This document shows, piece after piece, positions 1-64,000 of a DNA stretch of 64,000 nucleotides. This stretch comes from Oceanospirillaceae bacterium (GTDB taxonomy: Bacteria; Pseudomonadota; Gammaproteobacteria; Pseudomonadales; Oceanobacteraceae). The DNA lies in the NCBI GenBank assembly GCA_002724925.1, contig PBQA01000016.1, forward strand, positions 124,001-188,000, written 5' to 3'. The notes under the pieces are model-generated. The model was not told the origin of the DNA. It made no database searches and saw nothing but the letters and a program-made list of their open reading frames with translations. The first letter of the stretch is position 1. Every line of letters begins with the position of its first letter. The translations under genes were made by a program, and so were the position numbers.

Positions 1-1339
1 GCACAACGGCCTTCGCCGCCATGGTGCCGAAGGTCACAATCTGGGATACCGCTTCACGACCATAGTTATCGGCCACGTACTGGATGACCTTTTCGCGGTC
101 TTCCATGCAGAAGTCGATATCAAAGTCGGGCATGGATACACGTTCGGGGTTCAGGAATCGTTCGAACAGCAGGTCGTATTCCAGAGGGTCAAGGTCGGTA
201 ATTTTCTGCGCATACGCCACCAGCGAGCCCGCACCCGAGCCCCGCCCCGGCCCCACAGGAATGTCATGGTCTTTGGCCCATTGGATAAAGTCCATTACGA
301 TCAGAAAGTAACCGGGGAATCCCATCTGGATGATGATATCCAGCTCAAACTTGAGACGATCATCGTAGGGCTTGCGCTTTTCTGCGTACTCGGGAGAGTC
401 TTTTGGGATGCCCGCCAGAATAACCTCAAGACGCTCATTCAGGCCGACCTCAGAAATTTTACGGAAGAAGTCGTCTTCATCCATACCTTCGGGGATTGGA
501 TAATCCGGGAGGTAATAGGTACCCAACTCGACTTCGACAGTGCAGCGACGGGCGATTTCGACGGTATTTTCGATGGCTGACGGAATGTCGCGGAACAGCG
601 TAGCCATTTCCTCGCTGCTGCGGAAATACTGCTGTTCGCTGTAATCTCTTGGACGACGAGGGTCATCCAGTGCGAACCCTTGACCAATCGATACCCGTGT
701 TTCATGCGCTTCAAAGTCATCGGCTTTGATAAAACGCACGTCGTTAGTGGCCACAAGCGGAAGCTGAAACTTAGTTGCCATCGCCATGCCTGCACGGACA
801 ATATTTTCGTCACCTTCCCGCCCGGTACGCTGCACTTCAAAATAGAAACGGTCCGGAAATTGCGCCATATACTCTTCGACCAGAGCTTCTGCCGCTTCAA
901 GCTTACCTTTGATGATACGTTGACCCACATCGCCATCACGGCCACCCGACAAAAGAATCAGACCGTCGGACTGCTCAAACAACCACTCTTTACGGACAAT
1001 GGCTTTATCAAAGTGTTGATTCTGACTGTAGCCACGCGAAACCAGCTCGCGGAGGTTTTTGTAACCATCACCGTTCACGCACAGAACACAGATACGGAAG
1101 GGAGCCATCTGATCATCGGGATTTTCCAGCCAGAGGTCCGCGCCCAGAATCGGTTTGAGGCCAGCACCCATGGCGGTCTTATAGAACTTAACCAAAGCAT
1201 AGGTATTGGCCTGATCAGTCAAAGCAACGGCAGGCATACCTGCGTCGACAGCTGCCTGAACCAGCTTTTTAACGCGAATGGTGCTGTCGTAAAGCGAATA
1301 TTCAGAATGAACTCTGAGATGTACGAACTGACTGGTCAT
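1..1339 (-). CDS. dnaE: DNA polymerase III alpha subunit, N-terminal part (cut by window edge)
   Basis: This is the catalytic subunit of the replicative DNA polymerase III. About 446 codons are present, from the ATG at 1339; the rest lies beyond base 1. The translation begins [19 protein letters not shown], the PHP domain signature, with further PHP segments such as ALTDQANTY and [10 protein letters not shown]. The palm begins near the window edge with [16 protein letters not shown] and the catalytic MPDFDIDF segment. A G-rich stretch lies just 5' of the ATG. The strong match to DnaE1 and the distinct DnaE2 later in the window make this the essential replicative copy. No disruption is visible. 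Confidence 0.95.
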
Positions 1340-1446
1340 ACTGCCCCCCGATGAAGATGGAGGGATTGTACCGTATAGGGGATGGGTTTGTTGAAAAGCA
1401 GAATCGGTTTATTAAAAAGCGGTATGGTTTACGAGGACACAACTAC

Positions 1447-1671
1447 TCAGTTGTACCCGAGCGACGCCTGAATCTCTTTTATCCGCTGACATTCATCGTC
1501 GATGTCATCACACAAAGACGACAGGCTATCCTGCTCGAGCGCCGGTGCCAGCTGAGCATCATGGACAGGTAGATGGGGCGGTAACTCACCCTTGCCCCGC
1601 ACGATTCTGACCAGGTTAAAAAGCAGACTCTGGACCTGCTGATCGACAACACCTTCTTGTTGATTCATCAC
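1447..1671 (-). CDS. Small hypothetical protein upstream of dnaE
   Basis: A 74-residue open frame starting at GTG 1671 or ATG 1668, on the same strand as dnaE and ending about 107 bases before it. The product is acidic, with a hydrophobic N-terminal half (QSLLFNLVRIVRGKGELPP) and a C-terminal helix-like stretch containing CDDIDDECQRIKEIQ. I recognise no family. It fills the gap between dnaE and the divergent TatD gene, and its composition looks protein-like. The ribosome binding site is weak, so it may be spurious. Confidence 0.45.
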   Translation of the reverse strand: MMNQQEGVVDQQVQSLLFNLVRIVRGKGELPPHLPVHDAQLAPALEQDSLSSLCDDIDDECQRIKEIQASLGYN

Positions 1672-1833
1672 TCATGTGTCCTGAAGCTCACGGAAACTAC
1701 TCTGAGCATAGTTGCTCTCGGGAACTTTGCCCGGGCTCCATGCTGTCTTACCGGTTGCATCATTAGTATAATGATATGGCTCACGCTTTTATCAGGTAAT
1801 TTGTCCCTTTCATGACTATTTGTCACTTTTGTT

Positions 1834-2637
1834 ATGTCTAAAAAACGCAGAGATATTCCGGCTTTTGGCCTACCGATCATCGAAACCCACTTCCACCTGG
1901 ACTATCTCAAGGATGCTTCAGTGGGAGACATTCTTCAGCAGGCACGAGATATCGGCGTCGAACGTTTTATGACGATCGCGGTTGCGCCGGAAAATATGGA
2001 GACGGTGATCAAGCTTACCGAAGAACACAGTGATGTCTTTGGCACTCTGGGGGTACATCCCCATGATGCAGAAAAGTATCAGCCAAGCACGGGGGCGTTT
2101 ATTCGCGCTAACTGCGGTATGGACAAGATTGTTGCTGTGGGCGAGATTGGTCTCGATTATTTCTACGACAACAGTGACAGAGCTGTACAGCGCACGGTGT
2201 TTGCGGAACAACTGCAGATCGCAGTGGATACCGGGCTCCCTGTCGTGATTCACACACGAGAGGCCGACGCAGATACAATGGCCATTCTGCGTGAATACGC
2301 CCCTCAGATGAAAAACAAGGGCGTAGTGCATAGCTTCACCAGTGGAATGGAGCTGGCCGAAGTCGCCGTTGAGCTGGGCTTTTGCCTTGGCATCAATGGT
2401 ATTGTTACCTTCAACAAGGCAGACAACGTTCGCGAGGTGGTTGCAGCCACCCCAATGAACCAGTTATTGCTGGAAACAGACTCCCCCTTCCTGACACCCG
2501 TGCCTTACCGTGGCACCGAGAATGCGCCTAAATACCTGCCCTTCATTGCCGAAAAGATCGCCGACGTGAAAGGTATCGATGTGGAAGAGGTTCTCAGGGC
2601 ATCGTACGACAATTCATTGCGTACTTTTTTCAACTGA
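1834..2637 (+). CDS. TatD family metal-dependent deoxyribonuclease/hydrolase
   Basis: A 267-residue TIM-barrel hydrolase of the TatD family, cytosolic two-metal enzymes usually described as 3'-5' DNases or exonucleases that act in DNA quality control. The metal-site motifs are in family order: HFHLD near residue 21, GEIGLDYF with the Glu ligand, VVIHTREAD, VVHSFTSG, and LETDSPFLTP near the C-terminus. Length matches the family (about 260). Which paralogue it is (TatD, YcfH or YjjV) cannot be decided by eye. The ATG at 1834 lacks a strong Shine-Dalgarno sequence, but the next in-frame Met would remove the first metal motif. It is divergent from the dnaE side and followed by unrelated membrane genes. 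Confidence 0.9.
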   Translation: MSKKRRDIPAFGLPIIETHFHLDYLKDASVGDILQQARDIGVERFMTIAVAPENMETVIKLTEEHSDVFGTLGVHPHDAEKYQPSTGAFIRANCGMDKIVAVGEIGLDYFYDNSDRAVQRTVFAEQLQIAVDTGLPVVIHTREADADTMAILREYAPQMKNKGVVHSFTSGMELAEVAVELGFCLGINGIVTFNKADNVREVVAATPMNQLLLETDSPFLTPVPYRGTENAPKYLPFIAEKIADVKGIDVEEVLRASYDNSLRTFFN

Positions 2638-2728
2638 AACGCGCTACAGGCGCGGGAACCCTTGCAAACTGTCTGAGCTGTCGTCATTCTGAGCGATTAG
2701 CTTACTGACGACAGACCGGGAGCGGGGA

Positions 2729-3262
2729 ATGGCCCTACAACATTGGCTAGGCCGCGGATGGCTGGCAATCGTTTTTGCGACTGTCTACATTATTTCGCAA
2801 GCCACAATCGCATCCACCCTGCACAGTGCAAATGCATCGAACCTGCTGTTCGCTTTCCAATTTACCTACGACGCTGAGAACTTCAGAGAACTACTGGCTT
2901 CAATCAGCGACGCACAACTAGCAGGATTGCAGGCTCATTTTGCGTATGATCATATCCACCCTCTCTGGTACGGCGGCCTGATCGTTACCCTGACAGCCTG
3001 GTTACTGAAAAAGAACGGCCTGAGAGGTCGCTGGAATCTTCTGATTGCTGTTGGGGTTGTTCCCTCACTGATGGATGTCATTGAGAACAGTATTCACGAG
3101 CCGCTGATGTTTGAAACAGCCATTCCCACAGACCCGGCTGTTACCGTAGCAGCGATCTGCGCTACCATTAAATGGTCCATGGCACTAGGCTACCTGTTGA
3201 TGGCCATCGCCCTTGGGGTACGAGCAGCGATTCAAGCAAACGATGAAAAAACGAGCAAGTAA
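2729..3262 (+). CDS. Multi-pass inner-membrane protein, unknown function
   Basis: A 177-residue protein with four predicted membrane segments: about residues 9-29 (GWLAIVFATVYIISQATIAS), 78-94, 103-118 and 138-165. A soluble-looking loop between the first and second carries FRELLASISDAQLAGLQAHFAYDHIHPLWYG in pieces. I recognise no characterised family. The start at 2729 has a purine-rich GGGAGCGGGGA just upstream. The last 20 bases overlap the next gene, so the two are probably translated from one transcript. Confidence 0.75.
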   Translation: MALQHWLGRGWLAIVFATVYIISQATIASTLHSANASNLLFAFQFTYDAENFRELLASISDAQLAGLQAHFAYDHIHPLWYGGLIVTLTAWLLKKNGLRGRWNLLIAVGVVPSLMDVIENSIHEPLMFETAIPTDPAVTVAAICATIKWSMALGYLLMAIALGVRAAIQANDEKTSK

Positions 3263-3566
3263 GCAAGAAATTCGGGACAACCTGAAACAGGATATCGAGC
3301 GATACCTGACTGACGGTGGAGAAGTCCATGAATTCGAACGTGGAGAAAGTGGCCTGGTAGATGGTCGCTACAACGAGCAAGCCATGTCGTTTGAAAAGCG
3401 CCAGGAGCGCACACCCGTGCCTGACGTTCTGCGAGCGATTGATGAACGCCGTGATGCCCGACGTAAACCTCAGAAAAAAACCACGGCTAAACGCTCATCT
3501 GGCCCGAAGAAGAAAGTCATCTACGACGATTTCGGAGAACCTTTGCGGGTCGTCTGGGAAGACTGA
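3243..3566 (+). CDS. Small basic protein, possibly SutA-like
   Basis: A 107-residue, highly charged protein starting at ATG 3243 inside the end of the upstream membrane gene. A TTG at 3213 would extend it by ten residues. The N-terminal part reads MKKRASKQEIRDNLKQDIER followed by YLTDGGEVHEFERG. This helix-plus-GGxVxE pattern resembles the conserved part of SutA, a small RNA-polymerase-binding regulator of Pseudomonas. The rest is a Lys/Arg-rich linker (DARRKPQKKTTAKRSSGPKKK) and a short acidic tail. The resemblance is by eye only; treat it as a hypothetical nucleic-acid- or RNAP-associated protein. Confidence 0.7.
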   Translation: MKKRASKQEIRDNLKQDIERYLTDGGEVHEFERGESGLVDGRYNEQAMSFEKRQERTPVPDVLRAIDERRDARRKPQKKTTAKRSSGPKKKVIYDDFGEPLRVVWED

Positions 3567-3582
3567 CCTCAGGAACCTATAA

Positions 3583-4785
3583 ATGAGCAATGACCCTCTT
3601 CTGCTGATTCTTGCCGCAGGTTTACTCGCTTTCGGACTCATCTCTCAGCGTATTGAGCGGCTCGCACTGACTGCCCCCATGTTATTTCTCCTTCTTGGAG
3701 TGGCCAGTGGCCCCCTTCTGTTTGACTGGAGCGCCCCGGCGATAGAAAGCAGCGCACTCAAAATTATCGCCGAACTGACCCTGGCATTGATTCTTTTTAC
3801 TGATGCCAGCCAGGTTCAGAGATCTCACCTGGTGAAGTTCGAGAATCTTCCCATACGACTTCTTGGCATTGGTCTGCCATTAACCATGCTGGCTGGTGCT
3901 GCGATCGCCTTCATCCTGTATCCCGGACACTGGCAAGTGGCCGTCATGATAGGGATCATTCTCGCCCCTACCGATGCAGCCCTCGCCCAAAGCGTATTCT
4001 CAGCGTCGGCCATCAAAGAGAAACTCCGCCACTCTATTACCGTTGAAAGCGGCCTGAACGATGGACTCGCCCTGCCCTTTCTACTTCTGATTATTGCTAT
4101 TGCCAGCGCCGGCGACCTGAGCACGGTTGATCCCTGGTACTGGGGCAACTTCCTGTTTAAGCAGATTGCACTGGGCGCACTGGTTGGCATTGCGGTTGGT
4201 TACCTGGGTGGTTACCTGCTCGAAAAGGCCGGTAAACACGACTGGATGGACCCGGTATTCCAGCGCCTGGCATCCGTCGCTCTTGCGCTCGTTACCTACA
4301 CAGGTGCTGAGCACTCCGGCGGCAACGGTTTTATTGCCGTGTTTATGGCCGGGCTGTTTCTTCATGCCGGACGCACGATGGTCGTTACCCGACTGAAAGA
4401 ATTCGGCGAAGCTGAAGGTCAGTTACTGACCCTGGTGATGTTCTTTCTGTTCGGACTGATTTATGTCCCGGATGCGCTACCGCAGATAACCTCTGCAACG
4501 ATACTCTACGCACTGCTCAGCCTGACCCTGATACGCATTATTCCGGTGCTACTGGCACTAAGCGGAACCGGCCTGAGTATTAAAGAAAAACTGTTTCTGG
4601 GGTGGTTCGGCCCACGCGGCATTGCCAGTATTCTGTACCTGTTGATGGTGATTGAGCAGCTCGGATTCGCCGAACAGCTACCCGGATACCAGCTACTCTT
4701 CCCTACCGTCGTCACGACCGTAGTACTGAGTATTTTTGTGCATGGGATGTCTGTGCCTTTCTGGATTCGATGGCTTAAACGCTAA
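3583..4785 (+). CDS. Na+/H+ antiporter, CPA1/NhaP-like
   Basis: A 400-residue inner-membrane protein with about twelve hydrophobic helices. It belongs to the monovalent cation:proton antiporter-1 family, which exchanges external protons for internal Na+ or K+. The family landmarks are visible: ILAPTDAALAQSV around residue 127, ESGLNDGLALPFLL around residue 155 (the ND ion-binding helix) and WFGPRGIASILYLL near residue 345. It lacks the long C-terminal cytosolic tail of many NhaP proteins. It starts 16 bases after the preceding gene behind an AGGAA-like site. Its TAA overlaps the stop codon of the convergent DUF1275 gene. Confidence 0.9.
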   Translation: MSNDPLLLILAAGLLAFGLISQRIERLALTAPMLFLLLGVASGPLLFDWSAPAIESSALKIIAELTLALILFTDASQVQRSHLVKFENLPIRLLGIGLPLTMLAGAAIAFILYPGHWQVAVMIGIILAPTDAALAQSVFSASAIKEKLRHSITVESGLNDGLALPFLLLIIAIASAGDLSTVDPWYWGNFLFKQIALGALVGIAVGYLGGYLLEKAGKHDWMDPVFQRLASVALALVTYTGAEHSGGNGFIAVFMAGLFLHAGRTMVVTRLKEFGEAEGQLLTLVMFFLFGLIYVPDALPQITSATILYALLSLTLIRIIPVLLALSGTGLSIKEKLFLGWFGPRGIASILYLLMVIEQLGFAEQLPGYQLLFPTVVTTVVLSIFVHGMSVPFWIRWLKR

Positions 4786-5447
4786 CGTCGGGAAGTCCGC
4801 AGCAATACCACCGCATAACCCGCAGATACCAGGGCAACCCAGATACCGTTAATCAGCACGGCATCGTATCCCAGCTGTTGAAAACCAAACGTACCCGCGG
4901 CGGCACCCAGGATAAAGGCGAGAAAAATCTACAGCTGGAGAAACAGCTGTTGCCTGAGCAACCCACGACCCGCAAAAAAGTTACCCAAAGCAGAACCGAT
5001 ATCCGACACAATACCGGTTAAGTGGGTTGTCCGTATGACCGACCCACTGTAGGTCGCAACCATCGCATTTTGCAAGCCACAAGCCGCCGAGGCCAGCCAC
5101 TCCGCCGAGATGTGATCAGTACGAAAAGCATACCAAGCCAAGAACAGAAGTAACGCCTCAATGGTTAACGCCAGACCGTATCGGCGGCCAAGCTGCAGAG
5201 CCTCATTACCGACAATGATGCCACTGATAATAGCGCCCAATACGAAGCTAAGAAGAATGCTCGCCGTGTGGAATAAGACACCCGACTGGCCGGAAACAAG
5301 CGCGTCAGCGGCTATGGTTGCCGTCCCTGTTACATGAGACACCGCGTTGTTCGCAAAAGATAATAGAGCGACGCTGTTAATAAAGCCTGCGTTCAGCGCC
5401 AGCATCACACTGCCCGCCAGAACCCAGACGGGAAGTTGACGAATCAT
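4782..5447 (-). pseudogene. YoaK/DUF1275 membrane protein interrupted by in-frame amber codon
   Basis: Reading the minus strand from ATG 5447 gives a DUF1275 (YoaK-like) membrane protein: hydrophobic segments start at residue 7, followed by AVSHVTGTATIAADALVSGQ, the ISGIIVG region and AACGLQNAMVATYSG. After 172 residues (LLRQQLFLQL) an amber TAG falls at 4931-4929. The same frame then continues unbroken for 48 more codons (IFLAFILGAAAGTFGFQQLG, then a final membrane helix) to a TAG at 4784-4782. The continuation has the composition expected for the last two helices of this family, and the total of about 221 residues matches its usual size. It is therefore a nonsense allele, a sequencing error or a readthrough product. 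Its function is unknown. Confidence 0.8.
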
Positions 5448-5524
5448 GGTACTTCCTCATTGGCAGATGTATGCATATCGTTTTACCGCACTCTCATGAG
5501 TTAGCCAAACGGTGGGAGACTAAA

Positions 5525-5556
5525 AAGCAAAAAAATACCCAGCAATGCTGGGTATT
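5525..5556 (-). terminator. Intrinsic terminator of the solute-binding protein gene
   Basis: A ten-base perfect inverted repeat (ATACCCAGCA / TGCTGGGTAT) with a one-base centre is followed on the minus strand by TTTTTTGC and more T residues. It lies 38 bases after the stop codon of the minus-strand gene ending at 5594, which makes it that gene's terminator. Confidence 0.85.
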
Positions 5557-5593
5557 CTTCTCAATCGCCGGTGAACGTCTCACACCCGCCGCA

Positions 5594-6706
5594 TTATTCT
5601 ACGGGGTTGGCACATTCAAAGTGCCCAGGCTCAAACTTACAACGCACCTTACGCTGGAGCTTCAGCATGTCGCCATCATAGTAACCACGATCACGCAGTT
5701 GGATACGTGCTTCCTGCATCATCACCTGATACTCGGCTTTGTCCGCTGGCGGAATATCAATCCAGTATTGCTCTGGAATTTCTCCTTCCTGTGCTTTCAC
5801 CAGCTTTTCGATTTTATCGAATCGCGTCAGGAAATCTTCGCGTACCAGCTGTGCCAGCTCATTTGGGAATTTGTCCGCGCGGCCAACCAATTGCAGGGTG
5901 ATCTGCGAAAACGGGTAATCAACGATACCGCCATTATCGCCCAGCCCCTTGTAGAGCTCCATAATCTGATACGCAGCCAGTGGCGCCGCCAGAACATCAA
6001 CATTCTTGTTATTGAACTTAGTACCCGCATTTACAAGTGCCGTTGGCACGGGGTTAGCACCGATCTGAGAGACCATCTCTGCCTGCACCAGATCGTAGTC
6101 CAGAACCGCAACACGCTTACCTGCCGCTTTCGCAAGGGTGTTAATCTTACGGTCATTCACAAAAATGTATGCGGCGCCCATCGGAGCGTAACCCATCACA
6201 ACGTACTGACCATCCAGCATACGATCAGCGTTTTTCGGGCTGGTAATCGCCTGCATCAGCAACTTCATGTGATCACGGCTTGGCACCGCACCGATTGCAT
6301 CAATGGTGCCTGTGTAGCGGTTAAACAGACGTGCACGCAAGCCAGTAAACAGCGCGGCATCACACATGCCTGCTTTCAACTCTTCCGTCAGAACAGATTC
6401 GCTGGTGTAGGCATCCAGCTCAACAGTCACACCCCACTCTAACAGTTGCGCGGCCTGATCCACTGCTGCGCCATAAATAGGGCCGTTCTTACCAGCGATG
6501 TCCCACACACAGATACGACGAACGGGAATCGATCCGTCTTCGTTCAACATCTCCGGATACATGGCCTTGATCGCATCGATACGCTCGGTCTTTGCGACCT
6601 TAGGATCCATTGCTTTTTTGCGGAGAGCATCAGTGTCTGCCGCAACAGCCGACACAGTAATTAAAGTCGAGACAGCACAGAGGGCTGTGGCGATTAAACG
6701 CTTCAT
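5594..6706 (-). CDS. Putative periplasmic solute-binding protein (DctP/TRAP-like)
   Basis: A 370-residue exported protein. The N-terminus MKRLIATALCAVSTLITVSA followed by VAAD is a classical signal peptide. The mature part has an extracellular-receptor look: RRICVWDIAGKNGPIYGAAV, a TYTSESVLTEEL-like segment, DAALFTGLRARLFNRYTG, VMGYAPMGAAYIFVN and IVDYPFSQITLQLVGRAD. This resembles uncharacterised proteins annotated as putative solute-binding proteins of TRAP-like architecture. No transporter membrane subunits are adjacent, so the ligand and partner are unknown. It is monocistronic with its own terminator at 5525. A large antisense open frame here is a shadow. Confidence 0.8.
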   Translation of the reverse strand: MKRLIATALCAVSTLITVSAVAADTDALRKKAMDPKVAKTERIDAIKAMYPEMLNEDGSIPVRRICVWDIAGKNGPIYGAAVDQAAQLLEWGVTVELDAYTSESVLTEELKAGMCDAALFTGLRARLFNRYTGTIDAIGAVPSRDHMKLLMQAITSPKNADRMLDGQYVVMGYAPMGAAYIFVNDRKINTLAKAAGKRVAVLDYDLVQAEMVSQIGANPVPTALVNAGTKFNNKNVDVLAAPLAAYQIMELYKGLGDNGGIVDYPFSQITLQLVGRADKFPNELAQLVREDFLTRFDKIEKLVKAQEGEIPEQYWIDIPPADKAEYQVMMQEARIQLRDRGYYDGDMLKLQRKVRCKFEPGHFECANPVE

Positions 6707-6876
6707 AGTTTGTTCCTGTTCTTATTTTAATCTCAGCGACTGCGTAATATATCCAGTGCCGGTTATTTTTGCTGTCACACCGGGCAATAAAGCTGCCGGG
6801 TGTCTGTCGTCGGAATAACCCCATACATCGACGAACTTCAGATACTTTACACCTGTCTGTAAAAATTAACCAGTGC

Positions 6877-7191
6877 TCAGATATGAGTCGCCCGATAAGG
6901 CCTGCGGCTACGCTCTTTACGCATACAATGCAGCCACCAGATACAGCAAGTTGGGGCCAGAATTAACCCAACAGGCACACCAACCAGCAGAGTCCAGCCC
7001 AGCAAAGACAGCCCATAGAGCAGGTCCGCTATATTCACGTCGCCAAGGTGACAGACGCCGCCAACCGAGGACATCAGGTCGCAGCCCAGAAACTCAGCCA
7101 GTGCAGTGGCGAAGACAATAAACAGAAAAGGAGAAATCAGCATAAGTGCTGACGTCCAGAGGCTGATCAATGCTTTGTAAGATAACTGCAT
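6877..7191 (-). CDS. Small two-helix membrane protein, unknown
   Basis: A 104-residue protein with two hydrophobic helices, about residues 8-33 (LISLWTSALMLISPFLFIVF) and 59-85 (LYGLSLLGWTLLVGVPVGLI). Between them is a loop with two cysteines (EFLGCDLMSSVGGVCHLGD) that could form a periplasmic disulphide. The tail is basic (MRKERSRRPYRATHI), which suggests cytosolic ends. No family was recognised. It lies 21 bases after the glycosyltransferase stop codon on the same strand, so co-transcription is likely. Confidence 0.65.
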   Translation of the reverse strand: MQLSYKALISLWTSALMLISPFLFIVFATALAEFLGCDLMSSVGGVCHLGDVNIADLLYGLSLLGWTLLVGVPVGLILAPTCCIWWLHCMRKERSRRPYRATHI

Positions 7192-7212
7192 CTGGCCCTC
7201 CAGACTGCTTAG

Positions 7213-8430
7213 TTAGTGACGGTTTTTTGCCTCAATCCACTGCGCCATATATTGCGTGCTCTTAAGGCTATGGTGGCGAAGCATACCACCAATAAAGTCG
7301 CGCTGGCGGTGTCTTTCGAGGCCACTGAGCACCTCATCAAGACGACCTAGTAAATTCTGGCCATGCCTGGCTTCATCGAACCTGTTGATGGCCAGATCCG
7401 GCCCCCTTGCACTGTAATCGGACCAAACAATTTCATCACTGTAGAGCCTGACTGCAGATTCGACGAAGTCGCTGACCTCATCAGCAATAAGGGCCGGTGC
7501 TGGCTCGTCACCGTACATACCTTCGGCGCCGATACCTGAGGTGACCGCGGGGGTACCCAGAACTGCAGCGTCGAGTAATTTACCTTTGAGGCCCGCGCCA
7601 AAACGTAAAGGCGCCAGCATCACCCGAGCCTCACTGACTACCTTCTCAGCAGATGGCGCCCAACCTTTAACTCTGAACCCGAGTGCAGGGCTATCCAATT
7701 GTGTTGCTTTCTTCGGCGGGTAAGCTCCGTAGACATGAAGTTCTGCCGAAGGAAGCTGACGACGAATGTCCGGCCACAGCTCGCGCAACTGCAGCACTGC
7801 ATCCCAGTTCGGGGCATGTCGGAAATTGCCTATAGAGACAAAGTGCTCGCGTTCAATGAACGTTTTTACATTCTGACTGAACTGTCTGAGCATAAACGGC
7901 AGGTAAACAAGTTTTGCAGGATCTATCGGAAAGCTGTCCTGCAGCCAACGCATCTCATACTCAGAAATGACCAGCGTCAGATCACTGCGCAGCAGCGCAG
8001 CTATTTCACGGAAGGCCATATCAGTCTGCCACTCCAACTCAGTCACCGGGCGCCCTGCCTTAACCGCGCGGTGTCGGGCATCACGCAAGCAGTGAACATC
8101 TTCCATATCCAGGACACGAAGCGCCTTTGGGGCGAACTTCTCGACGCGCCAGCCGAACTGTTCTTCCATCATAAAGCGATCAAACATCACGATATCGGGC
8201 GACTGTTCCGTCAGCCAGCAATCAAAAGTCGATGAGTTCAGCTCAATACGATGCTTCTCGATTCCCATTGATGCGAGGTCGACAGCATGGTCACTGTCGT
8301 CAGCAGGCGAGGCAAAGAGCACACGATAGCCATTCGCCCGCATCAGGGAGAGAATCTGCAGCATTCGGCTTCCCGCCGCGGATGAGTTCGGTTCTGGCCA
8401 GACGTAGCCAATCGCAATAAAGGTTTTCAT
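7213..8430 (-). CDS. Glycosyltransferase, GT-B fold (GT1/GT4-like)
   Basis: A 405-residue cytosolic glycosyltransferase of GT-B type. The N-terminal domain begins MKTFIAIGYVWPEPNSSAAG, then SRMLQILSLM, a common start for family 4-like enzymes. The C-terminal nucleotide-sugar domain has FVSIGNFRHAPNWDAVLQL, AELHVYGAYPP, FRVKGWAPSAEKVVSEARVM, and the donor-site loop RFGAGLKGKLLDAAVLGTPAV ending in TSGIGAEGM. The start is placed at ATG 8430; a TTG at 8448 is in frame but would put a TATAAT-like sequence inside the gene. Acceptor and sugar are unknown. There is no polysaccharide cluster around it, only a small membrane protein downstream. Confidence 0.85.
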   Translation of the reverse strand: MKTFIAIGYVWPEPNSSAAGSRMLQILSLMRANGYRVLFASPADDSDHAVDLASMGIEKHRIELNSSTFDCWLTEQSPDIVMFDRFMMEEQFGWRVEKFAPKALRVLDMEDVHCLRDARHRAVKAGRPVTELEWQTDMAFREIAALLRSDLTLVISEYEMRWLQDSFPIDPAKLVYLPFMLRQFSQNVKTFIEREHFVSIGNFRHAPNWDAVLQLRELWPDIRRQLPSAELHVYGAYPPKKATQLDSPALGFRVKGWAPSAEKVVSEARVMLAPLRFGAGLKGKLLDAAVLGTPAVTSGIGAEGMYGDEPAPALIADEVSDFVESAVRLYSDEIVWSDYSARGPDLAINRFDEARHGQNLLGRLDEVLSGLERHRQRDFIGGMLRHHSLKSTQYMAQWIEAKNRH

Positions 8431-8534
8431 GGCGCGATTATAGCGCAACGTATTGTCTTAACGTTGATAAGACCAAAAGCCGCTTTGAAGCTGGTATACT
8501 CCGCACCTGTTTTTAATTGCCCGACGGTTGAATA

Positions 8535-9098
8535 ATGAGCGACATTACCACTCCTGATTACCTCAAAGACGCCGAGCAACTGCTCAGCGAGAACGGTTTT
8601 TCAACCAGCGATGACTGGTATCACGGCACGGCCTCTGGTCTGGTAGACACTATTCTCAAAGACGGCCTGAAAGGCGGTGGCGATACAGAGACAGCCGAGC
8701 GTGAGCAAGGTACTCTGGGCACTATTGGCAACCGCCAGTTCGAAACCAGTGAGCCTGTCTTCCTGACCCAGAGCAAAGAGCTCGCATACTTCTGGGCAGC
8801 GCGTAAGGCACACATGCGTAATCTCTACTTCCGTAAAGAAGAGACTCCGGTTGTACTCAAAGTCTCACAGCCAGAAAAGGTGACGCCGGACGTTGGTGGC
8901 ACGGCCATCCTGCTTGAACCGAACAACACCTACATCACGATGCTGAAAGAGCTCTACGAGAAGAAAGGCATCGCCTGGATTGATGAATCGAATCCACTCA
9001 AGCTGCCTCGTGAGACGTATCTCGACATGCTGGGTCTTGGCTACAGCTATGACAACATTCCTGCCGACAAAGTCTCGGTCGTCGATGGCAATCACTGA
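8535..9098 (+). CDS. Putative ADP-ribosyltransferase-fold protein
   Basis: A 187-residue protein I cannot assign to a named family. Its layout resembles the ADP-ribosyltransferase/KptA fold: DDWYHGTASGLVDTILKDGL at about residues 26-45 (the Tyr-His-Gly-Thr strand that binds NAD in many ARTs), EPVFLTQSKELAYFWAARKA at 73-92 (the second motif with a central Tyr), then PVVLKVSQPEKV and a C-terminal DNIPADKVSVV strand. The third catalytic position is unclear. It starts 3 bases upstream-coupled to a nucleoside deoxyribosyltransferase, so both proteins probably work on glycosidic bonds of nucleotides. A role in NAD or nucleoside chemistry, or defence, is inference. Confidence 0.6.
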   Translation: MSDITTPDYLKDAEQLLSENGFSTSDDWYHGTASGLVDTILKDGLKGGGDTETAEREQGTLGTIGNRQFETSEPVFLTQSKELAYFWAARKAHMRNLYFRKEETPVVLKVSQPEKVTPDVGGTAILLEPNNTYITMLKELYEKKGIAWIDESNPLKLPRETYLDMLGLGYSYDNIPADKVSVVDGNH

Positions 9099-9101
9099 GT
9101 C

Positions 9102-9647
9102 ATGAACATCTATCTTGCGGGCCCGGAAGTATTCGCAGCCAACGCGGATGAGCTGGGCAATCGCAAGAAAGAGCTGTGTCAGCGCTACGGGTATCAGGGG
9201 ATATTCCCCCTCGATACCCAGATAGACAATGCTGCTACCAAGCAACTGACCGGCCTTGCAATCAGTAAGGCCAACGAAGAACTGATCCGCAAGTGTGACC
9301 TCGTGATTGCGAACCTGACGCCGTTTCGTGGTGCCAGTGCTGACGTTGGGACTGTCTACGAACTTGGCCTGGCTCGTGGACTGGGTAAGCCAATACACGG
9401 TTACACCAATGACCCGGACCTATACCACTCCCGTCTGATCGCTCTGTTTGGAGCCGATGACTTACAACCCGAAGGTCAACTTCGTGACCGTGACGGTTTA
9501 AAAATTGAAGAATTCGACTTACGCGACAATCTTATGATTGATGGTGGCATCCATGCCTGCAGCGGCCACTTTATCGCAGCACCAAAAAAGGCCGCTATCT
9601 ATGAGACAGCGGCCTTTGAAGAGGTCCTGATCAGGCTCAGCCGTTAA
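9102..9647 (+). CDS. Nucleoside 2-deoxyribosyltransferase
   Basis: A 181-residue enzyme of the nucleoside 2-deoxyribosyltransferase family, which cleaves the N-glycosidic bond of deoxynucleosides or swaps bases. It begins [20 protein letters not shown], the substrate-binding N-terminus. The central [20 protein letters not shown] is followed by [16 protein letters not shown], where the Glu of YELG is the expected nucleophile. Length is slightly above the typical 150-170. It begins three bases after the ART-like gene and is presumably co-translated. Its 3' end overlaps the convergent RND gene by 11 bases and contains that gene's terminator hairpin. Confidence 0.88.
9584..9617 (-). terminator. 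Terminator of the RND operon inside the convergent gene
   Basis: On the minus strand the sequence AAAGGCCGCT, an 11-base loop, and AGCGGCCTTT form a perfect ten-base stem followed by TTT. It lies 20 bases past the stop codon of the RND pump gene (ends 9637). The hairpin is entirely within the coding region of the deoxyribosyltransferase on the plus strand. Confidence 0.8.
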
Positions 9648-12600
9648 GCTTCACCCCAGACATCCTTCGCACCAGAACATAGAAGAGCGGGATAAAGAAG
9701 ATCGCCAGCACAGTGGCGGCAACTACCCCACCAAATACCCCGGTACCGATCGCATGACGTGCACCTGAACCCGCACCCGAGCTGAGCATCAGTGGTGTGA
9801 CCCCCAGACCAAAGGCCATTGACGTCATAAGAATCGGGCGCAGGCGCATCCGGGTCGCATCCAGCGTTGCCTGGAGCAATGTTTTCCCCTGATCTTCCAA
9901 CGCCTTGGCAAATTCTACGATCAGAATCGCGTTCTTCGACGACAGACCAATGGTCGTCAGCAGGCCAACCTGGAAGAATACGTCGTTGCCGAGGCCACGG
10001 AAATTCGCCGCAGCCACCGCGCCGATAACACCCAGAGGCACGACCAGCATTACGGAGAATGGAATCGACCAGCTCTCATAAAGAGCCGCCAGACAGAGGA
10101 AAACGACCAGCAGCGACAGCGCATAAAGAAGCGGTGCCTGGTTACCGGCTTCGGCTTCCTGATAGGAAAGCCCTGTCCACTCGAAACCAAAACCCTCCGG
10201 AAGTTGCGATGCGATGTCTTCCATTGCAGCCATGGCATCACCAGTACTGAAACCTGGCGAAGCAGAACCCTGGATATTGATCGATGGAACACCGTTATAA
10301 CGCTGAAGCTGCTGCGCACCGTAAGTCCAGTTACCTTCAGAGAAGCTGGAAAACGGTACCATCTCACCGCTGGTGTTACGCACATACCAGTCCGTAATAT
10401 CATCCGGCAACATGCGATACGGTGCATCCGCCTGAACATACACACGCTTGATCTGGCCGCGGTCGAGGAAGTCATTCACATAACTTGAACCCCAGGCAAC
10501 GGCCATCGTGCTGTTGATTTCAGACACCGGGATACCCATTGCCAGAGCCTTCTGATGGTCTACTTTCAGATCAAACTGAGGAGCATCAGGCAGACCGCTA
10601 TAACGCACCTGGCTCATCATATCGTGCTGGTTAGCCTGACCAAGAATCTGATAGGTGGCTCCCATCAACGCCTCGTGCCCCATACCGCTGCGATCCTGCA
10701 ACTGGAAGTTAAAGCCACTGGCAACACCAAGTGCAGGAATAGCAGGTGGGTTGATCGCGAATACAAAAGCTTCACGTATCTGAGAAAAAGCTCCCCATGC
10801 GCGACCGACAATGGCCTGCACACCGTCTTTTTCAAGATCACGCTCATCCCAGTCCTTCAGACGAATAAAAGCGATACCTGAGTTCTGGCCTCGACCGGAG
10901 AAGCTGAAACCAGCAGCCGCGAACATCGACTGAACAGCGTCTGATTCATTATCCAGGAAGTGATCCTCGATCTTCTTCAGTACCTCAATCGTCTGCTCCT
11001 GAGACGAACCGACTGGCAACTGAACCAGAGCAATCAGCATGCCTTGATCTTCCTCAGGCAAGAAGGCACTTGGGAGACGCATAAAGGCAAAGATCAGAAC
11101 GCCGACAATCAGTACGTACATGAAAACGTAGCGAACCCAGTGACGAATGGTGCTGTCGACGCGATTACGATAACCGTTCGTTGCCTTCTCAAACGTCCGG
11201 TTAAACCAACCAAAGAAACCACGTTTGGTCTGATGGTCTCCGTCGTGCGGTTTAAGCATGGTGGCACACAAAGCTGGCGTCAGAATCAATGCCACTAATA
11301 CCGACAGCACCATAGCCGACACAATAGTGATCGAGAACTGCTGATAAATTGCGCCCGTGGAGCCAGGGAAGAACGCCATCGGGATAAATACCGCAGACAA
11401 CACCAGAGCAATACCGACCAGAGCACCGGTAATCTCACCCATCGACTTACGGGTCGCTTCAACCGGCCCAAGCCCCTCCTCGGCCATGATCCGCTCGACG
11501 TTTTCCACCACCACAATGGCATCATCCACAAGGAGACCAATCGCCAGCACCATACCAAACATGGTCAGCGTATTGACCGAGAAGCCAAACGCATAGAGAA
11601 CAGCGAAGGTGCCCAGCAACACCACAGGGACGGCAATCGTAGGGATCAGTGTCGCCCGGAAGTTCTGCAGGAACAGATACATCACCAGGAAGACCAGGGC
11701 GATCCCTTCAAACAGGGTTTTCACTACCTCGGTAATAGAAATCTCGACGAAAGGTGTCGTATCGTATGGATAACTGACCTCAAGGCTGTCTGGGAAAAAC
11801 TCCTGCAATTCAGCGAGTCGAGCTTTAACCAGTTTCGCCGTATCCAGTGCGTTGGCACCCGATGCCAGTGTCACAGCAAGACCGGCCGCTGGCTTGCGGT
11901 TAAACCGACCACTGATTTCATACGATTCAGAACCCAGTTCAATGCGGGCAACATCAGCCAGAGTGACGCGAGAGCCGTCAGGCGTTACTTTCAAAAGAAT
12001 TCGTCCAAACTCTTCCGGTGTTTCCAGAAGCGTCTGCACAACAATGGAAGCATTCAGCTGCTGGCCTTCAACCGCCGGCGTACCACCCAGCTGACCACCG
12101 GCAACCTGATTATTCTGAACCTGAATCGCAGAAGTCACGTCGTTCGGTGTCAGGCTGTATTCATTGAGTTTGTTTGGGTCCAGCCAGACTCGCATTGCGT
12201 ACTGAGAACCGAACAGACGCGTATTACCCACGCCTTCCACACGGGCAATCGAGTCCTGTACGCTTGCACCAATGAAGTCAGCAATATCAGAGCGCGTCAT
12301 GCTGCCATCCTTAGACGTGAAGGCAACCACCATCAGGAAGGTATCGGACGACTTAGCAACGCGTACACCTTGCTGCTGAACCGCCTGCGGCAGACGAGGT
12401 GTCGCCATCTGCAACTTATTCTGAACCTGAACCTGAGCGATGTCCGGATCAGTCCCCGCAGCAAAGGTCAGCGTGATCGATGCGTTACCTGATGAATCAC
12501 TGCTAGCCGACATATACAGCAGATTGTCGATACCGTTCATCTGCTCCTCAATTACCTGAGTCACAGAGTTCTCAACAGCTTTCGACGACGCCCCCGGATA

Positions 12601-12744
12601 GTTAGCAGTAATCTGAACTTCGGGCGGTGCAACCTGAGGGTATTGCTCTACCGGCAAATTGAGAATCGACAGAGTCCCCGCCAGCATCAGGATGATAGCG
12701 ATTACCCAGGCAAAAATCGGGCGATCAATAAAGAAACGAGCCAT
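9637..12744 (-). CDS. acrB: RND multidrug efflux transporter, AcrB/MexB type
   Basis: A 1035-residue inner-membrane proton/drug antiporter of the HAE1 family, the size of AcrB/MexB. It begins [20 protein letters not shown], as these proteins do. The proton-relay helix reads [18 protein letters not shown] with both conserved aspartates, and the second relay helix has the expected lysine in [13 protein letters not shown]. The large porter segments [21 protein letters not shown] and [20 protein letters not shown] are typical. It lies six bases after the acrA-like gene in one operon. No TolC-type outer-membrane gene is nearby, so an exit duct encoded elsewhere is expected. Substrates cannot be read from the sequence. 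Confidence 0.95.
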
Positions 12745-12750
12745 AAACTA

Positions 12751-13929
12751 TTAACCCTCAGCCGAAGATTGTGCAGAGGCTTTTTCAGCGTTGACGTCTA
12801 CAGGCGTCACTGGCATCCCCGGACCGATTTTCTGCAGGCCGTCGACGATTAACTTATCGCCCGCTTTCAGACCCGATTTAATCAGCCAGTTGCCACCCAC
12901 GGCTTTCTCAGTTTTCACTGTGCGCTTCTCAACAATATTGTTCTCACCGACGACAAGAGCCGTAGCGGAGCCATTTGGCTGGCGGGAAATACCTTTCTGA
13001 GGGACGACAATGGCGTTTTCACGCTCACCCTGAGGCAAGCGAGCACGAACAAACATGCCGGGCAGCAATGCACCATCGGGGTTAGGGATCAGCGCGCGCA
13101 GAGCAACGGTACCTGTTTGCTCGTCCACCGCGTATTCAGAAAACTGCAGCGTGCCTTTGTGTGGATACACAGTACCGTCAGGCAAGGCGAGCTCAATAGT
13201 GGCTTTGTCTTTACCTGCCGTGACCAGTTCTCCGCTTGCCATAGCAGCACGCAGGCTGCGCAGCTCTTCATAGGACTGAGTTAAGTCGACATAAATAGGA
13301 TCGAGCTGACGGATGGTCACCAGCGCTGCGGCCTGATTGGCGGTCACCAATGCCCCGGCAGTCAGAGAAGAACGACCGATACGACCATTAATAGGCGCCT
13401 TAATTGTCGTGTATTCCACATTAATGCGGGCGGTATCACGGCGGGCCTGAGCAGCTGCAACCTGAGCCTGGGTAACAGCGAGGTTAGCGTTAGCATCTTC
13501 CAGCTCTTGTTGGCTCACCGCCTCTGACTTACTCAGCTTGTCATAACGACCATCGGTAAGCTTTGCCAGCTCACGGTTTGCTTCGGCGTTCGCGAGATCA
13601 GCTTCGGCACTGGCCAGCGCCGCCTGATAGAGCTTGTCGTCGAGTTGATAAAGTGGCTGCCCCGCCTTAACACGGTCGCCCTCTTTAAACAGGCGTTCTT
13701 CGATGATGCCGGTTACCTGCGGACGAACTTCAGCAACCTGATACGGCGTTGTACGTCCTGGTAACTCGTTCACCAGAGTAAACGGCTGTGCAGTGACTTC
13801 CACATATCCGGCTTGAGGAGGCGGCATCTGCCCACCACCAGCGGCCTGTTGGCCCGACTGCTCACCGCAGGCGGCCAGAATAAATGAAACCGTCAGCGCA
13901 GCTGCTGGTAAACGGAATGATGTACGCAT
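12751..13929 (-). CDS. acrA: RND periplasmic adaptor lipoprotein, AcrA/MexA type
   Basis: A 392-residue membrane fusion protein that links the pump to an outer-membrane channel. The N-terminus carries a lipoprotein signal, SFILAACGEQSG, with the lipidated Cys at residue 21. Beta-barrel and lipoyl segments follow (RPQVTGIIEERLFKEGDRVK, AGQPLYQLDD), then the alpha-hairpin (ALASAEADLANAEANRELAK), the second lipoyl half (IKAPINGRIGRSSLTAGALV) and the C-terminal barrel (LLPGMFVRARLPQGERENAI). It starts at ATG 13929 next to the palindromic operator and is the first gene of the pump operon. Confidence 0.94.
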   Translation of the reverse strand: MRTSFRLPAAALTVSFILAACGEQSGQQAAGGGQMPPPQAGYVEVTAQPFTLVNELPGRTTPYQVAEVRPQVTGIIEERLFKEGDRVKAGQPLYQLDDKLYQAALASAEADLANAEANRELAKLTDGRYDKLSKSEAVSQQELEDANANLAVTQAQVAAAQARRDTARINVEYTTIKAPINGRIGRSSLTAGALVTANQAAALVTIRQLDPIYVDLTQSYEELRSLRAAMASGELVTAGKDKATIELALPDGTVYPHKGTLQFSEYAVDEQTGTVALRALIPNPDGALLPGMFVRARLPQGERENAIVVPQKGISRQPNGSATALVVGENNIVEKRTVKTEKAVGGNWLIKSGLKAGDKLIVDGLQKIGPGMPVTPVDVNAEKASAQSSAEG

Positions 13930-13966
13930 GAGTAACCTCAGTCTGGTGGTACTTTAAAGGTCACAA

Positions 13967-13994
13967 TATACATACATGCACGAATGTATGTATA
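13967..13994. promoter_or_regulatory. AcrR-type operator palindrome
   Basis: A perfect 11-base inverted repeat, TATACATACAT and ATGTATGTATA, separated by GCACGA. It lies between the divergent pump operon and its TetR regulator. The core TACATACAT-N6-ATGTATGTA has the same half-sites and spacing as the known E. coli AcrR operator. Binding would cover both promoters, repressing the pump and its regulator. Confidence 0.9.
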
Positions 13995-14036
13995 GTGTGA
14001 AACAGTGAGTTGTCATTCGTAGTACAGTGAGACCCT

Positions 14037-14681
14037 ATGCCCCGCCGCACTAAAGAAGAAGCCCTGCAGACCCGCGAGACCCTGATCGAAGCGGCTGAAG
14101 TTGTCTTCCACCGCAAAGGCGTCTCGGCATCATCATTAAACGACATCGCCAAAGAAGCGGGTGTGACACGCGGAGCCGTCTACTGGCATTTCAAAAACAA
14201 ACACGACATTTTCCAGGCCATCGTCGATCGCCTTTTAGCGCCTCTTGATGCCTTACATGATCAGATTGAAGACCCCTCAGAGCCTGACCCGCTCAGCCGT
14301 TTCCGCGAATTGCTTGAATACCTGACTCTCGAAATCGCCCGTGATCCACGGCGCCGTCGCGGGTTCGAAATTGCGTTTCTGAAATGCGAGCAGACAGAGG
14401 CCAATGCGGTGCTGAACGAGCGTCACCGTCAGAACTACCTGGATGGGTCAGAACGAATAAGGAAAGCTCTGGAAGCAGCCATCAGCAAAGGACAGCTTCC
14501 GGAAGATCTGGATATCGAGCGCGGCATTGCACACCTGCATATTCAGCTGACGGGGATCATCTACCTCTGGCTGATATTGCCAGACGTGATCGATTTCGAG
14601 AAAGAAGCTCGCCATATGATCGAAAGCTTTTTCATCACGATAAAACAAAATTTTGGCCCTGACTCTGGCTCCAAATATTAG
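14037..14681 (+). CDS. acrR: TetR-family repressor of the adjacent RND pump, AcrR-like
   Basis: A 214-residue TetR-family regulator. The N-terminal DNA-binding domain reads KEEALQTRETLIEAAEVVFH, then ASSLNDIAKEAGVTRGAVYW and HFKNKHDIFQAIVDR. This closely resembles the AcrR/TtgR group, including the GVTRGAVYWHF recognition helix. The C-terminal two-thirds is the ligand-binding helical domain; FEIAFLKCEQ fits the TetR_C family. It is transcribed away from acrAB across a palindrome nearly identical to the E. coli AcrR site, so local auto- and pump regulation is very likely. The ATG at 14037 gives the usual start spacing before the helix-turn-helix. Confidence 0.93.
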   Translation: MPRRTKEEALQTRETLIEAAEVVFHRKGVSASSLNDIAKEAGVTRGAVYWHFKNKHDIFQAIVDRLLAPLDALHDQIEDPSEPDPLSRFRELLEYLTLEIARDPRRRRGFEIAFLKCEQTEANAVLNERHRQNYLDGSERIRKALEAAISKGQLPEDLDIERGIAHLHIQLTGIIYLWLILPDVIDFEKEARHMIESFFITIKQNFGPDSGSKY

Positions 14682-14701
14682 AACCAGAATCAGCTCTGGA
14701 T

Positions 14702-15109
14702 TCAGGCTTTAGCGGCTGAAGCGCTCTTCACATATACCCAGGCAAAAAACACCATAAACACGGCGTCGTTCAAGCCGTAGATGCTGTAGAAAATACCCGC
14801 GAAGAGATCTTGCTCATACACTGCCTGCAAATTCTCCCGACTGAACCAAGTCAGCCAGCAAACAACATACACAAGCTTCTCCACGGCAAATGCACCTGCA
14901 ATCCAGCGCAGGTTACCCGGCGTAAAAGCAGCCCCCAGGTACGCCAACCCCCAGACCATGATCATGATCAGACCGAAAGACGACATCACCACCGGATCGG
15001 CTTCCATCAGTGCTGTATTGGTCAGCCCTTTCGAGAAAATCAGAACACCACTGATATTCGCGATAGCAGCGGCGATAAAGCCTTGTTTAACCAGCGTAGG
15101 ATTCAGCAT
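14702..15109 (-). CDS. Four-helix integral membrane protein, unknown
   Basis: A 135-residue protein with four hydrophobic segments: about 9-27 (GFIAAAIANISGVLIF), 43-62 (MSSFGLIMIMVWGLAYLGAA), 70-90 (WIAGAFAVEKLVYVVCWLTW) and 105-127 (IFYSIYGLNDAVFMVFFAWV). There are short loops and a C-terminal small-residue tail. The pattern resembles uncharacterised four-helix membrane proteins of marine gammaproteobacteria. It starts four bases after the stop of the DUF2059-type periplasmic gene, which suggests one transcript. Confidence 0.7.
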   Translation of the reverse strand: MLNPTLVKQGFIAAAIANISGVLIFSKGLTNTALMEADPVVMSSFGLIMIMVWGLAYLGAAFTPGNLRWIAGAFAVEKLVYVVCWLTWFSRENLQAVYEQDLFAGIFYSIYGLNDAVFMVFFAWVYVKSASAAKA

Positions 15110-15112
15110 GAA

Positions 15113-15550
15113 TTATTCCTGACGCTCTTTCAGTTTAGCTTGTGCGCGTTGCATCAATTTCATGCCCCACTCCTGGCCCACCATCATAGATTCCTGCATG
15201 ATCAGCGGCTGTACTTTGATCATTTTCTGGCCGGCATCTGATTGCAGAAACTTCAGCTGTGCATTTACATCTGCCTGAGTGAGGTGCTTCTGATAGATTG
15301 GAATGACCATGTCTTCCAGCTCACCGCCATCGACCTGACTGGCAAACTCGTCCCAGAAAGCTTCTGGGGCATCCGGCACCATGCGCTTCATCGAAGGAAT
15401 CATCTGTTCCATCATCTGCACTGCCATGTTACCAGCGCCAGTGACCTGAAGGAGCTCTTTGACGCTCTCACGACTGGGAGCCTCCGCCCAAGATGCCGCA
15501 GAAAAGACAACCAAGAGGCTCGTGAGAAGCGTCGACGTAAATGGTTTCAT
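15113..15550 (-). CDS. Exported DUF2059-type protein
   Basis: A 145-residue secreted protein. The start is placed at ATG 15550, which has AGGAA seven bases upstream and leads directly into the signal peptide MKPFTSTLLTSLLVVFSAAS; longer in-frame starts lack this. The mature part (ESVKELLQVTGAGNMAVQMM, PDAPEAFWDEFASQVDGGEL, PIYQKHLTQADVNAQLKFLQ, SDAGQKMIKVQPLIMQESM) matches the DUF2059 pattern: a helical periplasmic domain of unknown function. It lies in a minus-strand run between dkgB and a small membrane protein. Confidence 0.85.
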   Translation of the reverse strand: MKPFTSTLLTSLLVVFSAASWAEAPSRESVKELLQVTGAGNMAVQMMEQMIPSMKRMVPDAPEAFWDEFASQVDGGELEDMVIPIYQKHLTQADVNAQLKFLQSDAGQKMIKVQPLIMQESMMVGQEWGMKLMQRAQAKLKERQE

Positions 15551-15581
15551 ACAATATTCCTTCAACAAATGAAGGCCTATG

Positions 15582-16385
15582 CTAATCCCATTCTGGAGCA
15601 AAGTCAGGGTCAATTTTGCGGTCACCCCGATCAAGTTTGCCGATAGCGATCATGTCTTCAGCATCCAGCTGTAAACCGCGACTACTAAAGTTGTCTTTCA
15701 GGTGCTCTTTATTGGTCGATGCAGGAATGGTGATCAAACCGTTCTGTAACTGCCATGAAATAGCAACGTTTGCAGGGCTGACACTGTGTTTATCAGCAAT
15801 ACGAATGATCTCTGGGTCAGAAAGCACTTCGCCGACATAAAATGGATTGTAGCCCGTGACTTTAATATCATTTGAGGCACAGAACGCTCGCAGATCGTGA
15901 TTCTGCAGATACGGTTGTACTTCGACCTGATTCAGATACAGCTCGCCCGCTGGCAGAATACGCAGCGCATCTTTCAGCTGACCAATCGTAAAATTAGACA
16001 CACCGATATGTTTTGTCAGGCCCTGCTGTTTCGCCTTCAGGAGTTCGCCGAGATATTCATCCATTGGCGTATTGTCTTCAGGCGATGGCCAGTGAATCAG
16101 TAAAAGATCCACGTAATCGACAGACAGCTTTTCAAGGCTTTCTTTTACGCTGGGGATAAAACCGGTGCGATTAAGATGACTATTCCAGACCTTAGTCGTC
16201 AAAAAGAACTCGTCACGCTCTAATTCAAAATCAGCGAGCGCGGAGCCCACTTCAGATTCGTTATCATAAATCTGCGCGGTATCAATATGACGAAAACCTA
16301 CATCAAGCGCGTCAGTGACTGCCTGATATGCGGTTTCGCCTTTGAGACGAAAAGTGCCCATGCCGAGTGCCGGAATGTCTTTCAT
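15582..16385 (-). CDS. dkgB: Aldo/keto reductase, 2,5-diketo-D-gluconate reductase B type
   Basis: A 267-residue NADPH-dependent aldo/keto reductase, exactly the length of E. coli DkgB and collinear with it from IPALGMGTFRLKGETAYQAV to the C-terminal FAPEWD. The AKR signature residues are present: FRHIDTAQIYDNESEVGSAL with the catalytic Asp and Tyr, LTTKVWNSHL with the Lys, and YVDLLLIHWPSPED with the His. It probably reduces small aldehydes such as methylglyoxal or 2,5-diketogluconate in the cytosol. It lies 31 bases upstream of the DUF2059 gene on the same strand. Confidence 0.92.
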   Translation of the reverse strand: MKDIPALGMGTFRLKGETAYQAVTDALDVGFRHIDTAQIYDNESEVGSALADFELERDEFFLTTKVWNSHLNRTGFIPSVKESLEKLSVDYVDLLLIHWPSPEDNTPMDEYLGELLKAKQQGLTKHIGVSNFTIGQLKDALRILPAGELYLNQVEVQPYLQNHDLRAFCASNDIKVTGYNPFYVGEVLSDPEIIRIADKHSVSPANVAISWQLQNGLITIPASTNKEHLKDNFSSRGLQLDAEDMIAIGKLDRGDRKIDPDFAPEWD

Positions 16386-16439
16386 AAGAAAATATCCTCG
16401 AAAATTAAAAGAGTCTGTCAGATGGCCTGAACCGCTTAC

Positions 16440-16724
16440 TCAGAAGCGTGAAGCGGCAGAAGAAACAGCGTCGGACATTGAGCTCCAGGCACTCTCTGCT
16501 CCGTCTTTTACATCCTCCCAGGCATCTTCGCTGGCAGACTTAAGCTCTTCGAGCTTGTCATTCATATCACCACGACGACTTTCGAGCTTATCGATTTCCT
16601 TCTCGTAATCCGCTTCAGCATCAGCACTGGCTTTTTTTGCTTTTGCCTTCAGCTTATCGATGTCGGCATTCCACTCATCAATTTGAGCTTCCAGTTTTTT
16701 CTCATACGCCTGTTTATCACTCAT
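16440..16724 (-). CDS. Small coiled-coil protein
   Basis: A 94-residue, strongly charged helical protein. The start is at ATG 16724, chosen because AGGAG precedes it by eight bases and the upstream in-frame sequence runs through a terminator. The heptad-rich core is YEKKLEAQIDEWNADIDKLK, then AKAKKASADAEADYEKEIDK and LESRRGDMNDKLEELKSASE. The tail DAWEDVKDGAESAWSSMSDA resembles amphipathic tails of sll1863-like stress proteins. The function is unknown. Its position after groESL, but beyond the groESL terminator, suggests its own promoter. Confidence 0.85.
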   Translation of the reverse strand: MSDKQAYEKKLEAQIDEWNADIDKLKAKAKKASADAEADYEKEIDKLESRRGDMNDKLEELKSASEDAWEDVKDGAESAWSSMSDAVSSAASRF

Positions 16725-16820
16725 AATAAGTATCTCCTGAGTTTCTCTACTTAAAAATTGTTGCCTGTTTTGTGACGTGTATGCGCCAAACAAGTTCGCT
16801 TTTTTATAAAAATCAGGCAT

Positions 16821-16850
16821 AAAAAAACCGGCCCTCGTGAGGCCGGTTTT
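16821..16850 (-). terminator. Terminator ending the groESL transcript
   Basis: A ten-base perfect stem (AAAACCGGCC / GGCCGGTTTT) with a seven-base loop. On the minus strand seven T residues follow. It lies 320 bases downstream of the groEL stop codon and just upstream of the start region of the coiled-coil gene, so it would end a groESL messenger with a long 3' untranslated region. Confidence 0.85.
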
Positions 16851-17170
16851 AATTGCTCCCCGGTAAGGTCGCAACGTTCTTAAATGCATAGAGAACAGCG
16901 TAAGCTTCGACAGCTTGAGTAAATTGACTACTAAGGGCAGTTCAGTCGTGGCGCTGGTTTCGATGGTCTGCAATCTGTTCGATGGATGAACGAGGCGTGG
17001 GCTTCGACGTGTAGTTCACCTACACGAGAAGCCCACAACAAAGAATGAACAACCTCAGGCAGCAATGAAATCGACGACTGAGGCAGGCTGATCAAGGCGT
17101 ATTGAGCGACGCTTAGTTCACCTAAGCGAGCGAGATACAACAAAGAGCAGCCAACTTCAGTGGACGATTT
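16851..17170 (-). other. groEL 3' untranslated region with two related hairpins
   Basis: A 320-base stretch without a convincing gene between groEL and its terminator. It holds two similar hairpins, at 16998-17035 (TGGGCTTCGACGTGTAG, loop TTCAC, CTACACGAGAAGCCCA) and 17105-17134 (GAGCGACGCTTAG, loop TTCAC, CTAAGCGAGCGAG). Both share the CGACG entry, the TTCAC loop, the CGAG exit and a following ACAACAAAGA, while the stem bases differ and stay paired. A 70-codon minus-strand frame crosses them but shows only repeat-derived sequence. It may be a repeated extragenic element or the source of a 3'-derived small RNA. Confidence 0.6.
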
Positions 17171-18844
<1,674 letters not shown>

Positions 18845-18862
18845 TCAGAAGACAGATAACAA

Positions 18863-19156
18863 TTAGTCTTCAATCACACCGTAGATTTCGCTTTCATTCA
18901 GAATCAGCAGTTCTTCGCCGTCTACAGTAATGGTGTTTGAACCTGAGTACTTACCGAACACAACGATATCCCCTACGTTGACAGCCAGAGCCTGCACATC
19001 ACCGTTATCCAGAACTCGGCCATTACCGACGGCAACCACTTCACCCTGATTCGGCTTTTCAGCCGCAGCGCCTGGCAGCAGAATCCCGCCAGCTGTGGTT
19101 TGCTCTTCTTCCTTGCGACGAACAACGACGCGATCGTGTAAAGGACGGATTTTCAT
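18863..19156 (-). CDS. groS: Co-chaperonin GroES (Hsp10)
   Basis: A 97-residue lid protein of the GroEL machine. The start is ATG 19156, preceded by GGAGAG, giving the standard N-terminus [20 protein letters not shown]; an in-frame upstream Met would add nine non-conserved residues. The mobile loop [16 protein letters not shown] that contacts GroEL is intact, as are [16 protein letters not shown] and the C-terminal [13 protein letters not shown]. It is the first gene of groESL, behind the heat-shock promoter at 19259-19284. Confidence 0.98.
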
Positions 19157-19258
19157 TTGAAGTTCTCTCCAATGTATATGCAATAAGTTGCGTGTTATGA
19201 AACCCCGCTGTCAGCGCATTCGCTGATCAGGCGGCCCCAAAATCTGTGTGGTTTTGTT

Positions 19259-19284
19259 TATTGGGGTAGTGTTCTGCTTTTCAA
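19259..19284 (-). promoter_or_regulatory. Sigma-32-like heat-shock promoter of groESL
   Basis: On the minus strand TTGAAA (19284-19279) is followed after 12 bases by CCCCAATA (19266-19259), close to the sigma-32 consensus of TTGAAA and CCCCAT-type boxes. It lies about 100 bases upstream of the groES start. No CIRCE repeat (TTAGCACTC-N9-GAGTGCTAA) is present in this interval, which favours sigma-32 rather than HrcA control. Confidence 0.7.
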
Positions 19285-19303
19285 CACCCCGGAATAAAAT
19301 TTT

Positions 19304-19774
19304 TCATTCTTCCCGTTTATAGTCGCCTTCAATCACATCACCTCGGCCATTACGCGGACGTTGTGACTCATGACGCTGCTGAAACGGGTCCTGAGCGCCC
19401 TGCTGATCAAACGGATTCATAACCTGAGGCTTATAGCGCTTCATAATCGACTGCGCCATAATGCCGCGTATACCGGGCAGCAGAAGGCTGAAGCCAAACG
19501 CATCGGTGAGGAAACCCGGCGTCAGCAATAATGCACCCGCCAGAGCCAGCAGAAAACCTTCAGCCAACTCCTGTGCAGGCAGGTTGCCCTGCTGCATCCG
19601 CTCGCTGGCACGCATCAAAGTCGCCATTCCCTGAGCACGAAGCAGGGTGACGCCGACCAGGGCAGTCAGAAGAATCAGAGCAAAGGTCCACAGAATGCCA
19701 ATGGCGCTACCGACTTTGATCAGTACAGCCAGCTCAGCCATAGGAACCAGGATAAATATAAAGAGTAAAGGCAC
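19304..19774 (-). CDS. fxsA: FxsA family membrane protein
   Basis: A 156-residue inner-membrane protein of the FxsA family. In E. coli its overproduction relieves F-plasmid exclusion of phage T7; its normal role is unclear. The start is GTG 19774 with GGGAG upstream, giving VPLLFIFILVPMAELAVLIK, then VGSAIGILWTFALILLTALV, GVTLLRAQG and the family's LLALAGALLLTPGFLTDAFG. After the helices comes a polar tail (FDQQGAQDPFQQRHESQRPR). It sits directly upstream of groES, as in many gammaproteobacteria. The longer frame from 19861 adds non-conserved residues. Confidence 0.92.
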   Translation of the reverse strand: MPLLFIFILVPMAELAVLIKVGSAIGILWTFALILLTALVGVTLLRAQGMATLMRASERMQQGNLPAQELAEGFLLALAGALLLTPGFLTDAFGFSLLLPGIRGIMAQSIMKRYKPQVMNPFDQQGAQDPFQQRHESQRPRNGRGDVIEGDYKREE

Positions 19775-19965
19775 GTATAACTCCCGTAAGCTTTGATGTG
19801 TGAAATGGGGGTCAATCCTGCAAATACAACCCCATGATAAGGATTCTGCCACCTGAGACATGGCCCATGCTTGTCATGTTCATCCTTATTTTGTCCCTTT
19901 TTGCCCTACTATTTACCGCTTACAAAACGGATAGTGCCCGCGTCAGATAATAATTGGAGTAAAAA

Positions 19966-21414
19966 ATGGCAACTGAACATTTCGACGTATTGATTGCAGG
20001 CGCAGGACTCTCCGGTATCGGTGTAGCCTGTCACCTGAGTGAAAAGTGCCCGGACAAATCGGTTGCCATTCTGGAAGCTCGCGACGCCATTGGCGGTACC
20101 TGGGACCTATTCCGCTATCCCGGCATCCGCTCCGATTCCGATATGTTCACCCTGGGCTACCGCTTTAAGCCATGGACCAGCGACAAAGGCATCGCCGACG
20201 GCGGTGATATCCGCAACTATATTCAGGCCGCAGCTAAAGAACACGGCATCGATAAGAAGATCCGTTTTGGTCACAAAGTGACCAATGCCAACTGGAGCAC
20301 CAAAGATAAGCTCTGGACACTCACCGCTCAGGTGGGCGATGAGACCCGTGTATATACTGCAAAATATATCGTTGGTTGTACTGGCTATTACGATTATGAC
20401 GAAGGTTTTACACCAGAGTTCGAAGGACGCGACGATTTTAACGGCCAGATCATTCATCCTCAGTTCTGGCCAGAAGACCTCGACTACACCGGTAAGAAAG
20501 TGGTTGTGATCGGCTCTGGTGCAACGGCGGTGACACTCATCCCGTCTATGTCGCGTGAAGTAGAAAAAATCACCATGCTTCAGCGTTCACCGACCTACAT
20601 CGTACCGGTGCCTAGCAAAGATAAGCTGGCGATCAAGCTGCGTAAGTTCCTGCCTGAGAGCTTCGTTTACACCATTATCCGCAGCCGTAACATCATGCTG
20701 ACCATGGCGTTTTATAATTACTGTAAACGCTTCCCGCAGAAGGCGCGTGAGTTTATCTTCAACTTCAACAAGAAGATTCTGCCGAAAGATTTCGACATGT
20801 CGCACTTCACACCGAAGTACAACCCGTGGGATGAGCGTCTGTGCGCGGTGCCCGGAGGCGACCTGTACAAAGCCATTTATAAAGGTAAGGCAGATGTGGT
20901 TACCGATCACATCGACCGCTTCGTCGATAATGGCATTTTGCTCAAGTCAGGTAAAACCCTGGAAGCCGATATTGTGATCACCGCGACCGGCCTCAAAGTC
21001 GTCGTTCTTGGTAAGATCAATGTCACAATGGACGGCCAACCGTTCGATGTCACCGACAAAATGAGCTACCGAGGTGTCATGTTTGAAGGCGTTCCGAATG
21101 CGGCGATGGTATTTGGTTACACCAACTCCTCATGGACTCTGAAAGCAGACCTGATTGCCGACTACTTCTGTCGTCTTGTCCAGCATATGGATAAGAAAGG
21201 GTATGACGAGGTAGTGCCCGTCAACAGCGACCCATCCATGGCGAAGAAGTCCTTCATTGATCTGAGCTCTGGCTATATTGCCCGCGTAAAAGACCAGCTG
21301 CCAAAACAAGGCACCAAGGGTGCCTGGAAACTGCATCAGAACTACTTCCGTGACTTCCTTTCACTGCGTCTGAGCAGTATTTCTGCGAAAGAACTGCAGT
21401 ACGGTAAAAAGTAA
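19966..21414 (+). CDS. almA: Flavin monooxygenase, AlmA/Baeyer-Villiger type (copy 1)
   Basis: A 482-residue FAD- and NADPH-dependent monooxygenase. AlmA-type members are linked to oxidation of long-chain alkanes; others act as Baeyer-Villiger enzymes on ketones. The FAD Rossmann motif is IAGAGLSGIGVACHLS at residues 9-24, followed by GGTWDLFRYPGIRSDSDM. The NADPH motif is VVVIGSGATAVTL near residue 180, and the family's DFDMSHFTPKYNPWDERLCA and ATGLKVVVLG segments are intact. It is about 65-70% identical by eye to the second copy at 23102. It stands alone on its transcript, with ATG 19966 behind GGAG. Confidence 0.88.
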   Translation: MATEHFDVLIAGAGLSGIGVACHLSEKCPDKSVAILEARDAIGGTWDLFRYPGIRSDSDMFTLGYRFKPWTSDKGIADGGDIRNYIQAAAKEHGIDKKIRFGHKVTNANWSTKDKLWTLTAQVGDETRVYTAKYIVGCTGYYDYDEGFTPEFEGRDDFNGQIIHPQFWPEDLDYTGKKVVVIGSGATAVTLIPSMSREVEKITMLQRSPTYIVPVPSKDKLAIKLRKFLPESFVYTIIRSRNIMLTMAFYNYCKRFPQKAREFIFNFNKKILPKDFDMSHFTPKYNPWDERLCAVPGGDLYKAIYKGKADVVTDHIDRFVDNGILLKSGKTLEADIVITATGLKVVVLGKINVTMDGQPFDVTDKMSYRGVMFEGVPNAAMVFGYTNSSWTLKADLIADYFCRLVQHMDKKGYDEVVPVNSDPSMAKKSFIDLSSGYIARVKDQLPKQGTKGAWKLHQNYFRDFLSLRLSSISAKELQYGKK

Positions 21415-21536
21415 GTCTCTGCTGTTGCATTTGTCCGGGGTCTGCCCGGGCAAAGCGGACAGAGCTGTCAGTGCCTGCAAGGCCTGACAGCGAACCGCTA
21501 TACTCTCTGGGCATTCACCCGCCTCAGGAGCTTTCC

Positions 21537-22295
21537 ATGAATATTCACGGACATACCATCGCGATCACTGGCGCAGGTCAGGGCCTCGGACGCACGATGG
21601 CTGTAGAACTCGCAAAGAAAGGCGCTCGCCTTGCCATCATTGATCTCAACCCGGAGCCTATGCAGGAAACCCAGCGGCTGATCAGTGCTTTGGGTGGAGA
21701 AGCACGCCTGTACGAGTGTAATGTTGCCGACGAAGAGTCTGTTGTCGCAACGTTCAACGCGATCAACGAAGATTTCGGTGGCATTCATGGCCTTATTAAT
21801 AACGCCGGAATCTTAAGAGACGGACTCTTCGTAAAATCAAAGAACGACGAAATCACCACGATGAACCTGGCCAACTGGCAGATGGTGATTGATGTAAACC
21901 TGACCGGCGTCTTTCTGTGTGGACGAGAAGCCGCCAGCCACATGGTGCGTAACAAAGAGCCCGGCTGCCTCATTAATATCTCAAGCATCAGTCGTGCAGG
22001 TAACGTCGGGCAAACGAATTATTCTGCTGCGAAGGCTGGTGTGGCAGCGATGGCGGTCACCTGGGCTAAAGAGCTGGCACGCTATAATATCCGTGCGAAC
22101 GCCATCGCACCTGGCTTTATCTCCACTGAAATGACGTCGGGCATGCGCCCTGAAACGCTGGAGATGATCTGCTCTGGCATTCCGGCATCGCGCATGGGAA
22201 CCCCGGAAGAAATAGCTCACGCCGTCGTTTTTCTACTCGAAAATGAGTACGTATCAGGCCGGGTCATTGAGGTCGACGGCGCGCTCCGTATCTGA
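21537..22295 (+). CDS. Short-chain dehydrogenase/reductase (FabG-like)
   Basis: A 252-residue NAD(P)-dependent oxidoreductase. The start is ATG 21537 behind CAGGAG. The cofactor motif ITGAGQGLGRTMA is at residues 9-21, INNAG near 83, and the catalytic Ser-Tyr-Lys set is in ISSISRAGNVGQTNYSAAKAG. The C-terminus EYVSGRVIEVDGALRI is typical of the FabG/3-oxoacyl reductase group, which reduces 3-oxoacyl chains or oxidises alcohols. Its position between two AlmA paralogues suggests it may handle alcohol or ketone intermediates of alkane breakdown. That is context only. It ends three bases before the alkyltransferase-like gene. Confidence 0.88.
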   Translation: MNIHGHTIAITGAGQGLGRTMAVELAKKGARLAIIDLNPEPMQETQRLISALGGEARLYECNVADEESVVATFNAINEDFGGIHGLINNAGILRDGLFVKSKNDEITTMNLANWQMVIDVNLTGVFLCGREAASHMVRNKEPGCLINISSISRAGNVGQTNYSAAKAGVAAMAVTWAKELARYNIRANAIAPGFISTEMTSGMRPETLEMICSGIPASRMGTPEEIAHAVVFLLENEYVSGRVIEVDGALRI

Positions 22296-22298
22296 CAC

Positions 22299-22619
22299 AT
22301 GCAGAGAGACGCCACTACGCCTTCTGATGAAGAAAAGTTATACCTCGCGCTGAGCGGCATTCCTGCCGGAAGAGTCATAGCTTACGGTGAACTGGCCCGG
22401 CGCGCTGGACTTCCGGGACGAGCACGATGGGTAGGACGTACGCTGTCTCAATTACCCGAAGGGTCAGGTTTGCCGTGGCACCGCGTTATCAACGCGAACC
22501 GACGAATAAGCCTGCCCAGTGGCTCTCCAGGCCACCTCGAACAGAGGCAGAGGCTGCTCTCAGAAGGTGTTCAGTTCTCCTCCGCAGGTACAATCGACAG
22601 GAAATACCTGTTGACCTGA
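22299..22619 (+). CDS. Alkyltransferase-like DNA repair protein (ATL)
   Basis: A 106-residue protein of the MGMT/Ogt DNA-binding fold. It has the helix-turn-helix region IPAGRVIAYGELARRAGLPG, the arginine-finger segment ARWVGRTLSQLP, and LPWHRVINANRRISLPSGS at the position of the active site. The Cys of the PCHRV alkyl-acceptor motif is replaced by Trp (PWHRV), as in alkyltransferase-like proteins such as E. coli YbaZ. These bind O6-alkylguanine without repairing it and recruit nucleotide excision repair. It follows the SDR gene by three bases, an unrelated partner that probably only shares its transcript. Confidence 0.9.
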   Translation: MQRDATTPSDEEKLYLALSGIPAGRVIAYGELARRAGLPGRARWVGRTLSQLPEGSGLPWHRVINANRRISLPSGSPGHLEQRQRLLSEGVQFSSAGTIDRKYLLT

Positions 22620-23101
22620 AAGCACAAACTACCGGGCATGACGTTAAAGCACCCTACCAGAACCGGAGCGGTAACCTGAAATCCGCCGGAAAAGGTTGAA
22701 CGTTCCAGCCGTCTTATTCAAAGACCCCGACTATAAATAATAAAAAATCAATTACTTTTAGCTATCAATGGCGAAACGGTAACCTGAGCCACTCAACGAT
22801 AGTAAGTACATACCAACAAACAGTAGCGGACACCGATATAACAATCGCGGCCAAGGCCTTAAAACCAGTAATGACGGGGCTTTTAGAGCCAGAGCACGTC
22901 GTATTCTGCAGCAACTGCCAGAAGAGTTTCCCGACATGTGTCAATTAAGTACAGATTTGTGTCGGTCAATCACCTTTCCCCCTTGCTTTATTTCAGACAA
23001 ATTACACACCATCAGCCGCAAGGCACCCTTGAACAACGAGGGCCTGCTACCTTTGATCCCCGGATAGCAAGCCGACTCAAACGATAACAACAGGTGTGAC
23101 T
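22620..23101 (+). other. Long intergenic leader before the second AlmA gene
   Basis: A 480-base gap with AT-rich blocks (22730-22760) and no convincing plus-strand gene. It should carry the promoter of the second almA copy. I saw no terminator of standard form after the ATL gene. The possible acyltransferase fragment on the minus strand at 22765-22944 is the only protein-like signal. Confidence 0.5.
22765..22944 (-). pseudogene. Possible C-terminal remnant of an acyltransferase-3 protein
   Basis: A 59-codon minus-strand frame with no good start. It encodes a hydrophobic helix (FKALAAIVISVSATVCWYVL) followed by TIVEWLRLPFRH and a stop. This is similar in layout to the last helix and IExPxR-like end of family 3 acyltransferases. 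The resemblance is weak and nothing upstream continues it. It may be chance. Confidence 0.25.
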
Positions 23102-24583
23102 ATGTCTCAGACAAACGAATATTTTGACCTTCTTATCATCGGCGCAGGCCTGTCAGGCATTGGTGCTGGCTGCCACATGAAAAAAGAATGCCCGGGCAAA
23201 AGCTTCGCCATTCTGGAAGGCCGTCAGGCTATTGGTGGCACCTGGGACCTGTTCCGCTACCCTGGTATCCGCTCGGACTCTGACATGTACACTCTGGGTT
23301 ACGAATTCAAACCTTGGGTAAACAAGAAAGGCATCGCTGACGGTGACGACATCCGTAACTACATCCGCGAAGCTGCTCAGGAAAACAAAGTCGAAGAGCA
23401 CATCCGTTTTGGTCACAAAGTGCTCGGAGCAGACTACTCAAGCAGTGAATCTCTGTGGACAGTGACCGTCGAAGTTGATGGTGAGACACGTACTTATCGC
23501 TCTCAATTCCTGCTGAGCTGTACTGGCTACTACAACTACAACGAAGGTTTCACCCCTGACTTCGAAGGCCGTGATGACTTCAAGGGTCAGATACTGCACC
23601 CGCAATTCTGGCCTGAAGATCTGGATTACGAAAACAAGAACGTACTCGTAATCGGCTCTGGTGCCACCGCTGTCACCCTGGTGCCAGCAATGACGGACAA
23701 AGCTAAGAGCGTCACCATGCTGCAGCGCTCACCATCTTACGTGATCTCTGTGCCGCAGATGGACCCTATGATCAACTTCATGCGTAAAATTATGCCTGAA
23801 AAGTGGGTCTACAAAATCACGCGTGGCCGCAATGTGACAATCACTCTGGCGATCTACAATTTCTGTAAGAAATTCCCGGGTCTGGCCCGTAAGCTTCTGC
23901 AGAAGCAGGTGTCCAGCCAACTGCCTAAAGACTTCGATATGTCGCACTTCACGCCTAAGTACAACCCTTGGGATGAGCGTCTGTGTGCTGTGCCAAATGG
24001 CGATATGTTCAAAGCAATCAAAGCAGGTAAAGCCCACGTGGTTACCGATCATATCGATCGCTTTGTTGAAAACGGTATTCTCCTGAAATCAGGTAAAGTG
24101 CAGGAAGCAGACATCATTGTTACCGCGACTGGCCTGAAGATTCAGTTGCTCGGCAGCATGAACCTGACAATGGATGGTCAGGAAATACCAATGCCAGAAA
24201 AAATGAGCTACCGCGGCGTGATGTTCGAAGACATCCCGAACTTCGGTATGATTTTCGGTTACACCAACGCATCATGGACACTGAAAGCGGACATGCTGTC
24301 TAAATGGTTCTGCGGTCTGATGAAGCACATGGACCACATCGGTGCTCGTGAAGCTAAGCCAGTTAACCATCACGGTAAAATGGAAACCCGCCCATTTGTT
24401 GATATGCAGTCTGGTTACATCGCGCGCATGGCTCACACTCTGCCGCGCCAGGGTATGGAGAAACCATGGAAGCTGTACCAGAACTACTTCGCTGATATGG
24501 CCGCTCTTAAAACGGCTGACTACGATGAAGAAACCATCGAATACGGCAACAAAGTTGTGACCACCGAGCCACGTCCCGCCTGA
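23102..24583 (+). CDS. almA: Flavin monooxygenase, AlmA/Baeyer-Villiger type (copy 2)
   Basis: A 493-residue paralogue of the gene at 19966 and slightly longer at the C-terminus (YDEETIEYGNKVVTTEPRPA). FAD motif IIGAGLSGIGAGCHMK, then GGTWDLFRYPGIRSDSDMYT; NADPH motif VLVIGSGATAVTL; and FDMSHFTPKYNPWDERLCAV are all intact. The ATG at 23102 is preferred over the GTG six bases earlier. The long upstream region and its own terminator make it a separate transcript, so the two copies may be controlled differently. It is expected to oxidise long-chain alkanes or ketones at the membrane or in the cytosol. Substrate is inferred from AlmA only. Confidence 0.9.
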   Translation: MSQTNEYFDLLIIGAGLSGIGAGCHMKKECPGKSFAILEGRQAIGGTWDLFRYPGIRSDSDMYTLGYEFKPWVNKKGIADGDDIRNYIREAAQENKVEEHIRFGHKVLGADYSSSESLWTVTVEVDGETRTYRSQFLLSCTGYYNYNEGFTPDFEGRDDFKGQILHPQFWPEDLDYENKNVLVIGSGATAVTLVPAMTDKAKSVTMLQRSPSYVISVPQMDPMINFMRKIMPEKWVYKITRGRNVTITLAIYNFCKKFPGLARKLLQKQVSSQLPKDFDMSHFTPKYNPWDERLCAVPNGDMFKAIKAGKAHVVTDHIDRFVENGILLKSGKVQEADIIVTATGLKIQLLGSMNLTMDGQEIPMPEKMSYRGVMFEDIPNFGMIFGYTNASWTLKADMLSKWFCGLMKHMDHIGAREAKPVNHHGKMETRPFVDMQSGYIARMAHTLPRQGMEKPWKLYQNYFADMAALKTADYDEETIEYGNKVVTTEPRPA

Positions 24584-24605
24584 CAGCTCAACGTTGGTCA
24601 TTGAG

Positions 24606-24632
24606 AAAGCCCGGTTAATGCCGGGCTTTTTT
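24606..24632 (+). terminator. Terminator of the second AlmA gene
   Basis: AAAGCCCGG, a six-base loop and CCGGGCTTT form a nine-base perfect stem followed by TTT. It lies 23 bases after the stop codon and six bases before the stop of the convergent protease gene. Confidence 0.9.
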
Positions 24633-24637
24633 GTGCC

Positions 24638-25513
24638 TTACTGCTTAAGCCGTGCGGCGATATCCTGAATATCCTGAGCCAAGCGAAGAATGTCCTGCTT
24701 CGTCAGTGAATGGCGGTTTTCATAAGAAATATATCGCCCAGGGGATTCCGACAAAGAATGAGCAATAGCATTGAGACGATCACGGCTGAGAGGGTGGGTG
24801 GTCACACGGTCGGAAGTCACAAGTGAGGTCGCCAGAAACCATACGACCATGCCGTAGGGAGGCGTCTTCATTCTGGCCATTACTTCGAGAGCGAAGTCGT
24901 CGGCCTGCTGCTCCTGCTTTCGGGCCGCTGCATATGAGATATCATGATATGCGCCATGCTTGAAATGCCAGTGAGCTAACTCGTGCAATAGCAGAAAAGC
25001 TAACCCTGATTTCAAAATTTTCTGAGAGACATCGTCCACATATTGACTCTGCTCCCAGGCTTTTTCTGGGACATTCAGCGCGGCTAAAGGCGGTAGAAAT
25101 GGCAGGCCTTTTCTATGCAGATTAACCACATATTCTGCAATGCTTGTTGGATCCTGGCCTGTGTGCTCATACCAGGCAAAGGACAACGCAAGGTCATCGA
25201 AAAACTTGATTGCCTGAGCGGGAAACGCCATTTGCCCACTGTTCAGATCAATCGCAAAACCAAAAACATCTACGCTATCCTTGTTGTCAGGAAGGGGAAA
25301 GGTCAGAGATACCTTATTCAGCGACTTAAGCTCTTCAGGCGTCAGATAAGCCCGTATGTCGTCAAATAAAACCGCTTCAATATTTACACCATAAACCTCT
25401 CTTACCCGCTCCAGTTCAACACGGGGATAGAGCCCGGCTTCTGCCGCCGCTGAGCAAAGCATCAACAGGAGTAAAACAAACCTTCGCTCAAAGCTCACAG
25501 TCCATCGACACAT
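24638..25513 (-). CDS. HExxH zinc metalloprotease-like protein
   Basis: A 291-residue exported or membrane-anchored protein. The N-terminal hydrophobic stretch RRFVLLLLMLCSAAAEAGLY looks like a signal peptide, although it follows ten extra residues. A zinc-protease motif LLLHELAHWHFKHG (HExxH) lies near residue 177, and KQEQQADDFALEV about 25 residues later supplies a plausible third ligand (Glu), as in gluzincins. No M48-type transmembrane arrangement is seen. The target is unknown. Its start overlaps the preceding membrane gene by 26 bases, so the two are translationally coupled. Confidence 0.8.
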   Translation of the reverse strand: MCRWTVSFERRFVLLLLMLCSAAAEAGLYPRVELERVREVYGVNIEAVLFDDIRAYLTPEELKSLNKVSLTFPLPDNKDSVDVFGFAIDLNSGQMAFPAQAIKFFDDLALSFAWYEHTGQDPTSIAEYVVNLHRKGLPFLPPLAALNVPEKAWEQSQYVDDVSQKILKSGLAFLLLHELAHWHFKHGAYHDISYAAARKQEQQADDFALEVMARMKTPPYGMVVWFLATSLVTSDRVTTHPLSRDRLNAIAHSLSESPGRYISYENRHSLTKQDILRLAQDIQDIAARLKQ

Positions 25514-26105
25514 AATTCAGTACCTCTTTGAGTTCAGGATCGCTGATCGGTACTTCAATCTCCGTTAGTTGTTCAGGGGCGCCCCACGTTTCACTATGCC
25601 AGACGTCGAGCAGATATAATTTCTTAGCATGATAAATAAGGTTCTCGCGACGCAAAGTCATTTGACCCTGTTCTCCCAGCCAGTGAGCCAGACAATTAAG
25701 ATCTCCGACCGCCTCAAGTGCTGCGTACCTTGTCTGCTCACTCACCTCTGTGGTGTTCTGATCGCTTTCAGGGTCGATAGGTATTGCGCCCACAAAGTGC
25801 CTGGCCTCACTGCGGGATGCATCGGCCAGTGAAGTATCAGCAGACACTTGCCCACCGGAGCGGGTCTCTATTCCCTGATGTAGATTGGTAATCAGAATGA
25901 ACGCACCGAATACGAGAAAAAAGACACCGGGGCCAACGCGGGATAGCACGACTTTCATTCCGGGTAATTCAATTTCACCCTTCTGATCAGTCTGATGCGG
26001 TAAATGAAAGAAGAGCTTATATCCGAGATAGATCGACATGCCGCCAAAGCCAACTACGAGCAGTCGCTCAAGCATTCGCAGTCCAATAATAATGAGATCT
26101 TCCAT
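25488..26105 (-). CDS. Two-helix membrane protein coupled to the HExxH protease
   Basis: A 205-residue protein with membrane segments at about residues 13-33 (LLVVGFGGMSIYLGYKLFF) and 58-74 (GVFFLVFGAFILITNL), then a soluble, acidic C-terminal domain of about 130 residues (ALEAVGDLNCLAHWLGEQGQ; NLIYHAKKLYLLDVWHSETW). No family was recognised. It overlaps the protease gene by 26 bases and precedes it, so the pair probably acts together. The soluble domain would face the periplasm if the N-terminus is outside, or the cytosol otherwise. Confidence 0.7.
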   Translation of the reverse strand: MEDLIIIGLRMLERLLVVGFGGMSIYLGYKLFFHLPHQTDQKGEIELPGMKVVLSRVGPGVFFLVFGAFILITNLHQGIETRSGGQVSADTSLADASRSEARHFVGAIPIDPESDQNTTEVSEQTRYAALEAVGDLNCLAHWLGEQGQMTLRRENLIYHAKKLYLLDVWHSETWGAPEQLTEIEVPISDPELKEVLNYVSMDCEL

Positions 26106-26204
26106 GAAGTTACCCAGGCTTTAAAAGCCATGAGTTTACATTTATTGGGGGATAGTAAAGAAGCCCACTCAGAACAAGTGGGCCCGAATCGGCCTACAGA
26201 GACG

Positions 26205-28226
26205 TCAGTTAACTTTAAACTGGCCGACTTTGTTTCCCAGAGATTCAGCAATTGAGCGCGTCTTGGCGACGGCCTGAACCGTGCCTTCGGCGTTGCGCGA
26301 CGTCTCCTCACCGGTACTACGAATCTCACTCAGGTTAGTACGCAAGCGCGTGGCCGCCTCACGTTGCTGACCCGCCGTGCCGGCGATACGGTCAGTGCGC
26401 TGCTGAATATCGCCCATGCTCTGCTGAATTTCGGCCAGAGTATCACTGACCTGAACTGAATTCTTCACGGTGGCGTCCACCATGTCGCGGTTGACGCGCA
26501 TGGTATCGACTGCTTTGACAATGTTTTCCTGAACATCGCTGATCAGGGTTTCAATCTCCTGAGCGGACCCCTGAGTTCGACTCGCCAGTGTGCGTACTTC
26601 ATCGGCAACAACGGCAAACCCACGCCCTTGCTCACCTGCCCTTGCGGCTTCGATAGCGGCGTTCAAAGCCAACAGATTGGTTTGCTCGGCAATGCCTTTA
26701 ATGGTTTCAAGAATAGAGCTGATGCTGGTCGAGTTTTCCGCCAGGCGATTTACCGCCGCCATGGAGTTTTCCATTTCATCAGACAGGCGACCAACCTCAC
26801 CCATAACGCGCGTAACTACCTTACCTGCCTCATCCGATTTACCCTGTCCGGAACGCGCAGCCTCTTCCGCTTCTTCTGCAAGACGGCTGACATCTGCCGC
26901 ACTCTCTGCGACTTCTTCAATTGTGGTACTGACTTCGTTCGTCTGGGCCAGCTGAACAGTGACAGCTTCGCGACTGCGATCTGCGATAGATTCAACCTCA
27001 GATACATTAACTCCTACCTCTGACGCCGAGTCTTTTACCGCTGTCAGGGTCTGGCGAATATTGTCGATCATCTGATTAAAGGCATCACGTAACTGCCCCA
27101 TCTCATCACTGCCCACGACTTCAATCTGACGGGTAAAGTCGCCTTCTGCGACCACGCCAGCCGTTCTGGTGAAGCTTTTGATGGTCGCCCGGACTGACAT
27201 AAAGAACGATAGATAGAGATAAACGATAATAGAGAGGGTTATGAGCAGCACCGCAACCAGCGTGGTAACCCGCGTGGTCTGTCCTGCCAGGCGCTCTTCG
27301 AGGCGGGTTTGCAACAACGGAAAGGCATTGCCGCGAAGATTGTCGAATACGGAAGACGCCTCGAGATAATAGTTATGGAAATCCTGCCACGATCGTTCAA
27401 TGGAGGCAGCCATAATCACTTCTTCATCCAACGTCATTCGTAAATCGTTCATAAACTTGAGGACATTACTTGCATTGTCGGCAAGCGCCGCATCACCGGT
27501 CACTTCAGCGTTCGCCATCACCAGTTCTGTGCCCTGCTCTGCGGCCAGAATTTCATCATAAATAAGATTCATCAAATCATAGGTCGATGATTGAAGGTAC
27601 TGCTCAGCAAAGGCATATATTCCAGCAGAATGTCCGAGACCAGCTGCCCGTTCTATCTGTGGCAAATCAATCAGAAGTGTCGATGTCAGGCGTTGAATAG
27701 CATCGTCAGAATCGAGTGTCAGACCGGATGTCTGCGCGTACTGACGCGCTGTCAGATATATTTCGTCGATATTGGTCTGGAAATAATTGAACTGATCAAG
27801 AAATGCGGGCTGACGCTGTTCACCCTCAATGCTGAAGCGCCCAAGGTATTGAGAGCGCCATTCTTCGATCGTGGTGATCAGATTGTTATCTTCAAGCTTT
27901 TCAATCAGGGTATTTGTTTTCTGCGGGAGGGATGCGATCAGACGTGTTGCTTCCTCTTTCAACGCTTCATCATTCTGAATTACGGCTGCTGAAGAGACAT
28001 CCCGAACGTTTTCAAGATCTTTCGCGAATACCAACAAGAGTTCCACCGAGCGGACCGCTGTAATTTCCCGCTCAGTTTTTTTCATAGAATCAAAGGCGGC
28101 CAGAAAGACCTGACCGCTGAGAATCACGAGAGGCACCAGAAACAGGAAACTGATGAGGCTGAACTTAGAGGCGTAACTTAAACGCCCCATGAATTTGATA
28201 CCCGGAAGCATCAGTGACCTGAACAT
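26205..28226 (-). CDS. Methyl-accepting chemotaxis protein (transmembrane)
   Basis: A 673-residue transmembrane chemoreceptor. TM1 is near residues 22-46 ([20 protein letters not shown]). A periplasmic all-helical sensor of about 270 residues follows, then TM2 ([20 protein letters not shown]), a HAMP domain ([20 protein letters not shown]) and the signalling hairpin. The tip reads [20 protein letters not shown], then [20 protein letters not shown]. There is no C-terminal NWETF-type CheR tether. The ligand is unknown. It stands alone on the minus strand, 23 bases after aceF and oriented the same way, but is unlikely to be part of the pyruvate dehydrogenase operon by function. Confidence 0.92.
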
Positions 28227-28248
28227 ATGTACGATCTCCGCTAAATCA

Positions 28249-29898
28249 TTACATCAAGAGCTGCCGCATATCCTCCAGATAACTCACGAGTTTCTGACTG
28301 AAGCGTGCTGCTTCTGCCCCGTCGATCACACGGTGATCATACGAAAGCGACAACGGCAACATCAAGCGAGGTATAAATTCAGACCTATTCCATACTGGTT
28401 TCATTTCAGACCGTGACAGGCCCAGAATGGCGACCTCTGGCGGATTAACGATTGGGGTAAATGCAGTACCACCTATTCCGCCCAGGCTGGATAGACTGAA
28501 GCAACCTCCCTGCATGTCCTTTAAGGATAGTTTACCTTCACGGGCCAAGTTGGCCTTATCGCTCAGTTCTTGTGTAATTTCTGTAACTGATTTCTGATCG
28601 ACATCACGAATCACAGGCACCAGCAATCCTTTCGGTGTATCTACTGCCACACCAATATGGATATACCCCTTCATGATGAGAGATTCACCGTCCGGTGCCA
28701 GCGACGCATTGAAGGTAGGAAACTCCTTCAATAGTTTCGCGATGGCTTTGAGAACAAACGGCACAATAGAGTAGCGCACATCGCTGTTGGCGTTCTGTTC
28801 CTTACGGAAAGCTTCCAGACCCGTGATGTCAGCGTGATCAAACTGAGTGACCTGAGGGACATTCAGCCAGGCTGTCGTCATCGAACGCGCAGTCGCACGC
28901 TTAATGTTGTTCAGAGCCTCCTTAGTCACAGGACCAAACTGTGAAAAATCGACTTCTGGAACCGCCGGAATTCCCGAGCCTCCGGTTGCCGCCGGACCAT
29001 TCACACGCTCTTTCACAAAGGCCTGAACGTCTTCCTTCAGGACACGACCTTTCGGCCCAGAGCCTGCAACTAACGCGAGATCGACACCAAACTCCCGCGC
29101 AATCTTACGCACCGCTGGGCCAGCATGAATCTGTTTCGAAGGAGATGACGCAACGGCGGATGAGGCTGGCGCAGCCTGGCTCTTGGCAGACGTGGCCTCA
29201 GAAGCCGATGGTGCAGCCGCCGAATCAGGCTTATTAGCACTGTTACTACTTTCAGCACTTGCTGGAATAGCCTTGCTGTCTTGTTTGGGAGCAGCAGAGG
29301 CAGCGGTTTTTATCACCACCATAGGGTCGCCTTCGCTGACTTTATCCCCCATCTTAACCAGTATCTCTTCGACTTTACCGGCAACGCCAGCGGGGATTTC
29401 CATGCTGGCCTTATCTGTTTCGAGCGTGATCACCGACTGCTCTTCATCGACCTCTTCGCCGACACGAACCGACACCTCGATGACCTCGACGTCTTTCGAA
29501 CCGCCCAGATCAGGCACAGGTATGGTCTTACTCTCACTACCATTGGCAGGAGCACTATTCTGCGCCGGCTCATCAGTATCACCAGCCTCCGGAGCAGCGT
29601 CGTCGCCAGGCGCTTCACTGTCTTCGTTCACACTGTCAGAACTGGTATTGCTATCTTCACTCGTGCTCGCAGCCTTCAGCTCAATAAAGTCATCGCCCTG
29701 GCTGACTTTATCGCCAACCTTTACAAGCACACCGGTGACAGTACCTTCATCTTCAGCCGGAATTTCCATCGTGGCTTTGTCTGTCTCAAGAACAATCAGA
29801 GCCTGCTCTTTCTCGACGCTGTCTCCCTCACTGACCAGCACCTCGATGACTTCGACGTTACTGGAACCACCCAGGTCAGGAATTTTCAATGTTGTCAT
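28249..29898 (-). CDS. aceF: Pyruvate dehydrogenase E2, dihydrolipoyl acetyltransferase
   Basis: A 549-residue core enzyme of the pyruvate dehydrogenase complex, which transfers the acetyl group from lipoyl-lysine to CoA. Two lipoyl domains are visible, at residues 1-75 and 120-195, each with the lipoylated Lys in [12 protein letters not shown] / [12 protein letters not shown]. They are joined by acidic Ala/Pro/Ser-rich linkers. A peripheral subunit-binding domain follows ([20 protein letters not shown]), then the catalytic domain ending [17 protein letters not shown] with the active-site His. It starts 11 bases after aceE. No lpd (E3) follows, so E3 must be encoded elsewhere. Confidence 0.96.
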
Positions 29899-29909
29899 CG
29901 GTTCCTTCC

Positions 29910-32591
29910 TCAGCTGTACAGCGGATCTGGTTTAGACGCATCAATAGAAAGCTGTTCTCTCCAGCTTTCTAACTCATCGGCAGACAGTGTGCCTTCTTTC
30001 ATCAACTCATAACCTGCGGCCCAGGCGACATGCTGCCAGTCAACTTCGAAGAATCGACGCAAGGCATCACGCGTATCACTGCGGCCAAAGCCGTCCGTAC
30101 CTAACACCTGATAGGCCCGACCTTGCGGAATGTAAGGACGAATTTGATCTGAATACGCCTTCATGTGGTCCGTCGCAGAAATCAGCGGCCCCTCACTTTG
30201 TTTAAGCTGAGCCGTCACATACGGTTCCGGAGTACGCTGACCCGCCGACAGCAGCGCTTCGCGCTCACAGGCCATACCATCACGTCGCAGCTCGTTGAAT
30301 GAAGTCACAGACCAGACGCTGGCCGCGATGCCTTTCTCGTTCAGCCACTCAGCGGCTTTTTCGACCTGACGCAGAATTGATCCCGACCCCATCAATTGCA
30401 CTGGCTTGTCTGTTCCTGCGGATTCGCGCAGGCGGTAAATCCCCCGACGTATACCTTCTTCAACGCCTTCAGGCATTGCAGGGTGTGGATAGTTCTCGTT
30501 CAGAGAAGTGATGTAGTAGAAGACTTTTTCTTTCTTCTCGTACATGCGTTTCAGGCCGTCCTGAACAATCACAGCCATCTCATAGGCATAGGTAGGGTCG
30601 TACGAAATGCAGTTTGGAATGGTCGATGCCAGCAGGTGGCTATGACCATCCTGATGTTGCAGACCTTCACCGTTCAGCGTTGTCCGGCCAGAGGTTGCGC
30701 CGATCAGGAAACCCTGACACTGCATATCCCCCGCCGCCCAGGCAAAGTCACCAATGCGCTGGAAGCCAAACATTGAGTAATAGATGTAGAACGGAATCAT
30801 GGCGAGGCCGTTGGTGCTGTATGAGCTGCCCGCAGCCATCCAGGCCGAGAAAGCACCCGCTTCATTGATGCCTTCTTCGAGGATACGGCCCTTTTTGTCT
30901 TCGCGATAATACATGACCTGTCCCTGATCGACCGGCTCATAGAGCTGACCTTCAGAGGAGTAAATACCCATCTGGCGGAACATACCTTCCATACCAAAGG
31001 TGCGCGCCTCATCCGGAACAATAGGGACAACACGTTCGCCCATGTTCTTATCTTTCACTACCTGAGACAGGATGCGAACAAAAGCCATCGTCGTCGATAT
31101 TTCCCGCTCACCCGTGCCGTCAAGTTGTGCCTGAAAGAAAGAAAGTTCTGGCGCCGTCAGGCCTTGCCAGTTTTCTGTACGTACCGGCAGGCTGCCGCCC
31201 AGTTTCTCACGCTGCTTACGCATGTAGGTCATTTCAGGGCTGTCCGCAGGCGGACGATAGAACGGCAGGTGCTCAAGGTCTTCATCACGAATCGGAATAC
31301 CGAAACGGTCACGGAACGCCTTCAGGCTATCGATATCCAGTTTCTTAACCTGGTGCGCCTGATTCTGCCCTTCAGCCTCTCCGCCCATACCGTAACCTTT
31401 AACGGTGTGCGCAAGAATCACGGTCGGCTTACCTTTGTGATTCACCGCTTCGTTATAAGCTGCAAACACTTTGTACGGGTCATGGCCACCACGATTGAGT
31501 TTAAAGATGTCTTCGTCGCTAAGGTCTTTAATCAGGTCTTTCAGCTCAGGATACTTTTCAAAGAAATGCTCACGCGTGTACTTACCGCCCTTGGCTTTGT
31601 AATTCTGGTATTCACCATCAACAGTTTCATCCATGCGCTTCTGCAGCAGGCCTTTGCGATCTTTTGCCAGTAATGGGTCCCAATGACGTCCCCAGACCAC
31701 CTTGATGACGTTCCAGCCCGCACCACGGAACTGACTCTCCAGTTCCTGAATGATTTTCCCGTTACCCCTGACCGGCCCGTCGAGGCGCTGCAGATTGCAA
31801 TTAATAACGAAGATCAGGTTTTCAAGCTTTTCGCGCCCAGCAAGACCGATAGCCCCCAGAGTCTCCGGCTCATCACATTCACCATCACCAAGAAATGCCC
31901 AGACCTTACGCCCCTTCCGAGGTACCAGGCCGCGTGCAGAAAGATAACGCATGAAGTGAGCCTGATAGATCGCCTGTAACGGGCCTAAACCCATCGAAAC
32001 TGTTGGGAACTGCCAATAGTCGGGCATCAGTTTAGGGTGTGGATAAGATGAAAGACCCGGCGCCAGCGCTTCCTGCCGGAAACGTTCCAGGTCTTTCTCT
32101 TCAAAGCGGCCTTCCAGGTAACTACGGGCATAAATACCCGGAGCGACATGCCCCTGATAATAAATCAGATCGCCGAGTGGAGACTGTTCGCTGTCGGCAT
32201 TAGGCGCGCGGAAAAAGTGGTTAAAGCCAACATCATAAAGCGTTGCGCTGGAGGCAAAACTGGAAATATGTCCGCCCAGGTCACCCGCGCCTTCTTTGTT
32301 CGCACGCAATACCATCGCCAGCGCATTCCAGCGAACCAATGAACGGATACGTCGCTCCATAAAGAGATCGCCGGGCATGGGCGCTTCTTTCTCAGGAGGG
32401 ATCGTATTGCGATAAGGGGTATTCAGGGCGTACGGGAGAGGCATACCATCACGGGTGGCCCTCTCGGCAATTCGCTCAATCAGAAAATGGGCTCTGTCTA
32501 ACCCTTCTGCGCGAATAACGGAGTGGATTGCATCCACCCATTCTTTAGTTTCCTGCGGATCTGCATCGTTCGTGTAGACCTGATCATCCAT
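29910..32591 (-). CDS. aceE: Pyruvate dehydrogenase E1 component (homodimeric)
   Basis: An 893-residue thiamine-diphosphate enzyme that decarboxylates pyruvate and passes the acetyl unit to AceF. The start is ATG 32591 with AGGAG nine bases upstream, giving MDDQVYTNDADPQETKEWVD; the longer frame from 32708 adds non-conserved residues. Family segments are intact: ERRIRSLVRWNALAMVLRAN, GDLGGHISSFASSATLYDVG, and the ThDP motif FLGDGECDEPETLGAIGLAG ending in VINCNLQRLDGPVRGN. Length is close to the E. coli enzyme (887). It forms an operon with aceF. No pdhR is adjacent. Confidence 0.97.
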   Translation of the reverse strand: MDDQVYTNDADPQETKEWVDAIHSVIRAEGLDRAHFLIERIAERATRDGMPLPYALNTPYRNTIPPEKEAPMPGDLFMERRIRSLVRWNALAMVLRANKEGAGDLGGHISSFASSATLYDVGFNHFFRAPNADSEQSPLGDLIYYQGHVAPGIYARSYLEGRFEEKDLERFRQEALAPGLSSYPHPKLMPDYWQFPTVSMGLGPLQAIYQAHFMRYLSARGLVPRKGRKVWAFLGDGECDEPETLGAIGLAGREKLENLIFVINCNLQRLDGPVRGNGKIIQELESQFRGAGWNVIKVVWGRHWDPLLAKDRKGLLQKRMDETVDGEYQNYKAKGGKYTREHFFEKYPELKDLIKDLSDEDIFKLNRGGHDPYKVFAAYNEAVNHKGKPTVILAHTVKGYGMGGEAEGQNQAHQVKKLDIDSLKAFRDRFGIPIRDEDLEHLPFYRPPADSPEMTYMRKQREKLGGSLPVRTENWQGLTAPELSFFQAQLDGTGEREISTTMAFVRILSQVVKDKNMGERVVPIVPDEARTFGMEGMFRQMGIYSSEGQLYEPVDQGQVMYYREDKKGRILEEGINEAGAFSAWMAAGSSYSTNGLAMIPFYIYYSMFGFQRIGDFAWAAGDMQCQGFLIGATSGRTTLNGEGLQHQDGHSHLLASTIPNCISYDPTYAYEMAVIVQDGLKRMYEKKEKVFYYITSLNENYPHPAMPEGVEEGIRRGIYRLRESAGTDKPVQLMGSGSILRQVEKAAEWLNEKGIAASVWSVTSFNELRRDGMACEREALLSAGQRTPEPYVTAQLKQSEGPLISATDHMKAYSDQIRPYIPQGRAYQVLGTDGFGRSDTRDALRRFFEVDWQHVAWAAGYELMKEGTLSADELESWREQLSIDASKPDPLYS

Positions 32592-32913
32592 TAGGTAGGC
32601 TCCTGACCTTGGGCATGTGCTGCACTCAGTATAGATAAAGTCTGGAAAAACACTCAGCCGGGGACGCAAACAATTTCGAGGCTGGTCGCAAAACTCTGTC
32701 TCAACCATTCACAGTTGCGGTTCCCGTCACAAAAGTGACTATTTTGTCATTTAAGACTTTCCACCTGATGGTGGGACATCGATATGTCCGTTGGGTTTCA
32801 TCAGGTTTCTCTGTCTCGTTTTGTCCAGATTGATCATTCCACCTTTTCCAGTGTCCCGTGACGACACGCCATCATGCCAATTTCCGCACAGTACCTATGG
32901 TTAATTGCATTGA
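32592..32913 (-). other. aceE upstream region
   Basis: A 320-base gap between divergent aceE and the cytochrome peroxidase remnant; it should hold the aceE promoter. Small inverted repeats are visible: CCACC-TGAT-GGTGG at 32761-32774, immediately followed by GGACAT-CGAT-ATGTCC at 32774-32789, and GTCAC-AAAA-GTGAC near 32730. I see no PdhR-like box and no gene. Confidence 0.5.
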
Positions 32914-33627
32914 ATTAGTCCAAACAGTTCTAAGACAGCCTACGTCAAGATAAGCAAACCCTCGCTATTTAAAGCTGGCGCTGATCTTTTCTTTAACGGT
33001 ACCGAGCGCGGTGTTGCTGGTTGTGCTTCGTGCCACAGTGGCGACTTTTTCACTGACGAAGGTTTCCATAACATCGCGATGCCGCAAATCGGTGAAGGCA
33101 AAGCTAACGGCGACAACGGTCATGAAGACTTTGGCCGAATGCGCGAAACAGGTATAGAGGGCGATAAGTTTGCCTTCCGTACACCGTCATTGCTGAACGT
33201 CGAACACACAGGACCTTTCGGTCACGCCGGTGCGTACGACTCCCTTGAAGCGGTCATTCGTCACCACCTGAACCCGACTCAAGCGATTGATGACTACTTC
33301 GCTGCGGGTGGTGAATGCTCGGCTCTGGCGCAAAATGAGAGTAACGCGACCTGTGAGGACTACAGCGGTGGTTACGCGGAAGAGAATACCCGCAAGGTGC
33401 TCGCAGCACTCGAAGCGGATCAGGCCGAAGGAACGTCTCTGCTGACGAATACCGAGCTCAGCGATCGACAAGTCGGGTACCTGGTGTCCTTTCTTGAAGC
33501 GCTGACGGACCCATGCCTGGAAGACAGTGCGTGTCTGAGCCAGTGGATACCGCAAGACCTGGATGAGGAAGACGGCAATCGACTGGAAATCATTGATCAG
33601 TTTGAATCCCAACTGCTGGCCAACTAA
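32914..33627 (+). pseudogene. 5'-truncated di-heme cytochrome c peroxidase (MauG-like)
   Basis: An open frame of 237 codons begins right after a TGA at 32911 and has no plausible start or signal peptide. It encodes only the C-terminal heme half of a di-heme cytochrome c peroxidase/MauG-type protein: RGVAGCASCHSGDFFTDEGF (CxxCH heme site at 33022-33036), then FAFRTPSLLNVEHTGPFGHA and GAYDSLEAVIRHHLNP. The N-terminal heme domain and export signal, required for a periplasmic c-type cytochrome, are missing. The first Met in frame (33079) lies after the heme motif, so the native protein cannot be made. The C-terminus ends normally and keeps its terminator, which points to a 5' deletion. Confidence 0.85.
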
Positions 33628-33653
33628 CCTCAGAGCCTCAACTCAATAGTCGC

Positions 33654-33690
33654 AAGGCCAGAACGTACAACCTACGTTCTGGCCTTTTTT
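33654..33690 (+). terminator. Terminator after the cytochrome peroxidase remnant
   Basis: AAGGCCAGAACGTA and TACGTTCTGGCCTT form a perfect 14-base stem with a CAACC loop, followed by TTTT. It lies 27 bases after the stop codon and separates this remnant from the chemosensory operon. Confidence 0.92.
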
Positions 33691-34060
33691 CATTCGAACA
33701 GTCGACGTTAGTCAAATAGATCAATTAACGATTAAAATCCTGCTCGTTATTGATCGTTGTTATAGTATTTCTGTAAGAATAAGCCTCTGTTTACAGCCTG
33801 TAACAGCAGAGCGTGGCACCTCGAAACAATACTTAATCATTCTGTTGAATTTATGTAGCCAGCCCCCTCAATTACACAGCACATCACCTCTCCAGTTTTT
33901 TGACAAAGCCCCCTCTCCGTCTATCGTTTTAACCATGAGTGGCCCGAAAGGCTAATTCATTGTCTCCCAAAGGGACAATCAACTATCCACTGGCCGTGCT
34001 GCATCCCCCTCTATCGGGAGGCTAACGCTGCACTCCAATACCCGAAGCAGGATCACGAAC
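33691..34060 (+). other. Upstream region of the chemosensory operon
   Basis: A 370-base stretch without a gene. It contains a near-perfect inverted repeat at 33719-33755 (listed separately) and a polypyrimidine-rich segment. No flagellar sigma-28 promoter or sigma-54 site of good quality was seen, so I expect an ordinary promoter in this interval. Confidence 0.5.
33719..33755. promoter_or_regulatory. Inverted repeat, candidate operator of the chemosensory operon
   Basis: GATCAATTAACG and CGTTATTGATC are inverted copies differing by one extra T, separated by 14 bases. The repeat lies about 310 bases upstream of the first chemosensory gene in an otherwise unstructured AT-rich region. No T-run follows it, so it is not a terminator. 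The binding protein is unknown. Confidence 0.4.
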
Positions 34061-35974
34061 ATGGCACTTGTGAAGAAACCTCAGAACTCCAGCGCGAAAC
34101 CATCCGACACAGCGGTCGACCCCAACGTCGCAAAAGAAGCCGAAGCAAAACGACGCCGGGCGCGCACCTTGGCTAAGCAACAACAGGCAGCCGAGCGTAT
34201 CGCCGCCGCTACTGGGCAACTATCTTCGGGTATTACGGAAGCTGCCGCAGCGAGCCAGCAACTGCAGAGCGCCTCAGACCAAATTGCGGTAACGGCCGAA
34301 GAGACCAGTGGAGCAGCGCAGGAATCACTCGCCGCCTTTAACCAGGTAAACGACTCTATTTCTCTGCAATTGAGCAACGCTGAAGGCTCACGGGCTCGCT
34401 GTGAGGTACTGACAGGCGTCGTTTCAGAAACCAGTGAGAAAATCGACAGCCTGGTCGCTAACGTCCGTGAAGCTGCCAATCGCCAATCCGCATCGGTTGT
34501 AAAAGTCTCTGAGCTTGAGAAGCAGGCAGCGAACATTGGCGATATCGTAAAGGCTGTCGTGCGCATAGCTGACCAGACCAACCTGCTGGCCCTGAACGCC
34601 GCGATTGAAGCAGCCCGTGCCGGCAAGCATGGCAAAGGTTTCGCTGTGGTTGCAGATGAAGTACGAACTCTCGCCGAAACGTCAGAAACCAGTGCCAATG
34701 AAATCCAGACCCTGGTCAAACAGATTCAGCACGAAGTAAAAGGCATTGCTGAAGGAATCAAAACCTCCTCAGAGCGGGTTGAAGTCGAAGTTGAAAAGGG
34801 TCACGTAATCCGCGAACAGCTGACGGGGATTCGCCGCAATATGTCAGACATCATGGATGGCACTCAGGAAATTGCCAGCGGCGCATCACAATCCAGCGTC
34901 GCCGCAAAACAGGCGCTCAAAGGCATCGAAGATATCGCCGCCGCCGCGGAAGAGCAGTCAGCTGCGGCTGAAGAGTCCGCCAAAACCGTCAACGAACAGA
35001 GCCAGGCTCTGAGCGAGTGTGAGCGGGCTTCGCAAAGCCTCTTCGACCTGGCGGATGATCTGCGTAACTCGACTGACGTCGCTAAAAGCGCCGAAGAAGT
35101 CGCATCAAGCGCAGAAGAGCTCTCCTCTGCAGTGCAGGAAATCAGCCGGGCTTCTACGCAGATCATGACCGCGATTGAACAGATTCGCCTCGGCTCACAA
35201 ACCGCAGCTGCAGCGACGGAAGAATCCTCCGCTGCCATTAATCAGATTGAGCGTGGACTGGAAATCGCACAGGATCGCGCAACACTCAGCCAGAAGCAGA
35301 TTGCCGAAATCAAAGAATCATTGACGACAAATAAAGCGTCAGTGGATGAATTAGTACACGGCATTGACGCATCGGTCGAAGCGACACAAAACAGCATCAG
35401 ACAAGTACGCGATCTTGAAACTGTGTCGCGACGCATCGACAAAATTGTAGAAGCGATTGCAATGGTATCTATTCAGACCAACATGCTTGCAGTAAATGGT
35501 TCGATTGAAGCCGCACGTGCTGGCGAGTTTGGTAAAGGATTTGTCGTGGTTGCTACTGACATACGCAACCTGGCTCGCGACTCTGCTGAAAATGCAGACC
35601 GAATCAAAGATCTGGTTAAATCCGTGCAGGATCAGATTTTTGCCGTCGGTAGCGACCTCGATGAAATCGTTGTAGCGGCAACCGAAGAAACCGAAAAAGC
35701 GAAAACGTCGACTTCAAACCTTACGCGCATTGAGAAAGAAATCCTTATTGTCGAAACAGGCGCCGACGAGATACTCAAAGCCTCTAATGATATTTCCGCT
35801 GCAATTCTGCAGGTGAAAAACGGTTCAGAACAAATCGCTACTGCCTCAGAAGAAGCTGAAAAGGCCGCAGATGAAGCCGCGAGTGCGGCAGAACAACAAT
35901 CTCGTGGTGCCGATGAGCTCGCCTCCGCTATTGAAGAAATTGCGTCGCTTGCTGATGAACTCCAGAGCCTCTGA
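34061..35974 (+). CDS. Soluble chemoreceptor with two signalling domains (DosM-like)
   Basis: A 637-residue chemoreceptor with no transmembrane or ligand-binding domain. Two complete MCP hairpin domains lie in tandem. The first tip, at about residues 170-190, reads [20 protein letters not shown]. The second, at about 467-490, reads [20 protein letters not shown], then [19 protein letters not shown]. Both keep the Glu and Arg of the CheA/CheW contact, but the second differs at several usually invariant positions. This is the architecture of V. cholerae DosM, which stabilises cytoplasmic cluster I arrays. It starts the operon. The N-terminal 30 residues are basic and Ala-rich with no recognisable domain. 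Confidence 0.93.
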
Positions 35975-35985
35975 GGTGCAGAATT

Positions 35986-37539
35986 ATGAGCGCAGCCGAA
36001 GAAATTAATGAGCTGGATGATCTGGATAACGACGAGCGACAACAGTACGTCACCTTCCGTGTCGGCGATGAACTGTTCGCCGTAGAGATGAACCCAGTTC
36101 AGGAAATCATACGGGTTCCTGACGTTGTCCGGGTACCGCTGGCACCGCCCTCGCTGTGTGGTCTGGCAAATCTGCGAGGAAAAGTATTACCGATACTGTC
36201 ACTACGTTACCTGTTTGGCATTGCAGAGACAGAAAGTGATGAGGCAACACGAGCAGTCGTCATTGATGTCGGGCAACCCCTCGGCTTTGTCGTTGACCGG
36301 GTAGCCAGCGTTATTGATTGCGATCCTTCTCAACTGGAAGATGCATCCCAGATAAAGTCATCCGTAGATACGACTCTACTTAAAGGGGTCATCAAAAACA
36401 GTACTGCCAGCAGTATGGTGATGGTTGTCGATTTCCAGCAGCTCATCGATAACGAATTTGCGTCCCTTGATCAACTGACCAACGAAAGCAGCATGCTGTC
36501 GGATGGTTTAATCGACGACAGTATGAATCAGGAAGAAGCTGAAGAAGAAAGCGATCAGATTCAATTGGTCAGCTTTAGCGTTGATCGACAGGAGTACGCT
36601 ATTCATATCGATGACGTCAAAGAAATCGTGCAAATGCCTGAAGCGATCACCACGGTACCCAGGTCACCGCATCATATTCTCGGATTGATGAACCTGCGCG
36701 ACCAGCTACTTCCTCTGGTTGACTTGCGCACTATGTTTGCTCTGGAGGGTAAGCATCCTGACGATAAAAGCCGTGTCATTGTTGTGACATCTCACGGTTA
36801 CTTTCTGGGCATCGTTGTTGATGGTGTCAGCGAAGTTCTGCGCATAGACAAAGATACTGTTGAAGCGCTCATTCCTGCCCTGGCTAAAGAAGCCGAGCTT
36901 TCAGATATCACCGACATCTGCCGCCTGAACAATGGTGAAAGACTCGTTTCAATCCTGTCCATAGAACGCTTCTTCGATAGTGAAAACCTGCAGGAAACAA
37001 TCAGTGAGTTAGTGGAGGAAAACATGCTTGAACAGGAAAATTCGGATCACGACTACACCGACGATGATATGGAAGATGACAATCAGGTCGTGGTATTCAC
37101 ACTGAACCACGAGGAGTTTGCCGTCCCCATTACCAGCATCCAGGAAATCGTACGGATTCCGGATGAGCTCATCCGCGTACCCAAATCACCGGACTTCCTT
37201 GAGGGGGTTATCAATTTACGCGGCATTGTACTGCCGGTCGTCGACCTACGCAGGCGACTGGAGATAGAGGGTTCTGAACGCTCTGAGCGTCAGCGTATCG
37301 TTGTCTTCCTGATTCATGGTATCCGCACCGGCTTTATCGTCGATCAGGTCACAGAGGTACTTCGCCTGCCAGACGGTTGTGTTGAGCCTTCGCCAAGAAT
37401 TTCTGAGGAACACGGTGAGTTATTCTCGGGTATGGCAAATCTTCGCGACAGCAAACGCATGATCCAATTGATTGCACCTGATGCACTGATCGATGAGCAA
37501 TCAGTCGAACTGCTGGAAAATGCTGCAGGAGGTAACTGA
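35986..37539 (+). CDS. Protein of three fused CheW domains
   Basis: A 517-residue scaffold made of three tandem CheW (SH3-like) domains. Domain 1 at about 16-165 contains QQYVTFRVGDELFAVEMNPV and GLANLRGKVLPILSLRYL. Domain 2 at about 190-345 contains QLVSFSVDRQEYAIHIDDVK and GLMNLRDQLLPLVDLRTM. Domain 3 at about 365-510 contains VVFTLNHEEFAVPITSIQEI and GVINLRGIVLPVVDLRRR. The NLR and PxxDLR signatures are present in all three. Such a protein would couple receptors to CheA at three sites. Short acidic linkers join the domains. It starts 11 bases after the receptor gene. No separate single-domain CheW is present in this cluster. Confidence 0.95.
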   Translation: MSAAEEINELDDLDNDERQQYVTFRVGDELFAVEMNPVQEIIRVPDVVRVPLAPPSLCGLANLRGKVLPILSLRYLFGIAETESDEATRAVVIDVGQPLGFVVDRVASVIDCDPSQLEDASQIKSSVDTTLLKGVIKNSTASSMVMVVDFQQLIDNEFASLDQLTNESSMLSDGLIDDSMNQEEAEEESDQIQLVSFSVDRQEYAIHIDDVKEIVQMPEAITTVPRSPHHILGLMNLRDQLLPLVDLRTMFALEGKHPDDKSRVIVVTSHGYFLGIVVDGVSEVLRIDKDTVEALIPALAKEAELSDITDICRLNNGERLVSILSIERFFDSENLQETISELVEENMLEQENSDHDYTDDDMEDDNQVVVFTLNHEEFAVPITSIQEIVRIPDELIRVPKSPDFLEGVINLRGIVLPVVDLRRRLEIEGSERSERQRIVVFLIHGIRTGFIVDQVTEVLRLPDGCVEPSPRISEEHGELFSGMANLRDSKRMIQLIAPDALIDEQSVELLENAAGGN

Positions 37540-37543
37540 CACC

Positions 37544-38620
37544 ATGATAAAACTTCTGATTGTTGATGATTCTGCTCTGATGAGACGCCATTTGACACAA
37601 TTATTTGAATCAGAGGGCGACTTCACCATCCGTCACGCACGTAATGGTAACGAAGCCGTACAAATGAACCGGGATTTCCAGCCTGACGTAGTGACGCTGG
37701 ACATTAACATGCCTGAAATGGACGGTATTTCTGCTCTTTCACTGATCATGGCCGAGCGTCCGGTGCCTGTCATTATGCTGTCTTCGCTCACCCAGAAAGG
37801 CGCCCTCGCGACCTTTGAAGCCTTGAATCTTGGCGCTGTCGACTTCGTAGCGAAACCCGGCGGTACTATATCCATGTCACTGGATGATGTTGCAGCCGAT
37901 CTGATAGGTAAAGTCCGGTCTGTTACCAAGGCAAAGCTCAGACCAGGCTCTCAGGCCAAGCAGGCTCCAATACCGCGAGATACTGCCCCCAGAACCAGAG
38001 CGGCCCGACCTGCCCCCGCAGCCCAGGGCCGAGCAACAGGGGTCAAAGACAAAGTCATTCTGATCGGTGTAAGCACAGGTGGCCCCCGTACTCTGGAAGA
38101 TATTCTGCCCGCACTACCCGGTGACCTGGCCGCACCAGTGGTCATCGCCCAGCACATGCCTGCCAGCTTCACCAAGTCGTTGGCAAACAGACTTGACCGC
38201 GCCTGCCAGATGAGTGTTGAGGAGGTGGACAAAGCGACACCTCTCAGCCCCGGAACTATCTATATCGGACGAGGCAATGCCGACATCACAATTGCCATCC
38301 GTAATAGCCAGCTTTATGCCCTGAGCAAACCCGAAGATAAAGAATTCCTGTGGCATCCATCAGTCGAGCTGTTGGGTAAGTCCGCAATGCGTCACTGCGA
38401 TCCTAAAAAAGTTATGGCTATTTTACTGACAGGCATGGGTCACGACGGCTCCCGGGCTTTTGCCGAACTGCATAACAAGGGCGCGGAAACCATCGCAGAG
38501 AGTTCGGAAACTGCGATTGTATTTGGCATGCCTGCTGAATTGATTGAGCGCAGAGGTGCTGGGAAAGTACTTCCTGCTCATGCCATTGCCAATGAGATTA
38601 TCAGGTTTGCGTCACATTAA
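37544..38620 (+). CDS. cheB: Chemotaxis response regulator/methylesterase CheB
   Basis: A 358-residue two-domain enzyme that removes methyl groups from receptors. The start ATG 37544 has GCAGGAGG upstream. The receiver domain has LLIVDDSALMRRHL and the phospho-acceptor in VTLDINMPEMDG, followed by a Pro/Ala-rich linker. The methylesterase domain has GVSTGGPRTLEDIL (catalytic Ser), VIAQHMPASFT (His) and ILLTGMGHDGSRAF (Asp). The presence of CheB with CheR implies adaptation of the receptors by methylation. Confidence 0.96.
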   Translation: MIKLLIVDDSALMRRHLTQLFESEGDFTIRHARNGNEAVQMNRDFQPDVVTLDINMPEMDGISALSLIMAERPVPVIMLSSLTQKGALATFEALNLGAVDFVAKPGGTISMSLDDVAADLIGKVRSVTKAKLRPGSQAKQAPIPRDTAPRTRAARPAPAAQGRATGVKDKVILIGVSTGGPRTLEDILPALPGDLAAPVVIAQHMPASFTKSLANRLDRACQMSVEEVDKATPLSPGTIYIGRGNADITIAIRNSQLYALSKPEDKEFLWHPSVELLGKSAMRHCDPKKVMAILLTGMGHDGSRAFAELHNKGAETIAESSETAIVFGMPAELIERRGAGKVLPAHAIANEIIRFASH

Positions 38621-38632
38621 CCGGAGAGCATT

Positions 38633-39250
38633 ATGGCCTTAAAAAAATCAAACACGACAGCACCGGATGAGGCGCAATCAAGCCAACGTGACTGCAGTGA
38701 AATAAGCCAGGATCTCATTTCAGAAGATCCATCGAAACGCCGTTGGGCGGCACGCGATATTGTTTCATGCGAACACGCTTCGGTCATGTTATTGGATCAA
38801 CTGGAAGCTGAAAAAGATATCTCTGTTAAGCAGATTATCCTGAGCTCACTCACCCAGATTGGTGACACTGAAGCTGTCAACGGGCTGGTTCGCTGCTTAC
38901 GCACAGAGGATGTAAGTCTGCGAAATGAAGCCATTGAAGCCATGAAACACCTGCCTCAGGAAGTGGCATCGATTATGGCCAGCTTACTCAATGACCCTGA
39001 TCCGGATGTTCGCATCTTTGCGGTCAATATCCTCGAATCACTCTGTCATCCTGATGTCGAACAATGGCTGATCGATGTGATCCGTGACGACGAGCATATT
39101 AATGTCTGTGCCACGGCGGTTGACCTACTCGGCGAGGTCGGCAGCGAACAGTCTGAGCCTGCTCTGCAGGCCTTAAAAGAGCGATTTACCGATGAGCCTT
39201 ACATTCAATTTGCAGCAGATCTGGCGATCAAGCGAATTATTGGGAGCTGA
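38633..39250 (+). CDS. HEAT-repeat protein of the chemosensory operon
   Basis: A 205-residue all-helical protein of HEAT-type repeats, visible as repeated helix pairs: DPSKRRWAARDIVSCE, ISVKQIILSSLTQIGDTEAV, DVSLRNEAIEAMKHLPQEVA, DPDPDVRIFAVNILESLCHP and NVCATAVDLLGEVGSEQSEP. No catalytic residues are seen. A HEAT-repeat gene between CheB and CheR is also part of the V. cholerae cluster I order, as far as I recall, so it is probably a structural or adaptor component of the F9 array. The start ATG 38633 follows a GGAGAG site. Confidence 0.9.
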   Translation: MALKKSNTTAPDEAQSSQRDCSEISQDLISEDPSKRRWAARDIVSCEHASVMLLDQLEAEKDISVKQIILSSLTQIGDTEAVNGLVRCLRTEDVSLRNEAIEAMKHLPQEVASIMASLLNDPDPDVRIFAVNILESLCHPDVEQWLIDVIRDDEHINVCATAVDLLGEVGSEQSEPALQALKERFTDEPYIQFAADLAIKRIIGS

Positions 39251-39253
39251 TAC

Positions 39254-40099
39254 ATGAGCGAGCAACTCATCAGCGACCAGGAGTTTGATAAGTTCGCTGA
39301 GTTCTTTTACCGAAAGACCGGGATTAAGTTTGATAAAAGCAAACGCTACTTTGTTGATAAACGGGTTGCTGAGAGAGTGAAAGAAACTCAATCCGACTCG
39401 TTCAGGCACTATTTTACAACACTGCGTTTTCAGGCAAGTGGCGAAGAGCTTCAGAAGTTAACGAATCTTCTGACCGTCAATGAAACCTATTTCATGCGCG
39501 AAGATTATCAGTTCCGCTGTTTAATAGACTCAATGCTGCCCGATGTGATCAGCCGCCACGATCCAAACAAGCCCATCAGAATCTGGTGCATTCCTTCGTC
39601 ATCTGGCGAAGAGCCCTACTCTATCGCTATGTATCTTCTTGAAGAGTGGGATGGTATCGATAAATGGGATGTTGAGCTGATTGCCTCTGATATTGATACC
39701 AGGATTCTGGAAACGGCTAAACGTGGTATTTACTCTGAGCGATCCGTACGAAATGTACCCCCCACCTGGAAGCGACGCTATTTCCGTGATGTTACCGGAG
39801 GACAACAGGTTATCGAAGATATTCGTGATGCGGTAGAGTTCACACGTATCAATCTTTCTGAGCCAGCTGATGTCCGTAAGATGCGAAATATCGACATCAT
39901 TTTCTGCCGCAACCTGCTGATTTATTTTGATGATCTGTCACGCAAGGTCGCCGCTGAATACATGTTTGAAGCCCTGTCTCCTGGTGGCTATATCTGCCTG
40001 GGACACACAGAATCAATGGGGCGTATATCTCCACTTTATCGGGTTAAAAAGTTCCCCGCAGCCATCGTGTATCAACGACCACTGGAGGCAAAACAATGA
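39254..40099 (+). CDS. cheR: Receptor methyltransferase CheR
   Basis: A 281-residue S-adenosylmethionine-dependent glutamate methyltransferase acting on chemoreceptors. The N-terminal helical CheR domain (FYRKTGIKFDKSKRYFVDKR) is followed by the SAM domain with IRIWCIPSSSGEEPYSIAMY, ELIASDIDTRILETAKRGIY and DIIFCRNLLIYFDDLSRK. No TPR or receiver domain is fused. It starts four bases after the HEAT gene, and its stop overlaps the CheY start (ATGA). Confidence 0.95.
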   Translation: MSEQLISDQEFDKFAEFFYRKTGIKFDKSKRYFVDKRVAERVKETQSDSFRHYFTTLRFQASGEELQKLTNLLTVNETYFMREDYQFRCLIDSMLPDVISRHDPNKPIRIWCIPSSSGEEPYSIAMYLLEEWDGIDKWDVELIASDIDTRILETAKRGIYSERSVRNVPPTWKRRYFRDVTGGQQVIEDIRDAVEFTRINLSEPADVRKMRNIDIIFCRNLLIYFDDLSRKVAAEYMFEALSPGGYICLGHTESMGRISPLYRVKKFPAAIVYQRPLEAKQ

Positions 40100-40464
40100 A
40101 TGTTCTAATCGTAGATGATGCCAGCACAGTGCGTATGTATCACCGAAATGTGCTCGAGGCGGCCGGGTACGTTGTCGATGAAGCGGTCAATGGCCTAGAA
40201 GCATTGGAAAAGGCTCTGGAGAATACCTTCGACCTCTACATCGTTGATATTAATATGCCGAAAATGGACGGCTACGAGTTTCTTATGCAACTCCGATCTG
40301 AAGATATCGATCAGGCACCCGCCATTATGGTGTCGACAGAAGCGGCCGAACTGGATCACACCAAGGCGTTCACCGCAGGCGCAAATCTTTATATGGTGAA
40401 GCCCATTAAACCCCTGCAGATGATGACCTACGTTCGTCTGCTCGTGGGAGAGGAAAGCGTATGA
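40096..40464 (+). CDS. CheY-like response regulator (first copy)
   Basis: A 122-residue single-domain receiver. The acidic pair is in LIVDDAS, the phospho-acceptor Asp is residue 51 in YIVDINMPKMDG, the switch residue lies in IMVSTEAAE, and the Lys in MVKPIKPLQ. It is a probable phosphotransfer partner of the CheA encoded immediately downstream. It overlaps cheR by four bases and cheA by four bases. Confidence 0.94.
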   Translation: MNVLIVDDASTVRMYHRNVLEAAGYVVDEAVNGLEALEKALENTFDLYIVDINMPKMDGYEFLMQLRSEDIDQAPAIMVSTEAAELDHTKAFTAGANLYMVKPIKPLQMMTYVRLLVGEESV

Positions 40465-43436
40465 GTCCTTTACTACAACAATTCGTCTCGGAGACCCGCG
40501 ACCTGCTGCAAAGCATCAGTGAGCAGCTTCTGGAAGTTGAAAAAGCAGACGACAAACAAACGACGCTGAACGAACTGTTCAGAATTGTTCATACGCTTAA
40601 AGGTAATACCGGTCTGTTTGAATTTCCGGATCTGACACGTGTATTACACGCCGGTGAAGACGTTATGTCAGAGGCCAGAGAGCGGCCCGAGATATGGGAT
40701 CAGGCATTAACAGACCTGCTCTTCGAATCCATGGATTACGTCAGTAGCTTCTGCGATAGCCTTGAAGAGAATAACGGTGAGCCGACCTCCGACAGCAAAG
40801 CAGCAACACAACTTTCAAAAAATCTGAGAGCCTACCTTGACGGCAACAACTCAGAAGCAAAAGCAGAGGTTATCGATTCAGGCGCTGCTACCGAACCGAA
40901 AAAATCTAAAAAAGCAGCGACCAAAACGAAGAAAGCAACCGCGCAGAAAAAATCCGCCGGGGGGTCGTCAAAACGTCGACCTCCGCGTGCTAAAGGTCTG
41001 CCACCAGAACACAACCTGTTAAAAGATCTCCCAGCTGATACCTTGATTGAGGCTTGGAAAGCGAGCAACCCTGAAGAACCCGTCTGGCTGGTTAAATACT
41101 CTCCTTTGGCAGAGTGCTTCTTTCAGGGTGACGATCCTTTGCATACGGCACGCAGTACGCCTGGCGTACTTTGGGGCAAAGTCGAGAATGACTGTGCGAC
41201 TCAAGATATCAACGACCTCGACCCTTATCAGTGCGTCAGTACGTTTACACTGCTTAGCAGCGCCACTGAGGACGAGCTTCATGAGCACTATCGCTATGTC
41301 GCTGAGCAAACCGATATTGAAGAACTGAACAGCCATCACTTATTACTATTGAATGGCGAAGATCAGAACGATGCGCTTCCCGAAGATTCTGTTGATGCGC
41401 TCTGTGAAGCCGTTGAAGCCACGAACCTGAAGGAAGCATCCAGCATTGCTAAAACGGCACTCGAACTGCTCAATAAGGATCTGCAAGCGGCTGCCGCGCT
41501 ACGATGGGTTATCGCAATCAATAGTGATACAGATGCTCAGGAACATGAGAAAAAAGAAGCACTGATCGTTATCTGTCAGCGACTGCGACACAATCAACAC
41601 CTGAGCGGTTATCGCTTCTCAGAGCCAGAAGAAAGGGCTGAAGAGCACGCGCCTGAAGGCGACAGCCCTGACGAGGATGCTGTGTCAACTTCTGATGCGT
41701 CAGCAGGGCTACCCGATACAGACACTGAAGATTTGCTCGATACGCTTGTTGAAGATGATCGTGAAGCGTTTGAACATATTGTAAGAACTCAGGGTCGTAT
41801 TCTTGAGCTTGACCCGACCGTCGGCTGGGCCAACGGGCGCTTACGCGCCGCTTGCAATGTTCTGATGAAAACGACCACCAGCCTCAACCTGAGTACACTG
41901 ATTCCAAGCCTTGAAGAGGCTATCAGTGCTGCTCTGTCTGGCAATACAGAACCACTGGCTGACTGGATAAATGAAGTAATTCCTGGCGCCTGTAATATTG
42001 CACTGGTGAACAGCGGGAGTAACGCCTCCAACGAGGCCCCGGATACTCGTGATACCGCAATCACGGAAACAAAGGCCGACTACGAAAATACAGAGAACGC
42101 TGACGAAACAACAGACAGTGAACACGAAGAAAGTATCGTTGAAGAAACTACAGAGCAGGATACTCCAGCGCCAACTGAGTCGCCAACGACAGCAACCGCG
42201 ACAGAAGACAAGCAGGCCTCAGACAAGACACCTGCATTTAAGCCCGAACCTGCAGTAGCACCGTCGAAAAGCGTTAAAGTAGATCAGGAAAAAATCGACC
42301 GTCTTATGAACCTGATCGGCGAGATGACCGTCGCTAAGAACGCTCTTCCTTTCCTTGCTAAGCGCGCCGAAGAACAACATGGGCTGCGCGATCTCGCCCG
42401 AGAAATCAAAGAGCAGTTTGCTGTCGTAAACCGCATCGCAGAAGAAATGCAGGACTCTATCATGCAGATCCGCATGATGCCGTTTTCGTTTATTTCTATG
42501 CGCTTCCCTCGACTGGTCCGCGATATATCCCGACGACTTAATAAAGATGTTCAGTTGGTTATCGAAGGAGAAGACACCGAGGCCGACAAAAACATTATTG
42601 AGTCTCTGGCCGAGCCATTGATTCATATTGTCCGCAACAGTCTGGATCATGGCATTGAGGCGCCTGACGTGCGTAAACAGAAAGGAAAACCTGCAACCGG
42701 TAATCTGACCATACGGGCATCCCAGGAAGCCGACCGGGTGATGATCGAAATACAGGACGATGGTAAAGGTATTGACCCTGACGTTATCCGTAATAAAGCC
42801 TTTGAGAAAGGCCTGATCGACGAGGCCACTCGTCAGCGCCTGAGCGATAAAGAAGCCGTCAACCTGGTATTGATGCCAGGCTTCTCAACCGCAGACGAAG
42901 TCTCTGACTTGTCTGGGCGTGGCGTAGGCATGGATGCGGTTCGCAGTGCCGTCGACAAAGTGAACGGCACTATGGCACTCGAAAGTCAGGTTGATAAGGG
43001 TACTCGCATCCGCATATCACTGCCTATGTCGATCGCTGTGACCCGGGTCATGATCATCGAGTCAGACAACCAGCTGATGGGCATCCCAATGGATCAGGTA
43101 CTCGAAACCGTGCGTGTGCCCCGCTCCGAAATACACACGGTTAAACACGTAAAAACAACGGTACTACGGGATCGTATCGTGCCACTGAAATCACTCAATG
43201 AACTGCTGGAGCTGCCTGCCGAGCAGATCATTAATGAAGAGGAAGAACACGCGGTACTCGTAGCACGTGTGGGTAACGACGTCATCGGTCTGGTCGTCGA
43301 TGATTTCCGTGGTTCGGTCGATATTATCCAGAAACCAATGACCGGAGTTCTCTCCGGAATGCAGGCCTATTCTGGCGCAGCTTTAATTGGTGATGGCTCG
43401 GTTCTGATGGTTCTGAATCTTAAGGAGGTACTCTGA
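40461..43436 (+). CDS. cheA: Chemotaxis histidine kinase CheA, large form
   Basis: A 991-residue sensor kinase, longer than classical CheA (about 650). The HPt domain at the N-terminus has the phospho-His at residue 44 in ELFRIVHTLKGNTGLFEF. An insertion of about 500 residues follows: a basic Lys/Ala stretch (KKSKKAATKTKKATAQKKSA), a folded-looking block (PVWLVKYSPLAECFFQGDDP ... LDPYQCVSTFTLLS) and acidic linkers. The dimerisation and kinase domains then show DRLMNLIGEMTVAK, LIHIVRNSLDHGIEAPD (N box), EIQDDGKGIDPDV (G1) and SGRGVGMDAV (G2). The CheW-like domain lies at the C-terminus. No receiver is fused. Confidence 0.95.
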   Translation: MSPLLQQFVSETRDLLQSISEQLLEVEKADDKQTTLNELFRIVHTLKGNTGLFEFPDLTRVLHAGEDVMSEARERPEIWDQALTDLLFESMDYVSSFCDSLEENNGEPTSDSKAATQLSKNLRAYLDGNNSEAKAEVIDSGAATEPKKSKKAATKTKKATAQKKSAGGSSKRRPPRAKGLPPEHNLLKDLPADTLIEAWKASNPEEPVWLVKYSPLAECFFQGDDPLHTARSTPGVLWGKVENDCATQDINDLDPYQCVSTFTLLSSATEDELHEHYRYVAEQTDIEELNSHHLLLLNGEDQNDALPEDSVDALCEAVEATNLKEASSIAKTALELLNKDLQAAAALRWVIAINSDTDAQEHEKKEALIVICQRLRHNQHLSGYRFSEPEERAEEHAPEGDSPDEDAVSTSDASAGLPDTDTEDLLDTLVEDDREAFEHIVRTQGRILELDPTVGWANGRLRAACNVLMKTTTSLNLSTLIPSLEEAISAALSGNTEPLADWINEVIPGACNIALVNSGSNASNEAPDTRDTAITETKADYENTENADETTDSEHEESIVEETTEQDTPAPTESPTTATATEDKQASDKTPAFKPEPAVAPSKSVKVDQEKIDRLMNLIGEMTVAKNALPFLAKRAEEQHGLRDLAREIKEQFAVVNRIAEEMQDSIMQIRMMPFSFISMRFPRLVRDISRRLNKDVQLVIEGEDTEADKNIIESLAEPLIHIVRNSLDHGIEAPDVRKQKGKPATGNLTIRASQEADRVMIEIQDDGKGIDPDVIRNKAFEKGLIDEATRQRLSDKEAVNLVLMPGFSTADEVSDLSGRGVGMDAVRSAVDKVNGTMALESQVDKGTRIRISLPMSIAVTRVMIIESDNQLMGIPMDQVLETVRVPRSEIHTVKHVKTTVLRDRIVPLKSLNELLELPAEQIINEEEEHAVLVARVGNDVIGLVVDDFRGSVDIIQKPMTGVLSGMQAYSGAALIGDGSVLMVLNLKEVL

Positions 43437-43684
43437 TGGCTATCGACTATAGTGAAGAGAGAGCAGTACTGAAATCTTTGGTAACCATTCAGGAGGTTGA
43501 TGACTTGCAGGAGTGGCTGATAGCTCATCCGCAGGGCGAGATAGACCTTGGAGAATGCGAGCATATGCACACTGCAGCGCTACAGACCCTGACATCTGCC
43601 CGGCGTATGATCAGCGCCTGGCCATCAGATACATCGTTCAGGGGCTGGATTGAACCACTGCTGGTAAAACAGGAAGCACAGTAA
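43436..43684 (+). CDS. Small STAS-like protein
   Basis: An 82-residue protein overlapping cheA by one base and the next CheY gene by one base. The core VDDLQEWLIAHPQGEIDLGE followed by CEHMHTAALQTLTSARRMIS has the STAS-domain layout: a strand, the D/G-containing loop, then a helix starting with a small-residue motif. The usual phosphorylatable Ser is replaced by His-Thr here, so phosphorylation is uncertain. Its place after cheA matches the position of the STAS gene in cluster I of V. cholerae, as I recall it. Confidence 0.75.
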   Translation: MAIDYSEERAVLKSLVTIQEVDDLQEWLIAHPQGEIDLGECEHMHTAALQTLTSARRMISAWPSDTSFRGWIEPLLVKQEAQ

Positions 43685-44055
43685 TGAGTAAACTGATATT
43701 TGTTGTTGATGACTCTGCCACTATGCTGATGAGCGTACGTTCATCGCTTGAAATGAACGGCTTTAAAGTCGAAACCGCATCTGATGGCGTCGAAGCTCTG
43801 GATCGCCTGAACAGCATGAGCCCTGATCTGATCATCACAGATATGAACATGCCAAGAATGGGAGGTATGGAGCTGATTCAAGCGCTACGGGCTATGTCTA
43901 AATTTCGTTTTACCCCGATTCTGACACTCACAACAGAGAGCGAATCGTCAAAACGTGACCAGGCAAAACGTTTAGGAGCCACAGGCTGGTTAGTGAAACC
44001 TGTTCCCGCTATGGATCTGGCCAAAATTATTAAACAGGTACTGCCAGGCGCCTGA
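43684..44055 (+). CDS. CheY-like response regulator (second copy)
   Basis: A 123-residue receiver with [10 protein letters not shown], the phospho-acceptor Asp at residue 53 in [21 protein letters not shown] as the switch region, and [10 protein letters not shown] with the Lys. The sequence DxNMPxMxG and the KPVP loop resemble CheY rather than DNA-binding regulators. Two CheY copies in one operon suggest one output regulator and one phosphate sink. Which is which cannot be told. Confidence 0.93.
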
Positions 44056-44068
44056 GCGCGGAGGAGAT

Positions 44069-45379
44069 ATGAAACAAGATACTGATCTGATACCGCTACG
44101 TATAAGACGGAATCGTTATGCTCTACTGGGCAACACGATTGTTCCCTTTATTCTTCTGATTATCCTGCTCATAGGGCATCGCACCGTGGGAGGTATCTTT
44201 TCAGATATTCTGGATGCAAGCCTCATTGGAGGCGCACTGTTTCTGTCTTTTCTGACGTTTACCATCATTCACTTTAACCGCATCTGGGTAAAGTCGTTTG
44301 TCGCTCGTATGACAGGTGACGAAGCACCACGGCGCGAAAGTAACTTTGATGAAGCAGAGCCCATGATGGTGCTGTCGGCCGCTGAAAAACAAATGCTGGC
44401 TGATCTGCGTAACGTACTGATCAGCTTCAGTCCGATTGCTGCCCTGTTCAATGCACACTTAAGCAAAACGAACGAAGTCACCGAAGAAGCAGCCACCACC
44501 ATTATGGAACGTCTGATGTCCATTAATGATCGCTCGCAGATGTTTCTCCAGACTCTGAATATGGGTAAATCCGAAGCAGACGACATCAGCGAAAATGCTC
44601 ATAGCATTATAAAACGCAGCCAGGAGCTGCTCAGTGAAATGACCCGCTACCGTGAAATTCATGAGCAACAGCGAGGGAAAGAAGAACAAGCTATTCGTGA
44701 CGTGGTCACCCAGGTTGAAAGCTTCAAGCCCCTGATCGGTCTGATCCGGGACGTGACCAAGCAAACGAACCTTCTGGCATTAAACGCCGCCATAGAGGCC
44801 GCCCGTGCCGGAGAAGCAGGACGAGGCTTTGCTGTTGTTGCCGACGAGGTGCGTACGCTGTCTATGCAGATTGAAGATGCCGCAGGAAAAATCGAAGACA
44901 GTGTTCTTCAGGTCTCGAATACCGTTGAAGGTCAACTGAAAGAAATGGCAGTCAGTAGCGAGAAAACCGCGGATGAAATGAATTGGCTGGCTAATATCAC
45001 TGACGCAGTTTCCTCTATTTCGAGAGACTTCGAGCAGGCAGTAGGGGCATTAGATCACTTATCCGGAAACACCGAAGAAGCGATTAATCTGGTTCGTAAC
45101 TCCGTGATGGACGTATTAAGTGAGTCCCAATTTCAGGATGTGTCAAGACAACAGATTGAACACGTCCAGCATGGTCTTGAATTGCTTGAAGAACGCTTTC
45201 GTCTTCTCAGTCAGGCAGTGGCTGGTGAAATTGATCATCCACTACTCGACCTCAGTGATGTTACAGAAGCATTGAAGAAAATTTATACCATGCAGGTTCA
45301 GGCGGATACTCATCAGTCGGTCGTGACTGGTGAAGCGACTGAAACCAAAGACGAGCGCCCATCCATCGAACTGTTCTGA
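44069..45379 (+). CDS. Short chemoreceptor with two membrane helices and no HAMP
   Basis: A 436-residue receptor. Two adjacent hydrophobic helices (about 20-38 and 48-68: [40 protein letters not shown]) leave almost no periplasmic domain and no HAMP. The cytosolic part begins with a helical linker and has the tip [20 protein letters not shown], then [19 protein letters not shown]. The C-terminal region is polar, with no CheR tether. It may sense membrane or cytosolic cues. It is the tenth gene of the operon and stands where VC1394-type receptors stand in V. cholerae, from memory. Confidence 0.92.
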
Positions 45380-45395
45380 GAAAGGTAATCACGAC

Positions 45396-46163
45396 ATGGC
45401 TGTCCGGATCGCGATCTGTAACCGTAAGGGAGGCACAGGAAAGTCGACGGTATCGGTGAATCTGGCAGCGGGGTTGGCAGAGCATGGATTCCGGGTACTG
45501 ATTATTGACCTCGATTCACAATCTCACTGTGCTGCTGGGCTTGGTATTAAGCCTTCCGCCCCATTTATTCATGACATCTTCGGTGGCAATCCCGAAGCAC
45601 TTAATGAATCCATCGTGCTGAGTGATTATCCAGGCTTATGGCTATCCCCTGCCAACCCTACATTTGATCACCACTCTGCAGGTGAAAATCAACTTCAGCT
45701 GAAAGAAGCACTGCACCAGAGCAATATCGATGAGCGATTTGATGTCGTTCTGTTGGACACGCCCCCATCGCAAGATCAGCTATTAATGAATGCTTTAATG
45801 GCAGCCGATTGGGTCGTTGTACCGTTTGTCCCGCACTTTCTCTCGTATCAGGGAATTAAGCAGCTGGTCAGGCTGATGCACTCGGTGAAGCTAAGCAACA
45901 ACCCAAGGCTCCAGCTGGCTGGCTTTCTGCCTACCATGGCCAGCAAAACTATGAAGCACCATAAAGCGGTGATGGAAGAAGTAAGTCGACACTTTGGCCG
46001 CGACCGGATATTACCCGCCATACGAACTGACATACGACTTGCTGACGCATTCAGTAAAGGTCAGCCAGTCATTGGCTTCGCACCAAAATCACGGGCGGCG
46101 GAGGATTTCTCGGTACTGAGTCAGTGTATTGGTGAACGGCTATCGGAGCGTGAGCACGCCTGA
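45396..46163 (+). CDS. ParA-family ATPase linked to the chemosensory operon
   Basis: A 255-residue ParA/MinD-type ATPase. The start ATG 45396 lies behind GAGAAAGG, giving MAVRIAICNRKGGTGKSTVS with the deviant Walker A (KGGTGKST). Then come VLIIDLDSQSHCAAGLGI (Walker A' Asp) and VVLLDTPPSQDQLLMNALMA (Walker B). It is the last gene of the cluster, 16 bases after the receptor. ParA-like ATPases such as ParC position chemosensory arrays in Vibrio, and PpfA positions cytoplasmic ones in Rhodobacter, so array segregation is the likely role. Its 3' end overlaps the convergent GGDEF-EAL gene by 24 bases. Confidence 0.9.
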   Translation: MAVRIAICNRKGGTGKSTVSVNLAAGLAEHGFRVLIIDLDSQSHCAAGLGIKPSAPFIHDIFGGNPEALNESIVLSDYPGLWLSPANPTFDHHSAGENQLQLKEALHQSNIDERFDVVLLDTPPSQDQLLMNALMAADWVVVPFVPHFLSYQGIKQLVRLMHSVKLSNNPRLQLAGFLPTMASKTMKHHKAVMEEVSRHFGRDRILPAIRTDIRLADAFSKGQPVIGFAPKSRAAEDFSVLSQCIGERLSEREHA

Positions 46164-48227
46164 CTGATCCGAAATTGACGTGGCGAAATTAGCCTTGAGC
46201 TGTTCGAGCTCCTGAGGACGGTCAAACAGATAGCCCTGCATCAGGTTACAGCCATGGATCTTCAAAAAGTCGCGCTGTGCTTCAGTTTCTACACCCTCAG
46301 CGCACAGTTCTATCCCCAGACGCTTGGCCATCTCAATAATGGTCAAAACCAATGCATCATCACGGGCTGTTACGCCGATGTTCTCAACAAACTGCTTATC
46401 AATCTTGATCAGATCGATAGGAATACGAGTCAGGTAACTGAGCGACGAATATCCCGTACCGAAGTCATCTAACGCGACGCGACAACCAAGTCCGCTGATG
46501 TCATTGAAGAATCGGTTCGCCATCTCAAGATTATCGAGATACGCATGCTCCGTCACTTCGAACTCGATCAATTCAGGACGAACAGCATAAGTATCAAAGG
46601 TACTGCGGATAAAATCAGAAAACTGGTAGCGTTTAAGGTCGTAAGCCGACAAGTTAAGAGAGACCAATATAGGAACAGGAAGGTCCTGAAAGTAATCCGC
46701 AACGTCGCGGCAAACACGCTCAACAACCCAGTCGGTCAGCGCGGAAATCTTGCCTGAGCGTTCAGCAATAGGAACAAAATCTGATGGCGACACACTACCA
46801 AGCGAATGGCTGTTCCAACGCACCAGTGCCTCGACCCCCCGGGGTTCACCATCGCTGCTGACCTTGGGTTGATAACAGATATAAAACTCACCACGCTCCA
46901 GGCCCGGCTCAATGGCATTGGCAATGTCAATTTTACGCTGATGCTCAATGAGCATATGTTCCTGGAAGAAGCAGTACTGAGACTTACCCTCTTTTTTGGC
47001 AACGTACATAGCGACATCGGCATTGCGTATGGTGTCTTGCGTATCAAACCCACCTTCAGAGGCCCGTGCTATGCCGACGCTGGCGCTGATCCGGACTTCC
47101 CAAGAATCAATCAGGAACGTAGCTCTGAGGCCACTGACAATATCCTCAGCCATGCTCTCCGGATGATCCGGAGAAGTACGGCATAAAACGAGGAATTCAT
47201 CACCTCCATGACGACTGACCACGTCTTCTCTCGGGATGTAAGACTTCAATCTTTTTGCTACCTCAACCAGCAGCTTGTCACCGACTTCGTGGCCCAGTGT
47301 ATCGTTGACCTCCTTAAAACCATCCAGGTCAACAAACATAACAACAAGGTCGCCTTCACCACTATCGCGCAATTCACGCAGTGCAGCGTCGAGAATGCCC
47401 ATAAAGCTCTGACGGTTTAGCAGGCGTGTCAGGCTGTCGTAGTTCGCCAGGTATTCCATTTCTTCCCGGCGCTGCTCCAGAAGCTCGACATATTCCTGAT
47501 TAATATCGGACTCAACCCGGATCGCGTCCATCATATTATTGATATCCTGCGTTAGCGAAGACACCTCGTACTTACCGTACACCGGGATTTTCAAACGATA
47601 ATCTTTGGTTTCCTGAACTTTTCTCGCAAACTCAGATAGCTGAGTTAAAGGCCACAACCAACGACTGGCCTGAACATAAAACAGCCCGACCATAATGAGA
47701 ATTACCGCAATGGCGACCGGAAGAATGCGTAATGCCAGGCTGATAGTGCTGGAAAGTAGTGGTCCTTCCAGGTCAACGATCAGAGCCAGGTGCCCCATCA
47801 CCAACGGGGGTTCACCAATGCGCCGGACCGCAATCAGGCGACCATCATCACGTAAGACCCCGGATTCGAAGAACTTCCAATCCGTGAAATCAACCGGAAA
47901 GTCGCCCTGACTCTCAAGCATGGCCTGACCAGCATACAGTTCAAGTACATTCCACTGAGGATCAAAGATGGCAGCCCCGACAACATTTTCATAAGGCTCA
48001 AGACTGAGGAGATAGCGTTTCAGATCAAAGAAGTGATCTGACTTACTGAGAATACCGACCAGGTCGCTGGCCATATTGTCAGAGAGTGCGCGCAAGTCGC
48101 TTTCAACGTAACGGGTGTAAAGCTCCCTGTGCTCGCGCAGGGCAGAATAAAATACAGACGTAGCTACCAATGCAATCGAGATAAGACTCAATAGCATTAC
48201 AGCGGTTCTGATGCTTCTAATCAGCAT
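46140..48227 (-). CDS. GGDEF-EAL protein (diguanylate cyclase/c-di-GMP phosphodiesterase)
   Basis: A 695-residue inner-membrane protein. TM1 at about residues 8-28 is followed by a periplasmic sensor of about 130 residues, TM2 at about 165-185 (LPVAIAVILIMVGLFYV), and a HAMP-like linker (WPLTQLSEFARKVQ). The GGDEF domain has RHGGDEF at residues 339-345, so it can be active, and the EAL domain has EALVRWN at 466 with DDFGTGYSSLSYL, EGVET and the metal ligands. Whether both activities are present cannot be read. It is convergent with parA, overlapping by 24 bases, and divergent from the porin gene across a 246-base gap. Confidence 0.94.
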   Translation of the reverse strand: MLIRSIRTAVMLLSLISIALVATSVFYSALREHRELYTRYVESDLRALSDNMASDLVGILSKSDHFFDLKRYLLSLEPYENVVGAAIFDPQWNVLELYAGQAMLESQGDFPVDFTDWKFFESGVLRDDGRLIAVRRIGEPPLVMGHLALIVDLEGPLLSSTISLALRILPVAIAVILIMVGLFYVQASRWLWPLTQLSEFARKVQETKDYRLKIPVYGKYEVSSLTQDINNMMDAIRVESDINQEYVELLEQRREEMEYLANYDSLTRLLNRQSFMGILDAALRELRDSGEGDLVVMFVDLDGFKEVNDTLGHEVGDKLLVEVAKRLKSYIPREDVVSRHGGDEFLVLCRTSPDHPESMAEDIVSGLRATFLIDSWEVRISASVGIARASEGGFDTQDTIRNADVAMYVAKKEGKSQYCFFQEHMLIEHQRKIDIANAIEPGLERGEFYICYQPKVSSDGEPRGVEALVRWNSHSLGSVSPSDFVPIAERSGKISALTDWVVERVCRDVADYFQDLPVPILVSLNLSAYDLKRYQFSDFIRSTFDTYAVRPELIEFEVTEHAYLDNLEMANRFFNDISGLGCRVALDDFGTGYSSLSYLTRIPIDLIKIDKQFVENIGVTARDDALVLTIIEMAKRLGIELCAEGVETEAQRDFLKIHGCNLMQGYLFDRPQELEQLKANFATSISDQSGVLTLR

Positions 48228-48473
48228 GTAGCTCTCTCTGTTCCCTGACGTCGTAAATTTTTATACCTGTCATCAGATCATAGTTCACTATAAGTTCAAT
48301 GTCTGGCCGCTAAGGAATGATATTTATCCTTCTCAGCCCACTAGTTATATGACATATTAGGCCAAACTGTCTGAAGTGGGACATCTTGTAAGTCGTACGG
48401 GCAAATTTGATTACTATACTCCTGCGAAAGAGCCGATCTTGAGCCCTCTGACGCAACTTGGAGCAACCATATA

Positions 48474-49682
48474 ATGATAAAAATACCAGGTGTTGCTGCC
48501 GTCTTATCTGCTCTCTTTCTGAGTGCGGAGGCATGCTATGCAGAAAAATTGACCGAAAATCTGGATATCTCAGGCTTTGCCCGCGTTATTGGCGGCTATC
48601 TCAGCCACAGTAGCCGACGTTTTGATGGCTACACAAACGAAGTATCGCTGGATGAACAATCACTGTTTGCAGTACAGCCGTCCTATTCATTCAACGACAA
48701 ACTGTCCGTGTCGAGCCAGTTCGTCGCGCACACCAGTGATGACCGGGATAGCGGGCTGGAGTGGGCTTACCTGAGCTATCAGCCAAGCAGCGCATGGCAT
48801 CTCAGGGCAGGAAAACTACGCACACCATTTTTTATCTACAGCGACGGCTACGACGTTGGCTACAGCTACCCATGGGTAACCGCACCCGTACAGGTCTACA
48901 ACAATTATCTGTTCTCTAACTTTAACGGTGCGAGTGCCAGTTATTATCATTCGGGCAATTCTCTGGCATTTAACCTTGAAGCTTACTATGGGTACTTTAA
49001 AGGCGACCTGTTTCTCGCCGGAACAAAATTAGACATCGAGACAGAAGTTGAAAACCTGGCTGGTATCGTCGCAACCATTAACCGCAACAACCTTTCGCTG
49101 CGCGTGTCATACCATCAGGCGCACAACAAAACTGAGATTCCGAACGTATCTCAACTACGCTCACAACTTTATGCCCTCGGCTACAACGATAGCGCCAGCA
49201 GTCTGAAATCTTCCGGCAATGTATACGCATTACAGACATCTCTCAGCTATGACACGTTAAATTCATTCTATAAAGCCGAGTTAATGAACATCGTTACAGG
49301 GTTTGAGATCGCGCCCGAAGTCACCGGTTACTATCTGATGGCGGGCCGGGTAATTAACGACTGGACGTTGCATGCGACTTACAGTCGTAGTGAATATACC
49401 TCGGTTAAAGTGTCGAATGAACTGCCCATGCCCCCGACCGGAAATGCGCAGCAGGACATATTATCGACTGCCTACTACCAGGTTTTTGCCAGCACACCCA
49501 ATGGTAGCCTGGACAGCTATACACTGGGAACACGCTGGGACTTCCGCATAAATATGGCTCTGAAAGCAGAGACAACATTGCTTAAAGAGTCACAAAACCG
49601 CAGCGGTTTCTTTATGAACTCATCAAATGAGTCCACAGAAAATGCCTACCTGTACCAGGTGGCATGGGAGTGGATATTCTGA
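48474..49682 (+). CDS. Outer-membrane porin-like beta-barrel protein
   Basis: A 402-residue exported barrel. A signal peptide MIKIPGVAAVLSALFLSAEA is followed by CYAEKL. The mature protein is rich in alternating aromatic/polar strands (VQPSYSFNDKLSVSSQFVAH; LRAGKLRTPFFIYSDGYDVG; NAYLYQVAWEWIF) and ends in Phe, the assembly signal of the BAM machine. The GKLRTPF segment is common in porin families. The cargo is unknown. Its last bases overlap the following binding-protein gene (ATGA), so the two are translated together. Confidence 0.9.
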   Translation: MIKIPGVAAVLSALFLSAEACYAEKLTENLDISGFARVIGGYLSHSSRRFDGYTNEVSLDEQSLFAVQPSYSFNDKLSVSSQFVAHTSDDRDSGLEWAYLSYQPSSAWHLRAGKLRTPFFIYSDGYDVGYSYPWVTAPVQVYNNYLFSNFNGASASYYHSGNSLAFNLEAYYGYFKGDLFLAGTKLDIETEVENLAGIVATINRNNLSLRVSYHQAHNKTEIPNVSQLRSQLYALGYNDSASSLKSSGNVYALQTSLSYDTLNSFYKAELMNIVTGFEIAPEVTGYYLMAGRVINDWTLHATYSRSEYTSVKVSNELPMPPTGNAQQDILSTAYYQVFASTPNGSLDSYTLGTRWDFRINMALKAETTLLKESQNRSGFFMNSSNESTENAYLYQVAWEWIF

Positions 49683-50110
49683 TGAAATTCATACTTAGTC
49701 CTTTTCTGGCGCTGACCTTATTGTTTGCGCCCGGAGTATTTGCAGCCTTTGCCAGTGAGCGGGTCGTTATCGTGACGCACTCTGACAATGCCGGTATACG
49801 ATTATCCCGTGAACAGATACGAAACCTGTTTATGGGGGCGTCTGTTGGTCGTGATCTACAACCTGTAGCCCTGCCTCCGGGCAGTCGCACGCGCAGTCTG
49901 TTTAACATCAAGATCGTCGGCCTGTCTGACTCCAGAGTGCAGTCTTACTGGGCCCAGATGAAGTTTACCGGCCGTCGCCCGCCGCCTCAGATAGTGAATT
50001 CTGAGAAGGCCATGATTCAACACCTTCTGGATCAAACTGACAGTATCGGCTACCTCACAGCGGATGCCGATATACCGGATGATCTGATCATTATTTATAC
50101 GACTGACTGA
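49682..50110 (+). CDS. Miniature PstS-like substrate-binding protein
   Basis: A 142-residue exported protein, about half the size of a usual phosphate-binding protein. The start is ATG 49682, overlapping the porin stop (ATGA). A signal peptide (KFILSPFLALTLLFAPGVFA) is followed by VVIVTHSDNAGIRLSREQIR, NLFMGASVGRDLQPVALPPG and SEKAMIQHLLDQTDSIGYLT, the fold and motif order of the PBP-like/PstS domain. Such truncated PBP-like proteins occur next to porins and sensor proteins in marine bacteria. The ligand is unknown. A hairpin terminator follows 42 bases later. Confidence 0.85.
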   Translation: MKFILSPFLALTLLFAPGVFAAFASERVVIVTHSDNAGIRLSREQIRNLFMGASVGRDLQPVALPPGSRTRSLFNIKIVGLSDSRVQSYWAQMKFTGRRPPPQIVNSEKAMIQHLLDQTDSIGYLTADADIPDDLIIIYTTD

Positions 50111-50151
50111 CCGGTAAACGTACGCCGCGTACGTCGGTTATACAGTAAACT

Positions 50152-50190
50152 GAACGAAGAAAGGGGCCTGAACGGCCCCTTTCTTCGTTC
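50152..50190. terminator. Long perfect hairpin after the porin operon
   Basis: GAACGAAGAAAGGGGCC and GGCCCCTTTCTTCGTTC form a perfect 17-base stem with a TGAAC loop. The flanks lack a long T-run (AATTCTT follows), so it may act as a strong but imperfect bidirectional terminator or as an RNA-stabilising structure. Confidence 0.7.
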
Positions 50191-50289
50191 AATTCTTGTG
50201 TCACATGCTCTCTGTTCTGTTCAGCCCTGCTTCCATATGTCCAGCTTTCATGTGTATTTCTCCCATCGGTCTTACTCCAATCTTGAATA

Positions 50290-50323
50290 CTGTTTTTATA
50301 TACAGTACTGTATATAAAAACAC
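50290..50323 (+). promoter_or_regulatory. Tandem LexA boxes upstream of imuA
   Basis: CTGTTTTTATATACAG at 50290-50305 fits the LexA consensus CTGT-N8-ACAG exactly. A second, near-consensus box, CTGTATATAAAAACAC, starts two bases later at 50308. They lie 16 bases before the imuA start, with a GGAGAGAGG ribosome site between, so the mutagenesis cassette is SOS-controlled. Confidence 0.92.
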
Positions 50324-50338
50324 ATTCAGGAGAGAGGC

Positions 50339-51010
50339 ATGCCAGCGACACAACCACATTCGTCATCCGGTCTGAGCCACCCTCTCGACCAGGCTCTGAA
50401 CAAAGGGCTGGTATGGCAAGCTGCTCAGCAGCCCTGTAGCAGTGCCAGAGTCATCTCCTCGGGTTATCAGCAGCTGAACCGTGAACTGCCTCAAGGGGGC
50501 TGGCAGGCTGGCCAGGTGTGTGAAATCTACCCTCACAAGTATGGATGCGGTGATATGCATATTCTGCTGCCCGTGCTGGCGACGTTAAGCCATCAACAGC
50601 AGTGGATCATGATGGTAGCCCCTCCTGCGATTCCTTACGCGCCAGCCCTGACCATGGCAGGGATCGATACCCGACGGCTGTTGATGGTGCATCCCAAAGA
50701 TCGTAAGGAGGCACTCTGGTGTGTCGAAGAAGGGCTGCGCTCTGGTCACTGTAGCGCGGTTCTGGGATGGCTCCCCGAATCAGACCCTAACAGCATTCGC
50801 AGAATTCAGCTGGCCTGTGAAGCGAACCAGAACTTCTGTTGGTTATGGCCCGATTCCAGATACCAGAACAGCACCTCAGCAGCGCCATTGAGACTTCAGG
50901 TCAACCGGATCTCAGCAGAGCTGGCAGGTCTGCGCTTTATCAAACGCCGTGGGCGCTGGCCTGGTGATGCTTTTTCACTGTCACTGAACAGCGCAACCAG
51001 CACAGGTTGA
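50339..51010 (+). CDS. imuA: ImuA, SOS mutagenesis protein
   Basis: A 223-residue SulA/RecA-like protein of the ImuA family, the first gene of the imuA-imuB-dnaE2 translesion cassette. It begins with a variable region; GGWQAGQVCEIYPHKYGCGD and MHILLPVLATLSHQQQWIMM follow, with WMMVAPP-like strands typical of the RecA fold but without a convincing Walker A. RRLLMVHPKDRKEALWCVEE and CSAVLGWLPESDPNSIRRIQ are typical ImuA segments. It is expected to act with ImuB at stalled forks. LexA boxes precede it. Confidence 0.92.
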   Translation: MPATQPHSSSGLSHPLDQALNKGLVWQAAQQPCSSARVISSGYQQLNRELPQGGWQAGQVCEIYPHKYGCGDMHILLPVLATLSHQQQWIMMVAPPAIPYAPALTMAGIDTRRLLMVHPKDRKEALWCVEEGLRSGHCSAVLGWLPESDPNSIRRIQLACEANQNFCWLWPDSRYQNSTSAAPLRLQVNRISAELAGLRFIKRRGRWPGDAFSLSLNSATSTG

Positions 51011-51014
51011 GCCA

Positions 51015-52409
51015 ATGAACGCCTGGCTCTACCTCTACTTTCCGGACATGTACCTGCATAGCCTGGTTCATGATAGTCACAGCCCAGTCGTTGTGATTAC
51101 GCAGGACCAACAGCGGGTAATACAAGTATCTACAGCCGCAAAGCAGCGCGGAATCCGTTCAGACATGCCATTGGCGAGTGCTTTGTTTCTGTGTCCGGAA
51201 ATTATCTGTCATACCCTGAATCAGGAGTATGCCGAGCAATTACTGCAGCAGAGGGCATTGTGGGCATATCGTTATTCGGCGCAGATATTCCCGGACCCTG
51301 CCGAAGGACTATGGCTTGAAGCAGGAAGCATGCTGAAGCTGTTTGGGGGCATCGAAGCCTTCGTTGATACGCTCAGAAACAGCTGCGAACAACATCGTTG
51401 GCCAGTGAAATATGGATTGGGCCTGACTCCCGTTTCTGCACGTTGGCAGGCACTGGCCGGAGTGAATACATTGTCTCTGAACCCCGAACAACAAAATCAT
51501 GCACTTCAGACACTCCCTTTAGATGAATTACACCTCAACGACATGCAGTTACTGGCATTGCAACGACTTGGTATTCAACGCCTCGGCGAATTATTACAAC
51601 TCCCTCTTGCAGAGACTGGCCGCCGCATCTGCCCGCAGTTAATGCAACAACTACAGCAACTGCACGGACAGCAAAAACCGCCCTCTGGTCTTTTTACTCC
51701 GCCGCTGAAATTCTCTGAGAAAGTCATTTTCAGTCATGATGCCGAACACAGAAATGGGCTATTTTTTCCATTGGCTCGTCTGCTCGACAGCCTCTGCGGG
51801 TATCTCCATCATCATCAGCTTTCGGTCCGCTGGCTAGCCCTGCGTCTGTTGCATCGGGAACCACCAGAGACCCGTTGGCTATTCAGTTTTGCCAGCCATG
51901 AATATCGCTATGAAGAATTACTGCAGCTGTGTCGGTATCAGCTGGATAAACAGTCTCTGCGTGCCCCAGTGACTGAGCTGCAACTCAGCGTCACCCAATT
52001 CACATCAAGGCAACAGGAACAAGCATCATGTCTGGCAACCGACGCCCCGAAGGCTCATTCGGCCAGCCTGATTAACCGCTTACAGGCTAAGCTATCAGCC
52101 AGTCAGGTGTCTGTGCTGCAAAGCACTGGCGACCCTCGCCCGGAGGCTTCATGGCAAGCACAACCAGCGGATGAACGCTTGCCTGATAGCCTTGCCAGAA
52201 CTGGCGACTGGCCCATCTGGTTATTACCTGAGCCGATTCCTTATGTGTCTCCCGCGCAGATCATCCATGGCCCAATGCGCATCAGTAGCGGTTGGTGGGA
52301 CAGCCAGATAACGCGACGCGATTACTATCAGGTCATGCACGATGAGCAATTGCTCTGGGTCTTCAGAGATGACCAGAGACGTTGGTTTCTGCATGGTTAT
52401 TTTTCATAG
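51015..52409 (+). CDS. imuB: ImuB, inactive Y-family polymerase homologue
   Basis: A 464-residue protein of the Y-family polymerase fold that acts as a hub for DnaE2 and the beta clamp. The N-terminal palm reads MNAWLYLYFPDMYLHSLVHD, in which the catalytic Asp of Y-family polymerases is not in place; the usual SLDE motif is represented by WLEAGSMLKLFGG. This is normal for ImuB, which lacks polymerase activity. The middle contains KYGLGLTPVSARWQALAG and helix-hairpin-helix-like LALQRLGIQRLGELLQLPL. It starts five bases after imuA. Its end lies 11 bases before dnaE2. Confidence 0.93.
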   Translation: MNAWLYLYFPDMYLHSLVHDSHSPVVVITQDQQRVIQVSTAAKQRGIRSDMPLASALFLCPEIICHTLNQEYAEQLLQQRALWAYRYSAQIFPDPAEGLWLEAGSMLKLFGGIEAFVDTLRNSCEQHRWPVKYGLGLTPVSARWQALAGVNTLSLNPEQQNHALQTLPLDELHLNDMQLLALQRLGIQRLGELLQLPLAETGRRICPQLMQQLQQLHGQQKPPSGLFTPPLKFSEKVIFSHDAEHRNGLFFPLARLLDSLCGYLHHHQLSVRWLALRLLHREPPETRWLFSFASHEYRYEELLQLCRYQLDKQSLRAPVTELQLSVTQFTSRQQEQASCLATDAPKAHSASLINRLQAKLSASQVSVLQSTGDPRPEASWQAQPADERLPDSLARTGDWPIWLLPEPIPYVSPAQIIHGPMRISSGWWDSQITRRDYYQVMHDEQLLWVFRDDQRRWFLHGYFS

Positions 52410-52420
52410 ACGAATACCCC

Positions 52421-55400
52421 ATGACTACGCCATACGCTGAACTCCACTGTCTGAGTAATTTCACCTTCCTGCGGGGCGCCTCTCATCCCGAAGAGTTAGT
52501 GCAGCAGGCCGCTGACCTTGGCTATCGGGCATTGGCTCTGACTGATGAATGCTCCCTGGCAGGTGTCGTATGTGCCCACCGGGCTATCAAAGAAGAAAAC
52601 CTGCCATTAAAGCTGATTATTGGTAGCGAGTTTCATCATGACAGTGGCCTGTATGTTGTGCTCGTTACCGGGCGTGCGGCGTACGCTGAACTCTCAACAT
52701 TCATTACTCAATGCCGGCGCCAGGCAGAAAAAGGGCACTACACATTTGATCCTGCAAAGCTCATCAGTTTGCAGCACTGCCTGTTGCTCTGGCTGCCGGC
52801 AGAACAGTGTATGCTTCCACAGCTCGCATTATTAATCCGACACTTTCAGCAACGCCTGTGGCTGCTGGGGGAGCGTACTCTGGATGAATTTGATGTCCAC
52901 CACTACATTGATATCGCTCGCTGGGCAGAGATTTTCGATCTTCCTGTTGTGGCAGCCAGTAACGTACATATGCACCATCCTTCACGTCATAGCCTGCAGG
53001 ATTGCCTGACCGCCATACGCATGAACCAACCGGTTCATCAGATAAAACATCGACTGTACGCGAACGCCGAACGTCACTTGCGATCACTGAAAAAACTGTC
53101 TCACCTCTATCCTGAACATTGGTTACAGGAGAGCATAATAATCGCTGAAAAATGTACCTTTAATCTGGATGAAATCTCTTATCTCTACCCCACAGATTCC
53201 GTTCCTGACGGCCTTTGTGCGCGGGAATATCTCAAGGATCTGGTAGAGAAAGGAGAAGCTATACGCTTTCCTGACGGCACTCCTCAAAGTATTCAACAGA
53301 TCATCGATAAAGAACTTCGCCTGATCGCACAGAAAAAATACGAACATTACTTTGTCACTCTCTACGATATTGTTCAGTTCGCCCGCTCAAAAAATATTAT
53401 GTGTCAGGGGCGGGGGTCTGCAGCCAACTCGGTGGTTTGCTATTGCTTATTCCTGACTGAAGTAAACCCACAGGAAGTCCAGCTTCTGTTTGAGCGTTTT
53501 ATTTCAGAAGAGCGCCACGAACCACCGGATATTGATATTGATTTTGAGAGTCAGCGGCGCGAAGAAGTCATTCAGTACATCTATCAGAAATACGGACGTG
53601 AACGGGCGGCGCTGGCGGCTACCGTCATTCGTTACCGACCGCGCAGCGCTTTGCGTGATGTCGCCAAAGCACTAGGAGTCAGTACTGCAGAGCAGGATCG
53701 TATCGTTGCCCGCTACGCTGGCCGCTATCACGGCAGCGAGTGGATGGATCATGTCTATCCAGACACAGATCAAAGTCCTTTGACGCAACGTCTTCGCTCA
53801 CTGACACAAGACATTCTCGGTTTCCCACGTCATTTATCGCAGCATGTTGGCGGCTTTGTTATTGCCGAAGGATGTCTGCATGAGTTGGTCCCTGTAGAAA
53901 ACGCCAGCATGAAAGAACGCACGGTTATTCAATGGGATAAAGACGACCTCGAAACGCTAGGCCTGATGAAAGTGGATATTCTCGGTCTGGGCATGATGAC
54001 GGCGATACGTCGTAGCCTGAATCACTTAGGTATGCAGATCAGTGACATTCCGCGGGAAGATCCGGCGACGTATAAAATGCTACAGAAAGCAGATTCTGTC
54101 GGTGTTTTTCAGGTCGAAAGCCGTGCCCAGATGAATATGCTACCGCGCTTGAAACCGGCCTGTTATTACGATCTTGTGGTACAGGTTTCCATTGTCCGCC
54201 CCGGCCCTATCCACGGTGATATGGTGCACCCATATCTGAAAAGACGAAACGGACAGGAGGCCGCAGACTATCCACTGCCAGAGCTACGACCTATTCTTGA
54301 ACGTACCCATGGTGTGCCATTATTTCAGGAACAAGTCATTGCTTTTGCCATGGTCGCCGCAGATTTTACGGCCTCTGAAGCTGACCAGTTACGACGCTCC
54401 ATGGCCAGCTGGCGAAAAAAAGGCCACATGCACCGGCTGCAAAATCGTCTTCGGGAGAACATGCTCAAAAATGGATTTTCAGAAGCCTACATTGAGAGAA
54501 TTCAACGTCAGCTTGAAGGCTTCGGTGAATATGGATTTCCGGAATCTCATGCCGCCAGTTTTGCTCTGTTGGTTTATCTGACGGCCTGGTTGAAGTGCCA
54601 CCATCCCGGAGTGTTCCTTGCCGCATTGCTCAACAGCCAGCCTATGGGGTTTTATAGCCCGGCGCAGCTGATCAATGATGCGCGACATCATCAGGTGGTC
54701 GTTCATCCGGTCGATGTGAATCACAGTCACTGGGACCACGAAGCACTGCCAGATGGGTCCGTCAGGCTTGGCCTGCGCCTGGTCAAAGGCATGAATCAGG
54801 ATGCGGCATTACGACTAATCAACGCCCGGCCGGATACAGGATATAAAACCATTTCTGACTGCACCCAGGCCAGCCTGCTCAACCGTAAAGAACGAGAAGC
54901 ACTGGCCTCTTCAGGTGCGTTTGGCGCCCTCAGTGAGCATCGCTACCATGCACGCTGGCAGGCGGCCGAACCTCAGAATATTTCTTACCAACCTGATTTA
55001 CTGGCTCCTCTGGCGATGCCCGATGAATGGACACTCGACGCCCCCAACGAAGTGGACAACCTGCTGGAAGATTATCAGAGTCTGGGGGTAACTCTTGGGC
55101 GCCATCCAATGGAAGTCCTGCGTGAACAGGGCCTCTTGGGCAACAGCGTGACAGCAGAAGGTTTAAAACAACTGAAACACGGTGACGAGAGCTATATCAG
55201 CGGTATTGTCACCTGCCGCCAACGCCCCGGAACCTCAGCAGGCGTTACCTTTATTACGCTCGAGGATGAAACCGGTTGCTCAAATATTGTGGTCTGGCTG
55301 GCTACAGCAAAACGCCAGCTGGATACATTAATTCACGCACGACTGTTACAGGTATACGGCAAAGTTGAGCAAGACCCCGAAAGCGGCATTACCCACATGA

Positions 55401-55471
55401 TTGCATACCGGCTGCTCGACCTGAGTGGTTCACTGGAGCGACTGAAAGTTCAGTCGCATGATTTCCACTGA
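52421..55471 (+). CDS. dnaE2: Error-prone DNA polymerase DnaE2
   Basis: A 1016-residue C-family polymerase for damage-induced mutagenesis. The start is ATG 52421, giving MTTPYAELHCLSNFTFLRGA; a GTG-type longer frame from 52382 is less likely. The PHP domain (ALALTDECSLAGVVCAHRAI) is followed by the catalytic region MCQGRGSAANSVVCYCLFLT and PPDIDIDFESQRREEVIQYI. Conserved DnaE2 traits include GFPRHLSQHVGGFVIAEGCL and GFGEYGFPESHAASFALLVY. The C-terminal OB fold is SYISGIVTCRQRPGTSAGVT. It is smaller than DnaE1 because the tau-binding tail is missing. Confidence 0.96.
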   Translation: MTTPYAELHCLSNFTFLRGASHPEELVQQAADLGYRALALTDECSLAGVVCAHRAIKEENLPLKLIIGSEFHHDSGLYVVLVTGRAAYAELSTFITQCRRQAEKGHYTFDPAKLISLQHCLLLWLPAEQCMLPQLALLIRHFQQRLWLLGERTLDEFDVHHYIDIARWAEIFDLPVVAASNVHMHHPSRHSLQDCLTAIRMNQPVHQIKHRLYANAERHLRSLKKLSHLYPEHWLQESIIIAEKCTFNLDEISYLYPTDSVPDGLCAREYLKDLVEKGEAIRFPDGTPQSIQQIIDKELRLIAQKKYEHYFVTLYDIVQFARSKNIMCQGRGSAANSVVCYCLFLTEVNPQEVQLLFERFISEERHEPPDIDIDFESQRREEVIQYIYQKYGRERAALAATVIRYRPRSALRDVAKALGVSTAEQDRIVARYAGRYHGSEWMDHVYPDTDQSPLTQRLRSLTQDILGFPRHLSQHVGGFVIAEGCLHELVPVENASMKERTVIQWDKDDLETLGLMKVDILGLGMMTAIRRSLNHLGMQISDIPREDPATYKMLQKADSVGVFQVESRAQMNMLPRLKPACYYDLVVQVSIVRPGPIHGDMVHPYLKRRNGQEAADYPLPELRPILERTHGVPLFQEQVIAFAMVAADFTASEADQLRRSMASWRKKGHMHRLQNRLRENMLKNGFSEAYIERIQRQLEGFGEYGFPESHAASFALLVYLTAWLKCHHPGVFLAALLNSQPMGFYSPAQLINDARHHQVVVHPVDVNHSHWDHEALPDGSVRLGLRLVKGMNQDAALRLINARPDTGYKTISDCTQASLLNRKEREALASSGAFGALSEHRYHARWQAAEPQNISYQPDLLAPLAMPDEWTLDAPNEVDNLLEDYQSLGVTLGRHPMEVLREQGLLGNSVTAEGLKQLKHGDESYISGIVTCRQRPGTSAGVTFITLEDETGCSNIVVWLATAKRQLDTLIHARLLQVYGKVEQDPESGITHMIAYRLLDLSGSLERLKVQSHDFH

Positions 55472-55483
55472 TCCACACTCCTG

Positions 55484-56803
55484 TCAGTCACGGGATATGA
55501 AATTGCGTTCCTGCAACAGGCGTATCAGCCACCAGAGAATCACCAGACTCGGCAGCACCATCAGGGTGGTCAATACAAAGAAAGTCGCCCAATCACCGTT
55601 AAGATAATCGACAACATAACCGCTGGCACCAGACACTGTTGTCCTGCCAAAATTCGCGATCGAGGCCAGAAGAGCATACTGAGTCGCCGAGAACACCCGA
55701 TCAGTCAGCAGGGTAACAAAGCTTACCAGCACCACTGTCGCAAAAGCACTGGTAAACCCATCGGCAATCACAGCAAACAGGTAGAGGCTTTCCAGAGGTC
55801 CGGAAACAGCAATCCAGGCGAACAGAAGATTGGTCCCCGCCATCGCCAGACCACCAATCAAGAGCCCCCTGAAAATCCCCAGTTTCTGGTTAAAATACGC
55901 GCCGATTAAGCTGAAAACGATGGTCACCCACCAGGTCACCATTTTTGAATAGGTAGCAATCTGAGCATCGGTAAAGCCAATTTCCTTGTAAAAGGTAATC
56001 GACATACGCCCAAGAAACGCCTCGCCCATTTTGAACGTAAACAGAAAAGACAGAAGCAGGAGAACTATCGTACTGCCATAGCGGCTGAGTAAGGCTCTGA
56101 AAGGTTCGATCAGAGTAAACCGAAGCTGCGCCCGCAGACTCAGACCTGCGACGCGGCTCTCCAGCTTTTCCCGGCGTCGGCTATCGCGCTCGACTAATAT
56201 CGCCACCATAGCGGTGATAAAAAGACAGAACAGGGCCAGATAGAAAAACACATCGGCCCAGGCCATCGACGACAGACCTTTCATATAAAAAGCCGCAGCT
56301 CCCAGCAGGCTGTAACCCGTCCACCAGCCACTGGTAGCAAACGCCGCGGCATAAGGAATCAGCTCGGCTTCAGCTTCGGGGTCGAAGCTATCCACCCGAA
56401 AACCATCAATCGCGATATCGCAGGTCGCAGACGCTAAAGCAATGGTCATTGCCAGCATGCTCAGCCACACCATACTCGCCTGCGGAGAAATCTGACTGAT
56501 GCCCCAGCACGCCAGAGTCATCACCAGCAACAGGAAAACAATCCAGGATTTACGATCACCTAAACGGCGAAAAACAGGCAGGCGAAAACCGTCAACAACA
56601 GGCGCCCAAAGGAAATTAATGGCGTAAACAAAGAAGATAGAACCGAACAGCCCGATGCTCGTGCGTGACAAGCCAGCATCCGTCAGCCAGCCTGTCATAG
56701 CAGAGCCAATCAGAACCCATGGAAAGCCGCTGCAGATGCCTAATAAAAAGATCATCCGCAGGCGCGGTTCACGTAACAGCTGCGTTAGCGGCATCCCGCT
56801 CAT
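55484..56803 (-). CDS. ampG: Muropeptide permease-type MFS transporter (AmpG-like)
   Basis: A 439-residue inner-membrane transporter of the AmpG branch of the major facilitator superfamily, with about twelve hydrophobic helices. AmpG takes anhydromuropeptides from the periplasm into the cytosol for peptidoglycan recycling. Family traits are MIFLLGICSGFPWVLIGSAM, NFLWAPVVDGFR near residue 63, and ASATCDIAIDGFRVDSFDPE, which parallels the ASQDIVFDAWKTD motif of E. coli AmpG. It is transcribed with yajQ, starting six bases after it. No beta-lactamase or AmpR gene is nearby. Confidence 0.85.
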   Translation of the reverse strand: MSGMPLTQLLREPRLRMIFLLGICSGFPWVLIGSAMTGWLTDAGLSRTSIGLFGSIFFVYAINFLWAPVVDGFRLPVFRRLGDRKSWIVFLLLVMTLACWGISQISPQASMVWLSMLAMTIALASATCDIAIDGFRVDSFDPEAEAELIPYAAAFATSGWWTGYSLLGAAAFYMKGLSSMAWADVFFYLALFCLFITAMVAILVERDSRRREKLESRVAGLSLRAQLRFTLIEPFRALLSRYGSTIVLLLLSFLFTFKMGEAFLGRMSITFYKEIGFTDAQIATYSKMVTWWVTIVFSLIGAYFNQKLGIFRGLLIGGLAMAGTNLLFAWIAVSGPLESLYLFAVIADGFTSAFATVVLVSFVTLLTDRVFSATQYALLASIANFGRTTVSGASGYVVDYLNGDWATFFVLTTLMVLPSLVILWWLIRLLQERNFISRD

Positions 56804-56808
56804 AAATA

Positions 56809-57294
56809 TCAGTCTTTGAAGTTTTTGAATGCCAGCGGCATATCGATAGATTCTTCACCCCGGAGCATCGCCATCACCTGTTGCAGGTCATCGCGCTTTT
56901 TGCCCTGAACCCGCACGGTATCGCCCTGAATACTGGCCTGAACCTTGATCTTGCTGTCTTTGATCAGCTTGGCAATTTTGCGGCCCAGATCTTTATCGAT
57001 ACCCTGACGCATAGTCGCCAGAATTTTTACCTGCTTACCCGTTCCCTGAGGTTCTGCGAACTCGAGACAATTCGCTTTGATCGAACGCTTAATCATGGCG
57101 CTGATCAGCATAGACTTCATCTGGTCGAGCTGGGTTTTGTTATCAGCGATCATAGTGACGACAAAGTCTTTCAGCTCAAAGCTGGCGCTGACCCCGCGAA
57201 AATCGAAACGAGTGCTCAATTCACGATTCGCCTGATCAACGGCGTTCTGTGCTTCGTGCTTATCTACTTCTGATACAACGTCAAAGGATGGCAT
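56809..57294 (-). CDS. yajQ: YajQ family nucleotide-binding protein
   Basis: A 161-residue cytosolic protein of the YajQ (DUF520) family. The start ATG 57294 lies behind AGGAGA; an in-frame upstream start adds non-conserved residues. It begins MPSFDVVSEVDKHEAQNAVD, followed by FDFRGVSASFELKDF and the KDLGRKIAKLIKDSKIKVQA, QGDTVRVQGKKRDDLQQVMA segments typical of the family. Members bind nucleotides and, in Xanthomonas, cyclic di-GMP. The family length (about 160) is met exactly. Confidence 0.96.
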   Translation of the reverse strand: MPSFDVVSEVDKHEAQNAVDQANRELSTRFDFRGVSASFELKDFVVTMIADNKTQLDQMKSMLISAMIKRSIKANCLEFAEPQGTGKQVKILATMRQGIDKDLGRKIAKLIKDSKIKVQASIQGDTVRVQGKKRDDLQQVMAMLRGEESIDMPLAFKNFKD

Positions 57295-57470
57295 ATCGGG
57301 TCTCCTGTAAATGTCGCCATATATACCGCGCCATCTGCGATATTGCAAAGAAACGGCCTTTCTGAAGACTGGCGAAAGTCCGTAAACGCACTAGTCTTAG
57401 AGCATATCTGCATCGCTATTCAAGGCATTGAATAGCCCAGGTCGCTGAACAGGCATATTGAGAGCAACGC

Positions 57471-58568
57471 ATGGATAATCGTCAGAAAACACTGCATGGC
57501 CCGGGAATCTATTACTTCCGGATGACCGGAGCCCGACAGCAGGCAATATTCCGCTCAGTCTTTGAGTACGATTATGCCGCGCACCTGCTCAGTCATATTG
57601 ATGGCTCAACGCTCCTTGCCTATGTGTTTTTTGACCACGAAATCCATTGTGTCCTGGATTGCCAGCGTGACTGGCCCGGCATCATCGACGACATCCGCGA
57701 TAGATTCACCGATCAACATGAGCGCCTCTGGGATGCACACAAAGCCGTTATTTCAGAAGAAATCAGCCCGGTATTGGTTGATGAACAGGCCTGTCTCGCG
57801 GACCTAATCATCACCCTGCATCAACTGCCTGTCAGCAGAAACCTGGTGCCTGACGCCAGCATGTATTCATGGAGCAGTGATCACCACTACCGCTCGCTGA
57901 ACCCGCCGGGCTGGATCGACTGTGGGCGAATGCTCAATCAGGTCTGTCAGACCCGTCACAATCGCTCACTGCGTTACGAGTCATTGATGAATACGACACA
58001 CGCTACGCGAATGAACCTGAACGAGAGCGATCACCCTGAATTTCTTCTGTTTGGCCGCCCGGCATTAGCCGAGAAGCAACAGGCACGCGCTGAAATGAAT
58101 CAGCCGGGCCGCAGCGCCAATGAACTGAGACGATTACGGGACGATGCCCTGCAACTCATCGCTGGCCGTTTTGGTATCACCCTCGAGTCGTTGAAAGATT
58201 CGTCATTCAGGCGTCAGTACCAACGCCTGATGCCACTGGTTGCCTGGCTGCTGGAAAAGCGCCAGCTAAGTTATGAAACCATCGCCGACCTGCTGGATGA
58301 AGATGAAGATACGATTCCCCTCTGGCTCAGGGGAATACCCGCCGACCATCCTCAGTCACTCCTCGACAAACTGAGCGCGCTCTGGTCGCCGGCGGAGTAT
58401 TCTACCGAGTCACCCGCTGAGTCGTCCGCTGAGCGCTCATCGGGCACAACCTCTCCTGACGATGAAGCAGAAGCGACAGCAGACCAGGAAGGCGAACCTA
58501 CAGACGATGCCGTTAACCCGGATGCTGACGCCGAAAAACCAGAAAACAAGGACGTCGTGAATCAGTAG
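57471..58568 (+). CDS. Degenerate RAYT (REP-associated tyrosine transposase)-like protein
   Basis: A 365-residue protein with the RAYT/Y1 transposase layout: GIYYFRMTGARQQAIFRSVF (residues 12-31), AYVFFDHEIHCVLD (50-63), then the LWDAHKAVISEEISPVLVDE block, LIITLHQLPVSRNLVPD (112-128) and MYSWSSDHHYRSLNPPGWID. Against the family the NHVHLL metal motif is replaced by DHEIHCV, and the catalytic Tyr before NPVRA is missing (LIITLHQLPV), so it should not cut DNA. The C-terminal part (ALQLIAGRFGITLESLKDSS, then LMPLVAWLLEKRQLSYETIA) resembles the DnaA C-terminal domain found in some RAYTs. An acidic low-complexity tail (about 60 residues) follows. Confidence 0.65.
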   Translation: MDNRQKTLHGPGIYYFRMTGARQQAIFRSVFEYDYAAHLLSHIDGSTLLAYVFFDHEIHCVLDCQRDWPGIIDDIRDRFTDQHERLWDAHKAVISEEISPVLVDEQACLADLIITLHQLPVSRNLVPDASMYSWSSDHHYRSLNPPGWIDCGRMLNQVCQTRHNRSLRYESLMNTTHATRMNLNESDHPEFLLFGRPALAEKQQARAEMNQPGRSANELRRLRDDALQLIAGRFGITLESLKDSSFRRQYQRLMPLVAWLLEKRQLSYETIADLLDEDEDTIPLWLRGIPADHPQSLLDKLSALWSPAEYSTESPAESSAERSSGTTSPDDEAEATADQEGEPTDDAVNPDADAEKPENKDVVNQ

Positions 58569-58583
58569 TCATATAATCGGGTT

Positions 58584-59513
58584 ATGACGCAGATTGATAT
58601 TCATACTCCCCAGAGTTCCACCGGACGCCAACGCATCGTCGTCGCAGGCGTCGGTGCTTTGGGCACCCTGATGGCCTGGCATTGCCGATCTCAGACCCTG
58701 TTCACCCATAATCGCCGGCAGCAGACCCGTTTCTCTTTACAGACCTCCGCCAGTGCCTCTGATGTCACCACCACAGTCGACACCTTTTCTGCAAAACCCT
58801 GGCAGGGCGAAGTGGTCGACTGGCTGATTGTCACGACCAAAGCAGCAGCCACAATAGATATTTTGAGTGACCTTAAAGATCGGCTGAATAACACGTCGCG
58901 GATTCTTCTTCTGCAAAACGGGATGGGTCAGCAGGCCGAAGCGTCGGCATGGCTTACGCAAAATAAAATAAACGCCGAACTCTGGGTCGGTTCATCCACC
59001 GAAGGAGCGTACCGGGCGGATAACGGAACCGTTATATACGCTGGTAAAGGGCAGACACTGGCAGGGCGCTGGCAGCACTCTACGGAAGATAGAGAAGCTC
59101 AACTTCCTCCTGCCATGCAGCTAACCACTGATATAAAACAGGTGCTGCACGAAAAACTCGCCATCAACGCCATTATTAACCCACTCACCGCGCATCATGG
59201 TTGCCGCAATGGTGAGCTGCTGGCCAGTGAAGAGAAGCGCCGGGACTTTAAAGCATTGAGCGCCGAAGTCGCGAGCCTGTTTCATAATCTGAACTGGAAA
59301 ACCGGTTTTGATATAACACAACAGGCAACAAAGGTTGCTGAGGCAACCGCACAGAATCAATCGTCAACTCTTCAGGATGTATTGCATCAGCGCCCAACTG
59401 AGTTACCTTATATCTGTGGGTACCTGCTGAAACATGCACAGCAGCATGGATTAAGTGCACCACTGACAGAACAACTCTATCAGTCAATTTCTGCCCGGGA
59501 GGCAGCATGGTAA
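58584..59513 (+). CDS. panE: 2-Dehydropantoate 2-reductase-like protein (PanE/ApbA family)
   Basis: A 309-residue NADPH-dependent reductase of the PanE fold, which makes pantoate for coenzyme A in its classical form. The Rossmann motif VVAGVGALGTLMA lies near residue 19. WLIVTTKAAATIDILSDL and LLLQNGMGQQAEASAWL follow, and the catalytic Lys is in LHEKLAINAIINPLTA. It ends near 309, the normal length. It starts 15 bases after the RAYT-like gene and 25 bases before the histidine kinase, in one direction. Paralogue status cannot be settled here. Confidence 0.88.
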   Translation: MTQIDIHTPQSSTGRQRIVVAGVGALGTLMAWHCRSQTLFTHNRRQQTRFSLQTSASASDVTTTVDTFSAKPWQGEVVDWLIVTTKAAATIDILSDLKDRLNNTSRILLLQNGMGQQAEASAWLTQNKINAELWVGSSTEGAYRADNGTVIYAGKGQTLAGRWQHSTEDREAQLPPAMQLTTDIKQVLHEKLAINAIINPLTAHHGCRNGELLASEEKRRDFKALSAEVASLFHNLNWKTGFDITQQATKVAEATAQNQSSTLQDVLHQRPTELPYICGYLLKHAQQHGLSAPLTEQLYQSISAREAAW

Positions 59514-59538
59514 TGCACATAAAAGGAAGCCAGTTCAT

Positions 59539-61482
59539 ATGATGTTGGCGCGACAGAAATCGATGCTCGCCATGGTAATGGTTTGTTCAGGCATCATCCT
59601 TGTCGCAACCCTCGCATACGTTATTGCCGCTGAACGCATTGGCCGCGAACATCTGGCGCCTGATCTGTCACGCACCATGGGTCATATTATTGAAGCCCAG
59701 ATGGCTGCCTCTCCCGGTAAGCTGCAAGCCGTACAGACCACCCTGTATCATATGTCACAGCATTATCAGATTCAGGAAGCGGCACTGTACAACCAGCGCG
59801 GAGAACGCCTGGCTCACAGTCATTCGGGCGAAGGCGCGACGCTCTTAGCCCCCAACCTCCATGCACAACCTTTCCCTGATGATTATTTTGAATACCGCTT
59901 TGCCATTCTCGATGACGAATTCGATTTGGTGGTCAGGAACGATGTGTCACTCCCCGGCTTTTTTTACATGGACACCCTGAGCACCAGCCTGGTGATCGTC
60001 ACGCTATCGGCGATGCTCGTATTTATGCTCTACCTGATGACCCGCCAATGGCAGCAAACGCCGTACATGCACTTGCTGGAAGACATTCGCGAAGCCAACA
60101 CCCGCGATGACGATGGCCGGATTACTCTGAAACTCCGAGACCCTGACCTTCACCCACTTATTGAAGCCCTGAATGACCTTTTCTGGCGCCGCAACCAGCG
60201 CACACAACACCTGAAAACGGCCCATCAACAAGCAGAACATGCCCGTCTACGTGCAACACGTCTGTCGACAGAAACCCGCCAGATGAACGAAAATCTGGCG
60301 AAAGAAGTGTCCGTCCGTCGTAGCGTCGAAGTACAGCTGAAAAATACCCAGACCCTGCTCGACGGTATTCTGAATGCCATGCCGACCGCTCTGTTCGCAC
60401 TTGATTCACGCAACCGCATCGTTCAGTGCAATGAGCAGGCGGGTGACTGGTTGAACATGGAATACTCCCAACTCAACGGCTTGCCTCTGACGCAGCTGAT
60501 ACCAGAATTAGGCGAGCTCAACCTGATGCCGTCGACCCCTGGAGAAACACCAAAAATGGTGAAGTCCGAGCGGGTAAAGATCCGCTTCAATGACAAAGTA
60601 CTGGTCACCGATGTACTTGCTTACCCATTGCCGAGCGGCCAGCAAGCGCGCCTGGTCATCCGTATCGACGATGTGTCCCAGCGTCAGCGTATGGAGGAAG
60701 TCATGGTGCAGACCGAGAAAATGATGACGGTCGGTGGTCTGGCTGCTGGGATGGCCCATGAAATTAACAATCCTCTGGGCGCTATTCTCCAGAACTTACA
60801 GAACACACGTCGGCGGCTGGACCCCAATCTCGCGGCCAATCAACGCCTTGCAGACGAGCTTGGCTTAAGTATGGATCTGCTGAACGAATACCTCACGGGC
60901 AGAGGAATTGACCAGTTTTTTGATCACATCCAGAGTGCCGGTGAGCGTGCTGCACGAATCGTCGCGAATATGCTGCAGTTTTCGCGCAACGACCATCTGC
61001 AAAAGCGCGACATCGGCATCACCGAGCTCATTAATACGACCCTGAATATTGCCCACAACGATCTTTCGTTGAAACATATCGATCTGGACATCGATAAAGC
61101 CGCAGGCGATGCCCAGATTCACTGTGTGCCGAGTGAGATTGAACAGGTATTACTGAACCTGCTGCGCAATGCTCAACAAGCCCTGGAAGAACACGATGGC
61201 GGCGAAGGCTGGCACCCTAAGGTAAGAATCAAAGCAAGCCGCCAGAGCAATATGACCTGTCTCGAAATTGAAGATAACGGCCCCGGCATTCCGGCAGATA
61301 TTGCACCTCATATTTTCGAACCCTTCTACACCACCAAAGAAGTCGGCGACGGTACCGGGCTCGGGCTGTCGGTGTCGTACTTCATCGTTACATCACACCA
61401 CCAGGGACGCCTGAGGTATCAGCGCAGCGCCCTGGGTGGCGCCTGCTTCGTTCTCTGCCTTCCCGCCGAAAAGAACGGATGA
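59539..61482 (+). CDS. PAS-containing sensor histidine kinase
   Basis: A 647-residue membrane sensor kinase. TM1 (SMLAMVMVCSGIILVATLAY) and TM2 near residues 148-170 (TSLVIVTLSAMLVFMLYLM) enclose a periplasmic sensor of about 120 residues. A coiled-coil linker, a PAS domain (LLDGILNAMPTALFALDSRN), a dimerisation domain with the phospho-His in GLAAGMAHEINNPLGAILQN, and the ATPase domain with LLNLLRNAQQALEE (N box), EDNGPGIPADIA (G1) and GDGTGLGLSV (G2) follow. The HEINNPLG sequence fits HisKA kinases such as those paired with NtrC-type regulators. No response regulator is encoded nearby, so it is an orphan here. Confidence 0.92.
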   Translation: MMLARQKSMLAMVMVCSGIILVATLAYVIAAERIGREHLAPDLSRTMGHIIEAQMAASPGKLQAVQTTLYHMSQHYQIQEAALYNQRGERLAHSHSGEGATLLAPNLHAQPFPDDYFEYRFAILDDEFDLVVRNDVSLPGFFYMDTLSTSLVIVTLSAMLVFMLYLMTRQWQQTPYMHLLEDIREANTRDDDGRITLKLRDPDLHPLIEALNDLFWRRNQRTQHLKTAHQQAEHARLRATRLSTETRQMNENLAKEVSVRRSVEVQLKNTQTLLDGILNAMPTALFALDSRNRIVQCNEQAGDWLNMEYSQLNGLPLTQLIPELGELNLMPSTPGETPKMVKSERVKIRFNDKVLVTDVLAYPLPSGQQARLVIRIDDVSQRQRMEEVMVQTEKMMTVGGLAAGMAHEINNPLGAILQNLQNTRRRLDPNLAANQRLADELGLSMDLLNEYLTGRGIDQFFDHIQSAGERAARIVANMLQFSRNDHLQKRDIGITELINTTLNIAHNDLSLKHIDLDIDKAAGDAQIHCVPSEIEQVLLNLLRNAQQALEEHDGGEGWHPKVRIKASRQSNMTCLEIEDNGPGIPADIAPHIFEPFYTTKEVGDGTGLGLSVSYFIVTSHHQGRLRYQRSALGGACFVLCLPAEKNG

Positions 61483-61537
61483 CTTAACAGCGTCCAACTT
61501 GACCCAACTCACTCCCACGAGTACTCTCCCCTGCAAT

Positions 61538-61735
61538 TCAGGTGCCTCTGTCGGCAAGACAGAGGTTAAACGGGAAGACTGGTGCGTGTAACAACAAACC
61601 CAGCGCTGCCCCCGCAACGGTGATCGACCAGGTATTGATACAACGCCACTGTGCTATGCATGGGAAGGCATCAACACCGGAAGCCCTCAGAATGTCAGGG
61701 TTTCAGTCGTCAGCCCGGATACCGGCCTGTGAAGA
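61538..61735 (+). ncRNA. Cobalamin (B12) riboswitch
   Basis: The RNA has the class hallmarks in order: GGTGCC near 61541, AAACGGGAA, then GCTGCCCCCGCAACGGTGA (61604-61622), a GCCACTG-N-GGGAAGGC block around 61651-61675, and the closing CAGCCCGGATACCGGCCTG at 61710-61730. This order (P1 start, J6/3 core, B12 box) is characteristic. It lies directly upstream of a BtuB-like receptor, so excess adenosyl- or aquocobalamin should repress translation. Confidence 0.95.
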
Positions 61736-61840
61736 TTAACCGATGTTGCGGTGGGCGACAGGTCGGTGGTAAACGCGTGGCGACAATCCGCTACGCGCCT
61801 CCATTGGCTGATCCCAGCTGCAGCATCTGCGGATGTTGTT

Positions 61841-63796
61841 GTGACTTTTACATTCCGAACTGCGTTTCTGATCTCTGCTCTCAGCCCAGCAATTGCTTTG
61901 GCAAACGGTGAAACTGTGCCCGACGCACTCACCCTGCCAACGGTCGTCGAAACAGCTCAGCGGGTGACCACCGCTGGACTGACAAGTATTGATGGAGAGG
62001 AACTGCAGTCACGTTATGGCAGTCTGCAAAATTACCTCAAAAGCCTGACCGGTATGCAAGTGCAGCACAGCGGTGGGCTCGGTGATCCGGTATTGCTCTC
62101 TGTTCGCGGCGCCAGCGGCCGTCAAACCACCGTGCTCGTCAATGGTATCCGCATAAACGATGCTCAGGGTGGCGGTTACGACCTCAGCCAGATCCCCGTT
62201 GATATGATTGAACGGGTCGAAATATCCAGCAGCGGCAGTCATGGTGGCCTCTACGACAGCGCAATCGGCGGCACTGTTAATATTATTACCCGTGAGCAGG
62301 AGTATCAGAATCAACTGGCGGCCGCCGTAGGTAATCATGGTTATAAGAGTGCTTCAGCACGCGGCAATATCAATAATTATCTTTCGGTATACGCGGGTAG
62401 CGAATACAGCGAAAATAGCTTTGATTACCCAGTCCCAGCGCCTTGGAATGGCGATGCACGCAATTCAGAAGAAGCGCTGAACAATGCGGAGTTCTTCCGC
62501 CATACCGCGCAACTTGCAGCGACAACAGGCACCGTCGTCAGCCAGCTGAGCTGGCAGCATCAGCGTAAAAACATCCCGGATTATTTTCGGAATTCACCAG
62601 AAAATAAAGCCCACTACAGCACCCGGGAAATTCGATTTACGACGTCTAACTCGAACGCCTCAGCCTCTGAAGGATTTCATCTACCCTGGTCATTTGCAGT
62701 GTCACGCAAAAACGAAAGCTATCGTGATCCAGAGAGTAATATAGGCTTGGGTGAAGACGATAACCGCTACCGACTCCGCCATGCCGAAATCGCGACATCA
62801 CCACAATTGCACTCAGGCAAACTGGTACTCAGAAGTGGCATCCGGGCCGAATTTGATGAGTATCAAAGCCGCTATGTAAATGATACCGACAGCCGCGATT
62901 GCACAACTCCGCAAGGCAGTTGTGATCAGAGCGCAAAGCAGCAGGTCATCAATCTGACTGCAGGTGCTGACTACCGAATCAGCCCGCCATGGAAGACCAG
63001 TGCAAGTATCTATCACCGTGGTTACCGCACAAGTAATGAACGAACTCATGCCGATGACGCGGCACGCACTGAGAGTAAAGACAGTTTCACCGGTGCCAGC
63101 GCGTCATTTACTCATGTGTCGTTGTTCAGCGAAACTGCGCTCAGCGCCCGCCGAAGCGTTCGTATACCCAGCCTGTATGAGCGTTATGGTGACAGAGGTT
63201 TAATGCTCGGTAATGACGACCTTTCGGCAGAAACGTCGGATAACCTGAGCATCGACGTACGTCTGTTTAGTCAGCAATCAGAAGCCACTCTGTCTGTATT
63301 TTCCCGTAAAACCAAAGACACCATTGTGCCCATCTATGACAGTCGCGGTATCGGCCGTTATATCAATGTGTCTGACTCGATCATGCAAGGCGTTGAGGTT
63401 GAGCTGATACACACTGAAAAGCTCAAGGGAATCACACTAGAGCCGACGATATCGGCAGCAAGCTACACCAGTGAACTGATCAGCGATGTACGAGCATTTG
63501 AAGGAAAACAAGTGCCAGGCATCTATCACGACCGCTATCTGTTCGGCCTGACTACGTCTTACCAACAGCATTCACTGTCGTTGGATTACGAATTGGCGGG
63601 CAACCTCTATCTGGACTCAGGCAATAATATCGAAGGCGACATACGGCGTTCACTCGATCTGACTTATCAGCTCGAACAGAACCGTTGGGGTCTCAGAGTA
63701 GCAGCAAACAATTTAACCAATAATCAGTTCCGGGATTATTCGAACCGACCCGTTGCAGGACGGCAGATTTATCTTTCGGGACACTTAAATTTTTAA
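61841..63796 (+). CDS. BtuB-like TonB-dependent outer-membrane receptor
   Basis: A 651-residue receptor under cobalamin riboswitch control, so a B12 or related corrinoid is the expected cargo, moved with TonB energy. The start is placed at GTG 61841, which gives a signal peptide (VTFTFRTAFLISALSPAIALA). A GTG at 61751 would add 30 poorly signal-like residues and sit closer to the riboswitch. A TonB-box-like LPTVVETAQRV is followed by a plug domain (LQNYLKSLTGMQVQHSGGLG, VLLSVRGASGRQTTVLVNGI, IERVEISSSGSHGGLYDSAI). The barrel ends in LNF. Start choice is the weak point. Confidence 0.88.
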   Translation: MTFTFRTAFLISALSPAIALANGETVPDALTLPTVVETAQRVTTAGLTSIDGEELQSRYGSLQNYLKSLTGMQVQHSGGLGDPVLLSVRGASGRQTTVLVNGIRINDAQGGGYDLSQIPVDMIERVEISSSGSHGGLYDSAIGGTVNIITREQEYQNQLAAAVGNHGYKSASARGNINNYLSVYAGSEYSENSFDYPVPAPWNGDARNSEEALNNAEFFRHTAQLAATTGTVVSQLSWQHQRKNIPDYFRNSPENKAHYSTREIRFTTSNSNASASEGFHLPWSFAVSRKNESYRDPESNIGLGEDDNRYRLRHAEIATSPQLHSGKLVLRSGIRAEFDEYQSRYVNDTDSRDCTTPQGSCDQSAKQQVINLTAGADYRISPPWKTSASIYHRGYRTSNERTHADDAARTESKDSFTGASASFTHVSLFSETALSARRSVRIPSLYERYGDRGLMLGNDDLSAETSDNLSIDVRLFSQQSEATLSVFSRKTKDTIVPIYDSRGIGRYINVSDSIMQGVEVELIHTEKLKGITLEPTISAASYTSELISDVRAFEGKQVPGIYHDRYLFGLTTSYQQHSLSLDYELAGNLYLDSGNNIEGDIRRSLDLTYQLEQNRWGLRVAANNLTNNQFRDYSNRPVAGRQIYLSGHLNF

Positions 63797-63823
63797 AGTA
63801 AACGAATTCAATAACGAGGTGGC

Positions 63824-64000
63824 ATGATGAAAAAACTCGCATTAACTGCGCTCTCTACAGCCCTGTTGACCGGCTGTTTTGGTGACGACTCTTCCAACAG
63901 CAGCAGTGTTAGTGGGCATACCTTTATTGCTCAAATGCGAGCCGCTGATTATTCCAGTAGTGAAATCGCGGTCGGCACCGTAGGCGAAACCGAAATTGTT
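63824..64000 (+). CDS. Exported lipoprotein, N-terminal part (cut by window edge)
   Basis: The first 59 codons of a gene that runs past the window end. GAGGTGG precedes the double ATG at 63824/63827. The N-terminus MMKKLALTALSTALLTGCFG has a lipobox (LLTGC) with the Cys at residue 18, followed by a Ser-rich linker (DDSSNSSSVSG) and an unassigned domain start. It follows the receptor by 27 bases, so it belongs to the B12-controlled operon. Lipoproteins of unknown role are common next to BtuB-type receptors. The family cannot be told from this fragment. Confidence 0.85.
   Translation, partial: MMKKLALTALSTALLTGCFGDDSSNSSSVSGHTFIAQMRAADYSSSEIAVGTVGETEIV

Follow-up and report, generated by a model that had tools for sequence, protein, structure and literature searches.

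What does a complete chemosensory operon serve when flagellar genes are missing from its surroundings, and why should its last gene code for a ParA-type ATPase? Both questions are raised by a window of 64,000 nucleotides from an Oceanospirillaceae bacterium (positions 124,001 to 188,000 of contig PBQA01000016.1). Pfam assignments and gene coordinates agreed with a preliminary description of this DNA in placing eleven genes, in the order it had proposed, on the plus strand at 34061-46163 (Table 1). The overlapping same-strand genes that it reported are also there, with four overlaps and junction gaps of -4 to +16 bases; the starts of cheB (37544) and parA (45396) were corrected slightly. Pfam recognised MCP signalling stretches twice in the first gene and CheW stretches three times in the second, followed by CheB, HEAT, CheR, CheY, CheA, CheY, MCP and ParA, with HPt, dimerisation, ATPase and CheW domains in CheA. 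The 82-residue product between CheA and the second CheY had no Pfam or NCBIfam match, and its earlier STAS label proved right, since RsbV, a STAS protein, is the nearest Foldseek match of its AlphaFold model (pLDDT 91; E 3.5e-4). A promoter scan of the region returned 5 sites, fewer than in shuffled sequences (mean 12.4), and no RNA element upstream of the first gene came near the gathering score of an Rfam family.

Table 1. Features of the chemosensory operon, in coordinates of the window
Feature	Position	Strand	Evidence
DosM, soluble receptor, two signalling tips, tag MALVKK	34061..35974	+	Pfam 2x MCPsignal; no hydrophobic segment
Codons of DosM N-terminal tag M-A-L-V-K-K	34061..34078	+	Position entropy; varying synonymous codons
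CheW3, three concatenated CheW domains, F9 signature coupling protein	35986..37539	+	Three Pfam CheW stretches
CheB methylesterase with receiver domain	37544..38620	+	Pfam; start from ribosome-binding site and 4-base gap
HEAT-repeat protein, predicted disordered N-terminal tail MALKKSNTT, proposed ParA adaptor/activator	38633..39250	+	Pfam HEAT_2; AlphaFold; tag-ParA covariation
Codons of HEAT N-terminal tag M-A-L-K-K	38633..38647	+	Alignment
CheR methyltransferase	39254..40099	+	Pfam
CheY receiver 1, acceptor Asp present	40096..40464	+	Pfam; sequence
CheA kinase, 991 aa, ~500 residues between HPt and dimerisation domain	40461..43436	+	Pfam; tree
Small STAS-fold protein	43436..43684	+	AlphaFold and Foldseek; no Pfam or NCBIfam match
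CheY receiver 2, acceptor Asp present	43684..44055	+	Pfam; sequence
Membrane receptor, two N-terminal hydrophobic segments, without large sensor domain	44069..45379	+	Pfam; hydropathy
F9-type ParA ATPase, Walker motif NRKGGTGKS	45396..46163	+	Pfam AAA_31 2.9e-34; alignment; tree and signature
Possible promoter TTGACA-16-TATCGT	33900..33927	+	Similar pair upstream of DosM in three Thalassolituus relatives; weak

The class of the system was suggested early as F9, and this assignment held, as the cluster contains both published markers, DosM and a triple CheW. DosM shows two tandem MCPsignal stretches and no hydrophobic segment, and the full chemosensory set of CheA, CheB, CheR and CheY was found by Pfam. 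In the phylogeny that the preliminary description had called for, the operon CheA groups (SH-aLRT 92) with 112 CheAs of F9-type clusters, rows that are defined by their clusters rather than by a labelled V. cholerae CheA and that include duplicates and 10 loci too short to show DosM or CheW3. It stands apart from the E. coli CheA and from the genome's three further CheAs (F6-like, Aer2-type and ChpA), in a tree where most F classes have no reference row; the E. coli protein is one that we take to be class F7. The two DosM tips of the operon lie exactly 300 residues apart, as they do in all 78 DosM ORFs in which both tip motifs match (102 ORFs in total, duplicates included). Judged from its sequence, the operon is thus a full F9-class cytoplasmic chemosensory cluster, belonging to a Thalassolituus species. 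The triple CheW, which had been singled out as a visible change of this operon, was rejected as a novelty on literature grounds: together with the double-tipped DosM it forms the F9 signature in the available text of two reports, where it is canonical (PMC9321776, PMC7534058).

As to what such clusters control, the earlier remark that no flagellar genes lie nearby held for the 20 window proteins scanned with Pfam; the genome has flagellar genes, accompanied by their own CheA, a CheZ and a ParC-like ParA, on a different contig. The surroundings of F9 clusters revealed no shared output gene among the 101 scanned of 154 picked flanking ORFs, in which the commonest families were Response_reg (14), HATPase_c (13), PAS (13), GGDEF (5) and EAL (5).

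The terminal parA gene had likewise been named as a visible change of this operon, but it is a recurrent part of F9 clusters. Of 117 F9 loci, 56 were scored as having ParA and 33 as lacking it, the remaining 28 (duplicates, contig ends) carrying no label; these labels were set by hand, the genome search was queried with one protein, so that it could overlook an F9 ParA of very divergent sequence, some of the genomes scored as lacking ParA are drafts whose completeness is not stated, and one locus (L146) was scored as present though its ParA match contains a stop. In a comparison with 56 further ParAs (Soj-, ParC- and FlhG-like) from genomes that bear F9 clusters, the F9 ParAs were set apart by a single branch in 97% of 200 bootstrap trees, and the best ParA matches taken as loci from ParA-absent genomes all fell on the other side. 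The motif NRKGG is found in 48 of 48 F9 ParAs outside Deferribacterota and in none of the 56 others, and it recurs in both ParAs found in plasmid F9 clusters. Within F9 clusters the gene may come last, precede DosM, or lie between CheA and the second CheY; that the association is kept while the position varies counts in favour of a dedicated ParA. The ParA of our operon has a deviant Walker A motif, KGGTGKS, fitting KGGxxK[ST] (Pfam AAA_31, 2.9e-34), and the solved structure nearest to it by sequence profile is 1wcv, a segregation protein. On the evidence of tree and motif, the last gene of the operon codes for a member of a ParA subfamily that is dedicated to F9 arrays. Searches for an F9-type ParA were negative in 32 genomes holding 33 of the loci, and the array therefore does not always need one.

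DosM and the unrelated HEAT protein start alike, with M-A, one or two hydrophobic residues and K-K, followed by a variable linker. This pattern was present in 1 of 728 control ORFs, a set of mechanically called plus-strand ORFs that have an SD-like start and comprise other genes of the operon as well. Position entropy in DosM is at most 1.5 bits at residues 2-6 and at least 2.9 after them. Among 80 DosM starts the second codon is GCA 22, GCG 22, GCT 19 and GCC 13 times, and at positions 3-4 the hydrophobic residues are conserved while their codons vary. In the AlphaFold model of the HEAT protein, residues 1-17 have pLDDT below 50 and precede the HEAT solenoid, so that a disordered, dibasic N-terminus is predicted over residues 1-17. 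No other receptor of the genome carried the tag among the N-termini read from first possible, unproven start codons (22 matches, one of which, L066, gave no readable frame). No published role for a HEAT protein encoded with F9 arrays was found in open-licence papers.

The HEAT tag follows the presence of ParA. An adjacent basic pair occurs in it at 38 of 47 loci with ParA and at 7 of 32 loci without, counts from which L004, L028 and L030 (ParA present, no HEAT start) and L164 (ParA absent, ambiguous start) were dropped and which include the near-duplicates L047/L048, L025/L059 and L012/L013, removed by identity clustering; once the idea had arisen, starts were assigned manually for HEAT at 13 loci (including two duplicates) and for DosM at one, and the M. 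currus start was taken upstream of the annotated one. L164 may be a counterexample: the letters ALRKK lie close to where its start is expected, though no start codon accompanies them. A tree-corrected comparison favoured a dependent over an independent trait model (LR 24.1, p 7e-5), and the result agreed across five tag definitions and across clusters at 90, 80 and 70% identity; sister pairs, alone a weak test, were weaker (10 for, 2 against, 7 equal). Among loci seen before the idea was formed, the dibasic tag was present in 34 of 40 with ParA versus 6 of 15 without, and among those fetched afterwards in 4 of 7 versus 1 of 17 (p 0.015). In DosM the tag shows hardly any dependence on ParA (38 of 39 with, 26 of 32 without; trait model p 0.35), and a DosM tail acting alone as ParA activator was for this reason rejected as the main reading. 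Six Deferribacterota clusters, left out of both the HEAT and the DosM tests, showed no HEAT tag though ParA is present. The correspondence has other exceptions: 9 of the 47 ParA-bearing clusters have no dibasic HEAT tag, and of four plasmid-borne clusters without ParA in the fetched stretch three still have one. Most HEAT tags without ParA keep the hydrophobic residues and one Lys or Arg; since this core is kept, the tag probably has a further role besides ParA. The tag common to DosM and HEAT is new here, as is the association of the HEAT tag with ParA.

F9 arrays being purely cytoplasmic, their placement and inheritance in the cell are at issue. We propose, at a probability of roughly 0.47, that the F9 array is served by its dedicated ParA, with the HEAT protein as the adaptor that would stimulate ParA and so spread arrays over the nucleoid, in the way of PpfA and TlpT in Rhodobacter. 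In the array, DosM rods would keep two CheA/CheW3 base plates apart, with CheR and CheB for adaptation and the two CheYs as outputs. ParA-ATP would be expected to coat the nucleoid, and the array-bound HEAT protein would carry a disordered tail ending in the dibasic N-terminal tag; contact of this tag with ParA would trigger ATP hydrolysis, and arrays would move over the nucleoid and thus be shared between daughter cells. Known ParA activators, TlpT included, have short positively charged disordered N-termini as described in the available text of two papers (PMC7993993, PMC10241942), a resemblance that we count in favour of HEAT as activator. More tentatively, the ParA subfamily and the tagged HEAT adaptor may form a dedicated F9 partition machine in which DosM bears a twin tag; the two proteins, though unrelated, would then compete for a single binding site or engage it together, and the adaptor half would decay once ParA is lost. 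If our proposal is right, F9 arrays would add a new cargo system for ParA, and the adaptor would be of a new kind. The proposal would also offer a handle on F9 function, through array-free daughter cells obtained without touching the signalling genes; a specific lysine pair for mutation is singled out by the tag that both proteins carry and by its association with ParA.

The tag of DosM and HEAT could instead serve to dock both proteins onto one partner within the array (CheW3, CheA or STAS, for example), with ParA positioning arrays via another contact and the HEAT-ParA link indirect. Persistence of the tag core in genomes without F9 ParA, the independence of the DosM tag from ParA, and a frequency far above background (1 of 728 controls) are all in line with this explanation, which nevertheless makes no prediction why adjacent basic residues follow ParA in HEAT and hardly in DosM; we consider it rather unlikely. 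Direct binding of DNA by the basic DosM N-terminus (tag and conserved 16-residue stretch), with ParA optional, appears improbable: such a basic stretch is present both with and without ParA and the positively charged tail of FrzCD binds the nucleoid, according to the available text of one study (PMC5716589), but plain DNA binding would need none of the hydrophobic residues conserved at positions 3-4 under varying codons, and the HEAT-ParA link would be left unexplained. It is still more doubtful that ParA places arrays at the cell pole through a landmark, in the manner of Vibrio ParC/HubP. Chemotaxis arrays are indeed served by ParC-type ParAs, and next to the F6-like cluster of this genome lies a ParC-like ParA (L087), but the F9 ParAs branch apart from it, and no ParP-like gene was found by Pfam in the window operon, the one operon considered on this point. 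Second-codon Ala and AAA codons are frequent at the starts of highly expressed genes, but that the tags merely raise translation initiation, through this Ala and A-rich Lys codons and with no meaning at the protein level, is scarcely credible given the freely varying synonymous codons, the hydrophobic residues kept at positions 3-4 and the rarity of the pattern in other ORFs, and such an effect would not follow ParA.

The proposed partition of F9 arrays by ParA and HEAT can be set beside several known systems. V. cholerae cluster I (DosM VC1403, CheW3 VC1402, CheA VC1397) has, like our operon, a DosM with two signalling domains, a triple CheW and a membrane receptor encoded in the cluster (VC1394), a likeness drawn from literature descriptions rather than from sequence; its array is purely cytoplasmic, as that of our operon would be. 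In contrast, no ParA, HEAT or STAS protein is named for it in the available text of these descriptions (PMC7534058, PMC9321776). For CheOp3 of R. sphaeroides it is the receptor TlpT that has been suggested as activator; in F9 clusters HEAT is the protein that tracks ParA. CheOp3 is presumably not an F9 cluster. Like our operon, CheOp3 encodes a ParA (PpfA, likened to the F9 ParA from its description) with a cytoplasmic array and a soluble receptor with a basic N-terminus, as far as the available text goes (PMC3964821, PMC7993993), and PpfA segregates that array (PMC3964821). Vibrio ParC/ParP also employs a ParA-like ATPase for chemosensory arrays, but works through a pole anchor in the accounts available (PMC10241942, PMC5706961). 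FrzCD of Myxococcus xanthus resembles DosM as a cytoplasmic receptor with a positively charged N-terminal tail, but in the available part of its description this tail binds DNA directly, unlike in the system proposed here (PMC5716589). Finally, a survey reported PpfA homologues in che operons of 77 of 206 species and noted ParA without ParB there as widespread; in its available text F classes are not distinguished and no partner peptide is named, whereas the F9 ParAs described here form their own branch with a diagnostic motif (PMC2829493).

The window covers bases 124001-188000 of contig 10 in a genome of 3.97 Mb, and its closest CheA is that of Thalassolituus maritimus DSM 24913 (99% identity over P3-P5). 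Gaps within the chemosensory operon measure at most 16 bases, and four of its junctions overlap, each by one or four bases.

Features of the F9 operon and its immediate surroundings
Feature	Position	Strand	Remark
Gene remnant just upstream of the operon	33079-33627	+	84% identity to a T. maritimus neighbour
DosM, CheW3, CheB, HEAT, CheR, CheY, CheA, STAS, CheY, membrane receptor, ParA	34061-46163	+	eleven genes in order
DosM tip-to-tip stretch	34607-35524		300 residues between tip motifs
Small STAS-fold protein	43436-43684		Cys/His conserved
GGDEF-EAL gene	46140-48227	-	converges on parA, overlap 24 bases
SulA/RecA-like, IMS-family and DNA polymerase III alpha-type genes	50339-55471	+	in a row

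The assignment to the F9 class, made at first from gene order, is borne out. Both markers given for the class in PMC9321776 and PMC7534058, a receptor carrying two signalling domains and a three-domain CheW, are present in the operon. In a tree of CheA P3-P5 regions (n=117, duplicates included, some branches long), its CheA is placed among the 113 rows from F9-type clusters, which stand apart, with a support of 92, from E. coli CheA and the three other CheAs of the same genome. Ten of the 111 CheA-bearing loci lack both DosM and CheW3 within the fetched stretch. The 49 CheW3 proteins collected, including that of the window, have 503-625 residues. The DosM tip motifs are exactly 300 residues apart in all 78 ORFs where both were matched (102 ORFs in all), as expected of a rigid spacer. 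A second chemosensory cluster of the genome, with CheZ, a ParC-like ParA and a ParP-like protein, adjoins flagellar genes and is presumably F6-like; a third carries CheD and is taken here to be Aer2-type.

The STAS label proposed earlier for the small protein agrees with its fold, without Pfam support. Its near-invariant C41, H43 and H45 sit near the Ser/Thr that is phosphorylated in classical STAS proteins. GGDEF-EAL genes likewise trail the F9 clusters of T. maritimus (L001:15755-17872) and Oceanobacter (L010:15421-17559, 56% identical), and convergent ORFs of similar size follow those of loci L002 and L003. Of the T. maritimus neighbour (L001:1536-3167), residues 327-544 alone have a counterpart in the upstream remnant, which likely belongs to the di-haem cytochrome c peroxidase family; two neighbour ORFs in the flanking-gene census matched this peroxidase. 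The gene row at 50339-55471 looks to us like an imuA-imuB-dnaE2 mutagenesis cassette. Scanning 101 of 154 picked flanking ORFs revealed no common output or input clue among neighbours of F9 clusters.

The occurrence of CheW3 is patchy, even inside the genus. At a cut-off of E 1e-80 or better, centre genomes counted, CheW3 was found in 4/9 genomes of the genus, 7/44 of the family and 10/369 of the class. Elsewhere it occurred in 10/246 genomes of the Alteromonas-containing family and 2/325 of that family's order, in 12/161 of the Methylotuvimicrobium-containing order and in 22/392 of the Janthinobacterium-containing family; another search matched two of the four genomes reached. CheW3 is also carried on 13 plasmid records, and whole clusters (loci L208-L213) lie on large plasmids of Methylosinus, Eleftheria, Sphaerotilus, Methylobacterium and Azospirillum.

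An F9-type ParA was scored present at 56 and absent from 33 of 117 loci, the remaining 28 being duplicates or stretches that end too early. The absences represent 32 genomes, each searched whole, some of them drafts; in one such search the scores split cleanly (at least 346 vs at most 185 bits). In 97% of 200 bootstrap trees a single branch separates the F9 ParAs, six from Deferribacterota among them, from the others. The motif NRKGG occurs in 48/48 F9 ParAs outside Deferribacterota vs 0/56 other ParAs, and also in both ParAs from plasmid F9 clusters; in the six Deferribacterota sequences it is unreadable because the fetched stretch truncates their N-termini. ParA beside che genes has been noted before: a survey reports homologues in che operons of 77/206 species (PMC2829493). 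No published account of the F9-specific branch and motif was found in searches of the open-licence literature, and the words ParA, HEAT and STAS are absent from the main text of PMC9321776.

DosM usually starts with M-A-[LI]-[VI]-K-K or M-A-L-K-K and continues into a variable linker rich in Ser, Thr and Ala. HEAT, whose fold is unrelated and whose tail is predicted to be disordered, usually begins with M-[AGP]-[FLI]-[IV]-K, often with a second K next. The strict pattern matches 70/86 DosM and 47/96 HEAT proteins vs 1/728 other ORFs from these loci. In DosM, entropy is 0.4-1.5 bits at residues 2-6 and at least 2.9 further on, and the synonymous codons of the tag vary.

Among loci up to L111, the HEAT tag was often single-lysine where the genome lacked ParA. 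With every usable locus counted, 38/47 HEAT proteins with ParA have a pair of adjacent basic residues within positions 2-8, vs 7/32 without (Fisher 2e-7). The loci seen before the idea gave 34/40 vs 6/15, those fetched afterwards 4/7 vs 1/17 (p 0.015), and clusters at 70% identity 14/15 vs 3/12 (p 0.0008). Adding six plasmid clusters gave 40/49 vs 10/36, three of the four ParA-less ones running against the link. Because the loci are related, trait models were fitted on a tree built from CheA, CheR, CheW3 and CheB. The dependent model was preferred (LR 24.1, 4 df, p 7e-5), with a fitted ParA loss rate of 5.7 on branches without the dibasic tag vs 0.24 with it, and gain only where that tag is present. 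Independent sister pairs were 10 for, 2 against and 7 equal (two-sided sign test ~0.04). For DosM, dibasic in 38/39 with ParA vs 26/32 without, the trait model was not significant (p 0.35) and the pairs were 1 for, 0 against and 16 equal.

According to PMC7993993 and PMC10241942, partners of ParA/MinD proteins commonly activate them via a short, positively charged, disordered N-terminus, such as that of TlpT, the suggested activator of PpfA. HEAT is the best candidate activator of the F9 ParA, given that the presence of its second basic residue goes with that of ParA; that HEAT would activate ParA is our leading but unproven reading of these sequences, at slightly less than even odds. In DosM and HEAT alike, the core with one lysine is mostly retained where ParA is missing, so the tag probably serves a further purpose that does not depend on ParA. 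We favour a putative array-positioning role for the F9 ParA, with a probability of about 0.75. This ParA is likened to PpfA, which PMC3964821 describes as chromosome-associated and as segregating the cytoplasmic array of R. sphaeroides; by analogy, the F9 ParA should likewise use the nucleoid.
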